This document shows, piece by piece, positions 1 to 64,000 of a stretch of DNA of 64,000 bases (positions are counted from its first letter, which is position 1; each line of letters opens with the position of its first letter). The notes under the pieces are model-generated. The model had not been told where the DNA came from. It did no database searches and saw nothing but the letters and a program-made list of their open reading frames with translations. Location of the stretch: NCBI GenBank assembly GCA_903859155.1, contig CAIOLO010000100.1, positions 1-64,000 on the forward strand. The letters are read 5' to 3'. The DNA comes from an uncultured beta proteobacterium (GTDB taxonomy: Bacteria > Pseudomonadota > Gammaproteobacteria > Burkholderiales > SG8-39). The position numbers were made by a program, and so were the translations under genes.

Positions 1-731
1 CCCAGTTCGTCCAGCAGTTGCGTGAACAAGTCGGAAGAAGCCGTAGCCGCCCTCGCTTCAGGGAGCAAGGCCGCGAGTTTCTCCTTGTTCACCGCCAGAT
101 GCCGGATATCGAATTCACGCGCGATCTGCCCGATTACGCGGCGCGGGTCGGCACTGCTGCCCAGCACACGTATCGTTTCATTCAGGGCCAGTGCGGCTTT
201 ACGCTGCTTGGCCAGGATCAGTTTTCGCGCGAAATCCAGATTCTTTTCGTTGCCGCCGAAATAGGCGCTCAGATAATGACTCTCCATGAGATCGGCCAGA
301 GTCTCGCGCGGTTCGAATTCGCGGGTTTCCAGGAGGTAGGCGCGATAGGTATTGGCCAGTTTCCAGGAGAACTGCGAAAGACGCTTTTCCAGCAAGGCCA
401 GATCGGGGAAGTACTTGAGCGCAATGCGCCAGTCCTTCTCGAGAGGATCTTCGCCAGGAGGGGCATCCTCCTCCATTTCGCCGAGGGGAGATTCGGCCGA
501 ACCTGTCCGGGCGCTGCGCAACTGGTCATACGCCTTGCGTTTCTGTGGCTCGGACAAAACGCCATAGGCCTCGTTGAGCTCGGACATGCGGGCATGCGCC
601 CCGCCCTGCGATCCGTTCCTGCGGTCGGGATGGTACCTTTGCGCCAGCGCCTTGTAGGCCGCGCGGATCACGACATCCTCGGCCTGCGGCGACACGCCGA
701 GGATCGCGTAATAGTCTTTTTCGGAATTCAC
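1..731 (-). CDS. J-domain (DnaJ-like) protein, cut by window edge
   Basis: The frame opens with GTG at 731 and runs off the window start without a stop, so only the first 243 codons are visible. Residues 5-70 form a J domain with the HPD tripeptide at residues 34-36 (context RYHPD) and a following acidic/basic helix, the part that stimulates the ATPase of an Hsp70 partner. The rest is a charged alpha-helical region without the Gly/Phe stretch or zinc fingers expected of a full DnaJ, so it is a type III J-protein rather than the housekeeping chaperone. It starts 7 nt after the stop of the upstream hypothetical gene and is probably co-transcribed. No strong Shine-Dalgarno is visible before the GTG. 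The family call is firm; the specific client is unknown. Confidence 0.75.
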   Translation of the reverse strand, partial: MNSEKDYYAILGVSPQAEDVVIRAAYKALAQRYHPDRRNGSQGGAHARMSELNEAYGVLSEPQKRKAYDQLRSARTGSAESPLGEMEEDAPPGEDPLEKDWRIALKYFPDLALLEKRLSQFSWKLANTYRAYLLETREFEPRETLADLMESHYLSAYFGGNEKNLDFARKLILAKQRKAALALNETIRVLGSSADPRRVIGQIAREFDIRHLAVNKEKLAALLPEARAATASSDLFTQLLDEL

Positions 732-738
732 GTGGCGC

Positions 739-1446
739 TCAGGTTCTCGAGGAAAGCCAGGGCTTTCCGTTGGCGCGGACCTGAACATCGGTGCCGTTGA
801 AAAGCAGAGAAATGTTCACGGCCTCGCCGGCCGTAGCGGAGACGGTGGTGTAGTTGGCGATGGCATTGCTCATGCCCGCGCCACCTCCGCCGCGCCTGCC
901 CGGTAGCGGCGCAAAATCCTGCGATTCATTTTTTTCGCCGAATCGCGAAACGTAATCGGCCACCACCGAACTGATTTGCGCGGCGCTTTGCGCCAGTCGA
1001 TTGGCAAGCCTTGCATCGGCACCCTGTTCGACTGCATGGACGTGCCTGCCCAGCACCGCGAGATCACGGATCTGGCGTTCGATGCCGGGCTGGCTCCCGA
1101 TCAGGGCGGTTACTGCCGGCGCATCCGCGCCATCGCCCGTGACGCTGATTTTCCCGGCGGGCAGATCGACCTCGAATCCGACCTCGCGCCGGGTATCCAC
1201 GCCATTGCGGCGTAACAGGCCCTTCAGATCGCCGGCAAGCGCGGTGGACAGTTTGCGCACGTTCTCCGGCGTCGGCGGCATGCGATCGGGCAGTCTGGAC
1301 ATCATCCTGCCCTGATCCGAAAGGCGAACCGTATCGGCGGGGTCGCGCCCGCCGTGGCCCACCGCCGAGGCGTCACCGGCACCGCGTTTGGCAACCGCAA
1401 TGGGCTGCTGCGAGCCGGATGAGGACAGCACTGGATTCAGACTCAT
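739..1446 (-). CDS. hypothetical protein, 235 aa
   Basis: ATG at 1446 (MSLNPVLSSSG) is preferred over an in-frame upstream start because GAGGG lies just in front and the upstream residues look like noncoding DNA. The N-terminal third is low-complexity and polar. A central region around SRLPDRMPPTPENVRKL is followed by a possible helical domain, then a Gly-rich linker (GRRGGGGAGM) and a short beta-rich tail. No signal peptide or membrane segment is seen and I do not recognise the family. It sits directly before the J-domain gene on the same strand, so the two may work together. The coding call rests on codon bias, length and tight spacing. Confidence 0.55.
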   Translation of the reverse strand: MSLNPVLSSSGSQQPIAVAKRGAGDASAVGHGGRDPADTVRLSDQGRMMSRLPDRMPPTPENVRKLSTALAGDLKGLLRRNGVDTRREVGFEVDLPAGKISVTGDGADAPAVTALIGSQPGIERQIRDLAVLGRHVHAVEQGADARLANRLAQSAAQISSVVADYVSRFGEKNESQDFAPLPGRRGGGGAGMSNAIANYTTVSATAGEAVNISLLFNGTDVQVRANGKPWLSSRT

Positions 1447-1645
1447 ACCCTCATGTCCGTTGCGCAACGACTCCGTTCTGTATGGGAAGCGACCAGCCCG
1501 CGCGAAGACTCCGCGCACCGATTATTTTGCCCACCCCTTCGGGGCCACAATCGGGCAAACAGCGCGGTAAATACCTTGGTAATCCGAATTGGTGGCGGAC
1601 TCATGCGCGGAATCCGGGCGCCTGCAGGCGGTTGCGCGCCCGTCG

Positions 1646-2698
1646 CTAACAGATGCGCGGCAACTGCTCGCCGGTAAGCCAGTCGACTATGCGTTGCCCG
1701 CCAAGGCGGGTCTTCATCTGCACGAAACCGTTGCGGTCCTGCCTGACCTCGCCGATCACCGCAGCGGCAGCTCCGAGAGGATGCGCGCGCATGGCCGCGA
1801 GCAGGCGCCCCGCGTCTTGCTGCCGGCAGATGGCAACCAGCTTGCCCTCGTTGGCGACATAGAGCGGGTCGAACCCCAGGAACTCGCACGCCGCCTCGAC
1901 CTGCGGCGCCACCGGAATGCTCGCCTCCTCGATCATCATGCCCACACCCGACTGCGCTGCGATTTCGTTGAGGGTGGTGCCCAACCCGCCGCGCGTAGGG
2001 TCACGCATGGCGTGGATGCCGGGCACGGCTGCGACCATGGCGGCGACCAGTTCGTGCAGTGCGGCCGTATCGGACTCGATCGCGGTGCGGAAGCCGAGGT
2101 CTTCACGCTTGGACATCACCGCGATGCCATGGTCGCCTATCGTACCGGACAGGAGAATGCTGTCGCCGGGGCGCGCGTTGGCACCGCTGATATCGATGCC
2201 ATCGGCGACCACCCCCACGCCCGTCGTGGTGATGAAGACCCCGTCCCCCTTGCCCCGCTCGACCACCTTGGTGTCGCCGGTCACCACAGGAACGCCTGCC
2301 AGCAGGGCCGCTCGCGCCATCGAATCCACCACGCGCTTCAATTCAGCCAGCGCGAAGCCTTCTTCGAGGACAAAGCTTGCCGCCAGATAGGCCGGCCGCG
2401 CGCCGGACATGGCCAGGTCATTGATGGTGCCGTGAACCGACATGCAGCCGATATCGCCCCCCGGGAAAAACAGCGGCGAGACCACGTATGAATCGGTGGT
2501 CATGACCACCCGCCCCGGCGGCAAGGTGAATATCGCCTGATCGTTCATCTGCCGCAGGATGTCGTTGTCGAACGCCGCCAGGAACAGTTCCCGCACCAGT
2601 TGTGCCATTGCCCGGCCGCCGCTGCCATGGCTCATCTCGACGCGTCCGTCACGCAGATCCAGCGGACGCACATAGCCGGTGTTGCGATTGCCGCTCAT
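1646..2698 (-). CDS. hypE: HypE, carbamoyl dehydratase for [NiFe]-hydrogenase cyanide ligand
   Basis: HypE turns the thiocarbamate on its own C-terminal cysteine into thiocyanate, the source of the CN ligands of the Fe atom. The protein is 350 aa and ends in the diagnostic PRIC, so Cys350 is the carbamoylated residue. The N-terminal half has the PurM-like ATP-binding features, with SHGSGGRAM near residue 20. The start at 2698 overlaps the hypD stop by 4 nt (ATGA), which fixes both reading frames. It is the last hyp gene of the run hypA-B-F-C-D-E. The in-frame extension upstream lies inside hypD and is not used. Length and motifs match functional HypE. Confidence 0.95.
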   Translation of the reverse strand: MSGNRNTGYVRPLDLRDGRVEMSHGSGGRAMAQLVRELFLAAFDNDILRQMNDQAIFTLPPGRVVMTTDSYVVSPLFFPGGDIGCMSVHGTINDLAMSGARPAYLAASFVLEEGFALAELKRVVDSMARAALLAGVPVVTGDTKVVERGKGDGVFITTTGVGVVADGIDISGANARPGDSILLSGTIGDHGIAVMSKREDLGFRTAIESDTAALHELVAAMVAAVPGIHAMRDPTRGGLGTTLNEIAAQSGVGMMIEEASIPVAPQVEAACEFLGFDPLYVANEGKLVAICRQQDAGRLLAAMRAHPLGAAAAVIGEVRQDRNGFVQMKTRLGGQRIVDWLTGEQLPRIC

Positions 2699-3834
2699 CC
2701 CGGGACTTCCACGGCGTCTTTGAAGCGGCCGTAGGAATAGTGCGCGGCGCACGCGCCTTCCGAGGACACCATGCACGCACCGATCGGGTTTTCCGGCGTG
2801 CACAGCGTGCCGAATATCGCGCATTCGCTCGGCGATTTCGCGCCGCGCAGGATTGCGCCGCACTCGCAGGCCTTGTTATCGGGCACCGGACGATAGCCCA
2901 TTGCATAGCGGACCTCCGCATCCAGGCGCCGGTAAGGCTCGCGTATCTTGAGTGCGCTTGCCGGTATCTCGCCCAGCCCCCGCCATTCAAACCGGTCGCG
3001 AACCTCGAACACCTCGCGCATGAGCGCCTGCGCCTTGAGATTGCCATTGCGGCCCACCGCCCTGACGAACTCGTTTTCCACCTCGGCCCGCCCGTCATTC
3101 ACCTGCCGGATCAGCATCAGCACGGCCTGAAGCAGATCCAGAGGTTCGAAGCCGGCGATAACCACCGGTTTGCGGTGGCGTAGCGCGACAAATTCATAGG
3201 GCACAGTGCCAATCACGGTACTCACATGGGCCGGGCCGACGAATCCATCCAGCGCCAGCGGTGCGGCGCCCGGCAATACCGGCGACTCGAGGATGGCCGC
3301 CATTGCCGGGGGGGTCAGCACGTGGTTGCACAGCACGCTGAAATTGCCGATTCCGGCCGCATGCGCCTCACGTATCACCACCGCGGTCGCCGGCGTGGTG
3401 GTCTCGAACCCCAGCGCAAAGAACACCACCTCCCGCTGCGGCTCGGCGCGCGCCACAGTCAGGGCATCCGCTGCCGAATAGATCATCCGGACATCGGCGC
3501 CGCGCGCCCTGGCGCGCAGCAGGGACATGCCGCCGGATCCGGGAACGCGAAGCGCATCGCCATACGTGCACAGCGTGACTTTGTGCTCCAGTGCAAGGCG
3601 GATCACCGCGTCCACCCGCCCGATGGGCAGCACACACACCGGGCAACCCGGACCATGGATCATGCGCACGCTGGAGGGCAGCAGGTCGGTCAGACCGTAA
3701 CGGGCGATCGCATAGGTATGCCCGCCGCAGAACTCCATGAAACGATACTGACGCCGGGGTATCGCCGCGCGCGCAATGGCGGCGGCCAAGCCGGCCGCCA
3801 GCGTGCCATCGCGATACTCGTCGATGTAATTCAC
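2695..3834 (-). CDS. hypD: HypD, Fe(CN)2CO assembly scaffold
   Basis: HypD is the [4Fe-4S] scaffold on which, together with HypC, the Fe(CN)2CO group is built. The 379-aa protein keeps the family landmarks: CGGHTYAIARYGL near residue 43, HGPGCPVCVLP near residue 70, and the C-terminal cysteine cluster from CECGAI through SECAIFGTLCTPENP that binds the cluster. The start is GTG at 3834 (NYIDEYRD), overlapping the hypC stop in a GTGA. It is translationally coupled to hypC before and hypE after. No odd residues were noticed. Confidence 0.95.
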   Translation of the reverse strand: MNYIDEYRDGTLAAGLAAAIARAAIPRRQYRFMEFCGGHTYAIARYGLTDLLPSSVRMIHGPGCPVCVLPIGRVDAVIRLALEHKVTLCTYGDALRVPGSGGMSLLRARARGADVRMIYSAADALTVARAEPQREVVFFALGFETTTPATAVVIREAHAAGIGNFSVLCNHVLTPPAMAAILESPVLPGAAPLALDGFVGPAHVSTVIGTVPYEFVALRHRKPVVIAGFEPLDLLQAVLMLIRQVNDGRAEVENEFVRAVGRNGNLKAQALMREVFEVRDRFEWRGLGEIPASALKIREPYRRLDAEVRYAMGYRPVPDNKACECGAILRGAKSPSECAIFGTLCTPENPIGACMVSSEGACAAHYSYGRFKDAVEVPG

Positions 3835-4076
3835 GCGCCCGGGTTCCCGGGCACATCCGCGCAATTCGCTGCGTCGGCAAACATCTGCAGCGTAATGCGG
3901 GCCTCCTCCGGGTCGAGCCGGGTCAGTGCATAACCGGCATGAACAATGACATAGTCCCCCGCTGCCACACCATCGACCAGGGCCAGAGAAACCTCGCGGC
4001 GCACGCCGCCGAGTTCAATGGTCGCCAATGCGCCGGGCAGCAGTTCCACAACCAGCGCCGGAATCGCGAGACACAT
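3831..4076 (-). CDS. hypC: HypC/HybG-type hydrogenase maturation chaperone
   Basis: A small 81-aa chaperone that carries the Fe(CN)2CO unit from HypD to the hydrogenase large-subunit precursor. The protein begins MCLAIPA; the cysteine at position 2 after the start Met is the essential ligand residue and fixes the start at 4076. The body is an OB-fold-like beta barrel with the family pattern GGVRREVSLALV and GDYVIVHAGYAL. The gene lies between hypF (61 nt upstream) and hypD (4-nt overlap). Confidence 0.94.
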   Translation of the reverse strand: MCLAIPALVVELLPGALATIELGGVRREVSLALVDGVAAGDYVIVHAGYALTRLDPEEARITLQMFADAANCADVPGNPGA

Positions 4077-4137
4077 CAAATTCCTCCCGTCGTGCAACGC
4101 ACGCAGTCCATTATCAGGGCGAATGACGCCGCAGTCA

Positions 4138-6534
4138 TCAGTTCGCGCTTCGTTCTGAAAGCGCGTTGTCTCCGGGCACACGCAACAACGGCGTGCGCTG
4201 AGCCACCCAGGCCTGACCCAGCGACAGCCCGCCGTCATTCGGCGGCAGCCGCCGCGCCTCGAGCACCCGCAGGCCGGCTGCGGCAAGTTCTCGACGCAAT
4301 CCGGCAGATAGCAGGCCATTCATGAAACAGCCCCCGCCAAACGCCACGGTACGCAAGTTCGCCTTGTGCGCCGCGACGAGCACCCATTCGGCCAGGCCCG
4401 CCACCAGGGTGGCATGAAAAACTGCGGCACCGCGGGCCGCATCCTGCTCACCGGCAAGGTGCCCGAGCAATGGCAGCAGATCAAGGGTTCCGTCACCACC
4501 CGCACGATAACCGGCCGCCCAGACGGGCGCCGGGCCGTGAGAAACGGCCAGGGACTCCAGCAGCATCGCCGCCTGGCCTTCGAATGCACTGCGCTCGCGC
4601 ACCCCCAGGATGCCCGCGGCCGCGTCGAACCAGCGCCCGAGGCTGCTGCTTGGCGGGCAATTCAGCCCCCGCCCGAGCATGGCCGCGACAGTGACCGCCC
4701 CGGGCTGCCTTGCAAAGCGCGCTTCAATCTCGCCGGCGCGCCCCAGGGCATGCAGCACCGCAGCCGCCATGCGCCAGGGCTCGGTGGCGGCACGGTCTGC
4801 GCCGGGCAACGCAAGTTGCCGCAAATGTCCGAGCCGCACGCAGCTTGCGCCCTCGACACGCAACAACTCCCCGCCCCAGGCTGTGCCGTCCGCACCGTAA
4901 CCGGTTCCATCAAGCGCCAGGCCCAGCACCGCTTCCTCGACCTGATGTTCGGCCAGTACCGCTGCCACATGCGCATGGTGATGCTGGACCGGCAGCGGAG
5001 GAAATCCCAGCGCGGCAGCCATTTGCACAGCCAGCCGGGAACTGAAGAAATCCGGGTGCAGGTCGTGAGCAATGGCGAGCGGAACCACACCGAGAGTGCA
5101 GCGAAGATGCTCAATGGTGGCAATCAGGGCCTCGCAGGTTGCCGCATTGTCGAGATCGCCGATATGGGGCGACACGAAGGCCTGCGCGCCGCGCGTCAGC
5201 GCCACGGTATTCTTCAGCCAGCCTCCCAGTGCGAGCACCTCCGGCCCGTCGCAAGACAGGGCGATCGCATCCGGGACAAAGCCGCGCGCGCGGCGGATCA
5301 GGTGCAGCGCCTGCGATCCCGCAGCCATGGACGCATCGGCTGAGGCCGCTTCGCCGATGCGCAGCACCGTATCATCGCAGCGCGCCACGATGCGCCGGTC
5401 ATGCAAGAGGAACCCGTCGGCGATCCCGGCGAGGGATTGCAGCGCGGCTTGGTTATCCGTCACCAGCGGCTCGCCTGCGGGGTTGGCGCTGGTCATCACC
5501 AGCAGCATCGAATGCGTCTGCGCCATCCAGGTGCTGCCCTCGGGCCTGCCCGCCGCCTCGTGGAACAGCAGGTAATGCAGCGGCGTATAGGGCAGCATGG
5601 CGCCCACCCAGGCCAGCCCCGGTGCGATGCCGGGCAGCAGCGCATCGCAACCTGCGGATTTGCGCAGCAGCACGATCGGGCGTTCGGGGGATTCGATCAC
5701 GGCGCGCGCGGCTGCGCCTGCGACAGCCAGGTCGCCGATCGAGACGCTGTTGGCCGACATCAGAGCGAAGGGTTTTTCATCGCGGTGTTTGCGCCGGCGC
5801 AGTCGCGCCACCGCCCCTGCATTGCGCGCGTCACAGGCCAGGTGAAAGCCGCCCAGGCCCTTGATAGCCACCACCAAACCATCGCGCAGCATCTGCAAGG
5901 CGCTGGCCAGCGGATCACCGGCAACGGCGGCCCCGGCGCCATCGAGGCACTGCAGCGAGGGTCCGCAGCGAGGGCAGGCATTGGCCTCGGCATGAAAACG
6001 CCGGCTGTCGGGATCCTGATACTCCCTTGCGCATTCCGGGCACGGTGAAAAATCGCCCATGCTGGTTCCGGCACGGTCGTAGGGCAGGGCGAACGTGATG
6101 GTATAGCGCGGACCGCAGCGCGTGCAGTGGGTGAAAGCGTATCGGTGGCGCCGGTCGCGCGGATTGAACAATTCGGCCAGACATTCGGCGCAAACGGCGG
6201 TATCGTGTCCCACCGCAGTGCGAATCCGACCGCCCGAGCTGGGTGCTATAGAAAAGCCGGCGGCGGGAGCAACCTGCTGCGTCCACTCCTCGCCGATGGC
6301 ATCGATCCGCGCCGGTTCGCGCACCTCGGCGCAAAGTCGCGCGCGCAATGCCTCCAACTGCAGACGCTCTCCATGGGCCTCGATTTCCACGCCTGCGGCA
6401 TCATTGCGCACCCAGCCGGAGAGGTCCAGTTCGCGCGCGAGTCGGTGCACAAACGGCCGGAATCCGACGCCCTGAACCACGCCGCTCACGTGCAACCTGA
6501 GGCGCTCGCAACTGGCAATTCCCGGAGATGCCAT
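4138..6534 (-). CDS. hypF: HypF carbamoyltransferase
   Basis: HypF uses carbamoyl phosphate and ATP to form carbamoyl-adenylate and loads HypE, so it makes the precursor of the cyanide ligands. The 798 residues show all modules in order: an acylphosphatase-like domain (HVSGVVQGVGFRPFVHRLA, residues 14-32), two zinc-finger motifs with CxxC pairs (CAECLAELF to CTRCGP, CPECAREY to CPRCGP, residues about 115-190), a YrdC-like nucleotide-binding domain (KGLGGFHLACDA) and a C-terminal Kae1-like domain (HHHAHVAAVLAEH, LALDGTGYG, FGGGCFMNG). It is full length. It follows hypB by 12 nt, consistent with one operon. Confidence 0.95.
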   Translation of the reverse strand: MASPGIASCERLRLHVSGVVQGVGFRPFVHRLARELDLSGWVRNDAAGVEIEAHGERLQLEALRARLCAEVREPARIDAIGEEWTQQVAPAAGFSIAPSSGGRIRTAVGHDTAVCAECLAELFNPRDRRHRYAFTHCTRCGPRYTITFALPYDRAGTSMGDFSPCPECAREYQDPDSRRFHAEANACPRCGPSLQCLDGAGAAVAGDPLASALQMLRDGLVVAIKGLGGFHLACDARNAGAVARLRRRKHRDEKPFALMSANSVSIGDLAVAGAAARAVIESPERPIVLLRKSAGCDALLPGIAPGLAWVGAMLPYTPLHYLLFHEAAGRPEGSTWMAQTHSMLLVMTSANPAGEPLVTDNQAALQSLAGIADGFLLHDRRIVARCDDTVLRIGEAASADASMAAGSQALHLIRRARGFVPDAIALSCDGPEVLALGGWLKNTVALTRGAQAFVSPHIGDLDNAATCEALIATIEHLRCTLGVVPLAIAHDLHPDFFSSRLAVQMAAALGFPPLPVQHHHAHVAAVLAEHQVEEAVLGLALDGTGYGADGTAWGGELLRVEGASCVRLGHLRQLALPGADRAATEPWRMAAAVLHALGRAGEIEARFARQPGAVTVAAMLGRGLNCPPSSSLGRWFDAAAGILGVRERSAFEGQAAMLLESLAVSHGPAPVWAAGYRAGGDGTLDLLPLLGHLAGEQDAARGAAVFHATLVAGLAEWVLVAAHKANLRTVAFGGGCFMNGLLSAGLRRELAAAGLRVLEARRLPPNDGGLSLGQAWVAQRTPLLRVPGDNALSERSAN

Positions 6535-6546
6535 GACTCGGCCCGC

Positions 6547-7470
6547 CTAGGTGCCGGCGGCAGCCGCACCAGCCTCGCCGGCGGATGATGAGCCTTGATC
6601 GACGATCCGGGCGGCGGCAATGCGCAGCCCGGATTCAATCCAGCCGAACCATTCCCCCATGCCCTGACCGCTGAGCGCCGACACGCAAAGCACCTGCAAC
6701 TTCGGATTGACCCTGCGCGCATGCTCCAGCGCCTGCTCCACGTTGAAATCGAGGTGCGGGAGCAGATCGCACTTGGCCAGCAACAGCAGGTCTGCGGCGC
6801 GAAAGATGTCCGGGTACTTGAGCGGCTTGTCCTCGCCTTCGGTCACCGAGAGCATGACCACCGTATGCGCTTCGCCCAGGTCGAACGCGGCGGGACATAC
6901 GAGATTGCCGACGTTCTCGATCATCAACAGGCTGCCCTCATCCGGTTGCAGGGTTTCCACGGCATGACCCACCATGTGCGCATCGAGGTGGCACCCTCTG
7001 CCGGTGTTGATCTGCACCGCGCGCGCACCGGCGGCACGGATGCGCCCGGCATCGAGGCTGGTCTGCTGGTCACCCTCCACCACCGCCAGCCGCACACGAA
7101 GCCGCAACGCCTCGATGGTGCGCACCAGCAGCGCCGTCTTGCCGGCACCGGGGCCCGAGAGCAGGTTGATCGCAAGAATTCCGCGCTGCGCAAAATAGCG
7201 GCGGTTGGCCGCGGCATACTCGGCGTTCTTGCCGAGGATGTCCTGCTCGATGCGCAGCATCTGGCCCTGTGACAATCCCGGCGCGTGTGAGCGCGCAGGA
7301 CCCTGGCCGAAATCCACCGTTTCACCGCCCCCGGTGTCGTCACCGGCATGCGACGGATGATGGTGCCCGTGGTGATGTCCCGGGTGATCGTGGCCGTCAT
7401 TGCCGGCCTGCGCAGCCGCGGCAATGTCAGCCGCCCCCGAACCCAGACCACACCCGCAGACAGTGCACAT
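6547..7470 (-). CDS. hypB: HypB, nickel-binding GTPase
   Basis: A 307-aa GTPase that delivers nickel to the large-subunit precursor together with HypA. The start at 7470 gives MCTVCGCG, the N-terminal high-affinity metal motif. A histidine-rich stretch follows around residues 25-40 (HDHPGHHHGHHHPSH), a feature linked to nickel storage in other HypB proteins. The G1 P-loop is GPGAGKTAL and later switch elements include VVEGDQQTSLDA and KCDLLPHLDF. The longer in-frame extension upstream crosses the hypA-hypB spacer and is rejected. It lies 35 nt after hypA. Confidence 0.95.
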   Translation of the reverse strand: MCTVCGCGLGSGAADIAAAAQAGNDGHDHPGHHHGHHHPSHAGDDTGGGETVDFGQGPARSHAPGLSQGQMLRIEQDILGKNAEYAAANRRYFAQRGILAINLLSGPGAGKTALLVRTIEALRLRVRLAVVEGDQQTSLDAGRIRAAGARAVQINTGRGCHLDAHMVGHAVETLQPDEGSLLMIENVGNLVCPAAFDLGEAHTVVMLSVTEGEDKPLKYPDIFRAADLLLLAKCDLLPHLDFNVEQALEHARRVNPKLQVLCVSALSGQGMGEWFGWIESGLRIAAARIVDQGSSSAGEAGAAAAGT

Positions 7471-7505
7471 GTATATTCCTTTTGGACCAACCGCCCGGAC
7501 TCCGC

Positions 7506-7847
7506 TCAGGCGACTTCGATTTCCTTCACACGCATTTCGTCGCCATGGCGAAGCCGCATACCGGCCGCCCCGCAGCGCGGACACAGGTCATGAAGCGCGG
7601 TCATGGCGGCGGTACCGGCGCAGGCCTCGCAATATCCCTCCCCCGCAACCGTGACGATCTCCAGTCGCGCGCCTTCGGCCAGGGTACCTCGCGCCACTGC
7701 ATCAAAGCAAAAGCGCAACGCATCTGGCGCAACGCACGACAAAGCGCCGATCTCCAGCCACACCGCGCATACCCTTTGTACGCCTTCCCGCGCCGCGGCG
7801 CCCGCCACGATCTCGACGACACTCTCTGCCAGGGACACTTCGTGCAC
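7506..7847 (-). CDS. hypA: HypA, nickel insertion zinc protein
   Basis: HypA (113 aa) partners with HypB in Ni insertion. The start is GTG at 7847, because the family begins M-H-E-[VML]-S and His2 binds nickel; the frame gives (M)HEVSLAESVVEIV. The zinc site is formed by two CxxC pairs near the C-terminus (CEAC and CPRC). The gene begins 2 nt after the stop of the protease gene, so translation is probably coupled. Confidence 0.93.
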   Translation of the reverse strand: MHEVSLAESVVEIVAGAAAREGVQRVCAVWLEIGALSCVAPDALRFCFDAVARGTLAEGARLEIVTVAGEGYCEACAGTAAMTALHDLCPRCGAAGMRLRHGDEMRVKEIEVA

Positions 7848-7849
7848 GC

Positions 7850-8365
7850 TCAATCTCCGGCAGGAAGAGCGGTCGATGCCCCGCACACCCTTGGGCGGTC
7901 GGCATCGGACTGCGATAGCCACGGCACCAGCAGCGCGAGCGCCGCTTCGAGATTTTGCCGGGCGCCCGCTGACAATTCCTGACCAAGCCCGAAAGAGTAC
8001 CCCCTGATCGCCAGTACGCGGCTTGGCGGGGCATCGACGCCGTAATGGCTCAGATATACCGCCAGCAACGCCTGCGGCGACAGCGCGTGCGTCGCCGGCG
8101 CCGGGAACGCAGAGGCCTGAATCAAGTCGAACCGAAACGGCGCCGGGCCGCACTGCGCCGCGTCCACGAACACCACCTGCCTGCGCCCCTCCAGGTCGAG
8201 GACATGCTCGACCTGCAACTGGAAGTCGATCAGCAGTTCCACCTCGTCCATGTTCCAGGCAGCCCGCTCGCGCAGCGCATCGAGCAGCAGCGGCGCCAGA
8301 GCGTCGTCGCCCCGGCTCGGGTTGCCGTAGCCGATGACCAGCGTGGACGGAATGCGCGGCTTCAC
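7850..8365 (-). CDS. hoxW: Hydrogenase maturation endopeptidase (HoxW/HybD type)
   Basis: This 171-aa protein belongs to the M52 family that removes the C-terminal peptide of the large subunit after nickel insertion. The N-terminal signature is VIGYGNPSRGDDALAP at residues 10-25, with the acidic residues that sense nickel; a second conserved Asp-containing region is VFVDAAQCGP. It begins 19 nt downstream of hoxH, which carries a C-terminal extension to be cleaved, so HoxH is the obvious substrate. The symbol is inferred from position next to hoxH; the family assignment is firm. Confidence 0.88.
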   Translation of the reverse strand: MKPRIPSTLVIGYGNPSRGDDALAPLLLDALRERAAWNMDEVELLIDFQLQVEHVLDLEGRRQVVFVDAAQCGPAPFRFDLIQASAFPAPATHALSPQALLAVYLSHYGVDAPPSRVLAIRGYSFGLGQELSAGARQNLEAALALLVPWLSQSDADRPRVCGASTALPAGD

Positions 8366-8384
8366 CGCGCGCAGCCGGCCGGGT

Positions 8385-9848
8385 TCAATCGCGTGCCCGG
8401 CTGTCTATCAAGTCGCCCTCGAGCGTGCGCAGTTCCACCACCAGGGGCATCTTGCCCAGCGCATGGGTTGCGCATGACAGGCACGGGTCGAAGGCGCGGA
8501 TGACCACCTCGATATGGTTCAACAGCCCCTCGTTGATTTCGCGGCCGTCGAGATAACGCCGCGCGACTTCGCGCACCGCTTCGTTCATCACCTGGTTGTT
8601 GTGCGTGGTCGATACGATCAGATTGCACATTGTCACCAGGTCGTTCTCGTCGACACCGTAGTGGTGAATCAGCGTCCCCCGCGGCGCCTCGATGACCCCG
8701 ATGCCGGACGAAGTGCGCGCGCCCTGCACCACCAGATCACCGCCCAGGATAGCCGGGTCATGCAGCAGGTCCTTGATGGTTTCGGCGGCGTGCAGCATTT
8801 CGATCATGCGCGCCCAGTGATACGCCAGCGGCGCATGCAGGGGCATGGCGCCGGAATAATCCATGAATTCGCGCCGTTCGATTTCCGCCAGCGGCGTCGG
8901 GATGGAGTCGCAGTTCTGCACCCGCGACAGCGGCCCGACCCGGTACCAGCCTTTGTCGGCGCCCAGCGCGCGCAGATAGGGAAACTTCATGTAACTCCAG
9001 GGTTTCACCTGCTCCTCGATGATGTCCAGGTACTGGTCGGGCTCGACGCCATCGAAAAGGATGGCCCCATTCTCGTCGCGCGCGCGCAGCACCCCGTCAT
9101 ACAGGTCCATGTTGCCGTCGCGTCCAACCAGCGAAAGTATCTTGGAGCGGAAGGCGCCGAAGCTGTTGTAGAGGGCCGGATGCTGGTTGTGCAGGCGCTT
9201 CACCAGCGCCACCGCGTCCCGGCTCCAGGCGATGATTTCATAGATGTTCTGCAGCAGCAGGTCGCGCTCGGCGGCCGTCACGGCCTTGTTGACGCCGCCG
9301 GGAATCGATCCGGTGCCGTGGACGCGCTTGCCGGCGGTGATCCGTATTACCTCCTGGCCGAACTTTCTGAGCAGGATGCCGCGGCGCGCCGTGTCCGAAT
9401 GAGCAGTTGCCACGCCGACGATGTTGCGCCGCGACACTTCGCTGTCAAAACCGAACAGCAGGTCGGGAGAAGCCAGGTAGAAGAAATGCAGCGCATGCGA
9501 TTGCAGGATCTGTCCGTAATGCATCAGGCGCCGCAGCATCTGCGCGGAGCGCGTGAGCCGCCGCGCACCGACCACCACATCCAGCGCCTTGGAGGCGGCC
9601 AGGTGATGGCTCACCGGACAGATGCCGCACAATCGCTGCACCATCACCGGCACTTCCCAGTAGGGGCGGCCCACGATAAAACGCTCGAAGCCGCGGAATT
9701 CGACGATGTGAAGCCGTACCTGATGGATGCGGTTGGCCTCGTCGACAAGGATAGTGACCTTGCCGTGTCCCTCCACCCGCGATAGCGGGTCGATCGCGAT
9801 TCTGCGCAGGGGGCCGGGGTTCGCGGCGGTTTCCAGGTTCTGGCTCAT
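8385..9848 (-). CDS. hoxH: NAD-reducing [NiFe]-hydrogenase large subunit
   Basis: The catalytic large subunit (487 aa) carrying the Ni-Fe site. Both cysteine motifs are present: RLCGICPVSHH with Cys74 and Cys77, and DPCLSCATHALG with Cys456 and Cys459. A further 25 residues follow His462, so this is an unprocessed precursor needing cleavage by the adjacent protease. The overall pattern (IDPLSRVEGHGKV at the N-terminus, no signal on the partner small subunit) fits a cytoplasmic group 3d bidirectional enzyme. Neighbours hoxF, hoxU and hoxY complete the heterotetramer. It starts 24 nt after hoxY. Confidence 0.95.
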   Translation of the reverse strand: MSQNLETAANPGPLRRIAIDPLSRVEGHGKVTILVDEANRIHQVRLHIVEFRGFERFIVGRPYWEVPVMVQRLCGICPVSHHLAASKALDVVVGARRLTRSAQMLRRLMHYGQILQSHALHFFYLASPDLLFGFDSEVSRRNIVGVATAHSDTARRGILLRKFGQEVIRITAGKRVHGTGSIPGGVNKAVTAAERDLLLQNIYEIIAWSRDAVALVKRLHNQHPALYNSFGAFRSKILSLVGRDGNMDLYDGVLRARDENGAILFDGVEPDQYLDIIEEQVKPWSYMKFPYLRALGADKGWYRVGPLSRVQNCDSIPTPLAEIERREFMDYSGAMPLHAPLAYHWARMIEMLHAAETIKDLLHDPAILGGDLVVQGARTSSGIGVIEAPRGTLIHHYGVDENDLVTMCNLIVSTTHNNQVMNEAVREVARRYLDGREINEGLLNHIEVVIRAFDPCLSCATHALGKMPLVVELRTLEGDLIDSRARD

Positions 9849-9872
9849 GCTTTTTCTCGCTCCCTCGGTCGC

Positions 9873-10424
9873 TCAATCGAAATGTATCGTGCGCCGGTCC
9901 GATGCCGGCGCGCGCCCGGCAAGCAGGTCGGAGAGGAACGTCCAGATGACTTCCGCCGAGGGCGGGCAACCCGGGATGAAGTAATCGACCTTCACCACTT
10001 CGTGCAGCGGATGAACCTTGTGAAGCGGCAGCGGCAACTCCGGGTCGTTCGGTATGCCGCCGTGCGCCAGTCCGGGCCGGGTCGTGTAGACCTCCTGCAG
10101 CAGCGTCGCCAGCGGCAGGTGATTGCGCTGAGCGGGCAGTCCGCCGTTGATGGCGCAGGCGCCGATCGCAACCAGCGTGGTGCATTGCTCCCGGAAAGTG
10201 CGCAGCACATGAACATTCTCGGCGTTGCACACTCCTCCTTCGATAATCCCGATCTCACAGGGGCCGCATACCTTGATGTCGGTCAGCGGGGAACGGTCGA
10301 ACTCAACCAGTTCCAGCAACGCGACCAGGCGCTCGTCGATATCCAGAAACGACATGTGGCAGCCAAAGCATCCGGCGAGCGATGTGGTGGCAATGCGGAC
10401 CTTGGGCTTGCGGGGTGTGTCCAT
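9873..10424 (-). CDS. hoxY: NAD-reducing hydrogenase small subunit
   Basis: HoxY (183 aa) carries the proximal [4Fe-4S] cluster that takes electrons from HoxH. Cluster ligand motifs are visible: GCFGCHMSFLDID, GPCEIGIIEGGVC, GACAINGG and IPGCPPSAEVI. ATG at 10424 (MDTPRKPKVR) is chosen since it lies 1 nt after the hoxU stop; an in-frame start at 10460 would need a 35-nt overlap. No twin-arginine signal is present, in line with a soluble enzyme. It is small because it lacks the C-terminal domain of membrane-bound uptake hydrogenases, which is usual for HoxY. Confidence 0.94.
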   Translation of the reverse strand: MDTPRKPKVRIATTSLAGCFGCHMSFLDIDERLVALLELVEFDRSPLTDIKVCGPCEIGIIEGGVCNAENVHVLRTFREQCTTLVAIGACAINGGLPAQRNHLPLATLLQEVYTTRPGLAHGGIPNDPELPLPLHKVHPLHEVVKVDYFIPGCPPSAEVIWTFLSDLLAGRAPASDRRTIHFD

Positions 10425-10425
10425 G

Positions 10426-11139
10426 TCAGCGCTTTTCAGGTCCGCCGCGATCGGATTCACGGATGGGCGCCACGTCGTAGGTGCGCTGGCCGATCGGCAC
10501 GTTGAAACCCTGGCGCTTGCGCAGTATCGCCCCTACCGGGCACACCTGCGCCGCCTTGTCGGTGGCGGCGAAATCGGAATCGCCCAGCCTTCCGGATTCC
10601 GAATTGACGATGAGCCGCGTGCCGATCCCCCGGCCGGCCAGGCCGAATACCGCCTTTTGATCGACGTCCCTGCTGGCGCGCACGCACAGCGAACACAGGA
10701 TGCAGCGATTGAAGTCGAGCAGGAAATCCGGGTGCGACGCATCGACGGCACGGTCCGGAAAGAAGTGATCGAAGTGCGGCGAGGTCATCTGCAATTCGTA
10801 GGCGGTCGCCTGCAGCTTGCAGCGGCCGCTTTGTTCGCAGGACGGACAGAAATGGTTGCCCTCGACGAAAAGCATCTGCACCACGGCACGGCGCTGGTCG
10901 TCCACTTCGGTGGTTGCGCTCTCGACCTTCATGCCCTGCCGCGCCGGGGTCGTACAGGAGGCCATCATGTTCCCGTCCACACGCACCGAGCAGACCTTGC
11001 AGGAGCCGTGCGGCTTGAGTTCCGGATGAAAGCACAAATGCGGGATGTAATGACCGGCATCCATGGCCGCCTGCAGTATCGTCTGCCCGGCGGCAAACGC
11101 AATGCTGGCACCGTCGAGGCTGAAACACGAATCGCTCAT
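10426..11139 (-). CDS. hoxU: Diaphorase small subunit HoxU
   Basis: HoxU (237 aa) links HoxF to HoxY electronically and resembles the N-terminal part of NuoG. It has an N-terminal [2Fe-2S] ferredoxin domain (LCFHPELKPHGSCKVC, then CTTP), a His-Cys motif (HFCPSCEQSGRC, residues about 95-106), and a ferredoxin-like pair CILCSLC with a later VCPVGA. The start overlaps the hoxF stop in ATGA. No unusual features. Confidence 0.94.
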   Translation of the reverse strand: MSDSCFSLDGASIAFAAGQTILQAAMDAGHYIPHLCFHPELKPHGSCKVCSVRVDGNMMASCTTPARQGMKVESATTEVDDQRRAVVQMLFVEGNHFCPSCEQSGRCKLQATAYELQMTSPHFDHFFPDRAVDASHPDFLLDFNRCILCSLCVRASRDVDQKAVFGLAGRGIGTRLIVNSESGRLGDSDFAATDKAAQVCPVGAILRKRQGFNVPIGQRTYDVAPIRESDRGGPEKR

Positions 11140-12935
11140 GTGTCCTCCTTCAGATGCGCGCCGCTGTCATCGCGCCCGGTCATCTGCCTCGCGGTGGAAA
11201 GCGCGCGGTCCAGATCGAATGCCGGCACGAATTCATGGTGCACCAGACGGCTCGCATAGGCCGGGCGGAATTTCGCGATGGTGTGCAGGACCGGATTGCA
11301 GGCCGAATGTCCCAGCCCGCAATGGCTCAGCGTCTGCAGATAGATGTTGAGCTTCTCGATTTCCGCGAAATCGTAGGGCGAACCGCGGCCGCCATGGAGC
11401 TTGGCCATGAGGTTGGACAAGAGGGAGGTGCCGACCCGGCAGGGTGTGCAGAACCCGCAGCTTTCGTGCTTGAAAAAATCCACGAAATTGCGCGCCACTT
11501 CGAACATGTCGCGGCGCCGGTCGAAGATCATGAACGCCCCCGCCGTGGGAATGTCCTCGAATGCGATGCGCCGCGAGAATTCGTCCGGCGCGAGGCAGAT
11601 GCCGGAGGGGCCGCTGATCTGCACCGCCTGTGTGTTGCGCGCGCCGCATTCATTCAGGACCTCGCGCACCGTGACACCGAACGGAAATTCATAGATCCCG
11701 GGCCTGCCGCAGTCGCCCGACACGCTAAGCAACTTGGTGCCCGAGGACTCCGGCGTGCCATGGCGCGCGTACCATTCGCCGCCGCGCTCGGCGATGAGCC
11801 TGCAGGCGGCGAAGGTCTCGACGTTGTTGACCACCGTCGGCTGATCCAGGTAACCATGGGTCACCGGGTACGGCGGGCGATTGCGCGGTGTGCCGCGCTT
11901 TCCCTCCAGCGACTCGATCAACGCCGATTCCTCGCCGCAGACGTAGGCGCCGGCGCCAAGATGGATTTCGATGTCGAAATCGAAGCCCTCCCTTCCGGCA
12001 ATATCCTCCCCTAAAAGGCGCTGTCCGCGGCGCCGCGCAAGCACGGCAAGCAGCGCATCGAGCAGGTAGCGGTATTCTCCCCGCAGGTAGAGAAAGCCCC
12101 TGCGCGCGCCGATCACGTAGGCGCACACCGTCATGCCCTCAATCACGGCATCGGCATGGGAATGCAGCAGCACCCGGTCCTTGAAGGTACCGGGTTCGCC
12201 CTCGTCGGCGTTGCACACGACATAGCGGGTGTCGCCCTGCGCGTTGCGGCAGGACTCCCACTTGGTACCGGCGCTGAACCCTGCGCCGCCGCGACCGCGC
12301 AGCTTCGATTGCAGGATTTCCCGCAGCGTGGCCTCGGCACCGCGGGCAAACGCGGCCTGCAGCGCCGCGCCGGGGACGGCTTCGGCTTTGAGCAGGATGT
12401 CGCGCCGACGGATGTTGTCCTCGACCGCAAAAAACGCGCTCGGCCACGCGGCGATGGGCACCTGATCGGTAATAAGGTCGCAGATAGCATCGACGCGCTC
12501 CGCGCTCAAGCCGGCCAGCGCAATATTGTTGACCAGCATGCCCGGACCCTGGTCGCACATGCCGGTGCACGAGGTGGTGTCGACACTGACCAGACCGTCC
12601 TCCGAGACCTTGCCCTTTTCGATCCACAGCCGCTTGCACATCTGCTCCAGCAGTTCCCTGCTGCCGGCCATATGGTCGGTAATGTTGTCGCTGAACAGTA
12701 CGCGGTAACGCCCGCGCGGCTGCAGGTAAAGAAACGAGTAGAAGGTGGCGACCGCCTCGATTTTCAGGCGCGGCAACTGCAAAGCACGACTGACGATCCC
12801 GACCGACTCCGGGGAAATCCAGTCGCAGCACTCCTGCACCTCGCGCAGGATCTGCAGCAGGCTGGCGGGCTTTGCCTGATAGCGGGCGACGATCTCGTTC
12901 ACCCTTGCGGCCTGCATGCCGGTTGCGGTGCTCAT
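11136..12935 (-). CDS. hoxF: Diaphorase large subunit HoxF (NuoE-NuoF fusion)
   Basis: HoxF (599 aa) binds FMN and NAD and delivers hydrogen-derived electrons to NAD. Residues 1-165 are a NuoE-like module; from about 185 on it is NuoF-like, with the FMN/NAD regions GRGGAGFSAGTKWESC, NADEGEPGTFKDR and AYVCGEESALIESLEGKRG, and the [4Fe-4S] motif ESCGFCTPCRVG with a distal Cys in HCGLGHSACNP. In the NuoE part only the second cysteine pair is obvious (SCTGMC). The place where the first pair is expected (RVLFSDNITDHMAG) has none, so this module may lack a conventional cluster. It is the first structural hox gene, 139 nt after the CNB-domain gene. Confidence 0.95.
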   Translation of the reverse strand: MSTATGMQAARVNEIVARYQAKPASLLQILREVQECCDWISPESVGIVSRALQLPRLKIEAVATFYSFLYLQPRGRYRVLFSDNITDHMAGSRELLEQMCKRLWIEKGKVSEDGLVSVDTTSCTGMCDQGPGMLVNNIALAGLSAERVDAICDLITDQVPIAAWPSAFFAVEDNIRRRDILLKAEAVPGAALQAAFARGAEATLREILQSKLRGRGGAGFSAGTKWESCRNAQGDTRYVVCNADEGEPGTFKDRVLLHSHADAVIEGMTVCAYVIGARRGFLYLRGEYRYLLDALLAVLARRRGQRLLGEDIAGREGFDFDIEIHLGAGAYVCGEESALIESLEGKRGTPRNRPPYPVTHGYLDQPTVVNNVETFAACRLIAERGGEWYARHGTPESSGTKLLSVSGDCGRPGIYEFPFGVTVREVLNECGARNTQAVQISGPSGICLAPDEFSRRIAFEDIPTAGAFMIFDRRRDMFEVARNFVDFFKHESCGFCTPCRVGTSLLSNLMAKLHGGRGSPYDFAEIEKLNIYLQTLSHCGLGHSACNPVLHTIAKFRPAYASRLVHHEFVPAFDLDRALSTARQMTGRDDSGAHLKEDT

Positions 12936-13074
12936 GGCATTCCCGCGCTATCGGTCAATCCCGCGCTCCCGCGATGGCAACGCCCGTCGCCGTTTTGATC
13001 AGCTGGAATCATGTTTATCCACCTGCGTCATGCCGTGGATTGACCTTCCTGTGCGCTCCGGACGAACCCTTAGA

Positions 13075-13557
13075 TCAGTAACGGCCGTGCTGCTTGGTGA
13101 TGTAGTTGGACAGTTCCACGAACTGCATGTTCATGCGGCACAGAATGGAGTGAACCGTGCGCAGGATGGTGCGCATGACCCCGTATATCACCCTCGGGTG
13201 CGTCTGCAGCAGGGATTCGAACTGACTGCGCTCCAGTATGAACACTTCGGTGGGACCGATCGATCGCAGCGTTGCACTGTGAGGCTGTCCGTCGATGAAG
13301 CCGAGCTCGCCAGCGAGGTCGCCGGTTTTCAGCACGTGCAAGGTTATCCAGCCACCGCCGGTATGCCTGCATACCTCCAACGCGCCGCTGATGACCGTAT
13401 AGAGCGAGTGATCGACGTTATTTTCCTCGATCAATATTTCTCCGTTGGCCAGGGTTCGCCGCGTCACCACGCCGGCCAGGATCGCGCACTCGGCATCGGA
13501 CAGCTCGCCTGCGATCGAGGAGCCACGGACAACATTCAAATCCACTTTATCGCTCAT
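13075..13557 (-). CDS. Cyclic-nucleotide-binding-domain protein, HoxI-like
   Basis: A 160-aa single-domain protein with a Crp-type cyclic-nucleotide-binding fold (about residues 18-135) and no helix-turn-helix or enzyme domain. The phosphate-binding-cassette region reads GELGFIDGQPHSAT, where the usual Arg of PRAAT is replaced by His, so canonical cAMP binding is doubtful. In Ralstonia eutropha the soluble hydrogenase carries an accessory subunit HoxI with such a domain, encoded after hoxW. Here the gene lies immediately upstream of hoxF on the same strand, so an equivalent hydrogenase subunit is the best guess. Alternative: an unrelated small regulator. Confidence 0.75.
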   Translation of the reverse strand: MSDKVDLNVVRGSSIAGELSDAECAILAGVVTRRTLANGEILIEENNVDHSLYTVISGALEVCRHTGGGWITLHVLKTGDLAGELGFIDGQPHSATLRSIGPTEVFILERSQFESLLQTHPRVIYGVMRTILRTVHSILCRMNMQFVELSNYITKQHGRY

Positions 13558-13593
13558 TCCAATTCCTTTCTTGTTTGCTCGAACCGGGCCGCT

Positions 13594-13612
13594 CGACCGT
13601 GTTCAACGGTCG
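13594..13612 (-). other. Hairpin between phaC and the HoxI-like gene
   Basis: A perfect 6-bp inverted repeat CGACCG/CGGTCG with a 7-nt loop lies in the 73-nt spacer after phaC. No run of T follows on the minus strand, so it is not a standard intrinsic terminator. It could pause transcription or protect an mRNA end. Confidence 0.3.
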
Positions 13613-13630
13613 GCGCAGCCCGAATTGCCG

Positions 13631-15400
13631 TCACTGCTCAAGAACATAGGATCCGGGCGCATCTGCCAGTTTCGGATACTCCCGGGTCGAGGTCGGCCGC
13701 GGAGTCGTCTGGGGTCCGCATTGCGGCTTCAACCAGGCAACCCAGTCCTCCCACCAACTGCCCTGATGCTCCTCCGCGTCGCTACGCCATCCATCCGCCG
13801 TGTGGCGCCGGTGTGCCGCGGCCACCCAGTACTTGCGCTTGGGTGGTTGCACCGGCGGATTGACGATGCCAAGAATATGGCCCGAACTCGACAGGACAAA
13901 GCGTTTCGGCCCCTGCACCCAATGGTTGATGCGGAAGGTCTGCCGCCAGGGTGCCACATGGTCGTCCTCCGCCGACACCGCATACAGCGGTTGCCGGATG
14001 CGCTTGAGCGAAATGGGCTCTCCGGCGATGGTGAGGGAATCAGGCTTGATCAGCCGGTTGTTCAGGTACATCTCGCGCAGGTAGAACTCGTGCATGGCCG
14101 CCGGCATGCGCGTGGTGTCCATGTTCCAGTAGAGCACGTCGAAGGGCGGGGGGCGCTCGCCGTACAGCCAGCCGTGCACCACGTAATGCCAGATGAGGCT
14201 GTTCGAGCGCATCAAACGGAAGGTGGCCGCCATCTCCTTGCCGTCGAGGAAGCCCTGCTTGCGCATGTTGTCGCTGATCCAGGCGACGCTGCCCTCGTCC
14301 AGGAACACCTCAATGTCGCCGGGCGACTGAAAATCGGTCAAGGTGGTGAGCAGGGTCCAGTGCGCAACCGGCACGTCCTGTTCGCGCTCATGCCGCCGGT
14401 TGAGCCAGGCCATGTAAGCCGACACCAGCGTGCCGCCAATGCAGTAACCCACCAGGTGCGCGCGCGGAGCAGCGGCGATTTTCCGGGCGACATTCGTCGC
14501 CGCATCCACGCCGTCAGTCAGATAATCGTCGAAACTGACCTCGGCCATGTCGGCGGTCGGATTCTTCCAACTGGTGATGAACACGCTGAAGCCCTGCTTG
14601 AGCAGGTACTCGATCAGGCTCTTCCTGGGTGTCAGGTCAAGCACGTAGAATTTATTGATCCACGGCGTCACGATCACGATCGGTGTCTTGTGCACCTTTC
14701 CGGACATCGGCAGGTAGTGGATCAATTCGAGCAGGCGATTGCGAAACACCACTTCACCCGGCGTGGTGGCGAGATTTTCGCCGACCTTGAAGTCCTCCGG
14801 ATTGGTCATGCGTACCGAACCCGCCCGAAGGTCGTCCAGCATCACCTTCATGCCCTCGGACAGGCTTTCGCCCTTGGTCTCAACAGCTTTGCGCAAGGCC
14901 ACCGGATTGCTCGGCAGATAGTTGGTGGGCGCGACCGCATTCAGCCATTTTCGCCACCAGAAAGCGGCGCGGCGGCGTTCTTTCGGGGCAAGGCCGGGCG
15001 CCTCGAACAAGGCGTCCTGGATATTGCGTGTGTAAAACAGGTAGGACTGCTTGAGAAAATCCCAACCCGGCGACTCGGTCCACACCGGGTCCGCAAAGCG
15101 CTGGTCGTCGGAATTCGGCAGCACCAGGTCTTCTTCCATGCCCCCGCCAAAGCGGCGCGCTGCATGCGCCTGCAGCGCGAGCAGGTCCTGCGAAGTGCGC
15201 GTCATCCATTCGGCCAGTTCCTGCGGATGCGCCAGCCACGCCGCGTGAGCATGCAGTATCGGCGCAAACATGCCGATCGGATCGACTGCCGCCCTTTGCT
15301 TTTCGAACATGCTCTGCCACGCCCGCCACACGGCGTCCGGGGCGGGCTCGCGCCCGGCACCGGAGGCAGGAAGATCCTGGGAAATGTCGCCAAGTTTCAT
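13631..15400 (-). CDS. phaC: Class I poly(3-hydroxyalkanoate) synthase
   Basis: PhaC polymerises (R)-3-hydroxyacyl-CoA into storage granules. At 589 aa it has class I length. The lipase-like box is GYCIGG with nucleophile Cys320. The Asp of the triad lies in SAEDDHVAPW and the His in SSSGHILGIVNPP. The conserved VPPWINK-like region reads TPWINKFYVLDL. No phaA or phaB is in the window; the neighbours are the acyltransferase upstream and the hydrogenase genes downstream. An FNR-like box lies 34-47 nt before the ATG. Confidence 0.95.
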   Translation of the reverse strand: MKLGDISQDLPASGAGREPAPDAVWRAWQSMFEKQRAAVDPIGMFAPILHAHAAWLAHPQELAEWMTRTSQDLLALQAHAARRFGGGMEEDLVLPNSDDQRFADPVWTESPGWDFLKQSYLFYTRNIQDALFEAPGLAPKERRRAAFWWRKWLNAVAPTNYLPSNPVALRKAVETKGESLSEGMKVMLDDLRAGSVRMTNPEDFKVGENLATTPGEVVFRNRLLELIHYLPMSGKVHKTPIVIVTPWINKFYVLDLTPRKSLIEYLLKQGFSVFITSWKNPTADMAEVSFDDYLTDGVDAATNVARKIAAAPRAHLVGYCIGGTLVSAYMAWLNRRHEREQDVPVAHWTLLTTLTDFQSPGDIEVFLDEGSVAWISDNMRKQGFLDGKEMAATFRLMRSNSLIWHYVVHGWLYGERPPPFDVLYWNMDTTRMPAAMHEFYLREMYLNNRLIKPDSLTIAGEPISLKRIRQPLYAVSAEDDHVAPWRQTFRINHWVQGPKRFVLSSSGHILGIVNPPVQPPKRKYWVAAAHRRHTADGWRSDAEEHQGSWWEDWVAWLKPQCGPQTTPRPTSTREYPKLADAPGSYVLEQ

Positions 15401-15433
15401 GGCATCAACATAGTCCTAATTCGGCAAGACCCG

Positions 15434-15447
15434 TTGAGCAATATCAA
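15434..15447 (-). promoter_or_regulatory. FNR/ANR-type box upstream of phaC
   Basis: On the minus strand the site reads TTGATATTGCTCAA, one base off the FNR/ANR consensus TTGAT-N4-ATCAA. It lies in the 110-nt spacer upstream of phaC, 34-47 nt before the start codon. This suggests oxygen control of PHA synthesis. At class II spacing the transcript would begin nearly at the ATG, so repression or another start is also possible. Confidence 0.5.
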
Positions 15448-15510
15448 AGCATTCTTGCGGGAAATCTGTTTGGACTGTCATCGACTGCGCCTTCGATTAC
15501 CGCGCGGGAT

Positions 15511-18309
15511 TCATCCTGCCGTCAGATCCATCTCCGCGTTGAACTCGGATCCCACCCGCTTCAGTTTGAAACCGATCTTGCGCGACACGTGCTGCATGGC
15601 GACGTTGTCACCCAGCATCGTGGCGACGATGCGTTCGAGCTTTTCGTCCCGGCCGATTTGCACCAGGCGGCGCAACAGCTCGACACCCAGGCCGTGTCCC
15701 TGAAGGGCATCGCTGACCAGAATCGCGAACTCCGCCTCCGCGGTCTGGTGCAGTTTGCTCAGTCGTCCTATCGCCAGTATCGCGTTCTCGCCGGTATCCG
15801 GATCCTTGCGCTCCACCACCAGCGCCATCTCCCTGTCGTAGTCGATGAAACAAAGACGCGTCAGGCGCTCATGCGCAATGCGCTGGCTGTACTGGATAAA
15901 CTGGAAGTAGCGCATGTACACGCTTTCCTTGGACACGGTCGCGTGGAACTTCACCATCAGCGGCTCGTCTTCGGGGCGGATCGGGCGGATGGTGACCGAC
16001 AAGCCGTTCTTCGACGTCCATCCCGACACATACTGAGCCGGGTATGGGCGGATGGCGAGCTCGGGCAACTGGTCTTCGCCCACTTCGGGTCCATGCAGGA
16101 CGACGCGGGCATCCAGGGCGAGGAGTCCGGTGGCACCATTGGCGGCCGCCTCACCCGCCAGCCCTGCCGCGAGCAGGGGGTTGATATCAATCTCCTTGAT
16201 CCAGCGTTGCTCCACCACCAGCTGGCTGAACTGAACCAGCAACCGCGACAACGCGGCAATGTCGACCGGCGCACGGCCGCGCACGCCTTTGAGAGCCTTG
16301 AAAATGGTGGTCTGCTCCATCATGCGCAGCGCCAGCGTGGTGTTGAGCGGCGGCAGCGCCAGCGCGCGATCGCGGAACACTTCCACCAGCTGTCCGCCCG
16401 AGCCGAACAACAGCACCGGTCCGAATTGCGCGTCGATGCTGCAGCCCAGTATCAGTTCGTAGCCGTCCAGCTTGACCATCGGCTGCACGGTCACGCCGAG
16501 AAAGTGCCGGGAGCCGCGCGGAGGCGCCTCGCTCACCGCCTCCGCGCCCGCTTTAATCTTGCGGAAGGCCTGCCGCACCGCATCCGCATCGGCAAGGTTC
16601 AAACTCACGCCGCCGACGTCGGTCTTGTGGGTGATCGTCTCCGAATGCAGCTTCAACACCACCGGATAACCGGTCTCGGCTGCGCATTTCACCGCATCGT
16701 CCTCGCTGACCGCAATGCGGGTTGGCACAGTGGGAATACGGTACGCGGCGAGCACCTGCTTCGACTCGAATTCGGTAAGGAGGGTGCGGCCGGACTTGCG
16801 CGCCGCGGCAATCAGCTGCTGCACGCGCGCGCGATCCGGCAACGCCTCCGCCACGGTCTCAACCAGTGTGGGCGTTTCATACAGGGCGCGCAGGTTGTAG
16901 GCGTAGCGATACATCAGTGTGAAGGTGCGCGCCGCGGTGTCGGGATAACCGAAGGTCGGGATGTTCGCCTGGTTGAGGATGGCCTCGCCCGCCACCACAT
17001 CCTTGCCGCCCATCCAGCTGGCGAGGACCGGCTTCCCCTTGGTCGAAGCGAAAGCGCTCAGGCGCCTGGCCGTTTCGGTCGGATCGGTCATCGCCTGCGG
17101 CGTCAGCGCCACCAGCAAGCCGTCGCTGTTGGGATCTTTGGCGGCGATCTCCAGCGCCTGGGCGTAGCGCTCCGGATCCGCATCACCGAGGATGTCGATC
17201 GGGTTGCCGTGGCTCCAGTGCGCCGGCAGAACCTTGTCGAGCTCACCCAGGGTTTCCTCGGACAATTCGGCCAGCTCGCCCCCCATGGCAATTAGCGTAT
17301 CGGTGGCAAGCACCCCGGGCCCGCCGGCATTGGTAACGATGGTCAGACGCGGTCCGGAAGGACGCGGCTGCTTGGCCAGCACCTCCGCCATGTAGAACAG
17401 ATCTGAGATGGAATTGACGCGCAACACCCCGCAGCGGCGGAATACCGCGTCGAGCACATCGTCACTGCCGGCCAGCGCCCCGGTATGCGAGGCGGCGGCC
17501 TTCGCCGCAGCCGCGGTGCGCCCCGCCTTGATGATGATGATCGGCTTTGTCAGCGCAACCTCGCGCGCAGCCGAGATGAACGAGCGCGCATTACCGATCG
17601 ACTCCATGTAGATCATGATGCTGTGCGTATTCGGATCGTCGCCGAAATAGTTGATCAGGTCGCCCCAGTCGACATCGAGCATCGAGCCGACGGAAACGCA
17701 GGCGCTGAAGCCGACGTTCTCGCGAAAACTCCAGTCCAGTACCGCCGTGAGCAACGCCCCGCTCTGGCTGATGAAGCCAACCGACCCGGGCCGCGCCATC
17801 GCGCTCGCAAAGGTCGCATTCAGGTGCGACACCGGGCGCATCACCCCCAGGCAGTTCGGGCCGATGAGTCGCATCCTGCCGCGCGCGTACTCGGCAATCC
17901 TGCGCTCGAGCTCCACGCCGGCGGCCCCGGCCTCTTTGAAACCGGCCGAAATGATGATCGCGCTTTTGACGCCTGCCGCGACACATTCCTTGATGAGGTC
18001 GGGTACGGTGGGCGCGGGGGTGACGATGACTGCCAGATCGATCTGTTCGGGTAGGTCCGCAATGCACGAATAGGCCTTGATGCCCAGCACCTGTTTGTGC
18101 CGCTTGTTGATCGGGTACACCGCGCCGCCAAACGGATTGCTGACAAGGTTCCAGAGCACGTTGCGGCCGACCGCACCCTCTTTCTCGGTAGCGCCGATGA
18201 CGGCGACGCTTTTTGGCGCAAACATGGTGCGCAATGAATTGCGCTCAAAATGCAGCACATCCAGCGTACGGTCGGCGCCATCGGCCGGTTTGCTTGCTTT
18301 GGTATTCAT
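15511..18309 (-). CDS. PatZ-like protein lysine acyltransferase (acyl-CoA synthetase-like plus GNAT)
   Basis: A 932-aa fusion: an NDP-forming acyl-CoA synthetase-like CoA-binding domain at the N-terminus ([19 protein letters not shown], residues about 32-50), ligase subdomains ([26 protein letters not shown]), an ATP-grasp part ([20 protein letters not shown]) and a C-terminal GNAT acetyltransferase (residues about 775-925; [16 protein letters not shown] is the acetyl-CoA loop). This layout is that of E. coli PatZ/YfiQ and Salmonella Pat, which acetylate metabolic enzymes such as acetyl-CoA synthetase. ATG at 18309 is chosen because GGGAG lies 8 nt upstream; a longer in-frame extension lacks family similarity. 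It is the most upstream gene of the minus-strand run towards phaC. Confidence 0.85.
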
Positions 18310-18519
18310 GACACTGCTCCCATTCATTTGTCCGCTCCAGCCCGTTGGTGGTGCGCAGACGAACGTTGTAGCCGGCGGCTGGGTCGAATACGGTGGGGCA
18401 GAGTTACAAGCAGGTTCGACCGGGTCGGGCAGCAGTTCAGGCGCGTCGGTGCGCCGCAGTTCGCCGGCCTGGTTGGTCAACGCGGCAAGTACATAGTGCC
18501 GGAGTTCCTTTCGGGCACG

Positions 18520-18533
18520 TTGAGCTAGGTCAA
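18520..18533 (-). promoter_or_regulatory. FNR/DNR-like palindrome upstream of the acyltransferase
   Basis: The minus strand reads TTGACCTAGCTCAA. The TTGA/TCAA half-sites are spaced as in FNR-family boxes, with two deviations from TTGAT-N4-ATCAA. It lies about 210 nt before the acyltransferase ATG. The remainder of 18310-18620 holds no gene that I can support. Confidence 0.35.
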
Positions 18534-18620
18534 AAATGCCTCAGTGCCATCATGGCTAATTCAATGGGATCGCAAAATCATTCATGTAAGGCACGCAGGC
18601 GTGCGGTGTGGCGCGGACGG

Positions 18621-18657
18621 CAAAAAAAAACAGGGAAGATGTCTCCCCTGTTTTTTT
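18621..18657. terminator. Rho-independent terminator, bidirectional
   Basis: A run of A, then ACAGGG, a 9-10 nt loop, CCCTGT and a run of T form a symmetric hairpin with U-tracts possible on both strands. It follows the FecR-like gene (minus strand, stop at 18705) and insulates it from the acyltransferase gene. Confidence 0.85.
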
Positions 18658-18704
18658 GCGGCGCCCCCACAGAATGGAGGCCCCGAAACCAAATTCCGAT
18701 CCGC

Positions 18705-19370
18705 TTATTGCGCCTTGCTCTTTACCCAGGCGACGAGTTCCTGCACGTCGGTGCTGGCGGGCTGGCGCTTGGCCATTTCATCGACTACCGGCTTCATTTC
18801 GTCGTAAAGCAGATAATCCTGCAGAACGCTGTAGAGGTAAAGTTCGGGGGTGATGTCATCAGCCGGCGCTTGCCCACGCATCGTCTTGTAGGTGCCTTTG
18901 GCGGCATTGACCTCGGCCTGCTGCGCAGCGGTCAGGCGCGGGGGCTGCCCACCGCCGCGAACATTCACCCCACCGGAACGGCCCAGCTTGGCGATCTGGA
19001 TGAGTTCCGGCACCTGGGCAATCTTCTGCGAAACCGCCGATGGCAGAGACGAGACCAGAAGCGGCTGGCCACTGCTGGCCTCGCTTTGCTGGCCACCCGC
19101 GCGGAACGCAGAGGGTCCGCGCCAGGTTTCCTGGCGTCCACCCTGAAAATAAACGACACGGATCTGGGCGCCCGCCGGCACCGTGAACCGGTCCCCCTGG
19201 CGGACCTTCATGAAAGTCTGCACTTTGGCCGCCGGCGTTCCATCCGACTGATAGCTCACATCACCCTGGAGCAGATTCACCAAACCGACATCCGGTGTCT
19301 GCGCCTGCGTCGATACCGCGAACCCCAGGCCCACGGACAAAACAGCCAAAACTCTGGCAAGAGCTCTCAT
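18705..19370 (-). CDS. Secreted FecR-domain-like protein
   Basis: A 221-aa protein with an N-terminal signal peptide (RALARVLAVLSVGLGFAVS, cleavage probably after TQAQ). Residues about 35-100 resemble a FecR-type beta domain (LQGDVSYQSDGT, VRQGDRFTVPAGAQI, VYFQGGRQETWRGPSAF). The C-terminal part is helical and charged, with no second membrane segment, so it is probably periplasmic. ATG at 19370 has GGGGTG before it and is preferred over an in-frame TTG six codons earlier. It lies 200 nt downstream of the CHASE2 cyclase on the same strand; such FecR-like genes often accompany CHASE2 proteins. The substrate or signal is unknown. Confidence 0.7.
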   Translation of the reverse strand: MRALARVLAVLSVGLGFAVSTQAQTPDVGLVNLLQGDVSYQSDGTPAAKVQTFMKVRQGDRFTVPAGAQIRVVYFQGGRQETWRGPSAFRAGGQQSEASSGQPLLVSSLPSAVSQKIAQVPELIQIAKLGRSGGVNVRGGGQPPRLTAAQQAEVNAAKGTYKTMRGQAPADDITPELYLYSVLQDYLLYDEMKPVVDEMAKRQPASTDVQELVAWVKSKAQ

Positions 19371-19570
19371 TTTCACCCCTGATTTCAAAGATTTACGCCG
19401 TAAGCATAATCCCGTGATGGATTAGCGTCAGGGAATTTGTCACGTTATCGTGCGACAACTCAGCCTAAATGAGAAAAATACCGCAAAACCAGGCAAATTC
19501 TGCCAGGACCAGCCGCGGCCAGGCCGTTTTCTCACGCCGGGCGTCGCGGGGGGGCGTCGCCCGGCAGGCG

Positions 19571-21475
19571 CTATTCCTTCATCGCCATCACTTCATAGAC
19601 CTCAATAGGTTCCGCGCGCCCCTTGACCGTGACGGTCTCGGTCTTGCCGGTGGTGATGCCCTCGCCGGCCTCCTTGAGGGTCGCGGCGCTTGCCACCAGC
19701 CACACGCCCAGTTCCTTGGTGACCCCCTCGAGCCGCGAGGCCGCATTGACGGTATCGCCGATCGCGGTGAACTCAGTGCGCCGCTCGGAACCGATATCCC
19801 CCACCACGCAGGAGCCTGTATGCAGGCCCACACCGATCGCGAATACCGGCAGTCCGCGATCCGGAAAACGCGCCTCCATCCAGTGGCGGAAGTCCTTGCC
19901 CTCCTGGACCATGTCTATCGCCGCCGCGAGGGCGCGCCGGGCATGGTCCGGATAAGCTTTGGGCGCGCCGAACACCGCCATGACGGCATCGCCGATGTAC
20001 TTGTTGACCATGCCGCCGCGATTCAGGATCGGCTCGCATACCTTGGAAAAATACGCATTGAGCATCTCCACCACTTCGTGGGCATTGAGCTTCTCGGAAA
20101 TGGTGGTGAAATTGCGGATATCGGAAAACAGCACGGTCACGTGGCGCTCTTCACCGGAGAGGTCGGGCCGGTCGTCCTCCGCCAGGAGTGTATCCACGAC
20201 ATCGTCCGACACGTAGCGGCCGAACATGTGCTTCAAGCGGGCGCGTTCGCGCTCCTCGCCGGTAAGTCGCAATGCAATGGTGCTCAGATAGGCGATCGCC
20301 AGCCCCACCTGCACCGTGCCTACCGGGATGATCCAGTCCTGCAGAAACAGCAGAAACGCGGGAACCAGGCAGACGTTGGCAAGGATCACTATCCAGCCCA
20401 TGCCGCGGGGCACGCTGAAATACAGGAACAACAGTGTCCCCGCGACCAGCCATGCAAGCACATAAGGCCAGAAGATCCAAACCGGCAGTTCCCGCGGATA
20501 ATGGCCCGACAGTACAGTCTCGATGATGTTGGCGTGGATCTCGCCGCCAATCATCTGGTCGCTGGCAAAAAACAGCCCGCCGCGCGAATAGGGGGTGAAG
20601 TGCCGGTCAGAGGTGCCGGCGTTGTTCGCCGCGATGATGACCGCCCGCCCCTTGAGTTGCTGCACCTGCGGATCGGACAGCGCGTCCGGGCTGAGAAGTT
20701 TGCGCATCGAAACCGTGGGAATGGTCCCGGCGGGGCCGACATAGCCGATGCGCATCCTGCGGCGCTCGCGCGGCCACTCGACGCCGGCGATGGTCCATTT
20801 GTCCCGGGTGGGGTCCTCGCCCGCGGCTCGCAATGCCAACTGCATGCCAAAGCCCACGCCGGGCGCCTGCGGGTTGGAGTCGAACGCCGGATAGAAATTG
20901 CGCACCAGCTTGTCTGAATCCGGCTCCAGATTGGCAATCCCGAGGTCATTGATGCCCCCGGGCAGCAGGAACAGCTGGTCGCGAGGCGGGAGCAGGAGCT
21001 CGGGTTCGCCCTCGGCGCTCTCGATGAGGTGGGTGATCAGTATCTTGTCGCCCGCGGCCAGTTGCGCCCGCAACGGCGAATCGTAGTTGCGGCTGATATC
21101 ACTGCCTGGCAGGTTGAGCTTGGCGAGCCAGGATTCCGCGCTGACGGTATAGATGAAATCAAGGCCGGTGGCTTTTACCCCGGCCTGCGTGAGCGTATCC
21201 ATCGCCTGGGCCCAGTACGGCGCCCAGAACGCCAGCGGATCGTCCTTGTACTCGAGCAGCGTCGCATCGTCCACCGCGATCACCGCGGTATGCAGGGCCT
21301 CGCGCCGCACGCCCGCGAATTGGTGCCAGTAATCGTAATAGACATCCTCCACCGGCTGCAGCATCCCGGCCCGGTCCAGACCGAAAGTCAGCAACGAGGA
21401 CACCAGGATGACGATGATGAACTGCGTCCTCCGGGAGGAGCGCGGCAAGTGCTTCAGTAGCGAGTCGAGGTTCAT
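19571..21475 (-). CDS. CHASE2-domain adenylate/guanylate cyclase
   Basis: A 634-aa membrane signalling enzyme. An N-terminal transmembrane helix (FIIVILVSSLLTFGL) is followed by an extracytoplasmic CHASE2 sensor (about residues 40-320), two to three further membrane helices (residues about 335-410, including WPYVLAWLVAGTLLFLYF) and a class III cyclase domain. Metal-binding aspartates lie in VLFSDIRNFT and KYIGDAVMAVFG; the TAIGDTVNAASRL motif is complete. It should make cAMP or cGMP in response to a periplasmic signal. ATG at 21475 has GGAAAGAGG upstream. A cyclic nucleotide from this enzyme might be read by regulators elsewhere; the only CNB protein in the window has an altered site. Confidence 0.9.
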   Translation of the reverse strand: MNLDSLLKHLPRSSRRTQFIIVILVSSLLTFGLDRAGMLQPVEDVYYDYWHQFAGVRREALHTAVIAVDDATLLEYKDDPLAFWAPYWAQAMDTLTQAGVKATGLDFIYTVSAESWLAKLNLPGSDISRNYDSPLRAQLAAGDKILITHLIESAEGEPELLLPPRDQLFLLPGGINDLGIANLEPDSDKLVRNFYPAFDSNPQAPGVGFGMQLALRAAGEDPTRDKWTIAGVEWPRERRRMRIGYVGPAGTIPTVSMRKLLSPDALSDPQVQQLKGRAVIIAANNAGTSDRHFTPYSRGGLFFASDQMIGGEIHANIIETVLSGHYPRELPVWIFWPYVLAWLVAGTLLFLYFSVPRGMGWIVILANVCLVPAFLLFLQDWIIPVGTVQVGLAIAYLSTIALRLTGEERERARLKHMFGRYVSDDVVDTLLAEDDRPDLSGEERHVTVLFSDIRNFTTISEKLNAHEVVEMLNAYFSKVCEPILNRGGMVNKYIGDAVMAVFGAPKAYPDHARRALAAAIDMVQEGKDFRHWMEARFPDRGLPVFAIGVGLHTGSCVVGDIGSERRTEFTAIGDTVNAASRLEGVTKELGVWLVASAATLKEAGEGITTGKTETVTVKGRAEPIEVYEVMAMKE

Positions 21476-21767
21476 TGCCTCTTTCCAGAAAGGGTGATTC
21501 GCGCGGGCGGCGCGCAATTCAGGAACGCGTGATCGACACAATCTCCATAGCGACGACTGACGCAGCGATGACCTGCGAAAACTGCCCGGATTCTAGCAGC
21601 AGCCTGTATTCCCCCGCATCGCAGCCATCCCGGTTGCCGCGTTCAAGTGCGCATGGCCCAGAACGAATACGTGCTCGATGGTGCGCAGGGGCGATTCAAG
21701 TCGGCGCCATCATTCGACGCGGACCATCGGCCCGCGATGACCACGGGAGATGCCCTTTGCGGATGCG

Positions 21768-21992
21768 CTAGCGGAGGACCAGTTTCACGATGGTGATGAG
21801 CACCAGCACCACCAGCACGGCACCGATGATCGCGCCGATGACCACCTGCGGCAGGGAGACGATCGCGCCGTCCTTTTCCCAGGTACCCTTGCGTCCTATC
21901 ATGAACAACCCCCAGAAAATGGTTGCCGCGACCTGGAGCAGCCCCGCTTTTTTCGCGGGCTTGCCCTTTTGTTCCTGAAACGGCTGGTTCAT
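21768..21992 (-). CDS. DUF2970 small membrane protein
   Basis: A 74-aa protein with a Lys-rich N-terminus followed by LQVAATIFWGLFMIGRKG and a C-terminal hydrophobic helix (VVIGAIIGAVLVVLVLITIV). This pattern is that of DUF2970, small inner-membrane proteins of unknown function common in beta- and gammaproteobacteria. It is divergent from marC with 79 nt between starts. About 290 nt separate it from the CHASE2 gene, with no gene seen there. Confidence 0.8.
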   Translation of the reverse strand: MNQPFQEQKGKPAKKAGLLQVAATIFWGLFMIGRKGTWEKDGAIVSLPQVVIGAIIGAVLVVLVLITIVKLVLR

Positions 21993-22071
21993 ACCCGATT
22001 CAACATCCCCTGAGTGCTCCGAAGCTGGGCTACGTGCCGCTTGGCGGCGGCAGGTAGCGTAAGCTTCATAA

Positions 22072-22704
22072 ATGCTCGACTGGACCGAATACGCCAAAAT
22101 CTGCCTGGCACTTCTCGTGATCGTCAATCCTGTCGGCGCCGTGCCGTTGTTCGCCAGTATGACCTTGGCGAACACCGAGGAGGAGAAAAAACACATTGCG
22201 CGGACCGCCAGCATTGCCGTTGCCGTGGTCCTGGTCATCGCCGCCGTCGGCGGCCAGGCGCTGCTTGCCCTGTTTGGCATCAGCATCGCGTCTTTCAAGG
22301 TGGGTGGCGCGATCCTCATTCTCTGGCTAGCCATTTCGATGATGCACGGGGCGCAAAGCTCACAGAAGCAGACCCCGGATGAAGCCAGGGAAGCCGAAGA
22401 CAAGGAAAGCATTGCCGTGGTGCCGCTCGCCATACCCCTGCTTTCGGGGCCCGGTGCAATTTCGACCATCATCATTTACGCAACCACCCGGTCGTCGGTG
22501 GCGCACCTGTCGGCCATCATCGCTTGCGGCGTGCTGGTGGCGCTGGTGACCTGGATGGCGCTGCGCGTAGCGACCCCCGTGAGCCTGTGGCTCGGAAAAA
22601 CCGGCGTCAACATTGCCACGCGACTGATGGGACTGCTGCTTGCCGCGGTGGCCGTGGAAATCTTCGCCAGTGGAATTGTGGTGCTGCTGCCCGGGCTCAA
22701 GTAA
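22072..22704 (+). CDS. MarC family integral membrane protein
   Basis: A 210-aa protein with six predicted membrane helices and the MarC/YhgN hallmarks: IVNPVGAVPLFASMT near residue 18 in the first helix and IPLLSGPGAISTII in the middle, the two NPxG/GPG re-entrant type motifs. MarC proteins were once tied to multiple antibiotic resistance, a link later withdrawn; the transported substrate is unknown. It is transcribed away from DUF2970. A 216-nt spacer without any gene separates it from the next gene. Confidence 0.88.
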   Translation: MLDWTEYAKICLALLVIVNPVGAVPLFASMTLANTEEEKKHIARTASIAVAVVLVIAAVGGQALLALFGISIASFKVGGAILILWLAISMMHGAQSSQKQTPDEAREAEDKESIAVVPLAIPLLSGPGAISTIIIYATTRSSVAHLSAIIACGVLVALVTWMALRVATPVSLWLGKTGVNIATRLMGLLLAAVAVEIFASGIVVLLPGLK

Positions 22705-22920
22705 GCCGCGGCACGGCGCCGCCGCCCGCTACCCGATGATCCGGGGTATGAATCTGTCGCGCCGGACACTGGATTTGCCAATCGCGGCGCATTGCCCGAG
22801 CGCGCCTGATGGAACGATTGCGCAAGCCCGCCGGAGTGCCTATGATTCGCCCTCTCCCGGTGTGCGCGGCCTCACAGCGCCGCGCCCGGTTCCAGAGAAC
22901 CCATCCCAGAGGAACACCCT

Positions 22921-23661
22921 ATGATAGAAAAACACGTCGATATCGCTACCGGTGCCGGTGCCGCCGACACTTTCGTCTGCTATCCGGAACGCGACGGCCC
23001 GTATCCCGCAGTCATTTTCTACATGGATGCCCCTGGCATTCGCGAAGAACTGCATGACATGGCGAGGCGCATCGCGGCGGTGGGCTACTACGTCATCCTG
23101 CCCAATCTGTTTTACCGCAGCGGCCGCGGCGCGCTGCTGACTGCAGAGGCGACGGTTCACGAAAGCGCCGAGCAGAAAAAGATGTTCGGCCTGATGGCGA
23201 CGATTTCCAACGGACTGATCGCGCAGGACACTGCGGGCTTTCTCGCCTATCTGGATGCGCAGGCCGACGTGAAAAAAGGTCCGATCGGCGCGCTCGGCTA
23301 TTGCATGAGCGGTCCCTACGCGATGGCCGCCGCCGCCAGCTATCCCGAGCGTTTCGGGGCCGCGCTGTCTTTCCATGGCGTTCCCTTTGTCACCGACCGG
23401 GACGACAGCGCCCACCTGATGATGCACAGGATCAAGGCACTGGCCTACTTCGGGTTCGGCAGCAAGGATTTTCTGACGCCACAGGCGGACATCGACATAC
23501 TTGCGGCAGCGCTGAAAAAAACAACACTGAAATACGAGATCGAGATGTACGACGACTGCAGCCACGGCTTCGTATTCCCGCAGCGCCCGCTCTACAACAA
23601 GCAGGGTTCGGAGCGCCACTGGGAACGCCTGTTCGTCATACTGCGACGCACCCTGGGCTGA
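22921..23661 (+). CDS. Dienelactone hydrolase family protein
   Basis: A 246-aa alpha/beta hydrolase of the dienelactone hydrolase type. The nucleophile motif is GYCMSG (Cys rather than Ser, as in carboxymethylenebutenolidases), the acid residue lies in GSKDFLTP and the His in SHGFVFPQ. It is probably cytoplasmic and acts on lactones or esters from aromatic breakdown. It heads a co-directional group with an SDR gene and a MaoC gene, which suggests a small catabolic operon. The substrate cannot be read from sequence. Confidence 0.85.
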   Translation: MIEKHVDIATGAGAADTFVCYPERDGPYPAVIFYMDAPGIREELHDMARRIAAVGYYVILPNLFYRSGRGALLTAEATVHESAEQKKMFGLMATISNGLIAQDTAGFLAYLDAQADVKKGPIGALGYCMSGPYAMAAAASYPERFGAALSFHGVPFVTDRDDSAHLMMHRIKALAYFGFGSKDFLTPQADIDILAAALKKTTLKYEIEMYDDCSHGFVFPQRPLYNKQGSERHWERLFVILRRTLG

Positions 23662-23748
23662 GTGCGGGGGGACGGTCGTATGCAAACGACATGCACGGCA
23701 GGGCGACGCATGCCCCATCAAGCAAACCGCTGACAAACAGGAGGCAGT

Positions 23749-24531
23749 ATGGATTTGAAACTCAAAGGCCGCAGTGTGCTGATCACCGGCGGATCCAAGG
23801 GCATCGGCTTCGGTGTGGCGCGATGGTTCGCACAGGAAGGCTGCAATCTCCGGCTCGCCGCGCGCTCGCAGGAGGACCTGGCCCAGGCAAAGAAAAAACT
23901 TCTTGAGATCGCCAACGTGGATGTGCAGACCTTTGCCATGGACCTTTCCAGGGCCGAGTCGCGCGACAAACTGGTGGCCGCGTGTTCGGACGTCGACATC
24001 CTCATCAATAATGCCGGCGGTGTTCCCGGGGGCACCATCGAGGACATCGACGACGTCAAATGGCGCGCCGCGTGGGACCTGAAGGTTTTCGGCTACATCA
24101 ACATGTCACGCGCATTCTTCACGCTGATGAAGGCGAGGAAAAGCGGTGTCATCATCAATATCATCGGCGTCGGCGGCGAGCGCCTGGACGCAGGTTACAT
24201 TGCAGGGGCCACCGGCAATGCCGCGCTGATGGCCTTTACCCGCACGCTGGGCTCGACCAGCATAGACCATGGCGTGCGCGTGCTGGGAGTCAATCCGGGG
24301 CCGGTGGAAACCGAACGCCTGGAATTCCTCGGCCGCAAACGTGCGGCCGATCGCCTTGGTGATCCGGAACGCTGGCGTGAATTCTTCAAGCACATGCCGC
24401 TGGGTCGTGCCGCGAGCGTCGATGAAACCGCCGCGAGCGTGGTGTTTCTCGCTTCGGATCTCTCGGCCTATACCTCGGGCATCATTTTCACCATCGACGG
24501 CGGACTGGTGTCGCGCGGCGCATTGCCATGA
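23749..24531 (+). CDS. Short-chain dehydrogenase/reductase with atypical active site
   Basis: A 260-aa Rossmann protein with the cofactor motif TGGSKGIG (residues 14-21), the NNAG motif and the C-terminal SDR elements NPGPVETERL and GIIFTIDGGL. The catalytic region reads AGYIAGATGNAALMAFTR: no Lys stands four residues after the Tyr, Asn holds the usual Lys position, and the preceding strand IINIIGVGG lacks the usual Ser. The protein is otherwise complete. Either a specialised SDR subgroup or a non-reductase role is possible. It overlaps the MaoC gene by 4 nt. Confidence 0.85.
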   Translation: MDLKLKGRSVLITGGSKGIGFGVARWFAQEGCNLRLAARSQEDLAQAKKKLLEIANVDVQTFAMDLSRAESRDKLVAACSDVDILINNAGGVPGGTIEDIDDVKWRAAWDLKVFGYINMSRAFFTLMKARKSGVIINIIGVGGERLDAGYIAGATGNAALMAFTRTLGSTSIDHGVRVLGVNPGPVETERLEFLGRKRAADRLGDPERWREFFKHMPLGRAASVDETAASVVFLASDLSAYTSGIIFTIDGGLVSRGALP

Positions 24532-24983
24532 ACCTTCGCTACGCCGAGGATTACATTCCCGGGGAGATCATCGACCTGGGCAGCCTGCAGATCAGCGAGG
24601 CTGAAATCCTGGAGTTCGCGCAAAAATACGACCCGCAGCCGATCCACATCGACAAGGAATTCGCGCAGCGCTCGCAGTTTGGCGGCCTGATCTCCAGTGG
24701 CTGGCTGACATCCCTCCTTTTGTTTCGCCTGATGCTGCGCGGCTTCATCTGCCAGGAAAACAGCCTCGGCTCACCCGGGCAGGACGAAACCCGTTTTTTC
24801 AAGCCGGTTCGCCCCGGAGACACTCTTCATGGTCGCGTAGAAGTGGGCGAAGTGCGCATTTCAAAAAGCAAACCCGACATGGGCTTTGTGCAGAACACCG
24901 CAACAATGACCAATCAGGACGGCGACGTGGTGCTGCGCATACGCAGCACCGCGATTTTCAAAACACGCATGACGGCGATCTGA
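24528..24983 (+). CDS. MaoC-like hotdog-fold dehydratase
   Basis: A 151-aa protein with the hydratase-2 motif YDPQPIHIDKEFA (Asp and His pair, residues 35-47) followed by GGLISSGWLTSLLLFRL, typical of MaoC-like (R)-specific enoyl-CoA hydratases. The start overlaps the SDR stop (ATGA), implying translational coupling, so both probably act on the same acyl-CoA pathway. It could supply (R)-3-hydroxyacyl-CoA for PHA, but nothing here shows that directly. It converges with the CHAT gene; only 3 nt separate the stops. Confidence 0.85.
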   Translation: MNLRYAEDYIPGEIIDLGSLQISEAEILEFAQKYDPQPIHIDKEFAQRSQFGGLISSGWLTSLLLFRLMLRGFICQENSLGSPGQDETRFFKPVRPGDTLHGRVEVGEVRISKSKPDMGFVQNTATMTNQDGDVVLRIRSTAIFKTRMTAI

Positions 24984-24986
24984 ATT

Positions 24987-27900
24987 TTAATCCCCCACGT
25001 AAACAAACGCCGCCCAGAAAAACGGGTGCCCGCGCGAGAAGTGGTACTCGCCGCTCGTATATTCCGCCGACAGCAGCCCGCGCTGCGCCTCACTCATGGC
25101 ATTGAGCGCCGACTGTCCGGCCTTGACATTGCGGAACGTACCGGTCATCAGCGCCTGCGTGGAAAAACTGTCCACGCTCCAGTGGGACACCAGCAGGCTT
25201 TTCGCGCCGGCGTACATGAATGCACGAGTCAATCCGGCAAAGCCCTCGCCGTTATTGGCCTGCGCAGTTTCACCTGCCGTGTTGCAGGCCGATAGCGCCA
25301 CCAGTTCCGCATTGAGCTCCACGTCCTCGATGACTTCCTTCATGGTGAGCATGCCGTCCTCACCCTTGAGGTCACCCACCAGGGTCAAGGCCAGGGCCGG
25401 TTGCGATTTGAATTTCTGCGAGGCGCGCAGCACCACGTTGGCGCCCGGATCCAGCGGCGCCTCCGCCGGCGGAAGATACTCGCCACCGAGGAATCCATGG
25501 GTGGCAAACAGCACAAAGCGCGCGCCCCCCAGGTCGCCGCGCTTGGCCATCGATTCCTGCGCGTTGTCACCAAGGTAGAGGTCGCTCGCACCGCCGAGAA
25601 TGGTGGCGATTTCACGCGCCTCCACGGCGGTCTCCTTGAGCTCCGGTATGTTGGGTCGGCCATCGCGGCCGCGCGGCACGGATCCACCCATCGCGTCAAG
25701 CACGGCCAGGGTATCGGCGGAAATGATTTTGCCCTCCACCGGGTTGAATATCGGGTCCGCGAATGCGATCAGTTCGCGCTTGCGCTCGGACTGGGCCTTG
25801 GGATAGAGACGCTGCGAAGTCAGCGTCGACAGGCTGGGCAGATAGGCGAAGCGGAAAGATTTTCCCAGGTAGTCCAGGGGGGCGTATTCCGCCAGGAACG
25901 GCTGCTTGGCCGAGCCGTCGGAGCCCTGCCGCGCGGCGCGGAACGCCTTTTCCTCGACGGCGCCGTACTGGCGCACCAGAAATTCCAGCGGTATGGTCTG
26001 CAGCGGTCCATCGGCCACCACGATGATCTTGGAATGCCCGACCATGGTATCGGCCACCGGCGCGACCAGATCGCGGTACAGGCCGTTCAATACCGCCGGA
26101 TCCACTTCGCGCAGGAACAGCACCGACTCGCCACCGGCAACTTTCTCGATGGAGCGCCTCACGCCGTAGATCCGGGCGGCGATGTCCTCGCGCCTCACCG
26201 GTGCGGCCACCATTTTCAGGCGCTCCCGGGTCACCGCGAAAATCACCGTCTCCTGCGGCAACAGCACATAGGTGAGCAGCATCTCGCCCTCGCGCAACAG
26301 GCGTTTCTGCAGATCATCGACGGTAACCGGCCTGGGGTTGGTGAGTTCCATGAAACGCGGATAGCGCTGCAACAACTCGCGCTCGATGACCGCCAACTCC
26401 CGGGTGGCGCCCTCGAGCTGGCCGCTCAGATCGGTGCGCCGCGCCTCGGTCTGAGACTGACCAACGGGAACCGTGACGATCGCCTGGCGCAGGCCGTCGA
26501 TGCGATCCTGCAGGGCCTGGCGGCGATCGCGCAGCGTGATGAAAACCGGCTCGCTGGAGAAGCGCCCGACGTCGGCCTGGCGCATCAGCTCGGTGAAAAT
26601 GCGGCTCTGGTTGCGCGATGCAATTTCGAGGATCTGACGGTCAAAGCCTTCGTTCGGATTGGTGCGATGCAGCTGCAGCATCAGCTTGATGGTTTCAAGA
26701 TAGATATTGCCGAACTGCCCCATGAACACCGCGCGCGTTTCCTCGGACAAGCCGCGCGTGCGCACGTACAGGAAATCCAGCGAATCGATCGCATCGCGGT
26801 AAAAAGGCAACGCCTCGCGATTGCGGCCGCGCTTGGCCAGCGCAAAACCGAGGCGGCTGGCATTGAGCAGCAATGAGCGCGGATTGCCCGCGCTGCGCGA
26901 GGTCTCCACCGCGCGGCGGTAGGTGGCTTCGGCTTCGACCAGCTTGCCCTGGCGGTCAAGGGATACCGCGAGCGTCGTCAGCGTCGCCGCGGTATCCGGG
27001 TGCAGCGGCCCCAGGGTCTTCTCCAGCACGGCCAGCGCGCGCCGCTGCAGCGGCTCGGCTTCCGAGTGCCTGCCGCCCTGATCCAGCAAGGCGCCAAGAT
27101 TGTTGAGCGTCGCGGCGATGGTCGGATGCTCGGCACCGAGCGCCTCCTCCTGAATGGCGAGCGCACGCCGGTACAGTCCCTCGGTTTCCGTAAAGACGCG
27201 AATCTGGTCGCGCGCGCGCGCGCGTTGCTCGGAGGGGGCCAGTTGTTCGTCCTTGCCCTGCTCGAACAGGACGTTGGCCAGGTTGTTCAGGCTGGTTGCG
27301 GTATCAGGATGCCCCGGGCCGAGAACCTTCGTCCTGATCGCCAGTGCGCGCCGGTGCACCTGCTCGGCTTCCACGAATTTGCCTTGAAGGTAAAGAACGT
27401 TGCCCAGGTTGGAGATGCTGGTGGCGGTCAGCGGATGCTCCGCGCCGACGGCTTTCTCGTGAATCTGCACGACCCGTTGCTGCAGCGATTCCGCCTCGCG
27501 GTATTGGCCCCGGGCCGCCAGATCGCTGGCGCGCGCGGCGAGTGCGCGCGGATCATCGCCGGAATCGGCGGCAACGCTGGCCGATGCGCCAAACTTGCCC
27601 TGCGCATCCAGAACCCGTCCGAGGTTGGACATGGTGGTGGCGGTATCGGCGTGGTCGGGTCCGAGCAGCTTGCGCAAGGTGGCGAGCGATCGCTGCAGCA
27701 GCAGTTCCGCGCCGCGGTAATCGCCGGTCTTCTCCAGCACCAGCGCCAGATTATTCAATGCCGATGCCGTTTGTGCCGCATCCGGACCGACACGGTTCTC
27801 GTAAATAGTCAATGCCTGCCGGAAACGCGCCTCGGCCTCGGCATAGCGGCCCTGGCGGAAATACACCGAACCCAGTACGGAATGGCTGGCGGCAATATTG

Positions 27901-28214
27901 GCGTGGTCCGGGGGAAATATCCGGGTCCCTTCCTCGACCAGCAGGTGCCCCGCGGCTTCTGCCGCGGCGTAACTGCCCTTGGCCAGGTTGTCCTCGGCCT
28001 GATCGACAAGTTCGTTCCAGCGGCGGTCGTCGATGGCCTGCAGCGGTGCCGCCAGCCCCGCCGCCGGTTTCTGCACCTGCACCGGCGCCGGCTGCCTGGG
28101 GGCAGGCTTGGGCCGCGTCGTCTGGGTCTGCGCCTGCGCCGCCCCCAATACCAGCAGCAACGCCATGGCAAGGGCGGGCGGCGGCAGACGTCTAAAAATT
28201 CGGGGGAAAATCAT
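24987..28214 (-). CDS. TPR-CHAT protein, caspase-like peptidase fold, exported
   Basis: A 1075-aa protein. A signal peptide is seen (ALAMALLLVLGAAQAQ), then a Pro-rich linker, about ten kinesin-light-chain-type TPR repeats of 42 residues (residues about 60-490; for example LNNLGALLDQGGRHSEAE), a helical stalk (about 490-680) and a C-terminal CHAT domain. The caspase-like dyad is intact: His about 906 in FATHGFLGG and Cys about 977 in LSACNTAG. CHAT proteins are clan CD proteases; TPR-CHAT fusions include the gasdermin-cleaving and Craspase effectors, but those lack an export signal. The signal peptide and the nearby FecR/CHASE2 genes point instead to an envelope-located module whose function is unknown. 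Confidence 0.88.
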   Translation of the reverse strand: MIFPRIFRRLPPPALAMALLLVLGAAQAQTQTTRPKPAPRQPAPVQVQKPAAGLAAPLQAIDDRRWNELVDQAEDNLAKGSYAAAEAAGHLLVEEGTRIFPPDHANIAASHSVLGSVYFRQGRYAEAEARFRQALTIYENRVGPDAAQTASALNNLALVLEKTGDYRGAELLLQRSLATLRKLLGPDHADTATTMSNLGRVLDAQGKFGASASVAADSGDDPRALAARASDLAARGQYREAESLQQRVVQIHEKAVGAEHPLTATSISNLGNVLYLQGKFVEAEQVHRRALAIRTKVLGPGHPDTATSLNNLANVLFEQGKDEQLAPSEQRARARDQIRVFTETEGLYRRALAIQEEALGAEHPTIAATLNNLGALLDQGGRHSEAEPLQRRALAVLEKTLGPLHPDTAATLTTLAVSLDRQGKLVEAEATYRRAVETSRSAGNPRSLLLNASRLGFALAKRGRNREALPFYRDAIDSLDFLYVRTRGLSEETRAVFMGQFGNIYLETIKLMLQLHRTNPNEGFDRQILEIASRNQSRIFTELMRQADVGRFSSEPVFITLRDRRQALQDRIDGLRQAIVTVPVGQSQTEARRTDLSGQLEGATRELAVIERELLQRYPRFMELTNPRPVTVDDLQKRLLREGEMLLTYVLLPQETVIFAVTRERLKMVAAPVRREDIAARIYGVRRSIEKVAGGESVLFLREVDPAVLNGLYRDLVAPVADTMVGHSKIIVVADGPLQTIPLEFLVRQYGAVEEKAFRAARQGSDGSAKQPFLAEYAPLDYLGKSFRFAYLPSLSTLTSQRLYPKAQSERKRELIAFADPIFNPVEGKIISADTLAVLDAMGGSVPRGRDGRPNIPELKETAVEAREIATILGGASDLYLGDNAQESMAKRGDLGGARFVLFATHGFLGGEYLPPAEAPLDPGANVVLRASQKFKSQPALALTLVGDLKGEDGMLTMKEVIEDVELNAELVALSACNTAGETAQANNGEGFAGLTRAFMYAGAKSLLVSHWSVDSFSTQALMTGTFRNVKAGQSALNAMSEAQRGLLSAEYTSGEYHFSRGHPFFWAAFVYVGD

Positions 28215-28287
28215 GACGGCAAAATTATACGGTGCGGGACGCGCGGTCCCCGCCGTCATTTCCGTCGGAAGTGCTTGATTTCCGTCC

Positions 28288-28725
28288 TCAAACCTGCTCA
28301 AGGGCGATCAGCACGCTGCACGGGGAAATATCGAGCAGGGTCTTGCCCACTGATCCGCGCCACCAGCGGCTGGCTATCGAGGTCTTCTGGCTATGGCCGA
28401 CTATGATCAGATCCACTTTGAGCGCCGAAGCCAGACGCGATATTTCTTCCACCGGCTCGCCCACCGCCAGATGGCCGGTGGCCTGATAGCCGCTGGCCTT
28501 CAGCTGTGCGATACCCTCGTCCAGCACTTCCTGCGCGCGCTTTTTTTCGTCTTCCATCAGTTCTTCCGGCAGGAACCCCTCGGTGAGAAACATGCTCGAG
28601 GGCATCCCCGCCACCGCCAGCAGGTGGGTTTCCGCCTTGGTGAACGAGGCCACTTCAGCACACGACAGCAGCGCCGTCTTGCCGTCCAGCGAACCGTTAT
28701 AGGCCAGTAGAATTTTCTGAAACAT
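28288..28725 (-). CDS. Universal stress protein (UspA family)
   Basis: A 145-aa single-domain Usp. It starts MFQKILLAYNGSLDG, the classic first strand, and ends with the nucleotide-binding loop GHSQKTSIASRWWRGSVGK, which follows G-x2-x-x9-G-S but has Gln where ATP-binding members have the second Gly. Such proteins respond to stress or low oxygen. It is transcribed away from gcdH. The start at 28725 is fixed by homology; the in-frame region upstream looks noncoding. Confidence 0.88.
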   Translation of the reverse strand: MFQKILLAYNGSLDGKTALLSCAEVASFTKAETHLLAVAGMPSSMFLTEGFLPEELMEDEKKRAQEVLDEGIAQLKASGYQATGHLAVGEPVEEISRLASALKVDLIIVGHSQKTSIASRWWRGSVGKTLLDISPCSVLIALEQV

Positions 28726-29044
28726 CCCGTACCTCCAGCAAAGTGTCGAAGCCCCGGAGAGCCAAATGATGAATTTGCGCCGGTTACCTATAAAAGCTGC
28801 GTCAGCTTGCCCAATTCCCCACGCGCAGTCAAACAATAAAAAGGGTATTTCCCGTGCCTGACGCGTCCGGGTAACGGGCATCTGACGCTACAATCGCGTC
28901 AGGCAGTTTTCCAGCCCCGGATGACCGGGCGCTGGCAAGTCCTTTGGCACTGACACAGCGGCGCGTCAATTCAGTATCCACGGAACATGCAACGAACGAA
29001 AAATTGCCCTGTCTCGGTAACCGGCCATTAATGGAGAACACAGC
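28726..29044. other. Divergent promoter region, usp / gcdH
   Basis: A 319-nt spacer between the universal stress gene (minus) and gcdH (plus). It must contain promoters for both directions. I see no FNR-type palindrome, terminator, or small ORF that I can support in it. Confidence 0.4.
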
Positions 29045-30250
29045 ATGAATGCAAAGGAAAGCAGCAAACCGTCAAAATCCAAATTCGTCTGGCAGGATCC
29101 CTTGCTGCTCGACCTGCAGTTGACTGAGCAGGAACGCATGGTTCGCGACGCCGCCCAGGCCTACTGCAATGACAAGCTTGCGCCGCGCGTGCTCGAGGCG
29201 TTCCGCCACGAAAAGTATGAAACCGCGGAAATTTATCGGGAAATGGGCGAACTCGGCCTGCTCGGTTCCACACTGCCCGCGGAGTATGGCGGGGCCGGAC
29301 TGGGCTACGTGGCCTACGGGCTGATTGCGCGCGAAGTCGAGCGCATCGACTCTGGATATCGCTCGATGCTGAGCGTGCAAAGCTCCCTGGTGATGCTGCC
29401 GATTCACCAATTCGGCACCGAGGCGCAGAAACAAAAGTATCTGCCCAAGCTCGCCACCGGCGAGCTGGTCGGCTGCTTCGGCCTGACCGAGCCCAACCAC
29501 GGTTCCGACCCGCAAAGCATGATCACCCGCGCCAAACAAGCGCCCGGTGGCTACAGCCTATCCGGAGCCAAGATGTGGATCAGCAACTCACCCGTGGCCG
29601 ATGTATTCATCATCTGGGCCAAAACGGAGGATGGCGTGGTGCGCGGCTTTATCCTGGAAAAAGGCGCCAAGGGACTCAGCGCGCCGGCCATCCACGGCAA
29701 GATCGGCCTGCGCACCTCGATAACCGGTGAGGTGGTGATGGACAACGTCTTCGTTCCCGAGGAGAACCTGCTGCCCGGAGCACAGGGAATGAAGGGGCCG
29801 TTTACCTGCCTGAATTCGGCGCGCTACGGCATCGCCTGGGGCGCTTTGGGCGCGGCCGAGGATTGCTGGCACCGCGCCCGCCAGTATGTGCTGGACCGCA
29901 AACAGTTCGGCCGGCCACTCGCCGCCAATCAACTGATCCAGAAAAAGCTTGCCGACATGCAGACCGAGATCACGCTGGGCCTGCAGGCCTGCCTGCGCCT
30001 GGGGCGGATGAAAGAAGAGGGCATCGATTCCCCCGAGATCACCTCGATCATGAAGCGCAACTCCTGTGGAAAGTCGCTGGACGTGGCACGGCTTGCCCGC
30101 GACATGCTTGGCGGCAATGGCATATCCGACGAATTTGGCATTGCCCGTCACATGGTTAATCTCGAGGTCGTCAATACCTACGAGGGCACCCACGACGTTC
30201 ATGCGCTTATCCTGGGGCGCGCCCAGACGGGTATCCAGGCATTCAGTTGA
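29045..30250 (+). CDS. gcdH: Glutaryl-CoA dehydrogenase
   Basis: GcdH oxidises and decarboxylates glutaryl-CoA to crotonyl-CoA, with FAD as cofactor and electrons going to ETF. The 401-aa protein has all acyl-CoA dehydrogenase elements: [12 protein letters not shown] (substrate/FAD loop), [12 protein letters not shown], and the C-terminal [21 protein letters not shown] followed by [21 protein letters not shown], where the Glu of YEGTHD is the catalytic base. That last segment is the GCDH subgroup pattern. It would serve lysine, tryptophan or anaerobic aromatic degradation. The stop overlaps the start of tag. Confidence 0.92.
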
Positions 30251-30909
30251 GCCTGGACGGCGGCGCCGACGGCAGGCGCCGCTGCCCCTGGTGTCTCGGA
30301 AGCCCCGAATACATCCGCTATCACGATCTCGAATGGGGCGTTGCGGTGCATGAGGACCGGCTGCTGTTCGAATTTTTGACGCTGGAGGGAGCGCAAGCCG
30401 GATTGTCCTGGTCGACCATCCTCGCCAAGCGCGCCGGTTATCGCCGTGCCTTTGCGAATTTCGATCCCCGCAAGGTGTCCCGCTACACGCCGCGCGATGT
30501 AGAACGCCTGATGCTGGATGCCTCGATAGTCAGAAATCGCCTGAAAATCGAGTCCACGGTGAGCAACGCCGCGGCATTTCTCGAGGTCCAGCGCGAATTC
30601 GGCAGTTTTTCCGCGTTTGCCTGGGCTTTCGTGGGCGGCAAACCGCTGCAGAAGCGCAGGCGCAGCATGCGAGAGGTGCCGGCGCAGACCCCGTTATCCG
30701 ATGCCTTCAGCAAGGAACTCAAGCGGCGCGGCTTTCGCTTCGTCGGAACCACGATTTGTTACGCTTTCATGCAGGCGGTCGGCATGGTTGACGACCACCT
30801 GACTTCCTGTTTCCGGTATGCTTTACGCATCGGACCTGCGAAAAATCCGGTCGCCGCAAACCGGGCGACCCGGCCGCTGTCATCAACGCGAAAGGAAGCT
30901 GGCAAATGA
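30247..30909 (+). CDS. tag: DNA-3-methyladenine glycosylase I
   Basis: Tag removes 3-methyladenine from alkylated DNA. The 220-aa protein carries the zinc-snap residues: Cys in RRCPWCLGS and His in [10 protein letters not shown] near the N-terminus, and His/Cys in DDHLTSCF near residue 185. The core [17 protein letters not shown] and the HhH-like [13 protein letters not shown] are typical. The start is read as TTG at 30247, overlapping the gcdH stop; no better start is visible before the conserved CPWC. A basic, unconserved tail follows residue 195. Confidence 0.88.
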
Positions 30910-31559
30910 AGATTGGGCGAACAACGGGACGCAATCTGGCTGCCTTGGCAATTTGCGCGCTGGGCGCCTTCGGATCGTTGGCGATGGCGCAATCAAAAAG
31001 TGCCGAGCCCGAGGCGGCAATCCTGGTGGCCTCGCCCGGCCTGCGCGACGCCGATTACCGGCAGGCGGTTGTCATCGTCGTTCCGGTTGAGAACGACCGC
31101 CACCTCGGTGTCATCGTGAACCGTCCGACGCGCCGTACCCTGGCCAGCCTGTTCCCCGAACACGCCCCCTCGAAAAAAGTGACCGAACCGGTGTTCGTCG
31201 GCGGCCCGATGTCGCGCGGCGCGGTGGTTGCCGTGGTCAAGAGCGAAAAGGACCCGGGCAAAGGCACGGTCGGCCTGACCAAAGAAATGTATCTGGCAAT
31301 GACCGTCAATGTGGTCGATCACGTCATCGAGGACACCCCCAATGACGCGCGTTATTACGTCGGCTACATCGTGTGGCGCCCGGGCGAATTGCGCTCCGAA
31401 ATTGACCGCAAGGTATGGAACGTGGTCAATGCCAGCCCCGACGTGGTGTTCCGCAAGGACACCACCGGCCTCTGGGAAGAACTCTCGCGCATGGCACGCG
31501 CCGTCACCGCTTCGGTGGATGACACCCTGCTCGCCGGGGCGGTGCAGGACCATCCCTAG
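30906..31559 (+). CDS. YqgE/AlgH family protein with signal peptide
   Basis: A 217-aa member of UPF0301 (YqgE/AlgH), recognised by SPGLRDADYRQAVVIVV, GVIVNRPTRRTLASLF, VFVGGPMSRGAVVA and the C-terminal half. Usual family members start directly at the conserved core, whereas here about 30 extra residues form a clear signal peptide (LAALAICALGAFGSLAMAQ), so the product should be exported. It overlaps tag by 4 nt and is followed by a terminator. The molecular role of the family is unresolved. Confidence 0.85.
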   Translation: MKIGRTTGRNLAALAICALGAFGSLAMAQSKSAEPEAAILVASPGLRDADYRQAVVIVVPVENDRHLGVIVNRPTRRTLASLFPEHAPSKKVTEPVFVGGPMSRGAVVAVVKSEKDPGKGTVGLTKEMYLAMTVNVVDHVIEDTPNDARYYVGYIVWRPGELRSEIDRKVWNVVNASPDVVFRKDTTGLWEELSRMARAVTASVDDTLLAGAVQDHP

Positions 31560-31615
31560 CGGGTGAATCCGCCGCCACGACTGCGGGAATTCTCCAGGTA
31601 TTCACTGAATTGCAT

Positions 31616-31647
31616 ACGCCATCGCAAGCAATGGCGTGAGCTTTTTT
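31616..31647 (+). terminator. Rho-independent terminator after the YqgE-like gene
   Basis: ACGCCAT, an 8-nt loop and ATGGCGT form a perfect 7-bp stem, followed three bases later by a run of six T. It ends the gcdH-tag-yqgE transcript on the plus strand. Confidence 0.75.
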
Positions 31648-31736
31648 ACAATTTCAATACTGTTATCGGGATAGTCGCCAGGAAACAATGCGGCGGCGTC
31701 AGCCCGGGATTGGTGCGAAGAAACGCAACGCGAGCT

Positions 31737-32042
31737 TCAGGCCTTGCCTATGACCTCATAGGTTTTGATCGTGGCCGCCATTCCCGAAGAACTCCGGGCG
31801 TGTTGCTTCACCTGTTCGCACTCCGGGCTCGCCCGATAGGCATCGATGGCCTTCTGGCTCTCCCATTCCGCCACCGAGATGAACTCGCTCGGATCCTCGA
31901 TACAGCGCAGCAGTTCCTCGCGCACGCAACCCGGGCGCTTTTTCATCAGCGGGCCGCATTCCTTGTTCCATATGCGCTCGACCTCGGCAGCCCGGTCGGG
32001 CGAGGTATTGACAATGATGAATCGCAGGATCGTCATTTGCAT
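31737..32042 (-). CDS. ABM-type dimeric alpha/beta-barrel protein
   Basis: A 101-aa protein with the antibiotic-biosynthesis-monooxygenase fold: a beta strand (TILRFIIVNTSP), then ERIWNKECGPLMKKRPGCVREELLRC, EFISVAEWESQKAIDAYRASPE and a last strand. These small proteins act as cofactor-independent monooxygenases, isomerases or heme-binding proteins; the exact role cannot be read. AGGAG stands in front of the start. It lies upstream of nothing obvious on the same strand, so it is probably monocistronic. Confidence 0.7.
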   Translation of the reverse strand: MQMTILRFIIVNTSPDRAAEVERIWNKECGPLMKKRPGCVREELLRCIEDPSEFISVAEWESQKAIDAYRASPECEQVKQHARSSSGMAATIKTYEVIGKA

Positions 32043-32118
32043 AACTCCTCAGGTGGTTGACAAGCGCTGGCAGGCTTGGTGAATCCCTTGCGTCCTGCAG
32101 GATTGGCCGCAGCGGAGA

Positions 32119-34815
32119 TCAAGAATACACCCTGCCCGCCAGTGCTCGCCGCAGCCGGAACTTTCGCAATTCCTCCAGCGCCCACATCAGCGCGGCGCCG
32201 GCCAGTGCCAGCCACCAGGCCTGGGGCCCTATCGGCGCGGTGCCGAACAACCAGTTGCCGGCCGGTGTGTAGACGATGAACACGATCAGGGCCAGTTCCA
32301 CGGCGATGCCGAGCAGGATCAGCGGGTTGCTGAACAGGCCAAAAGACAGCGACGACTTCCACGGGTGGCGGCAGACAAACACGTTGGCCACCTGCATCAC
32401 CACGATGGCCGCCAGGCAAGCCGTGGTCGCCTGCAGATAGAGCGGATCGGTCCTGGCGGGCAGATCGCCGTAGCGCCAGCCGGCCGCGTCAAGGACGAAG
32501 AAGAACACCGCCATCGCCGCTGCCGCCTCGAGCAGCCCCAGAAACAGGTAGGCGCGTGCGATCAGGCCCCACGACAGCAGGCGTTCGCCGCGTGCCCTGG
32601 GCGGGCGGTTCATGACGTCGGGGTCGGGTTTTTCGGCGCCCAGTGCCAGCGCCGGCAACATGTCGGTACCGAGGTCGACCGCCAGGATCTGGATGATGGT
32701 CAGTGGCAGCGGAATCCTGAACAGCATGAAGGCAAGATAGGGCACCAGCTCGGGGATGTTCGAGCTCAGGATATAGGTGAGGAACTTGCGGATGTTTTCG
32801 AACACCGTGCGCCCCTCCTCGATGGCGGCGACGATGCTGGCAAAATTGTCATCCAGCAGAATCAGGTCGGCCGCCTCCTTGGCCACATCGGTGCCGCCTA
32901 TGCCCATGGCGATGCCGATGTCGGCGGTTTTCAGCGCCGGCGCGTCGTTCACGCCATCGCCGGTGACGGCGACGATCTCGCCCTTCTTCTGCAGCGCCTG
33001 CACAATCAGCATTTTCTGCTCGGCCGCAACGCGCGCAAAAATAATCTCCTTCGCATCCAGCGACAGCTGCAGCTGCGCGGGCGACATGGCCCGCAGCTGC
33101 TCGCCGCCGATCACCAGCGGCTGCGCGGACTTCACCAGACCGATCTCGCGCGCGATGGCCAGCGCCGTATGCGGGTGATCGCCGGTGACCATGATGATGC
33201 GGATGCCGGCGCTGGCGCAACGCGCAATGGCCGGCGCCACCTCGGGGCGCGGCGGATCTTCCAGCCCGACCAGCCCGCTCAGGGTCATGCCGCCCTCCTC
33301 GAGCGGCAATGGGCCCGGGTTGGCGCAATCGGCAAAAGCCAGCACCCGCAGCCCGGCATCGGTCATCGCATCCTGGGCCGCCAGCAAGCGCGCTTTCACC
33401 GCGGCATCGAGCGGCACGACGCCGGCGTCGAGGCGGACGAATGCGCAGGCCGCCAGCACCGTCTCCGGTGCGCCCTTGCAGTAAAGCACGCGGCCCTGCG
33501 GCGTCTCGCAGAGCACCGACATGCGCTTGCGATCGGCATCAAACGGAATCTCGTCGATGCGGGAGAAATCACTGCGCCCGGCAGCTGCACCGATTGCCTG
33601 CCGCCCGGTGTCGGCCAGCGCCACTTCCATCGGGTCGCCCAGCCATTGGCGCTGACCGTGATCCTCCACCTCGGTGAGGTTGTGGCACAGGGCGGCGTTG
33701 AGGAACAGTTGCCGGTTCTCCGGCACCCGCTGCAATTGCGCCGCCACCTCGCCTGGATCGACAAACCCGCCGCCCAGCCACAGGCGGCGCACCGACATGC
33801 GGTTTTGCGTCAGCGTGCCGGTCTTGTCGCAGCAGATGGTGGTGGTGGAGCCCAGGGCCTCGACAGCGGGCAGATGGCGCACCAGCGCGTTGCGCCTGGC
33901 CATGCGCTGCGTCGCCATGGCCAGCGACAGGGTGACCGTCGGCAGCAGCCCCTCGGGCACGTTGGCGACGATGATGCCGATGGCAAACAGCAGGTTCTCC
34001 CAGGTCGGCAGCCCCAGCAACTGGCCCATCAGGAACATGGCGACTCCCATGCCGGTGGCGAGCGCCGCGACGACGCGCGACAGGCGCGCGATCTCGCGCT
34101 GCAGCGGCGAACTGGCTTCGCCGGCGGTTTGCGTGAGGTGGGCGATCTTGCCGAATTCGGTGCGCATGCCGGTGGCGTACACCAGGCCGCGCGCCTGGCC
34201 CGACACAATGGAGGTGCCGGCGAGCACGGTGTTCTTGGCGAACAGCAGCGACTCCTCCACGCTGGCCTCGGTGTTGCCTGCCCTGGGCAGCGATTCGCCG
34301 GTGACCGTCGCGGTGTTCACGCGCAGCGCAAAAGCCTCGACCAGCCGGCAGTCGGCCGGCACCCGGTTGCCCTCCTCGAGCAGCACGATGTCACCAGGAA
34401 CCAGTTCGGTGGCGGGAATCTCCACGATCTCGCCACCACGCCGCGCCTTCACCGTCTGCGGCAGCAGCTGGCGCAGCGCCGACACGGCGCGCTCGGCCTT
34501 GTATTCCTGCCAGAAGGAGAAAATGCCGTTGACGACGATGACAGCGACGATGGCAACGCCAAGGCGCGCCATACCCTGGCCGGGATCGAAATAGTCGGCG
34601 AGAAACGCCAGCGTTGCGCCAACCCAGAGGATGATAGCGAAAAAATGCGTGAACTCGCGGGCAAAGCGGACGAGCAGATGCTCGCGCCCCACCTCTTCAA
34701 CATGATTGGGCCCGAACTCGACCCGTCGGCGCGCCGCCTCGGAAGGCAGCAGGCCGGCGAGGGAAGTTCTCAGGCTGGAGAGTGCTTCGTCGGTGGCGAG
34801 CCTTTGGATGTGCAC
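32119..34815 (-). CDS. P-type (P2) cation-transporting ATPase
   Basis: An 898-aa ion pump. Residues 172-175 are the actuator-domain TGES, Asp330 in CDKTGTLT is phosphorylated, and the later hinge TGDGVNDAPAL is intact. The M4 segment reads ANVPEGLLPTVT, as in the P2A/P2C (calcium, Na/K-like) group rather than heavy-metal pumps, and no N-terminal metal-binding domain is present. The C-terminal block has six helices with NIPELVPYLAF. The ion cannot be assigned with confidence. The start is read as GTG at 34815; some residues before the first conserved helix are uncertain. Confidence 0.88.
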   Translation of the reverse strand: MHIQRLATDEALSSLRTSLAGLLPSEAARRRVEFGPNHVEEVGREHLLVRFAREFTHFFAIILWVGATLAFLADYFDPGQGMARLGVAIVAVIVVNGIFSFWQEYKAERAVSALRQLLPQTVKARRGGEIVEIPATELVPGDIVLLEEGNRVPADCRLVEAFALRVNTATVTGESLPRAGNTEASVEESLLFAKNTVLAGTSIVSGQARGLVYATGMRTEFGKIAHLTQTAGEASSPLQREIARLSRVVAALATGMGVAMFLMGQLLGLPTWENLLFAIGIIVANVPEGLLPTVTLSLAMATQRMARRNALVRHLPAVEALGSTTTICCDKTGTLTQNRMSVRRLWLGGGFVDPGEVAAQLQRVPENRQLFLNAALCHNLTEVEDHGQRQWLGDPMEVALADTGRQAIGAAAGRSDFSRIDEIPFDADRKRMSVLCETPQGRVLYCKGAPETVLAACAFVRLDAGVVPLDAAVKARLLAAQDAMTDAGLRVLAFADCANPGPLPLEEGGMTLSGLVGLEDPPRPEVAPAIARCASAGIRIIMVTGDHPHTALAIAREIGLVKSAQPLVIGGEQLRAMSPAQLQLSLDAKEIIFARVAAEQKMLIVQALQKKGEIVAVTGDGVNDAPALKTADIGIAMGIGGTDVAKEAADLILLDDNFASIVAAIEEGRTVFENIRKFLTYILSSNIPELVPYLAFMLFRIPLPLTIIQILAVDLGTDMLPALALGAEKPDPDVMNRPPRARGERLLSWGLIARAYLFLGLLEAAAAMAVFFFVLDAAGWRYGDLPARTDPLYLQATTACLAAIVVMQVANVFVCRHPWKSSLSFGLFSNPLILLGIAVELALIVFIVYTPAGNWLFGTAPIGPQAWWLALAGAALMWALEELRKFRLRRALAGRVYS

Positions 34816-34895
34816 GGAGCAGTGAGGTCAGGTCGCCAGGCCACCCTGGCAGAACTGCATCGTAGGCTGTTCAACGAAGCGTGCATTGACGTTGG

Positions 34896-35063
34896 TCAAG
34901 CCAAATCGGGCGCAAGGTCAACGCTGGCGCGTTGCTGAGTTGCCAATGACAATGGAGAGCGCGGATACCACGCAAGCGAAACCAAAATGCTCCGGCCATC
35001 GCTCAGGTCGACGCAAAGCGTGTCGTCCGAAACAGTCAAGTCCTTGGCAAAGAGCACTTCCAT
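34896..35063 (-). pseudogene. Truncated DUF2442 protein gene
   Basis: A 55-codon frame from ATG at 35063 whose first 35 residues look like DUF2442 (DDTLCVDLSDGRSILVSLAWYPR). Family members continue with a second half of some 40 residues that is missing here; the frame drifts into unrelated residues and stops. DUF2442 proteins often pair with DUF4160 partners in toxin-antitoxin-like loci. It lies between the P-type ATPase and brnTA, all on the minus strand, a likely small island of addiction genes. Recognised by eye, so moderately sure. Confidence 0.55.
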
Positions 35064-35089
35064 CTCAAGGCTGCCCGTACCAATGAAGG

Positions 35090-35446
35090 TTAGTCACCTG
35101 CATGCGATACGCGGCGGCGACGGGGCGCACGCTGGTGCTCACTGAGCCACTCCTTAAGGGCGGTGTTCATCCGAGTTTGCCAGCCTGGACCATCAGCGCG
35201 AAATGCCGCGAGAACCTCGGGGTCGATACGAATAGCGACCTGTTCCTTAGTGGGATTCTTGTTCTTTCCACGGGCTTTTCGCAACGTCCCAATTGTTGCC
35301 GCGACTCCTCCACCCGGCGTGACAACCCCGTGACTCCAATCGATTCCGTCGGGAGGTGCGGGTGGTGCGGCTGCCGCTTTTGCGGCAGCGACTTGCTTTG
35401 GACTAAATATTTTCAAAATATCCTTGGATTTGTGAGCGGTCTGCAT
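35090..35446 (-). CDS. brnA: BrnA family antitoxin
   Basis: A 118-aa protein with a C-terminal ribbon-helix-helix of the BrnA type (VAIRIDPEVLAAFRADGPGWQTRMN, residues about 70-94). BrnA binds BrnT and represses its own operon. The N-terminus (residues 1-65) is low-complexity and rich in Ala, Pro and Gly. It overlaps the toxin gene by 44 nt, with the toxin first, as is usual for brnTA. Confidence 0.85.
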   Translation of the reverse strand: MQTAHKSKDILKIFSPKQVAAAKAAAAPPAPPDGIDWSHGVVTPGGGVAATIGTLRKARGKNKNPTKEQVAIRIDPEVLAAFRADGPGWQTRMNTALKEWLSEHQRAPRRRRVSHAGD

Positions 35447-35669
35447 AACGGCACGAAATCAAATGAGCGGCGTCTTGCCTCTCTGTCCACACCAGAAAAA
35501 TGATCCGTCCGCGCCACATAGCCAAACTTTGCATCCGCAGTTCGCCGTAAGCCTCGCGATCATCTTCCACCGTGATCATCGGAGAATCGAAAGCGCTCTC
35601 AAGAGCCGCTAGATCAATGCCGTGCTTCTTGAGATTGGATTTGCGCTTGGGCTCGTCCCAGGTGATCAT
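35403..35669 (-). CDS. brnT: BrnT family toxin
   Basis: An 88-aa RelE-fold ribonuclease toxin. Family features seen: ITWDEPKRKSNLKKHGIDLA at the N-terminus, a central beta region and the C-terminal IISCRYADR-like segment (LISCRYADRSQI). It is encoded before and overlapping brnA. No genes for partners other than BrnA are near. An A/T-rich promoter-like region (GTAGATGCATTTTGATATTATG) lies just upstream at about 35680-35702. Confidence 0.85.
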   Translation of the reverse strand: MITWDEPKRKSNLKKHGIDLAALESAFDSPMITVEDDREAYGELRMQSLAMWRGRIIFLVWTERQDAAHLISCRYADRSQIQGYFENI

Positions 35670-35879
35670 TAGGCAAAATGTAGATGCATTTTGATATTAT
35701 GTCAAGGATCTGACCAATCTCGTCGACTTCGTCTTCGATAATTGGGAGCATGGTGCTTGACACCAATGCGGTCATCTCCGCGGCTAAATCTGCTCGTTTG
35801 CACTCCTGTCTGGCCGACAACGCACATGCGAACGATGTGGTTCATTCGTCACCTAATTGTGGAATCTACAGCGAGCGCG

Positions 35880-37961
35880 CTACGCCTCCTGTGCTTTCTG
35901 CATCTCCCGCAACCAGCGCTCCGCCCTCACGCGCAATTCATCGCGCGCAACCGCCCCCATCGGGATGGGGTCGAAGCGAAGGCGGTAGTGCAGATTGGCA
36001 ATAGCTCGCAATTCCTCCACACGCAGTTCATTCCGCAGAATTGATTTCTCCTGCAGCTCATCGCTCTTGCTAACCGCTGCACCAACGAGTGCGATTCGCG
36101 CTAACCACTCCGAAACCGGCTCGGAAGAATTGCGCCCGAGGCTGCGCGCGGCAAGCCACTTCTCGATCCGATAGAACTCCGAGTCCGCGCCATTGACGAT
36201 TACCGCAGCCTTCGCGCCGCGGACATCGGCCTCCATGCGCCGCGCCGGCCGCCGCAAAATACTCCACGCAAGCCCGGCAAACAGCACCGCCAGCAACCCC
36301 AGCAGCACCGGCCGCGGGAGCGCATCCTCGTCGGCCGTCTGATAGCGGCCCCAGGCAAAGCGGATCCACGACCAGGCATCGGTGATGGTCTCCCAGGCAC
36401 TGCCCTTGCCGCCCTCGATCTCGAACCACTGCGGCGGCGTGTTGTCGATGTCCACCCAGGCGCCGTCGATCCAGGCGCGCGCCCAGGCATGCGCATGGCG
36501 TTCGCGCACCAGGTAGTCGTCGCCGGCGCTCTTCTCCTGCACCGAAAAGCCGGTGGCATAGCGCGCCGCGATGCCGGCCTCGCGCAACAACAAGGTGGTG
36601 GCGCTGGCGAAATATTCGCAATGGCCGGCATGCGTTCTGGTGAGAAACGCCGACAGCGGCGTGGGCGCGTTGGGCGAGGAGGCTTCCAGCCAGGTGGAGT
36701 AGCGGAACTGCCCGGCGAAAAACAATGCGATCCGGCGGCGCGCTTCCGCAGCATCGATGCCATGCAGGCCGAGTTCGGCGGCGATGGCGCGAATGGTTTC
36801 CCGCTCCTTCGCGGGCACGCGATAATCGGCCTCCTCCGGTGCACTTTCGATCGCCGCACCCGGTCCGCGATGCGCCCGGTAGCGCATGAACCCCGGCGCG
36901 GTCTCCACGCTGGTGCTGCCCAGGCGGCTGCGACGCACCTCGGCCGGCGGCAGGCCATCCAGCAGCACCGTGCCCATCGGCAGTGAAAGAATGGTTTTGC
37001 CGTTGCGCGCGTATTCCAGCACCTCGACCGCGCTGTCGCGCCCCTGCGGCGGAGTGCTGCCCGCATCTGCCATGACACCGGCGGCCTCGCGCATCGGCCA
37101 TCCTGCCGCCGGCTCGCCGGGCAGCGCATCAAAATTCACCGGCCGCGCAATCCAGCTTGGCGAAGAAAACACGTTGTAGCTGGCGCGATGCAGCAGCAAC
37201 GGCGTGCGCTGCCCTGCGGGCAGGCGCACCCGCAGCAGAATCCGCTCCGACTGCTTGAGTTCGCCGATGGTGCCGATGTCGGTATGGGTGCGAAACGGAT
37301 TGGTGTGCGCCGAACGATCGACCAGATCGCCAACCCATTCGGTGAGCGCGCCCTGCAGGTGATTCAAGCCGATGTGGCCGGCATAGCCCATGACACTGGC
37401 CAGCATCAGCATCAGGAACGGGACGATGCGGTGATAGCGGCGCGAGCGCAGGTTCCACAGCGACCACGCGGCGAACACCGCGGCACCCGCATAGAACATC
37501 TCGTCGCGCACATTGGCGGTGGCCGCCGCCAGCACGCAGACCGCCACATAGACGAAACCGAAATCCACGCGCAGGCCGGACTTGGGCCGCGCGCGCAGGG
37601 TCAGCAGCAACACGCCCAGATCGAGCGGCGCGCGCACCAGGTAGGCCTGCGCCAGCGCCAGCGGCGCGAGCGTCAGCGGCAACCACTGCGCCACGCCGAT
37701 CACGGTGCGCGCGGCGCGCGGCGCCTCCAGCGTCACCAGGAACCAGGCAGCCACCGCGATCAGCGCCAGCGAAGAAAGATCGGCGAAACGGTTGATGCCC
37801 TGCTCATCCAGAATCCACGCGGGCCTCCAGGCCGCCCTCGCTTCGATGGCTGCCGCCAGCGGCAGCGCCAGCGCCAGCCAGCCGGTCTGCCATCCCCAGA
37901 ACAGCACTGCCGCGCCGACCATGCCAAAGGGTGTGCTCACTGAGCCGACAGGCGCATTCAT
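35880..37961 (-). CDS. Transglutaminase-like membrane protein (TgpA type)
   Basis: A 693-aa protein with an N-terminal DUF3488-type block of about six to seven membrane helices (residues 10-205) and a periplasmic transglutaminase core. Catalytic Cys448 sits in THAGHCEYFAS, His491 in HAHAWARAW and Asp506 in VDIDNTPP. A C-terminal helix (PRPVLLGLLAVLFAGLAW, about residue 545) and a cytoplasmic tail with a DUF4129-like ending follow. It is the third gene of a moxR-DUF58-tgpA operon, overlapping DUF58 by 4 nt. In Pseudomonas TgpA is essential, but the substrate is unknown. Confidence 0.87.
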   Translation of the reverse strand: MNAPVGSVSTPFGMVGAAVLFWGWQTGWLALALPLAAAIEARAAWRPAWILDEQGINRFADLSSLALIAVAAWFLVTLEAPRAARTVIGVAQWLPLTLAPLALAQAYLVRAPLDLGVLLLTLRARPKSGLRVDFGFVYVAVCVLAAATANVRDEMFYAGAAVFAAWSLWNLRSRRYHRIVPFLMLMLASVMGYAGHIGLNHLQGALTEWVGDLVDRSAHTNPFRTHTDIGTIGELKQSERILLRVRLPAGQRTPLLLHRASYNVFSSPSWIARPVNFDALPGEPAAGWPMREAAGVMADAGSTPPQGRDSAVEVLEYARNGKTILSLPMGTVLLDGLPPAEVRRSRLGSTSVETAPGFMRYRAHRGPGAAIESAPEEADYRVPAKERETIRAIAAELGLHGIDAAEARRRIALFFAGQFRYSTWLEASSPNAPTPLSAFLTRTHAGHCEYFASATTLLLREAGIAARYATGFSVQEKSAGDDYLVRERHAHAWARAWIDGAWVDIDNTPPQWFEIEGGKGSAWETITDAWSWIRFAWGRYQTADEDALPRPVLLGLLAVLFAGLAWSILRRPARRMEADVRGAKAAVIVNGADSEFYRIEKWLAARSLGRNSSEPVSEWLARIALVGAAVSKSDELQEKSILRNELRVEELRAIANLHYRLRFDPIPMGAVARDELRVRAERWLREMQKAQEA

Positions 37962-39280
37962 ATTTCGAGCAGGTCCTGCTGCACGCTGCCGATACGCAGG
38001 CGCCGAACTCCGAGCGCCGGATCGATTGCCACCCCGCCTTCGACCACGGCAAGCGCGAGCACCTGCAGGCCGGCGCGCCGCAACGACAGCAGCAACTCAT
38101 GCCGCGCCTCGTCCCAGCCGGCCAGCACCAGGATGCAGCCGGCCAGGCCGCCGCCGCGCTCCAGGATCGCGGATTCCAGCCGGGTGAGCGCATCCTTCCC
38201 GGCCATGCGCACCCCGGCCAGCACCTCGAGCAGGTGCTCGGTGCGCAGCAGTCCGCGCCCGGCTGTATATACATGCGTCTGCTCGCCGACAAACAGCATG
38301 TCGAGCAGGCACTCCTGGGTATCCAGCGTGTAGACAAAGGAAGCCGCCACCGACACCGCCTCCTCGAAGGCCTGCTCACCCGCCTCGGTGAAGGCGGTAT
38401 CGAGCGCCAGCGCGTGGCGCTCGAAATATTCGCTGTGGAATTCCTTTACGATGGGCTTGCCGGTGCGGGCAAAACTCTTCCAGTGAATGCGCTGCAGCGC
38501 GTCGCCGGGCCGGTAGTCGCGCAGTCCGAAAAATTCCTCCGAATCCCCCGACGAGGCCGCCTGGGCGACGCCACCTGGCTGGTAACGACGCTGCCCGGGG
38601 AGCGTGACGGGCGGCAGGCGGTAGCGGCGCGGCAGCACCAGCACCGATTGCGGCGCGCTGGCGCGAAAAAAAGCGCGGCACAGCCGCAGCGGATCGGTGC
38701 GCGCGATGCTGACAGCGGAAAACCGCACCACGCCGCGCCGGCGCGCGGTCATGCGCATGTTCACTGTCGTCTCCGCTCCGGGGGGCACCGCGGCCATCTC
38801 GCGCGGTTCCACAGAGCCGTTGCGGCGCTCGGCCAGCAGCCAGGTCCACAGGTAAAACCCCATGGCGGTGTCCAGCCGGTTGCGCCTGACACCCGGTTCG
38901 CGTGCCCGGATGAACTCCTCGCGGCTGGGGAGCGTGTAATCCAGATCCTCGAACAGTGTCAGGCCGCGCTCCTCGCCGCGGTTGAGATTGCGCACCTGCA
39001 AACGGTACTCGAGCGGCTCGCCGGCCGTGGCAAAGCGCGGCAGGTCGCGCCTCACCGCAAAGCGGCTGCGATACAGCAACGAGGCGGCAACCGCCAGAAG
39101 CAGCAGCGAGACCAGATAGGTGAAGCCGCGATAGGCCGTGGTCTGCTCGGTGTCGACGCCGAATATCCCGAATGCAATCATCGCCGCCATGAGCATGCGG
39201 CCGACGCCGGTGAAGCGGCGTTCGTACCATTGCGAAAACCGGGAGAAACGCCGGAAGGAGTAGTAAAAAAGCGTGCGCAT
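37958..39280 (-). CDS. DUF58 domain protein
   Basis: A 440-aa protein with two N-terminal membrane helices (residues about 25-65) and a C-terminal DUF58 domain recognised by FFGLRDYRPGDALQRIHWKSFARTG at about residue 270-294, where the family motif R-x-Y-x-x-G-D-x-x-R-x-I-x-W appears. DUF58 proteins have a VWA-like fold and pair with MoxR ATPases. ATG at 39280 follows the MoxR stop by 19 nt; the in-frame extension upstream lies in moxR and is not used. Confidence 0.87.
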   Translation of the reverse strand: MRTLFYYSFRRFSRFSQWYERRFTGVGRMLMAAMIAFGIFGVDTEQTTAYRGFTYLVSLLLLAVAASLLYRSRFAVRRDLPRFATAGEPLEYRLQVRNLNRGEERGLTLFEDLDYTLPSREEFIRAREPGVRRNRLDTAMGFYLWTWLLAERRNGSVEPREMAAVPPGAETTVNMRMTARRRGVVRFSAVSIARTDPLRLCRAFFRASAPQSVLVLPRRYRLPPVTLPGQRRYQPGGVAQAASSGDSEEFFGLRDYRPGDALQRIHWKSFARTGKPIVKEFHSEYFERHALALDTAFTEAGEQAFEEAVSVAASFVYTLDTQECLLDMLFVGEQTHVYTAGRGLLRTEHLLEVLAGVRMAGKDALTRLESAILERGGGLAGCILVLAGWDEARHELLLSLRRAGLQVLALAVVEGGVAIDPALGVRRLRIGSVQQDLLEI

Positions 39281-39299
39281 GGCCGCCGAGCGTTCCCGC

Positions 39300-40244
39300 C
39301 TAGGCCGGCACCGGCAGTTTCTCGAGCAACTCTTCGACCAGCTTGCGCCCTGTAGCACCGGAGAACTTCGCCTGCGGATCAATAACCAGCCGGTGGGCAA
39401 TGACCGCCACCGCCATCTCGCGCACATGTTCCGGGTGAACAAACGCCGCATCGTCGAACAGGGCCAGCGCCTGCGCGGTGCGCGTCAGCGCGATCGAAGC
39501 GCGCGGCCCGGCACCCAGGGACACCCCGGCCGCGCTGCGCGTCGCGCGCACCAGCTCGACCGCATAGGCGCGCACTTCGGCCGATACGCGCACACTCCCG
39601 ACCGCCGCGCGCAGCGCGGCGATGTCCGCCGGGCTCACGCAGGCCGCAAGCGCGGCCAGCGGATGCACCAGTTCCTGCGAGGCCACCACCTCGGCTTCGG
39701 TCTGCGCGTCCACATAACCCAGGGAAAGGCACACCGCGAAGCGGTCCATCTGCGCTTCCGGCAGCGGGTAGGTGCCGCGAAACTCCACCGGATTCTGCGT
39801 CGCGATGACAAAGAAATCGTCGAGCTTCCAGGTCCTGCCTTCAATCGACACCTGGCCCTCGGCCATCACCTCGAGCAGCGCCGACTGGGTGCGCGGCGAA
39901 GCGCGGTTGATCTCATCGGCCAGCAGGATGTGGGTGAATATCGGCCCCTGGTGAAACTCGAAACTCTGGTCGCGCGGGTTGTAGACCGAGACGCCGAGAA
40001 TGTCCGAGGGCAGCAAATCGGGCGTGAACTGCACCCTCTTGAAATTCGCGCCGCCCGACACCGCGAGTGCCTTGGCGAGCGTGGTCTTGCCGGTCCCGGG
40101 CAGGTCCTCGAGCAGCACGTGCCCCCCCGATGCATAGGCGGCGAGCAGCCGCCGCAACACCCCTGCCTGCCCGCGAATCACGCGGCCGATATTGGCGTGG
40201 ATGGCCTCAAAAGTGCTTTTCGGTGAATTCAATGGTGCGTTCAA
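39300..40244 (-). CDS. MoxR-type AAA+ ATPase
   Basis: A 314-aa AAA+ protein. Walker A is GTGKTT (context LEDLPGTGKTTLA), Walker B ILLADEINRASP, sensor 1 ATQNPVEFRGTYPLPEAQMDRF. These are the hallmarks of the MoxR family, which remodels or matures partner proteins, here presumably the DUF58 and transglutaminase products. The start is read as TTG at 40244 with GGAG upstream; an internal start is also possible since the first 12 residues are unconserved. Confidence 0.88.
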   Translation of the reverse strand: MNAPLNSPKSTFEAIHANIGRVIRGQAGVLRRLLAAYASGGHVLLEDLPGTGKTTLAKALAVSGGANFKRVQFTPDLLPSDILGVSVYNPRDQSFEFHQGPIFTHILLADEINRASPRTQSALLEVMAEGQVSIEGRTWKLDDFFVIATQNPVEFRGTYPLPEAQMDRFAVCLSLGYVDAQTEAEVVASQELVHPLAALAACVSPADIAALRAAVGSVRVSAEVRAYAVELVRATRSAAGVSLGAGPRASIALTRTAQALALFDDAAFVHPEHVREMAVAVIAHRLVIDPQAKFSGATGRKLVEELLEKLPVPA

Positions 40245-40346
40245 TGGTGCGGCTCCGATTCAAATGCCGGCGATTACGCAGGCTTCCATGTTACGCAAGG
40301 CGCCGCGCGCAGATGCTCATAGACCGCATCTCCACCGCGACACCTG

Positions 40347-41051
40347 TCACCCGCGCGGCGTGCACTTCGCCTGGAAATTCTCCAGGCGAAAGTACTCCTC
40401 CGGCGTATCCACCAACGCCTGGCGCCTGGCCGATTCGGCCGCGCCGCGCTCAAGATAGGGTTGCAAAATGGCCGCGGCGCGCTGCCGGATGCTGGTCTCG
40501 CCGGCCTCGGCGCTGTCGAAATACTGAATCCGATCGCCCAGTTGCTCGCGCAGCTCGTCGCGCACCTCCAGCGCCATCTGGTCCAGATATTTCTGGTAGA
40601 CGCTGATGTGCTTTTTTTCGTGGTCCATGGTGATGTCGAATTCGCAGCTGCCGGCCGGATGCTCGCGGGCGACGTAGAGCGTGGTGGGCTTGAAGGCGAG
40701 CGTGAGCTTGAGCGAAGGCCGCATGCAATAACGGCCCGAGAGCGGCTTGACGATGCCCGGGGCGGTAAATTCGACCGCCCCGGTGAGCTTTGTCTCCACC
40801 AGGCCCAGTACCATGCGGCCCGCGGTGGCCGCACCGCCGGCCCCCAGTTGCTCGATGGAACGGCTGAAGTCCGGCTGGACCTCGATGTCTTCGGCGACGA
40901 CTTCCACTTTGGCAGACGGCAGCCGCTTCTCGCAGACGCCCTCGAACGCACTGATGTAATCACAACTGCCCAGCGGCAGGGCCAGCGCGACAATGATCGA
41001 GCGCGAAAGAATATTGCGGTACCGGGATAGAGCGTGCATAGCACCGATCAT
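40347..41051 (-). CDS. Putative lipoprotein with HExxH motif (metalloprotease-like)
   Basis: A 234-aa protein with an N-terminal signal (RSIIVALALPLGSC) whose Cys after LGS is a lipobox candidate, so it is probably membrane anchored. A mid-domain pattern MDHEKKHISVYQ contains HEKKH, which fits a zincin HExxH site, and the flanking VAREHPAGSCEF and EVRDELREQLG are helical. I do not recognise a curated family beyond resemblance to DUF922-like proteins. It is upstream of moxR on the same strand, 102 nt away, so a role in the same envelope module is possible. Confidence 0.6.
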   Translation of the reverse strand: MIGAMHALSRYRNILSRSIIVALALPLGSCDYISAFEGVCEKRLPSAKVEVVAEDIEVQPDFSRSIEQLGAGGAATAGRMVLGLVETKLTGAVEFTAPGIVKPLSGRYCMRPSLKLTLAFKPTTLYVAREHPAGSCEFDITMDHEKKHISVYQKYLDQMALEVRDELREQLGDRIQYFDSAEAGETSIRQRAAAILQPYLERGAAESARRQALVDTPEEYFRLENFQAKCTPRG

Positions 41052-41075
41052 AGAGGGAATTACCCCGGCCTGTCC

Positions 41076-41864
41076 TCAGGGCAACCGCTTCACGCTGACC
41101 TGACAACCCCACAGCTTGGTCATGACGGGCATGACATCGAGCGTGGCGCCGCTGGTCCAGAAGCGCTCGGTTCCGGGTGCGTCGCCCGCGCGCAGCAGGC
41201 CCGCCGATTCCAGGCGGCGGCGCAATTCGCGCGCCACGGCATGCGCCGGGTCGATCACCGCAACATCCGGTCCCGCCGCGGCACGAATGACACTCAGCAG
41301 AAACGGGTAATGGGTACACCCCAGAACGATGGTGTCGGCCCCTTGCGCGAGCAGCGGCTCGAGGTAAGCCGCAACCATGGCCTGCGTGGCAGCACCATGC
41401 AGATCGCCTTTTTCCACCTGCTCCACCAGTCCCGGGCAGGCCTGCGCCAGGATGCGCACCCCCTGGCCGTGCCTCTCGGCCAGGCGCGAAAAGTTCTCAC
41501 TGGCCAGCGTCTGGCTGGTGGCCAGGATGCCGATGACCCCGGAGCGCGACTGTGCGGCGGCGGGCTTGACGGCCGGTTCAATGGCAATCATCGGCACCGC
41601 ATAGCGCGAGCGCAGCGATTGAATCGCCACCGCGGTCGCGGTATTGCACGCCACCACGATGGCCTTGATCTGCTGGCCGAGAAAAAACTCCACGATGGCC
41701 TGCGCGCGCTCGAGAATGAATTGCGCAGGCCGCTCGCCGTAGGGTGCCGCGCCGGAATCGGCGACATAGAGCAGATGCTCGGCAGGCAGGGCGGTGCGCA
41801 CCTCGCGCAGCACGGAAAGCCCGCCGACCCCGGAATCGAATACGCCTACGCCGGCATCAGCCAT
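41076..41864 (-). CDS. murI: Glutamate racemase
   Basis: MurI makes D-glutamate for peptidoglycan. The 262-aa protein shows VFDSGVGGLSVLREV at the N-terminus, the first catalytic Cys in VACNTATAVA and the second in LGCTHYPFLL. ATG at 41864 is chosen because the conserved region begins immediately after it; an in-frame TTG twelve codons earlier is possible. It stands alone between the lipoprotein gene and the UbiD gene, all on the minus strand. Confidence 0.92.
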   Translation of the reverse strand: MADAGVGVFDSGVGGLSVLREVRTALPAEHLLYVADSGAAPYGERPAQFILERAQAIVEFFLGQQIKAIVVACNTATAVAIQSLRSRYAVPMIAIEPAVKPAAAQSRSGVIGILATSQTLASENFSRLAERHGQGVRILAQACPGLVEQVEKGDLHGAATQAMVAAYLEPLLAQGADTIVLGCTHYPFLLSVIRAAAGPDVAVIDPAHAVARELRRRLESAGLLRAGDAPGTERFWTSGATLDVMPVMTKLWGCQVSVKRLP

Positions 41865-42036
41865 TGACACAAGCGGGCCTTTGTCATTTTGGTTCGCCAA
41901 TGCAGCAGTCTATCAGAGTAAAAAGTTTAACTTATTTTAGACATTGACAAGCATTGGCGTGCCATTTAAGCCATTTCAAAATCAGATTTGACAACCGTGG
42001 TGAGCCTGCTGCATGCCACTGACGCCCCGGAATGGA

Positions 42037-43563
42037 TCAGGTCAGGCACCACAGTCCGTCGGGCGTGCGGTCGACGGCGCGCTGTTCGCGCATCACATCC
42101 AGCTCCAGGGTCAGCGCGCGGCCATCGGTGGTGCCGGCAGCCTCCATGAGCTGGTAGAAGTGCTTCGGGCCGGAGGCCAGCGCTTCCCGCAACGATTGCC
42201 TGGTTGCCGCGGGTTTGAGCTTCGGCGCAAAGGAGAGCAGGCTTTCGATTTTCGGCGCGGCATTGAAGGGCGCGGTGAAGTCGTAGCCCACTTTGGCCAT
42301 CTTGCCCTCGGCGTCGTTGGTGGGGTCCATGGTCAGCGCAAAATGCCCGCCCTCGACCATGATGTCGCGGTCGGCGCGAAAGCGCGTGCATTGCGCCCAA
42401 TCCATGGCCTCGCCGGAGTGCACGTCGACGTCCGGATCGACGACGGTGATCACCCGCATCAGCGGCATCTTGAACAAGGCCGCGATCGCGCGGCGCGCAT
42501 CGCCGGCCGCTTTCTGTTTCAGCGCGACCTTGCACACATGCGCGCCGGTGGCACTCTCGGGGCAATACACGTCGGTGATATCCAGCCCCTCCTGCTTGAG
42601 GATCTGCCACACCCGCGCCTCGGAGCCAAGGCCCGCAACCAGGGAGGCGTCATTGCGCCGGATTTCCGGCCCGCCGTGCAAGACCGTGTGGTGGAGCATG
42701 TCGCTGCGTCGCGTGATGGCGGTGACGTGGAACACCGGGTCCATGTGCATCGGGCCGTAATACCCATAGAGCTCGCCGTACGGACCTTCTTTTTCGGCGT
42801 AACCCAGTTCGTCCAGGTAGCCCTCCAGCACCATTTCCGCATCGGCCGGCACCGGAATGTTGTTGGTGATGCCACGCACCATGGGCAGGGTCTCGCCGCG
42901 CAGCGCGGCCACCAGCGCGAATTCGTCAGTCGGTATCCTGATGGAGGCGGACATGAAATCCAGCGGGTGCGCACCGATCACGAAACTCACGGGGAGCCGT
43001 TCCTTCCTTGCCACGGCGGCAAGATAGATGCGCTTCAGGTCAGACAGCTGCGTGATGTTGCAGCGCAACTCCTTTTTGCTTCGCAACATCAGGCGGCGAC
43101 AGCCGACATTGGGTTTGCCGTCGGCAGGATCGACGGTGTAGTCCATGGCCGCGGAGATATAGGGCGCGCCATCGAGCTGATGCTGCAGGTAGAACGGCAG
43201 CTGGGTGAGGTCGATGTCATCGCCCTTCAACACCACCTGATGCACCGGGGCTTCGGCGGAGGCGACTTCGGCAACTTTCTGCGGGGTCTGCAGGCGGCGC
43301 ATGAACTCGGGCAGCACTTTCTTCGGGTCATCCAGCCCGAAAGCCGCCGCCAGGCGGCGGCGGTTGCCGATGAAACCGGCGAAGATCTCGTAGTGCTGCG
43401 GTCCGGCATTCTTGAACAGCACCGCCTTGGGGGAGTTCTCGATGAGAGCAGTGAGATCGGTCATCGCCAGCGCTTGGTCGTGCACCTCGAGCTCGCCGAT
43501 GCGCGCGAGCTGGTCCATGAAAGTGCGCAGGCGGAATTTGTTGTAATCGAAGCTGGTGCTCAT
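42037..43563 (-). CDS. UbiD family decarboxylase
   Basis: A 508-aa UbiD/Fdc-type protein, which uses prenylated FMN made by a UbiX partner (not in this window) for reversible decarboxylation of aromatic or alkenyl acids. The conserved acidic motif reads EKEGPYGELYGYYG, with the Glu of GPYGE in the position of a catalytic Glu of Fdc1. The C-terminal region has VVDPDVDVHSGEAMDWA, the family DxDDV-like loop. ATG at 43563 precedes a recognisable N-terminus (STSFDYNKFRLRTFMDQ). It lies 90 nt downstream of a CocE hydrolase gene, suggesting that an ester or amide is cut and the acid is decarboxylated. Confidence 0.87.
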   Translation of the reverse strand: MSTSFDYNKFRLRTFMDQLARIGELEVHDQALAMTDLTALIENSPKAVLFKNAGPQHYEIFAGFIGNRRRLAAAFGLDDPKKVLPEFMRRLQTPQKVAEVASAEAPVHQVVLKGDDIDLTQLPFYLQHQLDGAPYISAAMDYTVDPADGKPNVGCRRLMLRSKKELRCNITQLSDLKRIYLAAVARKERLPVSFVIGAHPLDFMSASIRIPTDEFALVAALRGETLPMVRGITNNIPVPADAEMVLEGYLDELGYAEKEGPYGELYGYYGPMHMDPVFHVTAITRRSDMLHHTVLHGGPEIRRNDASLVAGLGSEARVWQILKQEGLDITDVYCPESATGAHVCKVALKQKAAGDARRAIAALFKMPLMRVITVVDPDVDVHSGEAMDWAQCTRFRADRDIMVEGGHFALTMDPTNDAEGKMAKVGYDFTAPFNAAPKIESLLSFAPKLKPAATRQSLREALASGPKHFYQLMEAAGTTDGRALTLELDVMREQRAVDRTPDGLWCLT

Positions 43564-43653
43564 GCGTGCCTTTTTTTCTGTCTGATGAATGAATTTGCCG
43601 GTGCCGAGTACTTGTCGCGCCGGCGCATCCACGCCTTGGCATGGATTGTACGT

Positions 43654-45387
43654 TCAGCCTTTTGCCAGGGGCGGAAGTTTGCCTCCTGAAATAAAGCTGC
43701 CGATGCGGTTGCCGCGGGTGACCGGCAACAGCAGATGCGATGGATGCGCGGCATCGTGATGCACGCTCACGTGCGAGGCGCGCGGGCGCGTGATCGAACC
43801 CTGCGCCAGCCGGTGCAGGAACACCTCGGTGGGATCGTCGTCGGCGCAGCGTACGCGCACCGCCAGGCGCTCCCCGGGATGCAACAGGATGCCATAGGGC
43901 CGCAGTTCAATGTCGAACTCGTAGATCTCATCGGGGGTGAGCGGTTCGCGCGCCACGTGCGTGTGCACCGGCTGCCAGGGTCTGGAGCGCTCCGTGTCCA
44001 GGGCACGCTGCGAGCCGCGCAGCCAGCCGCGCGTGAGCAGCACCTCGCGCCCGGATGTATCGATATGCCACAGGCTCACGAACCACAGCACCTCGTTATC
44101 GGTGGTGGAACCGTACAGTTTCAGCGCGATCGGACCGCAGATCTCGGTGGCCTCCACCATGGCCGGCGTCGCAAAACGCGCACCGCCATGGCTGAAGGGA
44201 GAATCCTCGAATGTGGTGGCGCCCTCGTTGGGCCAGAATTCGTGCTCCGAGAGCAGGCCGCCCGCGTGCAGGTAGAAAGGCGTCCAGCGCGTACCGGGAA
44301 TCGGCCATTCCTGCGCGGACTTCCATTCGTTGGCGCCGACGATGAACACGTTCACCGGCGCCTCGTCCATCATCCCGGTGTCGTTGTCCTTCAGCCAGTG
44401 GTCGAACCAGCGCAGCGACTCGTAGTCGTACTGGTACAGCGGACGGTCCAGATAGATGGGCGGTCCGATGGTGAGCTTGCGCGGGCCGCGCCACTGATCG
44501 TAGGCACGCATGTCCCCGGCCAGATGCAGGCCGAAATTGCCCCAGTCGGCGCCGAAATAGCCGGGGATGGCATCGCTCTTGGAAAAATCCACGGCACCCG
44601 CGGCGTGGTAGTCGTCGTACAGCGGGTGCAGCAGGAATTCGACGATCAGCGGGTTCACACCCGCTTCCGGATTGCGAAGTGCCTGGCTGAGCGCCGGCAC
44701 CGAGGTCAGTTCCTGGTCGGCGAGCAGGCGCTTGACCGCGTCGCCATAGGCCGCGGCGCCCATTGCTTCGCGCGCCCGGTTGCCGAACTTGAATGGCCCG
44801 GCATAACCCTGCAGCCAGTAAGTGGTGAAGCCGTGGGCAAGTATGCCGCCGCGGTAGTAGGCGTCGCGGTAGCCGTCGCTCCACCCGTACATCGCAAAAA
44901 TGGCCTTCAAGCTGGGCGGGCGCAGCACCGCGGCGCGCTTTTGCACCACTGAAAAATAGGAAACGCCGTTCATGGCCACGCGACCGCTGCTCCAGGGCCG
45001 CGCCGCCAGCCACTCGATGGTGTCGGCGATGTCCTGGATGGAATCATGGTCCGGGTTGAGATTGCCGAAATCCCCTCCCGCTCCCCAGGTGCCGCGCATG
45101 TTGGCGATCACGAAAACGTAGCCACGGCGCACGTAGAAATTGAAATCACCCACTTCGAGCAGGCCGCGATTGAACTGATTGCCCGGAAAGCCCTGCGGCA
45201 CCATCTCCATGCCCTGCTCCACCCGGTTGTAGGGGCTCATGGTGAGCAGCACCGGGAACTTGCCCGGCGCGTCGGGGCGGAAAATGTCGGCGACGATGCT
45301 GATGCCATTGCCCACCGGCACGCGCACGTCACGCTCGATGGTGACGCCGTATTGACGGGGAGAGGTGCGCCATTTCTGGGAAATCAT
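43654..45387 (-). CDS. CocE/NonD family hydrolase
   Basis: A 577-aa alpha/beta hydrolase of the CocE/X-Pro dipeptidyl-peptidase S15 type. The catalytic Ser lies in AMNGVSYFSVVQ, the N-terminal sheet contains VGNGISIVADIFRP and the C-terminal jelly-roll domain contains LRPYGILLHPGERLAVRV. Such enzymes cleave esters, cocaine-like alkaloids or proline peptides. AGGAG stands 6 nt before the ATG at 45387, and an in-frame start six codons upstream is less likely. No signal peptide is seen. It is first of the pair with UbiD and divergent from the GMC gene. Confidence 0.85.
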   Translation of the reverse strand: MISQKWRTSPRQYGVTIERDVRVPVGNGISIVADIFRPDAPGKFPVLLTMSPYNRVEQGMEMVPQGFPGNQFNRGLLEVGDFNFYVRRGYVFVIANMRGTWGAGGDFGNLNPDHDSIQDIADTIEWLAARPWSSGRVAMNGVSYFSVVQKRAAVLRPPSLKAIFAMYGWSDGYRDAYYRGGILAHGFTTYWLQGYAGPFKFGNRAREAMGAAAYGDAVKRLLADQELTSVPALSQALRNPEAGVNPLIVEFLLHPLYDDYHAAGAVDFSKSDAIPGYFGADWGNFGLHLAGDMRAYDQWRGPRKLTIGPPIYLDRPLYQYDYESLRWFDHWLKDNDTGMMDEAPVNVFIVGANEWKSAQEWPIPGTRWTPFYLHAGGLLSEHEFWPNEGATTFEDSPFSHGGARFATPAMVEATEICGPIALKLYGSTTDNEVLWFVSLWHIDTSGREVLLTRGWLRGSQRALDTERSRPWQPVHTHVAREPLTPDEIYEFDIELRPYGILLHPGERLAVRVRCADDDPTEVFLHRLAQGSITRPRASHVSVHHDAAHPSHLLLPVTRGNRIGSFISGGKLPPLAKG

Positions 45388-45524
45388 GGAAAGCTCCTGG
45401 ATCAAAAAAAATGCATCCGGCCTGGGGCCGGATTTGCAAAGAAGTGATGATGCGGCAGCGTGCGCGCGGACGCAATAGCCGGAATCCGCCGGCGATGTGA
45501 CAATGCCGGCTGGGAGGATGCTCA

Positions 45525-47141
45525 GTGGCCACAGAAGAGTTCGATTACATCATCGTCGGCGCGGGTTCCGCGGGCTGTGTGCTCGCCTGCCGCCTGACGG
45601 AAGACCCGGGCGTCAGCGTACTTTTGCTCGAAGCCGGCGGTCGCGACAGCGATCCGTTGATCCACATACCGCTCGGTGTGGGCAAGATGTGGCAGGAGCG
45701 CCGCCACGACTGGGGCTACGACACCGAACCCGAGCCCATGCTGAATGATCGCAAAATCGAGATGATGCGCGGCAAGGTGCTGGGCGGGTCGTCGTCGATC
45801 AACGCCCTCGCGCACATCCGCGGCAACCCGGGCGACTACGATCGCTGGTCAAGGAACGGCCTGCCCGACTGGGGATACAAGAACTGCCTGCCTTATTTCA
45901 AACGCACCGAATCCTGGCAGGGCGGCGCGAGCGAACATCGCGGCCACTCGGGGCCGATCACGGTGCGCTACACCAACAACGAGGATCCGATTGTCGATGC
46001 GTTCCTCGACGCGGCGCGCAGCGCCGGCTTTCCTATTACACAGGACATCAGCGGCCCGGATCCGGAAGGTTTCGGACTGGCGCAATCGACCATTCGCAAT
46101 GGCCGGCGCTGCAGTTCCGCAGTGGCCTATCTGCGCCCGGCCCTGCGGCGCCGCGGACTCACGCTGCGCATGCACGTCCATGCCACGCGCATCCTCATCG
46201 AGGGCAGGCGCGCCAGCGGCATCGAGTATCTGGAGAACGGACAGACAAAACAGGCGCGCGCCGCCCGCGAAGTGCTGCTCGCAGGCGGCGCCATCAACTC
46301 GCCGCAACTCTTGATGCTCTCGGGCATCGGCGATCCCGAAGCGCTGTTGAAGCAGGGCATCCGCCCTCAGGCCGCCCTGCGCGGCGTCGGCACCAACCTG
46401 CAGGATCACTTGTCGGTTGGCGTCACCTGCTGGCGCAAGGGCGTGAGCCCGCTGCAGCACATGCTGCGCATGGACCGCATCGCGATTGCCATGCTGCAGG
46501 CCTGGCTAACCGGCACCGGCCCGGCCACGCTGCTGCCCGGAGGCGTCACCGCGCCCGTCAAAAGCCGCGCCGACCTCGACGTGCCGGACATCCAGTTCCT
46601 GTTCCGCGGCGCCGCCGTCGATGCAAGGCCCTGGTGGCCGTTCAAAGGCCCCGACTGGCGCGACGCCATCATGTTGCGACCGGTGCTGCTGCATCCTGAG
46701 AGCCGCGGCGCCCTGACGCTCGCCTCCCCCGACCCGCTAGCCCACCCGCGCATACAAGCCAACTTTCTTGACGCCGAGTCAGACCGAAACACGCTGATCA
46801 CCGGCGTGCGCATCGCCCGCGACGTCCTCAGCCAATCCACCATGAAAGCCTACTGCGGCGAAGAAGCCTCCCCCGGCCCCCAACGCCAGAGCGACGAAGA
46901 AATCCTCGCCTACATCCGCGCCACCGCCCTCACCGCCCATCACCCCATGGGAACGTGCCGCATGGGAGCGGATGACATGGCGGTGGTGGATTCCGAATTG
47001 CGGGTACGCGGGGTGGAAAAGCTGCGCGTGATCGACGCATCGGTGATGCCGGATCTGGTGTGCGGGAATATCAATGCCTGCGTGTTGATGATTGCGGAGC
47101 GGGGGGCGGATTTTGTGCGAAGCAACCGGCTAACCAGCTGA
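45525..47141 (+). CDS. GMC family FAD-dependent alcohol oxidoreductase
   Basis: A 538-aa GMC oxidoreductase. The FAD-binding motif is YIIVGAGSAGCVLACRL at the N-terminus. GMC signatures are GKVLGGSSSINALAHIRG and GAINSPQLLMLSGIG, and the active-site His-Asn pair is in HPMGTCRMG and GNINACVLM near the C-terminus. It probably oxidises an alcohol, feeding electrons to a quinone or dye-like acceptor. The start is GTG at 45525 with GGGAGG 7 nt before. It is divergent from the CocE-UbiD operon and might act in the same pathway. Confidence 0.9.
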   Translation: MATEEFDYIIVGAGSAGCVLACRLTEDPGVSVLLLEAGGRDSDPLIHIPLGVGKMWQERRHDWGYDTEPEPMLNDRKIEMMRGKVLGGSSSINALAHIRGNPGDYDRWSRNGLPDWGYKNCLPYFKRTESWQGGASEHRGHSGPITVRYTNNEDPIVDAFLDAARSAGFPITQDISGPDPEGFGLAQSTIRNGRRCSSAVAYLRPALRRRGLTLRMHVHATRILIEGRRASGIEYLENGQTKQARAAREVLLAGGAINSPQLLMLSGIGDPEALLKQGIRPQAALRGVGTNLQDHLSVGVTCWRKGVSPLQHMLRMDRIAIAMLQAWLTGTGPATLLPGGVTAPVKSRADLDVPDIQFLFRGAAVDARPWWPFKGPDWRDAIMLRPVLLHPESRGALTLASPDPLAHPRIQANFLDAESDRNTLITGVRIARDVLSQSTMKAYCGEEASPGPQRQSDEEILAYIRATALTAHHPMGTCRMGADDMAVVDSELRVRGVEKLRVIDASVMPDLVCGNINACVLMIAERGADFVRSNRLTS

Positions 47142-47201
47142 TCAATTACTGCGCTAATTCGCAAAAAGAGAATTACCATTTGTAGCAGTCATCTGGCAGG
47201 A

Positions 47202-47224
47202 GGTGGTAACGAATTGTGACCACC
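47202..47224. promoter_or_regulatory. Operator-like palindrome, copy 1 (imperfect)
   Basis: A 23-bp near-palindrome with arms GGTGGTAACGA and TTGTGACCACC, the same as the perfect palindrome at 48259-48281 except in the left half. It lies upstream of the 22-bp repeats and the AAA ATPase remnant and is likely a regulator site for that gene. Confidence 0.6.
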
Positions 47225-47247
47225 CCACCCTCTGTTTTCACATGCAC

Positions 47248-47335
47248 ATTCCGGATTGAACGCCCTTATATTCCGGATTGGACGGCCGTATAATCCGGAT
47301 TGGGCGAAGCTATATTCCGGATTGGACGAAACTTT
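47248..47335 (+). repeat. Four 22-bp tandem direct repeats
   Basis: Four units with exact 22-bp spacing, each containing CCGGATTG (at 47251, 47273, 47295 and 47317). The unit consensus is about ATTCCGGATTGGACG followed by a variable stretch ending TAT. Two helical turns per unit puts every copy on the same DNA face, as for a repeated regulator or iteron site. They end 6 nt before the ATG of the AAA ATPase remnant. Confidence 0.9.
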
Positions 47336-47341
47336 CCCAAC

Positions 47342-47697
47342 ATGGCCGCCCCTGCCTCCACCTTGATTCCCCGCCTTGCCGCCCGCCGGGTGACGAAGGC
47401 GCTTGCCGACACGCCTGTGGTCATGGTCACCGGCCCGCGGCAGTCGGGAAAGACCACCCTGGTGCGCAGTCTCATCGGCCCGAAGCGGACCTATTCGAGA
47501 ACAGCGCCGGTGCAATCGTCGGTGTCGAAGTGAAAGCGGCCGCGACCGTCAGCCCTGCGGATTTCAGGGGCTTGCGCAAGCTGGCCGAAGCCGGCGGGGA
47601 CCAGTTCAAGCTGGGTGTCGTTCTGTACGATGGGAGCCACGTCGTGCCGTTTGGAGAACGGATGTTTGCCGCACCGGTGCGTTGTCTTTGGGCTTGA
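47342..47697 (+). pseudogene. AAA ATPase (AAA_14/DUF4143 type), large internal deletion
   Basis: The ATG at 47342 gives an N-terminus with Walker A (VTGPRQSGKTTLVRSLIG), typical of AAA_14/DUF4143 ATPases of about 400 residues. After about 50 codons the frame breaks near 47495. The C-terminal end of the same family then appears in another frame (GAIVGVEVKAAATVSP, LGVVLYDGSHVVPFGERMF), ending at 47697. About 280 residues (Walker B, sensor, DUF4143 core) are gone, so no functional ATPase remains. This is a direct reading of two halves of one family joined. Confidence 0.8.
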
Positions 47698-47705
47698 GCG
47701 GGTGC

Positions 47706-47945
47706 CGACATCATGCCGTTTGACGCCACAACTCCTCGCAGCCGTCTTCCCTGACCGCGACGAGCGCCGACGCGTAGGCCGTTTGTCCGCCCTCGGTGGC
47801 GCTGCTGGTCACGGCATAAACTGCACCGGCAAGGAGGAGAGCGCCCGGCCCTTCATCGAGCGAGAGTCCGATCGCGTTCGCCACGACGCCCTGCGGCAGA
47901 TGCGCCCCGCGCAGCGGCGAGGGCGGCGGCCAGGGCGGCGCTGCG
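47706..47945 (-). repeat. Duplicated block A, copy 1 (with C-terminal coding remnant)
   Basis: This block recurs at 49038-49270 in the same orientation with high identity. On the minus strand both copies encode nearly the same protein C-terminus (LPQGVVANAIGLSLDEGPG ... QTAYASALVAVRE) followed by a stop, at 47711 in this copy. I do not recognise the protein. The upstream part differs between copies, so both are fragments of a duplicated gene. Confidence 0.75.
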
Positions 47946-48129
47946 CAGGCCGCTACCCGCACGCGAGCTCGCGGCACCAGCGCCAGCCCAAAGGGCCGGT
48001 CTCCTGGCCGGCATTGGCGTTGCGCAGGACACTTGCGGGCCTGCCAAAAACGGCTGAAAAGCCGCGCCAGTACTGGTTCTTCGGCATGCCATCCTGGCCG
48101 AACGCCACCCCCAAACGCGCCACACTGTC

Positions 48130-48191
48130 CGCAAAGAGGCAGTCAGCAAGCCATATTCAGCCCGCTCACGCAGCGCGCTTTTTCCCGGTCC
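48130..48191 (-). repeat. Duplicated block B, copy 1
   Basis: A 62-bp block repeated at 48814-48875 in the same orientation with 8 mismatches. On the minus strand it contains a C-terminal-like end after Gly-Lys-Lys-type residues. The block pair brackets the hicB-hicA genes. In the rest of 47978-48377 I see no gene, only this block and the palindrome at 48259. Confidence 0.7.
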
Positions 48192-48258
48192 ACTAGCGCA
48201 ACGCGGAACGCTTACCCGACGGTTTCATGTTCCGGCTCACGGCGGTGGAGAAGCAGTA

Positions 48259-48281
48259 GGTGGTCACAAATTGTGACCACC
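48259..48281. promoter_or_regulatory. Operator-like perfect palindrome, copy 2
   Basis: Perfect arms GGTGGTCACAA and TTGTGACCACC flank a single A. It lies about 100 nt upstream of hicB, and an imperfect copy precedes the AAA remnant at 47202. Symmetry and placement suggest a dimeric repressor site. Confidence 0.7.
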
Positions 48282-48377
48282 TCGCCCAGTTGAACTTTTC
48301 CCGCTTGATCCTAAACCCGTTGCTTGAAGCACATTTCCCGTAGAATTCCTGCCTGCCCCGGCGGATTGAGGTGCATC

Positions 48378-48584
48378 TTGAAATACACCATCGAACACGA
48401 GCGCGAAGATGACGGACGTTGGCTTGCCGAAGTGCCCGAACTTCCCGGAGCTCTCGCTTACGGTGCCACTGCCAATGAGGCGATGGCGAACGCCGAAATT
48501 CTCGCGCTGCGCGTAATTGCCGAGCGCCTGGAGCACAACGAAGCCGGGCCTCAGCCCATCTCGATTGCCATCACCGCTGCATGA
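48378..48584 (+). CDS. hicB: HicB-like antitoxin
   Basis: A 68-aa protein starting (M)KYTIEHEREDDGRWLAEVPELPGALAYG, the HicB RNase-H-like partial fold. It neutralises the HicA RNA interferase. The start is TTG at 48378 with GAGGTG 5 nt upstream; an ATG at 48324 in frame is less consistent with family length. It overlaps its partner hicA by 4 nt (ATGA). Antitoxin first is one of the two usual hic orders. Confidence 0.85.
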   Translation: MKYTIEHEREDDGRWLAEVPELPGALAYGATANEAMANAEILALRVIAERLEHNEAGPQPISIAITAA

Positions 48585-48794
48585 GTTCGTGGCCGTCGTC
48601 GAAGGCCAGGCGCGTTCTTTCTGCGTTGTACCAAATTGGCTGGACGCTCAAACGCCAGTCCGGATCTCACAAGACTCTTTCACGTGCCGGCTGGCCGGCA
48701 CTATGTCTTTGCGTTTCACGACGGTGACGAGATCGGACCACACATGCTCGCGCGGATCGCGAAGAACACAGGGTTGAAGCCTGAGGATCTTTGA
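48581..48794 (+). pseudogene. hicA: HicA-like toxin gene, frameshifted
   Basis: The frame from ATG at 48581 reads MSSWPSSKARRVLSALYQIG then GWTLKRQSGSHKTLSRAGWP, a good HicA start with the catalytic His in GSHKTL, then shifts. Removing one C at 48699 restores the family C-terminus DYVFAFHDGDEIGPHMLARI and a stop at 48794. The 70-aa product is thus lost, or a sequencing error is present. Its antitoxin hicB is intact. Confidence 0.8.
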
Positions 48795-48813
48795 TCGTAC
48801 CGGCGATGCTGTG

Positions 48814-48875
48814 CGCAAAGAGGCTGTCAGGAAGCGATCTCCAGCCCGCTCACGCCGCGCGTTTTTTCCCGATCC
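48814..48875 (-). repeat. Duplicated block B, copy 2
   Basis: Second copy of the 62-bp block at 48130-48191, placed 19 nt after the hicA remnant. On the minus strand the reading frame TIEATIERLSRIGKKRAA ends in a stop at 48850 and looks like the end of an unrecognised protein; its upstream part enters the palindrome at 48940. Confidence 0.7.
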
Positions 48876-48939
48876 GCGAGAGGCGCTCTATCGTGGCCTC
48901 GATGGTGAGCACGCCGCGTGTCGAGTCAGCCGCATAATC

Positions 48940-48973
48940 CTTGCAAAATAGAAGTTGATTTCTATTTTGCAAG
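48940..48973. repeat. Perfect inverted repeat, 14-bp arms
   Basis: CTTGCAAAATAGAA and its exact complement TTCTATTTTGCAAG flank GTTGAT. The arms are AT-rich in a GC-rich setting. It could be an operator, a hairpin, or the end of a mobile element. It lies between block B and block A second copies. Confidence 0.8.
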
Positions 48974-49037
48974 AACCGGCGACCGATTCCAGCGCCAGTC
49001 CTGGGCCATCGTCCCCCGGGTTCAGCGGAGGCGCCCC

Positions 49038-49270
49038 GACATCACACCTTTTGACGCCACAACTCGTCGCAGCCGCCTTCCCTGACCGCAACGAGCGCCG
49101 ACGCATAGGCCGTTTGTCCGCCCTCGGTGGCGCTGCTGGTCAGGGCATAAACTGCACCGGCAAGTAGGAGAGCTCCCGGCCCTTCGTCCAGCGACAACCC
49201 GATCGCGTTCGCCACGACGCCCTGCGGCAGATGCGCCCCGCCCCGCGCAGCGGCCAGGGCGGCGGCCAGG
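49038..49270 (-). repeat. Duplicated block A, copy 2 (with C-terminal coding remnant)
   Basis: Second copy of block A. On the minus strand it ends in the same C-terminus, with a stop at 49042. The minus frame can be extended to 49392 over the leucine-rich-repeat remnant, but that part has no counterpart in copy 1. Block A copies lie outermost and block B copies inside, with hicBA at the centre. Confidence 0.75.
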
Positions 49271-49320
49271 GCGTCCCGCGCCCTCGCGAGTGCGGCTCCT
49301 GAACTGCGCGCGATGGTCAG

Positions 49321-49893
49321 GTAACCGAACTTGATTGCCACGACAACCGGATTACCAAACTTATTCTTCCGGATTCTCCAGAACTTAACCAACTACGATG
49401 CTCCAGTAACCAGATTGCCGAGATTGATCTTTCGAAAGTGCCAGGACTTATACGGCTTTCGTGTTTCGATAACCGACTCACCGAAATCGACCTTTCAAAC
49501 GTTCTGGAATTGACGACGCTAAGTTGCAGCGGGAACGAATTAGTGGAACTCGACCTCTCGCATCTACCTAAGCTTACAACGCTCCTGTGTGCCTGCAATC
49601 AGCTTATCGAACTCGACCTCTCAAGAGTTCCTATCCTCAAGAGTCTCTATTGTGGTGGCAATTTGCTCAACGACCTTGATCTCTCAAATGCATCGGGCCT
49701 CATTGAACTCTCATGCTACGGTAATCAGCTTACGGAACTCGACCTATCAAACGTTCTGAAGCTGAAAACCCTCGCTTGCCAATACAATAACCTCACTGAG
49801 ATCGACATTCGAAGTGAAATCAGGCCGGAGAAATTCGAATGTGATTCATTTGTAGGCATTAAGAAACCTGCTGCTTCGGCTACCTTGCATTGA
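49321..49893 (+). pseudogene. Leucine-rich-repeat protein gene, 5' truncated
   Basis: The frame encodes about seven 21-22-residue repeats of the form L-x-x-L-x-C-x-x-N-x-L-x-E-L-D-L-S (examples LTTLSCSGNELVELDLS, LIELSCYGNQLTELDLS), ending at 49893. Repeats extend upstream to about 49321 but no start codon exists there; an in-frame stop lies at 49300. The only possible start is GTG at 49438, within a repeat. So the N-terminal part, with any secretion signal, was lost, and the junction coincides with the end of block A copy 2. Codon use is richer in A/T than neighbouring genes, a sign of transfer. Confidence 0.75.
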
Positions 49894-49902
49894 ATGCCGC
49901 CG

Positions 49903-50283
49903 CTAAGCCGTCCTGACCTTGCGACTTGGTTTCTCGCCCTTGCCGCGCGTAGCCGCCAGCACCCCGGCATCTACGGCCGTCAAGCCGCTCAGCATCACGG
50001 GCGCGCGATTGGGAAATTCCGCGACCAGGCGCAATTTCCCTCCCATGGCCTCGACGTACCCGCGCAACGTTGAGATCAGCAAATCGCTGCGCTTCTCAAG
50101 GCGGGATATGCCATCCTGCCCGATCCCGAGTTCCTCGGCCATTTTCTCTTGTGTCAGTGCCAGGGCGCGCCGCAGGTCGCAAAGGGACTTCTCGTCTTCA
50201 ATGAGCTCAGCCGTGCGCGCTTCCACCTTCTTGCGCCGCGCCGGGCTCAGAGCCGCCAGCTTCTGTTCCAAGGTCTTAGCCAT
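49903..50283 (-). CDS. XRE-family antitoxin (HigA-like)
   Basis: A 126-aa protein with a central helix-turn-helix (LRRALALTQEKMAEELGIGQDGISRLEKR, shown in parts: LTQEKMAEELGIGQDGISR, residues about 43-61). A basic C-terminal tail follows. It overlaps the upstream toxin gene by 8 nt. The toxin-first order fits HigBA. It would bind the toxin and repress the operon. Confidence 0.85.
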   Translation of the reverse strand: MAKTLEQKLAALSPARRKKVEARTAELIEDEKSLCDLRRALALTQEKMAEELGIGQDGISRLEKRSDLLISTLRGYVEAMGGKLRLVAEFPNRAPVMLSGLTAVDAGVLAATRGKGEKPSRKVRTA

Positions 50284-50650
50284 CGCTCTTTCTCCTTTCC
50301 TTTTCGATTCGCTTTACATGCTCATCAAAGCGCGCGTCCGCTTTCTTGATGAGCTGGCGATAAAACCGCTTCTCGCTGCCGCCCGACTTATCGCCGCCAA
50401 CCAGCAGAATCGCCTGCCGCCTGGGGGCAAAGGCGAAGGCGACGCGCCACACGCCGTCCGCAGCGTCGAACCGCAGTTCCTTCATGTTCGCGTGACGCGA
50501 TCCTTTCAGCGTATCCACGCGCGGGCGGCCCAATGCCGGCCCGAATTGCTTTAGCAGCCCCATGTGAGCCAATACTTCGTCCTGCACCGCTTCCGGCAGA
50601 TCGTTCAATTCGGCATCGAAAAGGTCATGCAGCAGCACAGCCCACATCAT
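50276..50650 (-). CDS. RelE/HigB-type toxin (phage-derived Gp49-like)
   Basis: A 124-aa protein: LHDLFDAELNDLPEAVQDEVLAHMGLL, then KGSRHANMKELRF and VWRVAFAFAPRRQAILLVGGDKSGGSEKRFYRQLI. This is the Gp49/HigB-like addiction-toxin fold, an RNase acting on translated mRNA. The start is at the ATG-ATG at 50650. It is the first gene of the pair and sits next to the recombination island. Confidence 0.85.
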   Translation of the reverse strand: MMWAVLLHDLFDAELNDLPEAVQDEVLAHMGLLKQFGPALGRPRVDTLKGSRHANMKELRFDAADGVWRVAFAFAPRRQAILLVGGDKSGGSEKRFYRQLIKKADARFDEHVKRIEKERRKSDG

Positions 50651-50941
50651 GGTATGAATATGCCTTTAATAACATATGGTGTCAAATGCATAAAGCACCA
50701 GCAAGAAAGAGGCGCCTCATATACTTCAAACGTTCGCGGAAAAACCGGCATGCATCAACCGCGATCTTCGAGCCCTTACCGTACCATCGCGTCTTGAACA
50801 GCGTAGCCATTTCGTAGCTGTGTGAACCCATTTTGAGACTTGTTGACGCTAACCTAGACATCAAATCGAATTGGCGGGCCTTGCAAGGTTTTGATTTAAT
50901 TACTAGCACCCTTTACATCTGCAATTCCGAAGCCAAAGGTC

Positions 50942-50969
50942 ACAGGTTCGACTCCTGTCGGGAGCACCA
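50942..50969 (+). other. tRNA 3'-end remnant (possible integration site)
   Basis: A T-arm (ACAGG-TTCGACT-CCTGT) followed by CGGGAGCACCA, that is an acceptor strand with CCA. No matching 5' half with the complementary acceptor or a D arm is present within 150 nt upstream, so this is not a whole tRNA. Such partial tRNA ends mark att sites of integrative elements. The rest of 50651-51091 shows no gene. Confidence 0.55.
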
Positions 50970-51091
50970 CTATCAAAGTGGCATGACCAACGTCCAGAAG
51001 TGCCCAGTTTTGGTCTGGTCGGGGATCCGCGAAGGGCTCGAACCTGCAAATTGTGAAGCCCAGTAATTGCCACCGAACGAACGCTCGACGG

Positions 51092-51240
51092 GACCGATAA
51101 GAAAATCAATCGGCACGTACGACGCGTGGGCGGATGGAATGCTCTGCCATCTTGTGATTCGGGGTTTCAAAATCGCGCACATTATTGATTCTGTTCAAAT
51201 CCTGTGTTTGCCGATGCCCGTTCCCGGGTTTGCTGGGTAA
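51092..51240 (+). repeat. 149-bp dispersed repeat, copy 1
   Basis: Near-identical (2 differences in 149) to 54649-54797 in the same orientation. It begins GACCGATAAGAAAATC and ends CCCGGGTTTGCTGGGTAA. The right edge abuts the truncated tctC directly. A diverged copy precedes the tctC gene at 59854-60001. A short stem CCCGG/CTGGG near the end could form. Confidence 0.9.
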
Positions 51241-51692
51241 GCCGCGCGGGTATCGACATGGTGCATGTCCCCTTCAAAGGAAACGCCCAGGCGCAGGCGG
51301 ATCTGGTGGCCGGTCAGGTGCAGGTGATGCTGGAGGGGCCGTCGATCATGCCATACATCAAGAGCGGCAAGGTCAGGGCGCTGGCGACGACCGGCCGCGT
51401 GCGCACCAAATCGCTGCCCGACCTGCCCACGGTCATCGAGGCCGGCCTGCCGGGGTTCGACATCGCCACCTGGTTCGGGCTGTCCGCGCCCGCCGGCGTT
51501 CCCCGCCCGATCATCGACAAGCTCAATCGCGAGGTGGGCGAATATCTGCGCGCGCCGGCAACCCAGGCCAGGTTCGCCGCGGCTGGGTTCGAGTTTCTGC
51601 CGGGCACGCCGGAGGAAATGAGCGAGCGCATACGCACGGAAATCCCGCTCTCGGCAAAGGTCATGCGATCGGTGGGCATGGAGCCGGAGTAG
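51241..51692 (+). pseudogene. tctC-like receptor gene, C-terminal half only
   Basis: The frame keeps only the last 150 or so residues of a Bug/TctC protein (AGIDMVHVPFKGNAQAQADL, IKSGKVRALATTG, SLPDLPTVIEAGLPGFDIA, then GTPEEMSERIRTEIP). Intact family members are about 320 residues with a signal peptide. The loss begins exactly at the edge of the 149-bp repeat. The first in-frame codons lie in the repeat and are not tctC. Confidence 0.85.
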
Positions 51693-51795
51693 GCGCGCAA
51701 GTCCTGCTGCCGGCAGCGCCCGAGGACGTCGTTGCGGCCCCCTCGGATGCCCTGCCGCCGCGCCACTGACACACGCCGCGCGCGGCGTGCGCGTC

Positions 51796-52845
51796 TTACT
51801 CCGGGCGGATCTGCGCGCGCTTGATGACCTCTCCCCAGCGCGCCGACTCAGTTTGCATCCATGCGCGGTATTCCTGCGGCGTCGACGGCGTGGCCACCAG
51901 CGTCTGCTCGGCGAATTTGTCGATCAGCTCGCGTTTGCGGAGGATGGTCACCGCTTCGGCGTTCAGCCGCGCAAGCATTTCCGCCGGCAGCTTCGCCGGG
52001 GCCACCATGCCGTAGATATCCGCAGTGATCAGGCCGGGCATGCCGGCTTCCACGGCCGAGGGAATATTGGGCAACAGTTCGGAGCGCGTCGGACTGGTGA
52101 GCACCAGCGCGGTCAGCGCGCCGCTGTTGACGAGCTGGCGCAGGCTGCCGCCGGCCGCGACGAACAGAACCTGCACGTTGCCGGCCACCAGATCCGTGAG
52201 CGGCGCGGCACCGCTCTTGTAGGGCACATGCACGATGTCGACGCTCGCGAGCTGCTTGAGCAGTTCACCGGCAAGGTGGCCGCCGGTGCCGATACCCGAG
52301 GACGCGAAATTGATGCTGCCCGGTTTCTGCTTCGCGGCGCGGATCAGGTCGGCGAGGCTGCTGATGCCCAGCTTGCCATTGACCACCAGGATGTTCTGCA
52401 CCTGCCCGATCATCGAAACGTAGGCGATGTCGGTCGCCGGCGAATACGGAATCTTGGACAGGTGCGGCGCGATGGTCAGCGCGCCCGGCGCGGAAAATCC
52501 GAGCGTGTAGCCGTCAGCCGGCGATTTCGCAAGCAGATCCACCCCCAGCACGCCACCCGCGCCCGCGCGATTGTCGACCACCACCACCTGACCCAGCGCT
52601 GCCGCCAGCAGCGGGCTGGTGATGCGCGCCATGATGTCGATCGGACCGCCGGTGGCAAAGGGCACGATCAGGCGGATGGGCTTGTGCTGCGGCCAGCTCT
52701 GAGCCTCGACATGCCTCGCCGGTGCTGCCAATACAGCGGGGAGCAATGCAGCCAACGCGGCGCGCGCGAAATGCCGCCATGCCGGAGTCCGCGAAACTCG
52801 CCCCGCGGCGCGAAATTTTCGGTTCAAAACGCTCTCCCCTTTCAT
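51796..52845 (-). CDS. TctC/Bug family tripartite tricarboxylate transporter receptor
   Basis: A 349-aa periplasmic solute-binding protein. A signal peptide (ARAALAALLPAVLAAPARHVEA) is followed by the family landmarks PIRLIVPFATGGPIDIMAR, VVVDNRAGAGGVLGVDLLAKSP, and INFASSGIGTGGHLAGELL, then DIVHVPYKSGAAPLTDLVAGN. Bug proteins bind carboxylates such as citrate or aromatic acids. No tctA/tctB is nearby, common for orphan Bug genes. It overlaps the flavoprotein stop by 4 nt, so the two are co-translated. Confidence 0.9.
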   Translation of the reverse strand: MKGESVLNRKFRAAGRVSRTPAWRHFARAALAALLPAVLAAPARHVEAQSWPQHKPIRLIVPFATGGPIDIMARITSPLLAAALGQVVVVDNRAGAGGVLGVDLLAKSPADGYTLGFSAPGALTIAPHLSKIPYSPATDIAYVSMIGQVQNILVVNGKLGISSLADLIRAAKQKPGSINFASSGIGTGGHLAGELLKQLASVDIVHVPYKSGAAPLTDLVAGNVQVLFVAAGGSLRQLVNSGALTALVLTSPTRSELLPNIPSAVEAGMPGLITADIYGMVAPAKLPAEMLARLNAEAVTILRKRELIDKFAEQTLVATPSTPQEYRAWMQTESARWGEVIKRAQIRPE

Positions 52846-54263
52846 GCGACTTTTCCGTTCGCTTGCGCGATTGCCTCGGCCGCTCGCAGGCCGGTAATCA
52901 CCGGCAGCGATATCCCGCCGACATACCCTGCCGGGGCGCCGCCCTCGAGACCACCCAGTGACTTGCCCACCGCGTACAGGCCGGGTATCGGCGAGTTATC
53001 CCCCTTGAGAACGCGCAAACCGGAATCCACTGCTGCGCCGCCCATGGTGAAGGTCAGGCCCGCGCACATGGGCACCGCGTAGAACGGCTTGCTGCGGATT
53101 GCAATCGGCCGATTGACGCCGGAACTGCGCGGCGGCTGCATGGCGCCTGTCTGCCCCGCGGCAAGCGCCGCATTGTGAGCATCAACCGAAGCACGCAACC
53201 TGCCTGAAGGAAAACCCGCCGCAGACTCCAGCGCTTCGAGCGTATCCGCCTTGAAGATCGTGCCCTTGGCATCCACCAGACGCGAATTGGCGGCGATGAA
53301 AAACAATTCTCCCTTGCCCGGGCCACGCCAGATGTCCTCGTCGAAAATAACCCAGGTGTCCAGCGGATCTTCCGACCACGCAATCGCGTTGGCAAGGTAC
53401 ACCCCGCCCAGCCCTTCGTCGGCGAAGCGCTCGCCGCGGCCGTTGACGACGATGCCCGCAACCGCCAGCGAATCCAGCGCCGGATAGGGCCACAACGATG
53501 CATTGTTCAGGGCATCGCGCGAATGCAGGTGACCGTAAAAATATTTCGTGCCCACCAGTCGCGCACCGGCGTGCTCCATCATCTTCAGCGCATCGCCCCT
53601 TCCGCTGCCCGCATTGCGCCGCAGGAGCTTTTCCGGATGCGGGCTGATGAAGCGGCGCACCAGTTCGTCGTCGGCCTGAAATCCACCATCGGCCATCACC
53701 ACCGCGGGCGCCCGGTATTGCGTCGGCCGGCCCTGTGTCGTTGCCTCCACACCGATGCAGCGCCCGTCCTCGAAAACCAATCCGGTGACGCGGCTGTCGA
53801 GCAGCAGCTGCCCGCCCCGGCGCGTGAAATTAGCGGTGAGCAGGCGCAACAGCGTGTCGCCCGCGCGTCCCTTCCAGCCGCTTGCCTCCAGGCCGGGCCG
53901 GGCCACGCGCACCGGCGCAAGCACCCATTCGTAATGCAATTGCGGGCCGATGCGCACGAACTTCATGCCTTGCGCGCGCAGCCACTCGATACAGCGCCTG
54001 GCCTCGCCGGCCATGGCGGCCAACAGCTCGCGGTTGAGCTCGCCGCCGGTCATCTGCATGGCCTTGTCGACCAGCACTGCTGTCGGCTCCATCATCCCCT
54101 CGCGGGCGAAATGCACGATGCCTCCGGTCACGCGCGAATTGCAGGCATAGTCGGCCTGCGCGCCCTGCTCGAGCACCAGCGCCCTGAGGCCGAGTTCGGC
54201 CGCACGTTGCGCCGCGCTCAGCCCGGCGAATCCACCCCCGACAATGACGACGTCAGCGTCCAT
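52842..54263 (-). CDS. FAD-dependent oxidoreductase (fumarate reductase/KstD-like flavoprotein)
   Basis: A 473-aa flavoprotein with the N-terminal dinucleotide motif VVIVGGGFAGLSAAQRA and the C-terminal FAD segments TMGGAAVDSGLRVL and GLYAVGKSLGGLEGGAPAG, typical of the FAD_binding_2 family (succinate dehydrogenase/fumarate reductase flavoproteins, 3-ketosteroid dehydrogenases). No heme or Fe-S domain is present and no signal peptide is seen. ATG at 54263 is preferred because the dinucleotide fold begins there. Paired with a Bug receptor, it may act on the imported acid. Confidence 0.85.
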   Translation of the reverse strand: MDADVVIVGGGFAGLSAAQRAAELGLRALVLEQGAQADYACNSRVTGGIVHFAREGMMEPTAVLVDKAMQMTGGELNRELLAAMAGEARRCIEWLRAQGMKFVRIGPQLHYEWVLAPVRVARPGLEASGWKGRAGDTLLRLLTANFTRRGGQLLLDSRVTGLVFEDGRCIGVEATTQGRPTQYRAPAVVMADGGFQADDELVRRFISPHPEKLLRRNAGSGRGDALKMMEHAGARLVGTKYFYGHLHSRDALNNASLWPYPALDSLAVAGIVVNGRGERFADEGLGGVYLANAIAWSEDPLDTWVIFDEDIWRGPGKGELFFIAANSRLVDAKGTIFKADTLEALESAAGFPSGRLRASVDAHNAALAAGQTGAMQPPRSSGVNRPIAIRSKPFYAVPMCAGLTFTMGGAAVDSGLRVLKGDNSPIPGLYAVGKSLGGLEGGAPAGYVGGISLPVITGLRAAEAIAQANGKVA

Positions 54264-54371
54264 TCTGCGTTTCCTCCAAGTGTAACGATCATGCCACGCC
54301 TGCGGAAATAGCGCGCTTGCTGGGATGGGTTGAAGCTGTGCCGGAGCGGTTCCGGCCGGACATCGTTGCGT

Positions 54372-54391
54372 CCGGGCCGAGATCGGCCCGG
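54372..54391. promoter_or_regulatory. 20-bp palindrome upstream of the flavoprotein gene
   Basis: Arms CCGGGCCGA and TCGGCCCGG flank GA, about 110 nt before the flavoprotein start. It may be an operator or a leader hairpin; no T-run follows in the direction of transcription. Confidence 0.4.
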
Positions 54392-54502
54392 TGATGCAGT
54401 CCGTATCATATCTACTCCGGGTCGCGAATGTATTGGCCGGGCAGCGTGCCACGCGGCGAGCGTCAGTCCTGCACCCCCGCAGAGGCATCCCGCTCAGTCG
54501 GC

Positions 54503-54585
54503 CTACAGGCCGGTGGCCTTGACGATGCGCACATAGCGCTCGTAGTCGGCGCGGATGCGTTGCGCCATTTCCTCGGGAGTGCCGC
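54503..54585 (-). pseudogene. tctC-like gene fragment, last 27 codons
   Basis: The minus frame ends GGTPEEMAQRIRADYERY then VRIVKATGL and a stop at 54503, the C-terminus usual for Bug proteins. Upstream the frame is unrelated (54586-54648) and then enters the 149-bp repeat. The rest of the gene is gone. Confidence 0.6.
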
Positions 54586-54648
54586 CCCCCCGTTTCGAGT
54601 CCCTGCTGCGCACATTGAAGGTGTGGAGCCTGCGCAGATCGTGCATTT

Positions 54649-54797
54649 GACCGATAAGAAAATCAATCGGCACGTACGACGCGTGGGCGGATGGAATGCT
54701 CTGCCATCTTGTGATTCGGGGTTTCAAAATCGCGCACATTATCGATTATGTTCAAATCCTGTGTTTGCCGATGCCCGTTCCCGGGTTTGCTGGGTAA
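54649..54797 (+). repeat. 149-bp dispersed repeat, copy 2
   Basis: Same length and orientation as copy 1 at 51092-51240. Its right edge at 54797 coincides with the point where the transposase reading frame (minus) loses its own sequence. Its left side abuts the tctC fragment region. The two copies bracket 51241-54648. Confidence 0.9.
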
Positions 54798-55971
54798 ATT
54801 GATCGCGCGTGAGCCGCTGGCGCTGCAAGGCCTGGAGCCGATCGACGTAGCGGCGTAGGCGTTTGCGGCGCATGCCGTACTCCTTGTCGATGCGCGCATC
54901 GCTTTGCGCGAGCACGTAGATGTCCTCCTCGGTAACCAATCGCTTTACCTTGACGCCCTCGCGCACGCGCGCCCACGGCTCACCGAGGAAGGCCTGCTCA
55001 AGCCGGGACAGTCTGCCCTTGGGCGTGCCGACCAGGTAAGAGGCGCCCATGCGGCGCATCTTGGCCAGACTGTCCTCGGTAGGAATGCCCCGGTCCATCA
55101 CCCAGATGCGGTTGGTCCGCCCGTAACGCTGCTCGATGCGATCGAGGAAATCGCTCAACGTCGTGGAATCGGCGGTGTTGCCCGCGAGCACCTCGTAGCT
55201 CAGCGGGAAACCCTCGGGGGTGACAATCAACGCGATCACGACTTGGCTGCAGTCGCCTCGCTTGTCGCGGCTGTAGCCGTACTGGCGCAGATCCTCGGGG
55301 CTGCGTTCAATGTCGGTCTCAAAGCAGGTGCTGGTCAGGTCGTAGAGCAGCACGTCGAACTTCGCACCGAACAGTTCTCCCCAGCGCCGGGTGAGAAACT
55401 TAAACAGCTCGTCCTTGTGCCGGGCGAGCCGATCCAGGCAGAGGTACAGGGTGTTCTTCTCAGCCAGTGCGAAATCGGCATTGAGTAGATCGGCCATCGC
55501 ACTGGAATCAAACCACTGTCGATGTAACCGCCACTCCGAGCCCGGGTCGATGAGTCGGTACGCCACCAACGTGCACAGAGCCTTCAGCCACGGCGTGCCT
55601 TCGCGTGAGGGCGCAAGCCGTGGCCGCCAGAAGTCCTTCAGATCGAGTTCCTGCCACAGTTGCATGGCCAACCAGCAAGCTCCCCATTGTCGCGGGCGCT
55701 CGATGCGCAACTCGCTCAGACGCACACCGATCGCATCGACATCGTCCGCCGGCATCGAGCCCGCCGGGAACAGGGCTACTTGGCGAGGCGAGCCTTCGCC
55801 GTGGACCTCGATGGTCTTGCGCCAATCCTCGCGCTGGCTGGAGTTGATCTCGCCCAGGTACAGCACTTGGCGCTGCACAACGCGCCCGTCGCTCAGGCGC
55901 CGATTCTCGACAACGCTCCAATAATCGTGAGCCTTGCCGTCCTTGACGCGTCGGTTGCAGCACAGAAACAT
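54798..55971 (-). mobile_element. IS4/IS1634-type transposase, C-terminally truncated
   Basis: From ATG at 55971, 391 codons belong to a DDE transposase of the IS1634 group of the IS4 superfamily, with catalytic Asp211 in VLLYDLTSTCFE and Asp293 in IWVMDRGIPTED. Full members are over 500 residues, with the third acidic residue further on. Here the coding frame runs into the 149-bp repeat, where it continues for 19 codons of foreign sequence to 54739. Terminal inverted repeats could not be found, so the element looks immobile. The 277-nt region after its start (55972-56248) shows no gene. Confidence 0.85.
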
Positions 55972-56248
55972 GCGCGAAGTCTATGAAACAAAAACCCCTT
56001 CGCCAAGGACCAGGGTCTCCACTACAAGCGTCGCGGCGAACCGGGCTCCTTTACATCAAGCACTTGCGTCATGCACCGGCCCGATTTCGACCAAAATCAA
56101 CAGTGAGTTGAGAAAGACGGGCTAAGGCCCTCTTTATCCTTCAGTACTTCCCCAGGAACATTCTGCAGCTACATTCCAGCGATATCTGGCCTGAATATTC
56201 GTATAGCCCAATGAAAGAATCTATTGCCTCAGTCTGACATATCGGCCG

Positions 56249-57442
56249 CTATTGCGCGGCCACCGACACGCCGGAAGATCTTGCGAATCTTTTTTCAACC
56301 AAGCGTGCATAAAATGCCGCCCCCAGAGGAAGCGCCGCGTCGTTGAAATCGTAGGACGGATTGTGAACCTCGCAACTGCCTTCGCCGGGACCATTGCCGA
56401 TATTCAAATAGCATCCCGGGACCTTCTCCAGCATGAAGGAAAAATCTTCGGAGGCCATGATGAGCTGCGGGTTGCGCTGCACCTTTTCCTTGCCGACAAG
56501 GTCGGCGCAGATCTCCGCAGCGTATTCGGCTTCCTTCGGGTTGTTGATGGTTGGCGCGAATTGAATGCGGAATTCGACTTCCGCGGTGGCACCGTAAGCG
56601 CTGGCCACCCCCTTGGCAATTCGCCGCATCGACGACTCGATCAATTCCATGACTTTTGGCGTAAATGCACGAGCTGTGCCCGCGAGGTGGGCCATCTGCG
56701 GAATGACGTTATAGGCGTCACCACCCTGAATCTTAGTTACCGACACGACAGCCGTGTCCGCCGGCGCGGTGGTGCGCGACACTATCGATTGCAGCGCCAC
56801 GGCAATGTGCGCGGCGACTAGCACCGGATCGACGCCGGATTCCGGGCGCGCGCCGTGCGCCCCCTTGCCGGTGACGCAAATGTCGAAAAACGCACCGCCC
56901 GCCATCATCGGTCCCGAACGCACCGCGAATTGCCCGACCGGAAGGCTGGGGCGATTGTGCATGCCAAATATGGCCTCGCACGGAAACTTCTCGAACAGGC
57001 CGTCGTTGATCATCGCGTTGGCCCCGCCGAGGCCTTCTTCGGCCGGCTGAAAAATGAAATTAATGACTCCGTCAAAATTGCGCGTCTCGGCAAGGTAGCG
57101 CGCGGCGCCGAGCAACATCGTCGTGTGACCGTCGTGCCCGCAGGCGTGCATCTTTCCGCTGAAGAGGGAACGGTGTCCGAACAGGTTGGCTTCCTGTATT
57201 GGAAGCGCATCCATATCGGCGCGAAGTCCAATTGAGCGCGTGTTGCTGCCTGCGCGCAAAACTCCTACCACGCCGGTTTTGCCCACGCCACGGTGCACTT
57301 CAATGCCGAATGCCGCGAGTTTGCCCGCCACCAGATCGGACGTACGTGTCTCCTCAAATCCAAGTTCGGGATGCGCGTGGATGTCGCGTCTCCATGCGGT
57401 CATTTCGTCGTGAAAGCGGGCAATGCGTTCATGGACTGGCAT
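56249..57442 (-). CDS. M20D amidohydrolase (hippurate hydrolase-like)
   Basis: A 397-aa M20 peptidase-family protein. Metal-binding and catalytic motifs: MHACGHDGHTTMLL (Cys-His), QPAEEGLGGA (Glu pair), MHNRPSLPVG, and EVHNPSYDFND with the final His. This is the pattern of hippurate/N-acyl-amino-acid hydrolases. It would hydrolyse an amide, giving an aromatic or fatty acid plus amino acid. ATG at 57442 (MPVHERIARFHDE) is preferred over an in-frame start 24 codons upstream whose residues are unconserved. It is divergent from the amidohydrolase remnant. Confidence 0.88.
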   Translation of the reverse strand: MPVHERIARFHDEMTAWRRDIHAHPELGFEETRTSDLVAGKLAAFGIEVHRGVGKTGVVGVLRAGSNTRSIGLRADMDALPIQEANLFGHRSLFSGKMHACGHDGHTTMLLGAARYLAETRNFDGVINFIFQPAEEGLGGANAMINDGLFEKFPCEAIFGMHNRPSLPVGQFAVRSGPMMAGGAFFDICVTGKGAHGARPESGVDPVLVAAHIAVALQSIVSRTTAPADTAVVSVTKIQGGDAYNVIPQMAHLAGTARAFTPKVMELIESSMRRIAKGVASAYGATAEVEFRIQFAPTINNPKEAEYAAEICADLVGKEKVQRNPQLIMASEDFSFMLEKVPGCYLNIGNGPGEGSCEVHNPSYDFNDAALPLGAAFYARLVEKRFARSSGVSVAAQ

Positions 57443-57556
57443 GTCAAATTGACTCCCTGCGGATTTGATATAGGCAAACAAGCCGCGACGCTGAAAGTTG
57501 CGCCAAAACGCCATGGTAGCATCGCAACAATTCTCATTGCATTAAGCACGTTGTAA

Positions 57557-58276
57557 GAAAGTCAGCGCAGCGAAGGCGCGGATTTCGTCAAATTCTTTGC
57601 CACGGAAGGCGTGGTGACTTCCTCTCCACGATACCGGGACAAGATAAATTTCACTGTGGAAGAGATAGAAACCATGGTGGACGAAGCGCGCCTGCGGGGT
57701 GCCAGGATCACCACGCACTCCAATACTTCGGTGGGTATCGAGCGCGTAGTTCTGGCCGGTGTCGACTCCGTCGAACATTGCCCTGGCGAACCCAACGAGA
57801 AACTGGCCAATCTCATGGCCGAGCGCGGAACCTTTCATACGCCAACGATGCACACTCGTGACCGATGGGCACGGCGCCTGCAGAACAAGGAGCGCACCCT
57901 GCCCCAGCCCATCGTCGATTGCATTCTCAAAGAGCGCGACGGCAACATGACCTTTCTTCAGCAGGGAAAGAAAGCCGGCATGAAACTGGTGTGCGGCTCG
58001 GACAGCGGCATCGCGCCGGAATACGGCACCTCCGCGCGCGAGCTCGAAATATTCGTCGAATGCGGCTATACGCCGCGGGAAGCGCTGGCGACCGCCACGA
58101 CTACTGCCGCCGAATCATTCGGCGTGCCCGGGCAGATCGGCGTGCTTGCTCCCGGAGCACTGGCTGACTTCGTCATCATGAAAAAAGACCCCGCCAAGAA
58201 CATTTACGTACTTCGGGAAAAAGGCAATATTATTCAGGTGTACAGGTCAGGCCTTACGCTGGATCCCTTGGGCTGA
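57557..58276 (+). pseudogene. Amidohydrolase (imidazolonepropionase-like) gene, 5' truncated
   Basis: The frame is open from just after a TAA at 57554 and starts mid-domain: GADFVKFFATEGVVTSSP, then HSNTSVGIERVVLAGVDSVEHC, LVCGSDSGIAPEYGT and a normal C-terminus (GVLAPGALADFVIMKKDP). The N-terminal 180 or so residues with the HxH metal site of amidohydrolases are missing. A GTG at 57608 or 57611 could start translation but would give a metal-less enzyme. The upstream junction is with the region after the M20D gene. Confidence 0.8.
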
Positions 58277-58443
58277 CAGCAGCTGGGATTGTCGAATTTA
58301 GAGACCAATAGCGAGAGAGCCTTGGGGCCGCGACTAAGTTGCGGTTTCAGCACAAACCTCGCCGCAAAGGCATGCGGATCCCTTTTTCAAGTGACCTAAA
58401 ACTCCAACCCGATATTAAGCGAGTGCACGCAAGGAAATACGGC

Positions 58444-59847
58444 ATGAACAATGAAGTCTGCTTCTTGCCGGCAACTGAATTGGCGCGGCGCATCCGGCGC
58501 AAGGATCTGTCGGCGCGCGAGCTGATGCAGGCGTCGCTGGCGCAGATCGCGCGTCTCAACCCCGGGCTCAATGCGATCGTCAGCCTGTACGCCGAGCAGG
58601 CGCAGGCCGCGGACGAAAAGCAGGTACGGGGCGAAACGCTCGGCGCCCTGCACGGCCTGCCGGTCGCGCACAAGGATCTGTTCCTGACCCGGGGCATGCG
58701 CACCACCTTTGGCTCGCCCATTTTCAAGGACTTCGTTCCCGATCAGAACCTGCTGATGGTGGACCGGCTGCAGGCCGCGGGGGCGATTTCCATAGGCAAG
58801 ACCAATACGCCCGAGTTCGGCGCCGGCTCGCAGACCTTCAATGCCGTGTTCGGCAAGACGCTCAACCCCTACGACACCGGCAAGACCTGCGGCGGCTCCT
58901 CCGGCGGTGCGGCGGTGGCGCTGGCGGCCGGCATGGTGCCCCTGGCCGACGGCAGCGACATGGGCGGCTCACTGCGCTGTCCGGCCAATTTCTGCAACAT
59001 TGTCGGCCTGCGCACTTCACCCGGACGCGTACCGATCTGGCCGGCGAAGTCCGGCTGGAGCACGCTCGGGGTGCAAGGGCCGATGGCGCGCACTGTGGAA
59101 GATTGCGCGCTGATGTTAAGCGTGATCGCCGGCCGGGATGCGCGGAGCCCGATTGCGATCGCGGAACCGGGCAGCCAGTTCGCGCGGCCGCTCGCGCGCG
59201 ATTTCAAGGGCGTGCGCATTGCCTGGAGCGCCGACCTCGGCGGATTGCCCGTGGATGCGCGCGTCGCCGCGGTGCTGGCCTCGCAGCGCCCGACCTTTGC
59301 CGCGCTCGGTTGCGCGCTTGAGGAGGCCACGCCCGATCTGTCCGACGCAAACGAGATCTTCATGACCCTGCGCGCCTGGCAGTTCGACCTTGCCTACGGC
59401 GAGCTGCTCGATCACCGTCGCGGCCAGCTCAAAGACACGGTGATCTGGAACATCGAGGCGGGCAGGAAGCTGTCCGGACCAAGCATCGGTGCCGCAGAGT
59501 TAAAGCGCACTGCGCTGTACGAGCGCGTGCGCGGCTTCATGCAGCGCTACGAGTTCCTGATCCTGCCGGTGAACCAGGTGCCGCCGTTCAACGTCGATGA
59601 GCCCTATGTCACCGGGATCAACGGCGTGGCCATGGACAATTACATCGACTGGATGAAATCCTGTTACTTCATCACTGTTACCGGCCATCCGGCAATCTCG
59701 GTGCCCTGCGGCTTCACCGCAGAAGGACTGCCGGTGGGGGTGCAGATCGTCGGACGGCATCAGGACGATTTCGGCGTGCTGCAATTGGCGTATGCGTTCG
59801 AGCAGGCGACGCAGCTATGGCAGCGGCGCCCGGCGATCGCAAACTGA
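58444..59847 (+). CDS. Amidase signature family amidase
   Basis: A 467-aa amidase. The Ser-cisSer-Lys triad is visible: Lys77 in VAHKDLFLT, Ser152 in GGSSGGAAVA and Ser176 in GSDMGGSLRCP. It hydrolyses amides to carboxylic acids and ammonia; with nearby Bug receptors it probably serves catabolism. ATG at 58444 has AAGGA upstream and starts right before the conserved ELARRIRRKDLSAREL; an in-frame ATG at 58339 is less likely. The repeat/leader element follows 6 nt after the stop. Confidence 0.88.
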   Translation: MNNEVCFLPATELARRIRRKDLSARELMQASLAQIARLNPGLNAIVSLYAEQAQAADEKQVRGETLGALHGLPVAHKDLFLTRGMRTTFGSPIFKDFVPDQNLLMVDRLQAAGAISIGKTNTPEFGAGSQTFNAVFGKTLNPYDTGKTCGGSSGGAAVALAAGMVPLADGSDMGGSLRCPANFCNIVGLRTSPGRVPIWPAKSGWSTLGVQGPMARTVEDCALMLSVIAGRDARSPIAIAEPGSQFARPLARDFKGVRIAWSADLGGLPVDARVAAVLASQRPTFAALGCALEEATPDLSDANEIFMTLRAWQFDLAYGELLDHRRGQLKDTVIWNIEAGRKLSGPSIGAAELKRTALYERVRGFMQRYEFLILPVNQVPPFNVDEPYVTGINGVAMDNYIDWMKSCYFITVTGHPAISVPCGFTAEGLPVGVQIVGRHQDDFGVLQLAYAFEQATQLWQRRPAIAN

Positions 59848-59853
59848 AAAACT

Positions 59854-60011
59854 GATAGGCAAATAAAACCGGTACGGGTGGCCGGTGGACTGATGGTACT
59901 CTCCGACTCTTGGTGATTCGGGGCTTGAAAATCACGTACCACGCGCATTATGATGATAATGCCCGGGGCTTGACGAGACCAATCCCGGGTTTACCGGGTA
60001 AAGCTGGTCTC
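59854..60011 (+). promoter_or_regulatory. Diverged copy of the dispersed repeat; candidate structured leader of tctC
   Basis: About 150 nt similar to the 149-bp repeats (shared GTGATTCGGGG, AAAATC, CCCGGGTTT and GGGTAA blocks). It can form hairpins: GCATTAT/ATAATGC (59945-59962), inner CCCGG/CCGGG (59984-59998) and an outer 7-bp stem GAGACCA/TGGTCTC (59975-60011). The stems in copies 1 and 2 keep pairing through G-T changes. No T-run follows. It lies 64-222 nt before the tctC start, so a cis-acting RNA or a DNA-level element are both possible. Confidence 0.45.
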
Positions 60012-60074
60012 TAATTGCGTTTGCATCCGCGCTCGGTCACAGGGATTTCGGCACTTAAACTTCACGGGGAAATC

Positions 60075-61031
60075 ATGTTAGCCGCACGTTTACTTGCATT
60101 CGCATTCATTGCCCCCGCCATAGGCATCGCGCAAACACCGGCTTATCCGAGCAAGACCATTCGAATGGTCACTGCAGGGCCTGGCGCCAGCATGGATCTT
60201 GTGGCGCGCGTGGTGGCCGAGGGCCTGACAACGAGTTTGGGCCAATCGGTGGTCGTCGAAAACAGGGATGGGGCCGGTGGCATCATCGCGGGCGACATGG
60301 TGGCCAAATCAGCGCCCGATGGCTATACCTTGCTGACCTATACGTCGGCCCTGGTTATTCTGCCGTTCCTGCGAAAGAATGTTCCGTTCGATCCGGTGAA
60401 AGATCTTTCGCCCATCACGCTTGCAACAAGGTCGCCAAACGTCGTTGTCGTGCACCCTTCGGTGCCGGCGAATTCCATTCAGGAACTGGTCGCTCTGGCG
60501 AAGGCCAAGCCGCGCACGCTCAACTACTCCTCTGCAGGCACTGGATCGTCCACCCATCTTTCGGCGGAACTGCTCAAATCCATGGCAGAGATAGATCTGG
60601 TTCACATCCTCTACAAGAGCACCGCGCCGGCCCTGAACGACCTGGTCAGCGGTCAGGTTCAGGTCAGCGTGCCTTCCGCAAGCACCGTGATGCCGCATGT
60701 CAAGGCGGGCAGGCTGAAGGCGTTGGCCGTCACCTCTGCGCAGCCATCGCAACTGGCCCCCGGCTTGCCCACCGTGGCGGCCGCCGGGGTGCCTGGCTAT
60801 GAATCGGAATTGATGGTGGGCCTCTGGGCGCCCGGAAAAACCCCCGCGGCCCTGATCAACCGGCTGAATCGTGAAATCGTGCAGGTTCTCAACCAGCCCG
60901 CAGCCAAAGGCCGGTTGTTGACCGGAGCCGAGATCGTCGGAAGCTCGCCGGAGCAATTTGCGCAAGTGATCGATCGCGAACGCGCAAGATTGGGCAAAGT
61001 AATCACGGAAGCCGGCATCAGTGCGGAATAA
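60075..61031 (+). CDS. TctC/Bug family tripartite tricarboxylate transporter receptor
   Basis: A 318-aa periplasmic binding protein. It has a signal peptide (LAARLLAFAFIAPAIGIAQ) and family motifs IRMVTAGPGASMDLVARVVA, VVVENRDGAGGIIAGDMVAKS, LNYSSAGTGSSTHLSAELL, and LPTVAAAGVPGYESELMVG. It starts the cluster tctC-ubiD-DUF4286-TIGR04076 with 27 nt to the next gene, so its ligand is probably the acid decarboxylated downstream. GGGGAAA precedes the ATG at 60075; an earlier ATG in frame lies in the hairpin region. Confidence 0.9.
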   Translation: MLAARLLAFAFIAPAIGIAQTPAYPSKTIRMVTAGPGASMDLVARVVAEGLTTSLGQSVVVENRDGAGGIIAGDMVAKSAPDGYTLLTYTSALVILPFLRKNVPFDPVKDLSPITLATRSPNVVVVHPSVPANSIQELVALAKAKPRTLNYSSAGTGSSTHLSAELLKSMAEIDLVHILYKSTAPALNDLVSGQVQVSVPSASTVMPHVKAGRLKALAVTSAQPSQLAPGLPTVAAAGVPGYESELMVGLWAPGKTPAALINRLNREIVQVLNQPAAKGRLLTGAEIVGSSPEQFAQVIDRERARLGKVITEAGISAE

Positions 61032-61058
61032 GAAAAAGGCGAATGACAGGGACGGGCA

Positions 61059-62507
61059 ATGTTGGACGACCTGAGGGAGTTCATAGAAAAATCCCAAGCC
61101 ATCGGTGAATGCAAGACTCTGAATGGCGCCCACTGGGATCTGGAGATCGGGCGAATAGCGGAGTTATCGCTGTCTGTTCCCGATTCACCGCTTCTGATAT
61201 TCGACAATATTCCCGGGTATCCGAGGGGCTTTCGCGTCCTCACCAATTTTCTGACCTCCTGGCGACGGGTTGCCATGGGCCTTGGCTTGCCCATGGACCT
61301 CACCGGGCTCGCCCTGATCAGAGCGTGGAAAGAGAAAGTGGCTGCGGTCAAACCGATTCCGCCGGTTTATGTGCAGACGGCTCCCGTAAAGGAAAACATT
61401 ATTCTCGGTGACGATGTCGATGTCCTGATGTTTCCCACTCCGAAATGGCACGAGTTCGACGGGGGCCGCTATATCGGCACGGGAAACATGGTCATCCTGA
61501 AAGATCCGGATAGCGGCTGGATAAACCTGGGTTGTTATCGATCGCAGATCGTGGACAGGAACACCGTGACCGTTCACTTCGTATCCAGCCACCATGGCGC
61601 GGCCATTGTGAGGAAGTACTGGGATCGGGGTCTGAGCTGTCCGGTTGCGATGACTTGCGGACAAGGTGCTCAACTTTGGATTTCTTCCATGTCCCCGGTG
61701 CCTGCCGGAATCTGTGAGTACGACTGGACAGGAGGATTGAGAAACCGGGCGGTAGAGGTGGTTCGCGGCGAAACTGTCGATCTGCCGATTCCCGCCGAAG
61801 CGGAGATCGTCCTGGAAGGGGAGATACCGCCGCCCGAAACACAGAGCGCCGACGAGGGGCCGTTTGGCGAATGGGAGGGTTATTACGCGGGTGGCAAAAC
61901 GCCGCACCCCGTAATAAGAGTCAAAGCCATCCTGCACCGAAACGACCCGATTCAGATCGGGGTGCCCATGCTGGTCGGCAAGTATGACGATCATCTGGTG
62001 TGGGGCGTAGACCTGTCCGCTCAGCTCTGGGCTGAGTTCGACCGCCAGATTCCCGGGGTGACCGGTGTCTCGTTCGTCTACGAAGCCAGACGGCGGACGA
62101 TGGTAGTGGTCTCGCTCAAGCAGGCGTACCCTGGCCATGTGAAGCAAGCCGCGCTGATCGCGGCGGGCACCTACCGGGGTGCCACCAACCTTGGCAAGTA
62201 CATCATCATCGTCGATGACGATATCGATCCGACCAACATGTCCGAAGTCCTGTGGGCCATCGCCACGCGTTGCGATCCGAAGCAGCAGATCGAATTCCTG
62301 TCGAATCGCGCATCTTATGCCTCCGATCCGAGACTGAGCCCTGAGCAAAGGAAAAGCGGCGACCTGACCTGCTCCACCGCCATCATCGACGCGTGCAAAC
62401 CCTGGGCCTGGCGAAATCAATTTCCCAAAACAACCAAGATGTCGACCGAAGTCGCGGACGAGGTCAGACGCAAGTGGGGAGATCTCCTTTTCGGCGGAAA
62501 TCGGTAG
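61059..62507 (+). CDS. UbiD family decarboxylase
   Basis: A 482-aa UbiD-type decarboxylase. The catalytic acidic motif is DEGPFGEWEGYYAGG (about residue 264), the prFMN-binding region VNL-GCYRSQIVD is recognisable, and the loop IIIVDDDIDPTNMSEVLWA closes the fold. Substrates of this type are aromatic or heteroaromatic acids. No UbiX (prFMN synthase) is in the window. It differs strongly from the UbiD at 42037. Position just after a Bug receptor suggests import followed by decarboxylation. The next start lies 81 nt downstream. Confidence 0.9.
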   Translation: MLDDLREFIEKSQAIGECKTLNGAHWDLEIGRIAELSLSVPDSPLLIFDNIPGYPRGFRVLTNFLTSWRRVAMGLGLPMDLTGLALIRAWKEKVAAVKPIPPVYVQTAPVKENIILGDDVDVLMFPTPKWHEFDGGRYIGTGNMVILKDPDSGWINLGCYRSQIVDRNTVTVHFVSSHHGAAIVRKYWDRGLSCPVAMTCGQGAQLWISSMSPVPAGICEYDWTGGLRNRAVEVVRGETVDLPIPAEAEIVLEGEIPPPETQSADEGPFGEWEGYYAGGKTPHPVIRVKAILHRNDPIQIGVPMLVGKYDDHLVWGVDLSAQLWAEFDRQIPGVTGVSFVYEARRRTMVVVSLKQAYPGHVKQAALIAAGTYRGATNLGKYIIIVDDDIDPTNMSEVLWAIATRCDPKQQIEFLSNRASYASDPRLSPEQRKSGDLTCSTAIIDACKPWAWRNQFPKTTKMSTEVADEVRRKWGDLLFGGNR

Positions 62508-62588
62508 AGAAATCGATTGCCTGCCGCAATCGGCATTTGAATCAACGTCGCGCCCGGACAAGACGGGCCGGCAAGCTCTGGGGGTTGC

Positions 62589-63287
62589 ATGGCAAGATGG
62601 CTCAGCATGTTTGAGGACACCTGCAGATTTCCCGCGCGGGAGAACGAATGTCTGGGATGGCACGAGGCGCGCATCACCGCGGCGCTGAAGACGCCTGGCT
62701 ATGTCAGCGCCCGGGTCTACAAGATCAAGCAGGTGCGCAACGGACGCGGACAATTCATCACGTTGTATGAGATCGACAGTGACGACATCGCCGCGACCCT
62801 GGCGTTGGGCGACAGTCGGCTGGCTGCGGAAAGCGCCCGGAACGCCGAACCAGATTCCCTGATGATGCCGCTTTGGACGAACGTTCTGTGGCGTGAGATC
62901 GCGGCGGTTCCCGCCGACATGGCCAGCCGCAAGACGGGAAATTGGGTCAACCTGATCGAGATCAACTGTGCCGACCCGCAGCGAGAGGGCGAGTTCAACA
63001 ATTGGTATCACCACACCCACCTGTCAGACACGGTGAAGACTCCCGGGTTCCTGGCCGCGAGGCGCTACCAGGCCAAAACATTCGTCGGCGGGCGGGCGGA
63101 TTACCTCGCGCTCTACGAGATCGAAACGGACGACATCGATCGCACCATCGCCTTGAGACGCGCCAGCCGCGAGAAAGAAAAAGCGTTGGGTCGCTATGCC
63201 GACAGCCAACTGTTCCTGCGCGTATGGGAAGACGTTCTCGCAGAGTTGATTCTGGAACGCAATGCTGTCGTACAATCTTCAGCCTGA
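62589..63287 (+). CDS. Tandem-duplicated DUF4286/EthD-like dimeric-barrel protein
   Basis: A 232-aa protein built of two similar halves. Each half has a strand with N-x-Y-x-x-H/W-H-x-x-H pattern: NECLGWHEARITAALKTPGY in half one and GEFNNWYHHTHLSDTVKTPGF in half two, each followed by A-R-x-Y and YEIDSDDIAAT / YEIETDDIDRT. This is a dimeric alpha/beta barrel as in DUF4286 or EthD. The second half keeps the histidines (YHHTHL), the first only in part (WHEARI). Function unknown; the operon position suggests handling of a product of the UbiD reaction. Confidence 0.65.
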   Translation: MARWLSMFEDTCRFPARENECLGWHEARITAALKTPGYVSARVYKIKQVRNGRGQFITLYEIDSDDIAATLALGDSRLAAESARNAEPDSLMMPLWTNVLWREIAAVPADMASRKTGNWVNLIEINCADPQREGEFNNWYHHTHLSDTVKTPGFLAARRYQAKTFVGGRADYLALYEIETDDIDRTIALRRASREKEKALGRYADSQLFLRVWEDVLAELILERNAVVQSSA

Positions 63288-63359
63288 GTCGCGTGATACA
63301 TCGCCGGAATGCGGATCGCACCGGCGCTTAGTCCTGATCCGACGCAAGGAGAACCGAAA

Positions 63360-63692
63360 ATGTCCAATTCCACCAGCAGCATCACCGACGTCAAGGTCAC
63401 GATTGTTCATGTCAAGGGAACCTGCCCTTACGAACACAAGGTAGGCGATAAGTGGATCGTCGATCACAAGACTCCGGGGGGCATGTGCAACATGGCCTAC
63501 ATGTCCATGTATCCCCATATTCGAGTGCTGCAGCGCGGCGGCCAATATGAACTGCCCAAGGGATCGGGCGTCATCAGGCTGGGGTGTCCGGACGCGTGGA
63601 ATTGCGTCGTTTTCGAGTTGGAAGCTGTTCCAGGCACTTCCCGCCCGGCCCCGCAGCTTGCTCCCGGAACGGGCGATCTGGACAAGCTCTGA
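63360..63692 (+). CDS. TIGR04076 family protein
   Basis: A 110-aa protein with the features of the TIGR04076 group: CPYEHKVGDKWIVDHKTPGGMC near the N-terminus (two Cys bracketing the motif), MYPHIRVLQRGGQYELP, and RLGCPDAWNCVVFELEAV at the end. Three to four conserved Cys suggest metal binding. Function is unknown. AAGGAG lies 9 nt before the ATG. It is the last gene of the tctC-ubiD cluster. Confidence 0.7.
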   Translation: MSNSTSSITDVKVTIVHVKGTCPYEHKVGDKWIVDHKTPGGMCNMAYMSMYPHIRVLQRGGQYELPKGSGVIRLGCPDAWNCVVFELEAVPGTSRPAPQLAPGTGDLDKL

Positions 63693-64000
63693 GGAATTCG
63701 ATCGGCCCCTTCGCCAGCAGGCCCTGCGCCTCCATCTCTCCGGCACTTCAGTTGCACGAAAGTAAGAGCAGGTCGTCGTGGTGGCATTGCGGGCATTAGA
63801 GGCGCGCAAACCCATGATGTGGATCACCGCAATGGAGAAGCCGCGCGGTCACCTTTTCTTCGACCAACCGCTGTAACCTGCCCTCCGCGCGCCATGAAGC
63901 GTAAGCGATCAAATGACCGCGTTCTTGCCGAGGTTTGCTGAGTGTGCTTGAAACGCTGAAATTACGGAAGGGCTTTGGCGAATCGCCAGGGCAGCAATGC
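63693..64000. other. Right-edge region, no gene identified
   Basis: The last 308 nt show no ORF with family similarity on either strand, no terminator hairpin with a T-run and no repeat shared with the rest of the window. A gene could begin outside the window. Confidence 0.4.

Follow-up and report, generated by a model that had tools for sequence, protein, structure and literature searches.

The DNA between an amidase gene and an intact tctC gene in a 64,000-nucleotide window, the whole stretch analysed here (positions 1 to 64,000 of contig CAIOLO010000100.1 from an uncultured beta proteobacterium), contains a complete, diverged copy, termed R3, of a ~148-bp non-coding repeat. With moderate confidence, we interpret R3 as an old copy of a mobile repeat that is non-autonomous, confined to one lineage and equipped with a predicted promoter. 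Promoter-carrying mobile repeats can rewire gene expression, and in the well-described cases the element has inverted repeats and a parent transposon. The ~148-bp family lacks these customary hallmarks, having neither inverted repeats nor target duplication, neither a palindrome nor an adjacent transposase, and still keeps exact ends across related species, swaps halves between copies, clusters in co-oriented groups and hosts a group II intron. Its mover, once found, would tell how such unmarked repeats spread.

A complete third copy and its repeat family

Searched with a 63-row profile HMM built from other genomes, without any sequence from the window's own, the window yielded R3 (151 bases) as an end-to-end match (profile positions 1-150, E=6.7e-23) together with two further complete copies, R1 and R2 (Table 1), and no other match at E below 0.01 in its 64 kb. 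The third, diverged copy recognized in the first-pass annotation is thus borne out. Its limits, given there as 59854-60011, required correction, as the last ten bases fall outside the repeat, which ends with ..CCGGGTAA at 60001. R1 and R2 are direct repeats of 99% identity; the direct-repeat search did not list R3, yet R3 aligns over its full length with both. The amidase stop codon lies 3 bp before the start of R3, and the intact tctC does follow the annotated end (60011) by 64 nt, with 73 nt separating the corrected end from the tctC ATG.

Table 1. Repeat copies, candidate elements within R3 and adjoining genes in the 64-kb window.
Feature	Position	Strand	Evidence and remarks
R1, complete copy, followed by tctC without its 5' part	51092/51093..51240	+	nhmmer E=1.6e-34
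tctC without 5' part, behind R1	51258-51689		PF03401 positions 134-269 of 274
R2, complete copy, overlapping the end of a transposase ORF	54649/54650..54797	+	nhmmer E=7.9e-37
Transposase ORF overlapped by R2	54742-55971		DDE_Tnp_1
Amidase gene	58339..59847	+	ORF; PF01425 1-445 of 445; start codon uncertain
R3, complete diverged copy, between amidase gene and tctC	59851..60001	+	nhmmer, cmsearch
Promoter-like site at the conserved core of R3, toward tctC	59925..59954	+	TTGAAA-18-TATGAT; 10/12 consensus matches; putative function
Terminal hairpin near the right end of R3	59984..59998	+	CCCGG-GTTTA-CCGGG; arms 59984-59988, 59994-59998
Intact tctC, 3' of R3	60075..61031	+	318 aa; PF03401 1-273 of 274
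ubiD-family decarboxylase gene, after tctC	61059..62507	+	PF01977, PF20695, PF20696

Two other features of the window were observed. Positions 50947-50970, shortly before R1, resemble by eye the 3' part of a tRNA (GGTTCGACTCC..GGGAGCACCA), and ARAGORN reported no tRNA in the 64-kb window. A second direct-repeat pair, of 212 nt and 92% identity, lies at 47705-47916 and 49036-49247.

A model of 28 diverse copies matched at least 122 sites on 84 contigs of five genomes (at least 70 in G001, 29 in G002, 17 in G000, five in G030 and one in G117), mostly within one genus. In the window's own genome, at least seven matches were obtained with R1 as query and at least three with R3, and a same-genus genome contained at least 40 (40 of 58 candidates scored). 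DNA matches were found in 3 of 61 relatives, and a sequence-only model of 33 copies gave matches in at least six of 98 genomes at family level, one of them weak. Among the candidates scored in a 300-genome sample of the order, two genomes presented a match at E≤1e-5, the window's own and one with a 3' half. The candidates scored per genome were capped in these searches, at 31 for the 98 genomes, 150 for the 122 sites and 10 for the 300-genome sample, so that the counts are lower bounds and the absences provisional. Scanning a large genome collection for an exact pattern returned eight contigs, all from a single metagenome-assembled genome. Viral contigs contained no match to one exact pattern, plasmids no match to the repeat and phages three 28-bp matches only (E 0.04). 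A segment of 98.5-99% identity (L070, L072, L119, L047) is common to genomes of three genera (G001, G030, G117), reflecting either recent transfer or misbinned contigs. We found no description of a ~148-bp repeat family in the literature searched, judged by titles and the starts of abstracts in a corpus that mostly excludes subscription journals.

Folding of the repeat and its position relative to tctC

The first-pass annotation had proposed that R3 is a structured RNA acting as a cis-regulator of Bug receptor (tctC) genes, with pairing kept through compensatory changes. The two hairpins on which the proposal drew, GCATTAT/ATAATGC (59945-59951 with 59956-59962) and CCCGG/CCGGG, are both in the R3 sequence. 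The 7-bp outer stem GAGACCA/TGGTCTC is not a feature of the repeat: its 3' arm (60005-60011) lies beyond the repeat end, and the stem therefore cannot be a family feature. Across the family, the terminal CCCGG/CCGGG hairpin is the only helix that is widespread, with 95.2% of cells paired in alignment A4 (33 copies) and 87.0% in alignment A5 (28 diverse copies).

R3 folds modestly better than its shuffles (z -1.71 to -2.58) and adjoins an intact tctC, which speaks for a leader RNA. The family does not follow: eight other copies folded singly, R1 and R2 among them, gave z values of -0.59 to 1.25, and over 57 full-length copies (140-165 nt) the mean was -0.06 on the forward and 0.06 on the reverse strand, with values below -2 in two and four copies, respectively, R3 (-2.15) being one of the two. 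RNAalifold on 33 copies returned 12 consensus pairs at -6.97 kcal/mol, and Rfam gave no match at gathering scores in the window. When the three helices of R3 were imposed on 28 diverse copies, 69.1% of cells were paired, against 68.0% in shuffled alignments (95 of 500 shuffles reached the observed value), and covariation was 0.146 against 0.135 (100 of 500); the compensatory changes are thus not borne out, and the covariation check suggested in the annotation reveals nothing above shuffles on the diverse alignment. The result least against an RNA is a small excess on A4 (73.3 versus 72.4% of cells paired, 2 of 500; covariation, 7 of 500), an alignment dominated by two sister groups, for which the tool warns that relatedness can yield such values without structure, and in which two of the 7-bp hairpin's pairs are formed by a single row.

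The genes around the copies were considered in the same light. Of 115 genes adjoining copies 41 are tctC, compared with 53 of 308 other genes at the same loci (p=1.1e-4), an enrichment that a regulator of Bug genes would account for; tctC, however, is as common upstream of copies (16/47) as downstream (17/47). Enrichment that is alike on both sides indicates that the repeat favors tctC-rich neighborhoods and is not specifically a tctC leader. In the loci from G000, G001 and G002, chosen as repeat-containing, tctC is very numerous, accounting for 94 of the 423 proteins called at 100 aa or longer (for G001 alone, 57 of 166); large tctC expansions are already described (PMC5994714). Moreover, the nearest orthologs of the ubiD gene beside R3 (78% identity in G087, 73% in G088) are not preceded by an orthologous tctC, the closest nearby TctC being 42% identical, and no repeat copy was present in either genome among the candidates scored. 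With family-wide folding, covariation, Rfam and tctC placement all against it, we regard a structured leader RNA as highly improbable. The case illustrates how folding a single diverged copy may point to an RNA regulator for which the family offers no support.

None of the 57 full-length copies lies inside a called gene, and nine share more than 40 nt with a called ORF; this set, like the identical one used for folding, counts the segment shared by L070, L072 and L119 three times. A 138-bp copy in L044, too short for the full-length set, lies in a broken tctC, where it seems to stand in place of ~40 codons. The downstream gene is co-oriented with the copy in 39 of 52 cases, a set that counts the shared segment three times, or in 32 of 47 with stricter gene calls and with L072 and L119 dropped. 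The 47 copies comprise 16 tandem forward, 6 tandem backward, 16 divergent and 9 convergent arrangements, and the orientation of copies toward the next gene is a weak bias. We found no empty site: the ubiD orthologs keep no tctC leader, and synteny with G002 is one-sided only, with window positions 39273-47119 matching G002 (L108 9-7772) at 83-88% until 12 bp before a G002 repeat copy, and the window sequence differing beyond that junction.

A promoter-like conserved core

A regulatory role of R3 as DNA, in the form of a putative promoter facing tctC, is possible. The conserved core of the repeat resembles a sigma70-type promoter, with a TTGAAA-like and a TATGTT-like box 16-18 nt apart. Using a hand-entered sigma70 weight matrix, and leaving out 4 of 69 full-length copies that have no recognizable core, we obtained a mean score of 8.39 for the forward strand of 65 copies, against 5.98 for the reverse strand, 6.32 for dinucleotide shuffles and 5.31 for the 148-bp regions preceding 206 genes without the element. 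In 44 of the 65 the top-scoring forward site places its -10 box at the core, and scores exceed the 95th percentile of the shuffles in 21 forward and 0 reverse cases; the copies being related, these are not 65 independent cases. R3, the oldest-looking copy in the window, scores 12.4 at its core, the best of the three, and a separate consensus scan of the R3 region found two sites against 0.6 in shuffles. The core of R1 is altered and its best site lies elsewhere, and 12 copies from G002 average 6.94, little above shuffles.

Taken together, the core scores and the consensus site in R3 make a portable promoter for tctC-ubiD the best-supported candidate function of R3. Such a core would fire outward through the 3' end of the repeat; in R3, transcription would begin near 59960, and the tctC-ubiD leader would be ~115 nt long. 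The same mobile or formerly mobile repeat might have no regulatory role, its core being conserved for another reason, such as binding of an enzyme. The evidence on family, ends and clustering all stands without a promoter, and the G of TATGTT is nearly invariant, exceeding what a -10 box requires, which together with the unaltered flanks of the core suggests a protein-binding sequence. The excess of forward scores over shuffles, the reverse strand and native upstream regions runs against this explanation, as does the presence of the best site in the oldest-looking copy, and we consider it the less probable of the two, if a serious possibility. A promoter-bearing mobile repeat, which we prefer, leaves one pattern aside, as a promoter does not explain why neighboring copies share an orientation.

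Promoter-bearing repeats of other kinds provide a comparison. The Correia elements of Neisseria and other MITEs are described as short, multicopy and mainly intergenic, several carrying sigma70-like promoters that can drive neighboring genes (PMC10969869). The ~148-bp repeat is likewise multicopy and mainly intergenic. MITEs, however, have terminal inverted repeats and insertion-derived direct repeats (PMC10969869), and since both of these defining marks are absent here the repeat is not classed as a MITE. Like mobile promoters (named in PMC8049555), the family also combines repetition of a sequence with a promoter-like site at a constant position; what sets it apart is a ~148-bp unit whose ends are fixed, whose halves are exchangeable and which contains an intron target site, the promoter being a predicted one.

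Ends, exchanged halves and clustering of the copies

The ends of the family are fixed, running from A..GATAG to ..CTGGGTAA. Across 51 full-length copies, with L070, L072 and L119 set aside because they represent one near-identical segment in G001, G030 and G117, an A opens 49 of the copies and closes all 51, and the information content of the flanks falls to background immediately beyond the ends; as these copies were selected as full-length, the conservation of their ends is partly by choice. Apart from a few cases per offset, matching flank words of 2-10 bp showed no excess in the 51 copies, so no target-site duplication is apparent, and no target consensus appears around them. Neither are there terminal inverted repeats, the ends of 69 copies matching at 7.9 of 18 positions on average, compared with 7.6 in shuffles. 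The annotation had offered, as its alternative, that the repeat is the end of a mobile element; a mobile element is supported, although as a whole short element and not as the end of a longer one.

Within these limits, conservation is concentrated in blocks at the left end (A..GATAGGNAAATCAA), the core (CGCAC..CCGATTATGTTCAA) and the right end (CCCGGGTTTRCTGGGTAA). The 5' halves, of types A and B, and the 3' halves are swapped between copies: 139 pairs share a 3' half (<12% difference) with 5' halves that differ by more than 30%, and 15 pairs present the reverse. Breakpoints were taken only from the 19 partial copies whose identity to a complete copy is 88% or more, because the ends of older partials are uncertain; by script 8 of the 19 break within 10 bp of the core ATTATG (9 with L071, assigned by eye), against ~2.7 expected, the 10-bp window having been picked after looking. 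By eye, halves are exchanged ~10-15 bp upstream of ATTATG, which does not agree with a single crossover point at that site.

Composites joining a 5' half to an inverted 3' half were observed in two contigs of G000 (contig 29, L164 1117-1366; contig 77, L165 1041-1269) and in G002 (L122 5752-5957); as the composite has matching flanks in both genomes, it predates their split. The minus-strand peptide with a KPRIT core noted in the annotation is present in 7 of 69 copies. The longest stop-free stretches average 45.0 aa on the plus and 44.6 aa on the minus strand, against 37.7 in mononucleotide shuffles. Peptide coding is not supported: frames stay open somewhat longer than in shuffles, but the copies share ancestry and single-base indels separate their 3' variants.

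Copies cluster, and do so in one orientation. With six touching or overlapping pairs set aside, adjacent copies on one contig share a strand in 29 of 32 pairs (binomial p 2.6e-6), and strand is uniform on 17 contigs and mixed on three. In G001, 19 pairs lie within 5 kb of each other, against at most 5.0 expected, and 11 copies have their nearest relative on their own contig (permutations averaged 3.5, with a maximum of 10 in 2000). Replication-strand bias was considered as the source of the shared orientation; GC skew is too weak to judge it by, and where the skew is marked 2 of 7 copies lie on the G-rich strand. Local spread combined with exchange between copies fits both the clusters and the swapped halves; site-specific recombination near the core would fit them too.

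The latter would make the ~148-bp repeats recombination sites of an unrecognized, non-integron cassette system with a central crossover core, in which crossovers at the core insert or excise DNA between co-oriented sites and thereby build arrays of genes separated by sites. Co-oriented neighbors, exchanged halves, the partial copies that break near ATTATG and sharp ends without target duplication are all what such a system would produce. Were it real, co-oriented arrays of tctC, toxin-antitoxin-like and catabolic genes would have been assembled in this lineage, with a group II intron specialized to the repeat site. Several observations make us doubt it, nonetheless. Halves are exchanged upstream of ATTATG and not there, arrays of one genome share no cargo beyond overlapping contig ends, the repeat has neither attC boxes nor an attC-like hairpin, and local hopping with gene conversion would give similar patterns. 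We thus consider a cassette system unlikely. Under the preferred reading of a mobile repeat, copies would spread over short distances through a putative trans-acting enzyme and would survive where they are harmless or lend a promoter.

No enzyme for the movement of the repeat was found among the neighbors and loci examined. Of the 112 Pfam families represented in 111 neighboring proteins, the 25 commonest include no transposase or recombinase, the latter also counting against cassettes. Integrases above the family cut-off occur in G000 (456 bits, contig 115) and G001 (472 bits, contig 178) and in none of 14 control genomes; they are of the integron type, with other repeats adjoining the one in G000, and no copy of the repeat was present on their contigs among the candidates scored, which likewise disfavors cassettes. 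On the G000 contig (L089), intI lies at 8782-9726 (456 bits to TIGR02249), and the repeats between 352 and 6162 are attC-like and unrelated to that of the window. Y1 transposase matches number one in G000, one in G001, two in G002 and none in G030, and the four loci around these genes contain no repeat copy.

Two known systems of intergenic repeats were considered and rejected. REP/REPIN sequences with their RAYT transposases are likewise intergenic, multicopy and non-coding (PMC8266576, PMC3116915, PMC3733652), whereas the ~148-bp repeat is not palindromic and is several times longer; it has no inverted ends or excess folding, and the Y1 genes, present in three of four genomes, have no copies in the four loci examined around them.

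Integron attC sites are diverse, form co-oriented arrays between genes and are targets of group II introns, traits that recur here. The ends of the ~148-bp repeat, A..GATAG and CTGGGTAA, contain no RYYYAAC/GTTRRRY boxes in 51 copies; there is no foldback, as judged by the mean z over 57 copies given above, and no copy near the integron integrases among the candidates scored.

In G000 (contig 11, L074 115-2510), a group II intron with a reverse transcriptase/maturase (PF00078, PF08388; Rfam RF00029, RF02012) interrupts the repeat between its bases 17 and 18. The junctions read ..AGGAAAATCAA|GTGCGAC.. and ..CCCGAC|TTCCACAGG.., and an uninterrupted copy in the same genome reads ..AGGAAAATCAATTCCACAGG... 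The insertion makes the repeat an intron target and an old sequence, and says nothing on how the repeat itself moves. The same 3' junction of the intron is found in G001 (L060 331-409) and, by sequence only, in G002 (L109 near 6757). Two intron relics, in L075 near 6240 and L060 near 2630, keep the 5' exon and the first bases of the intron.
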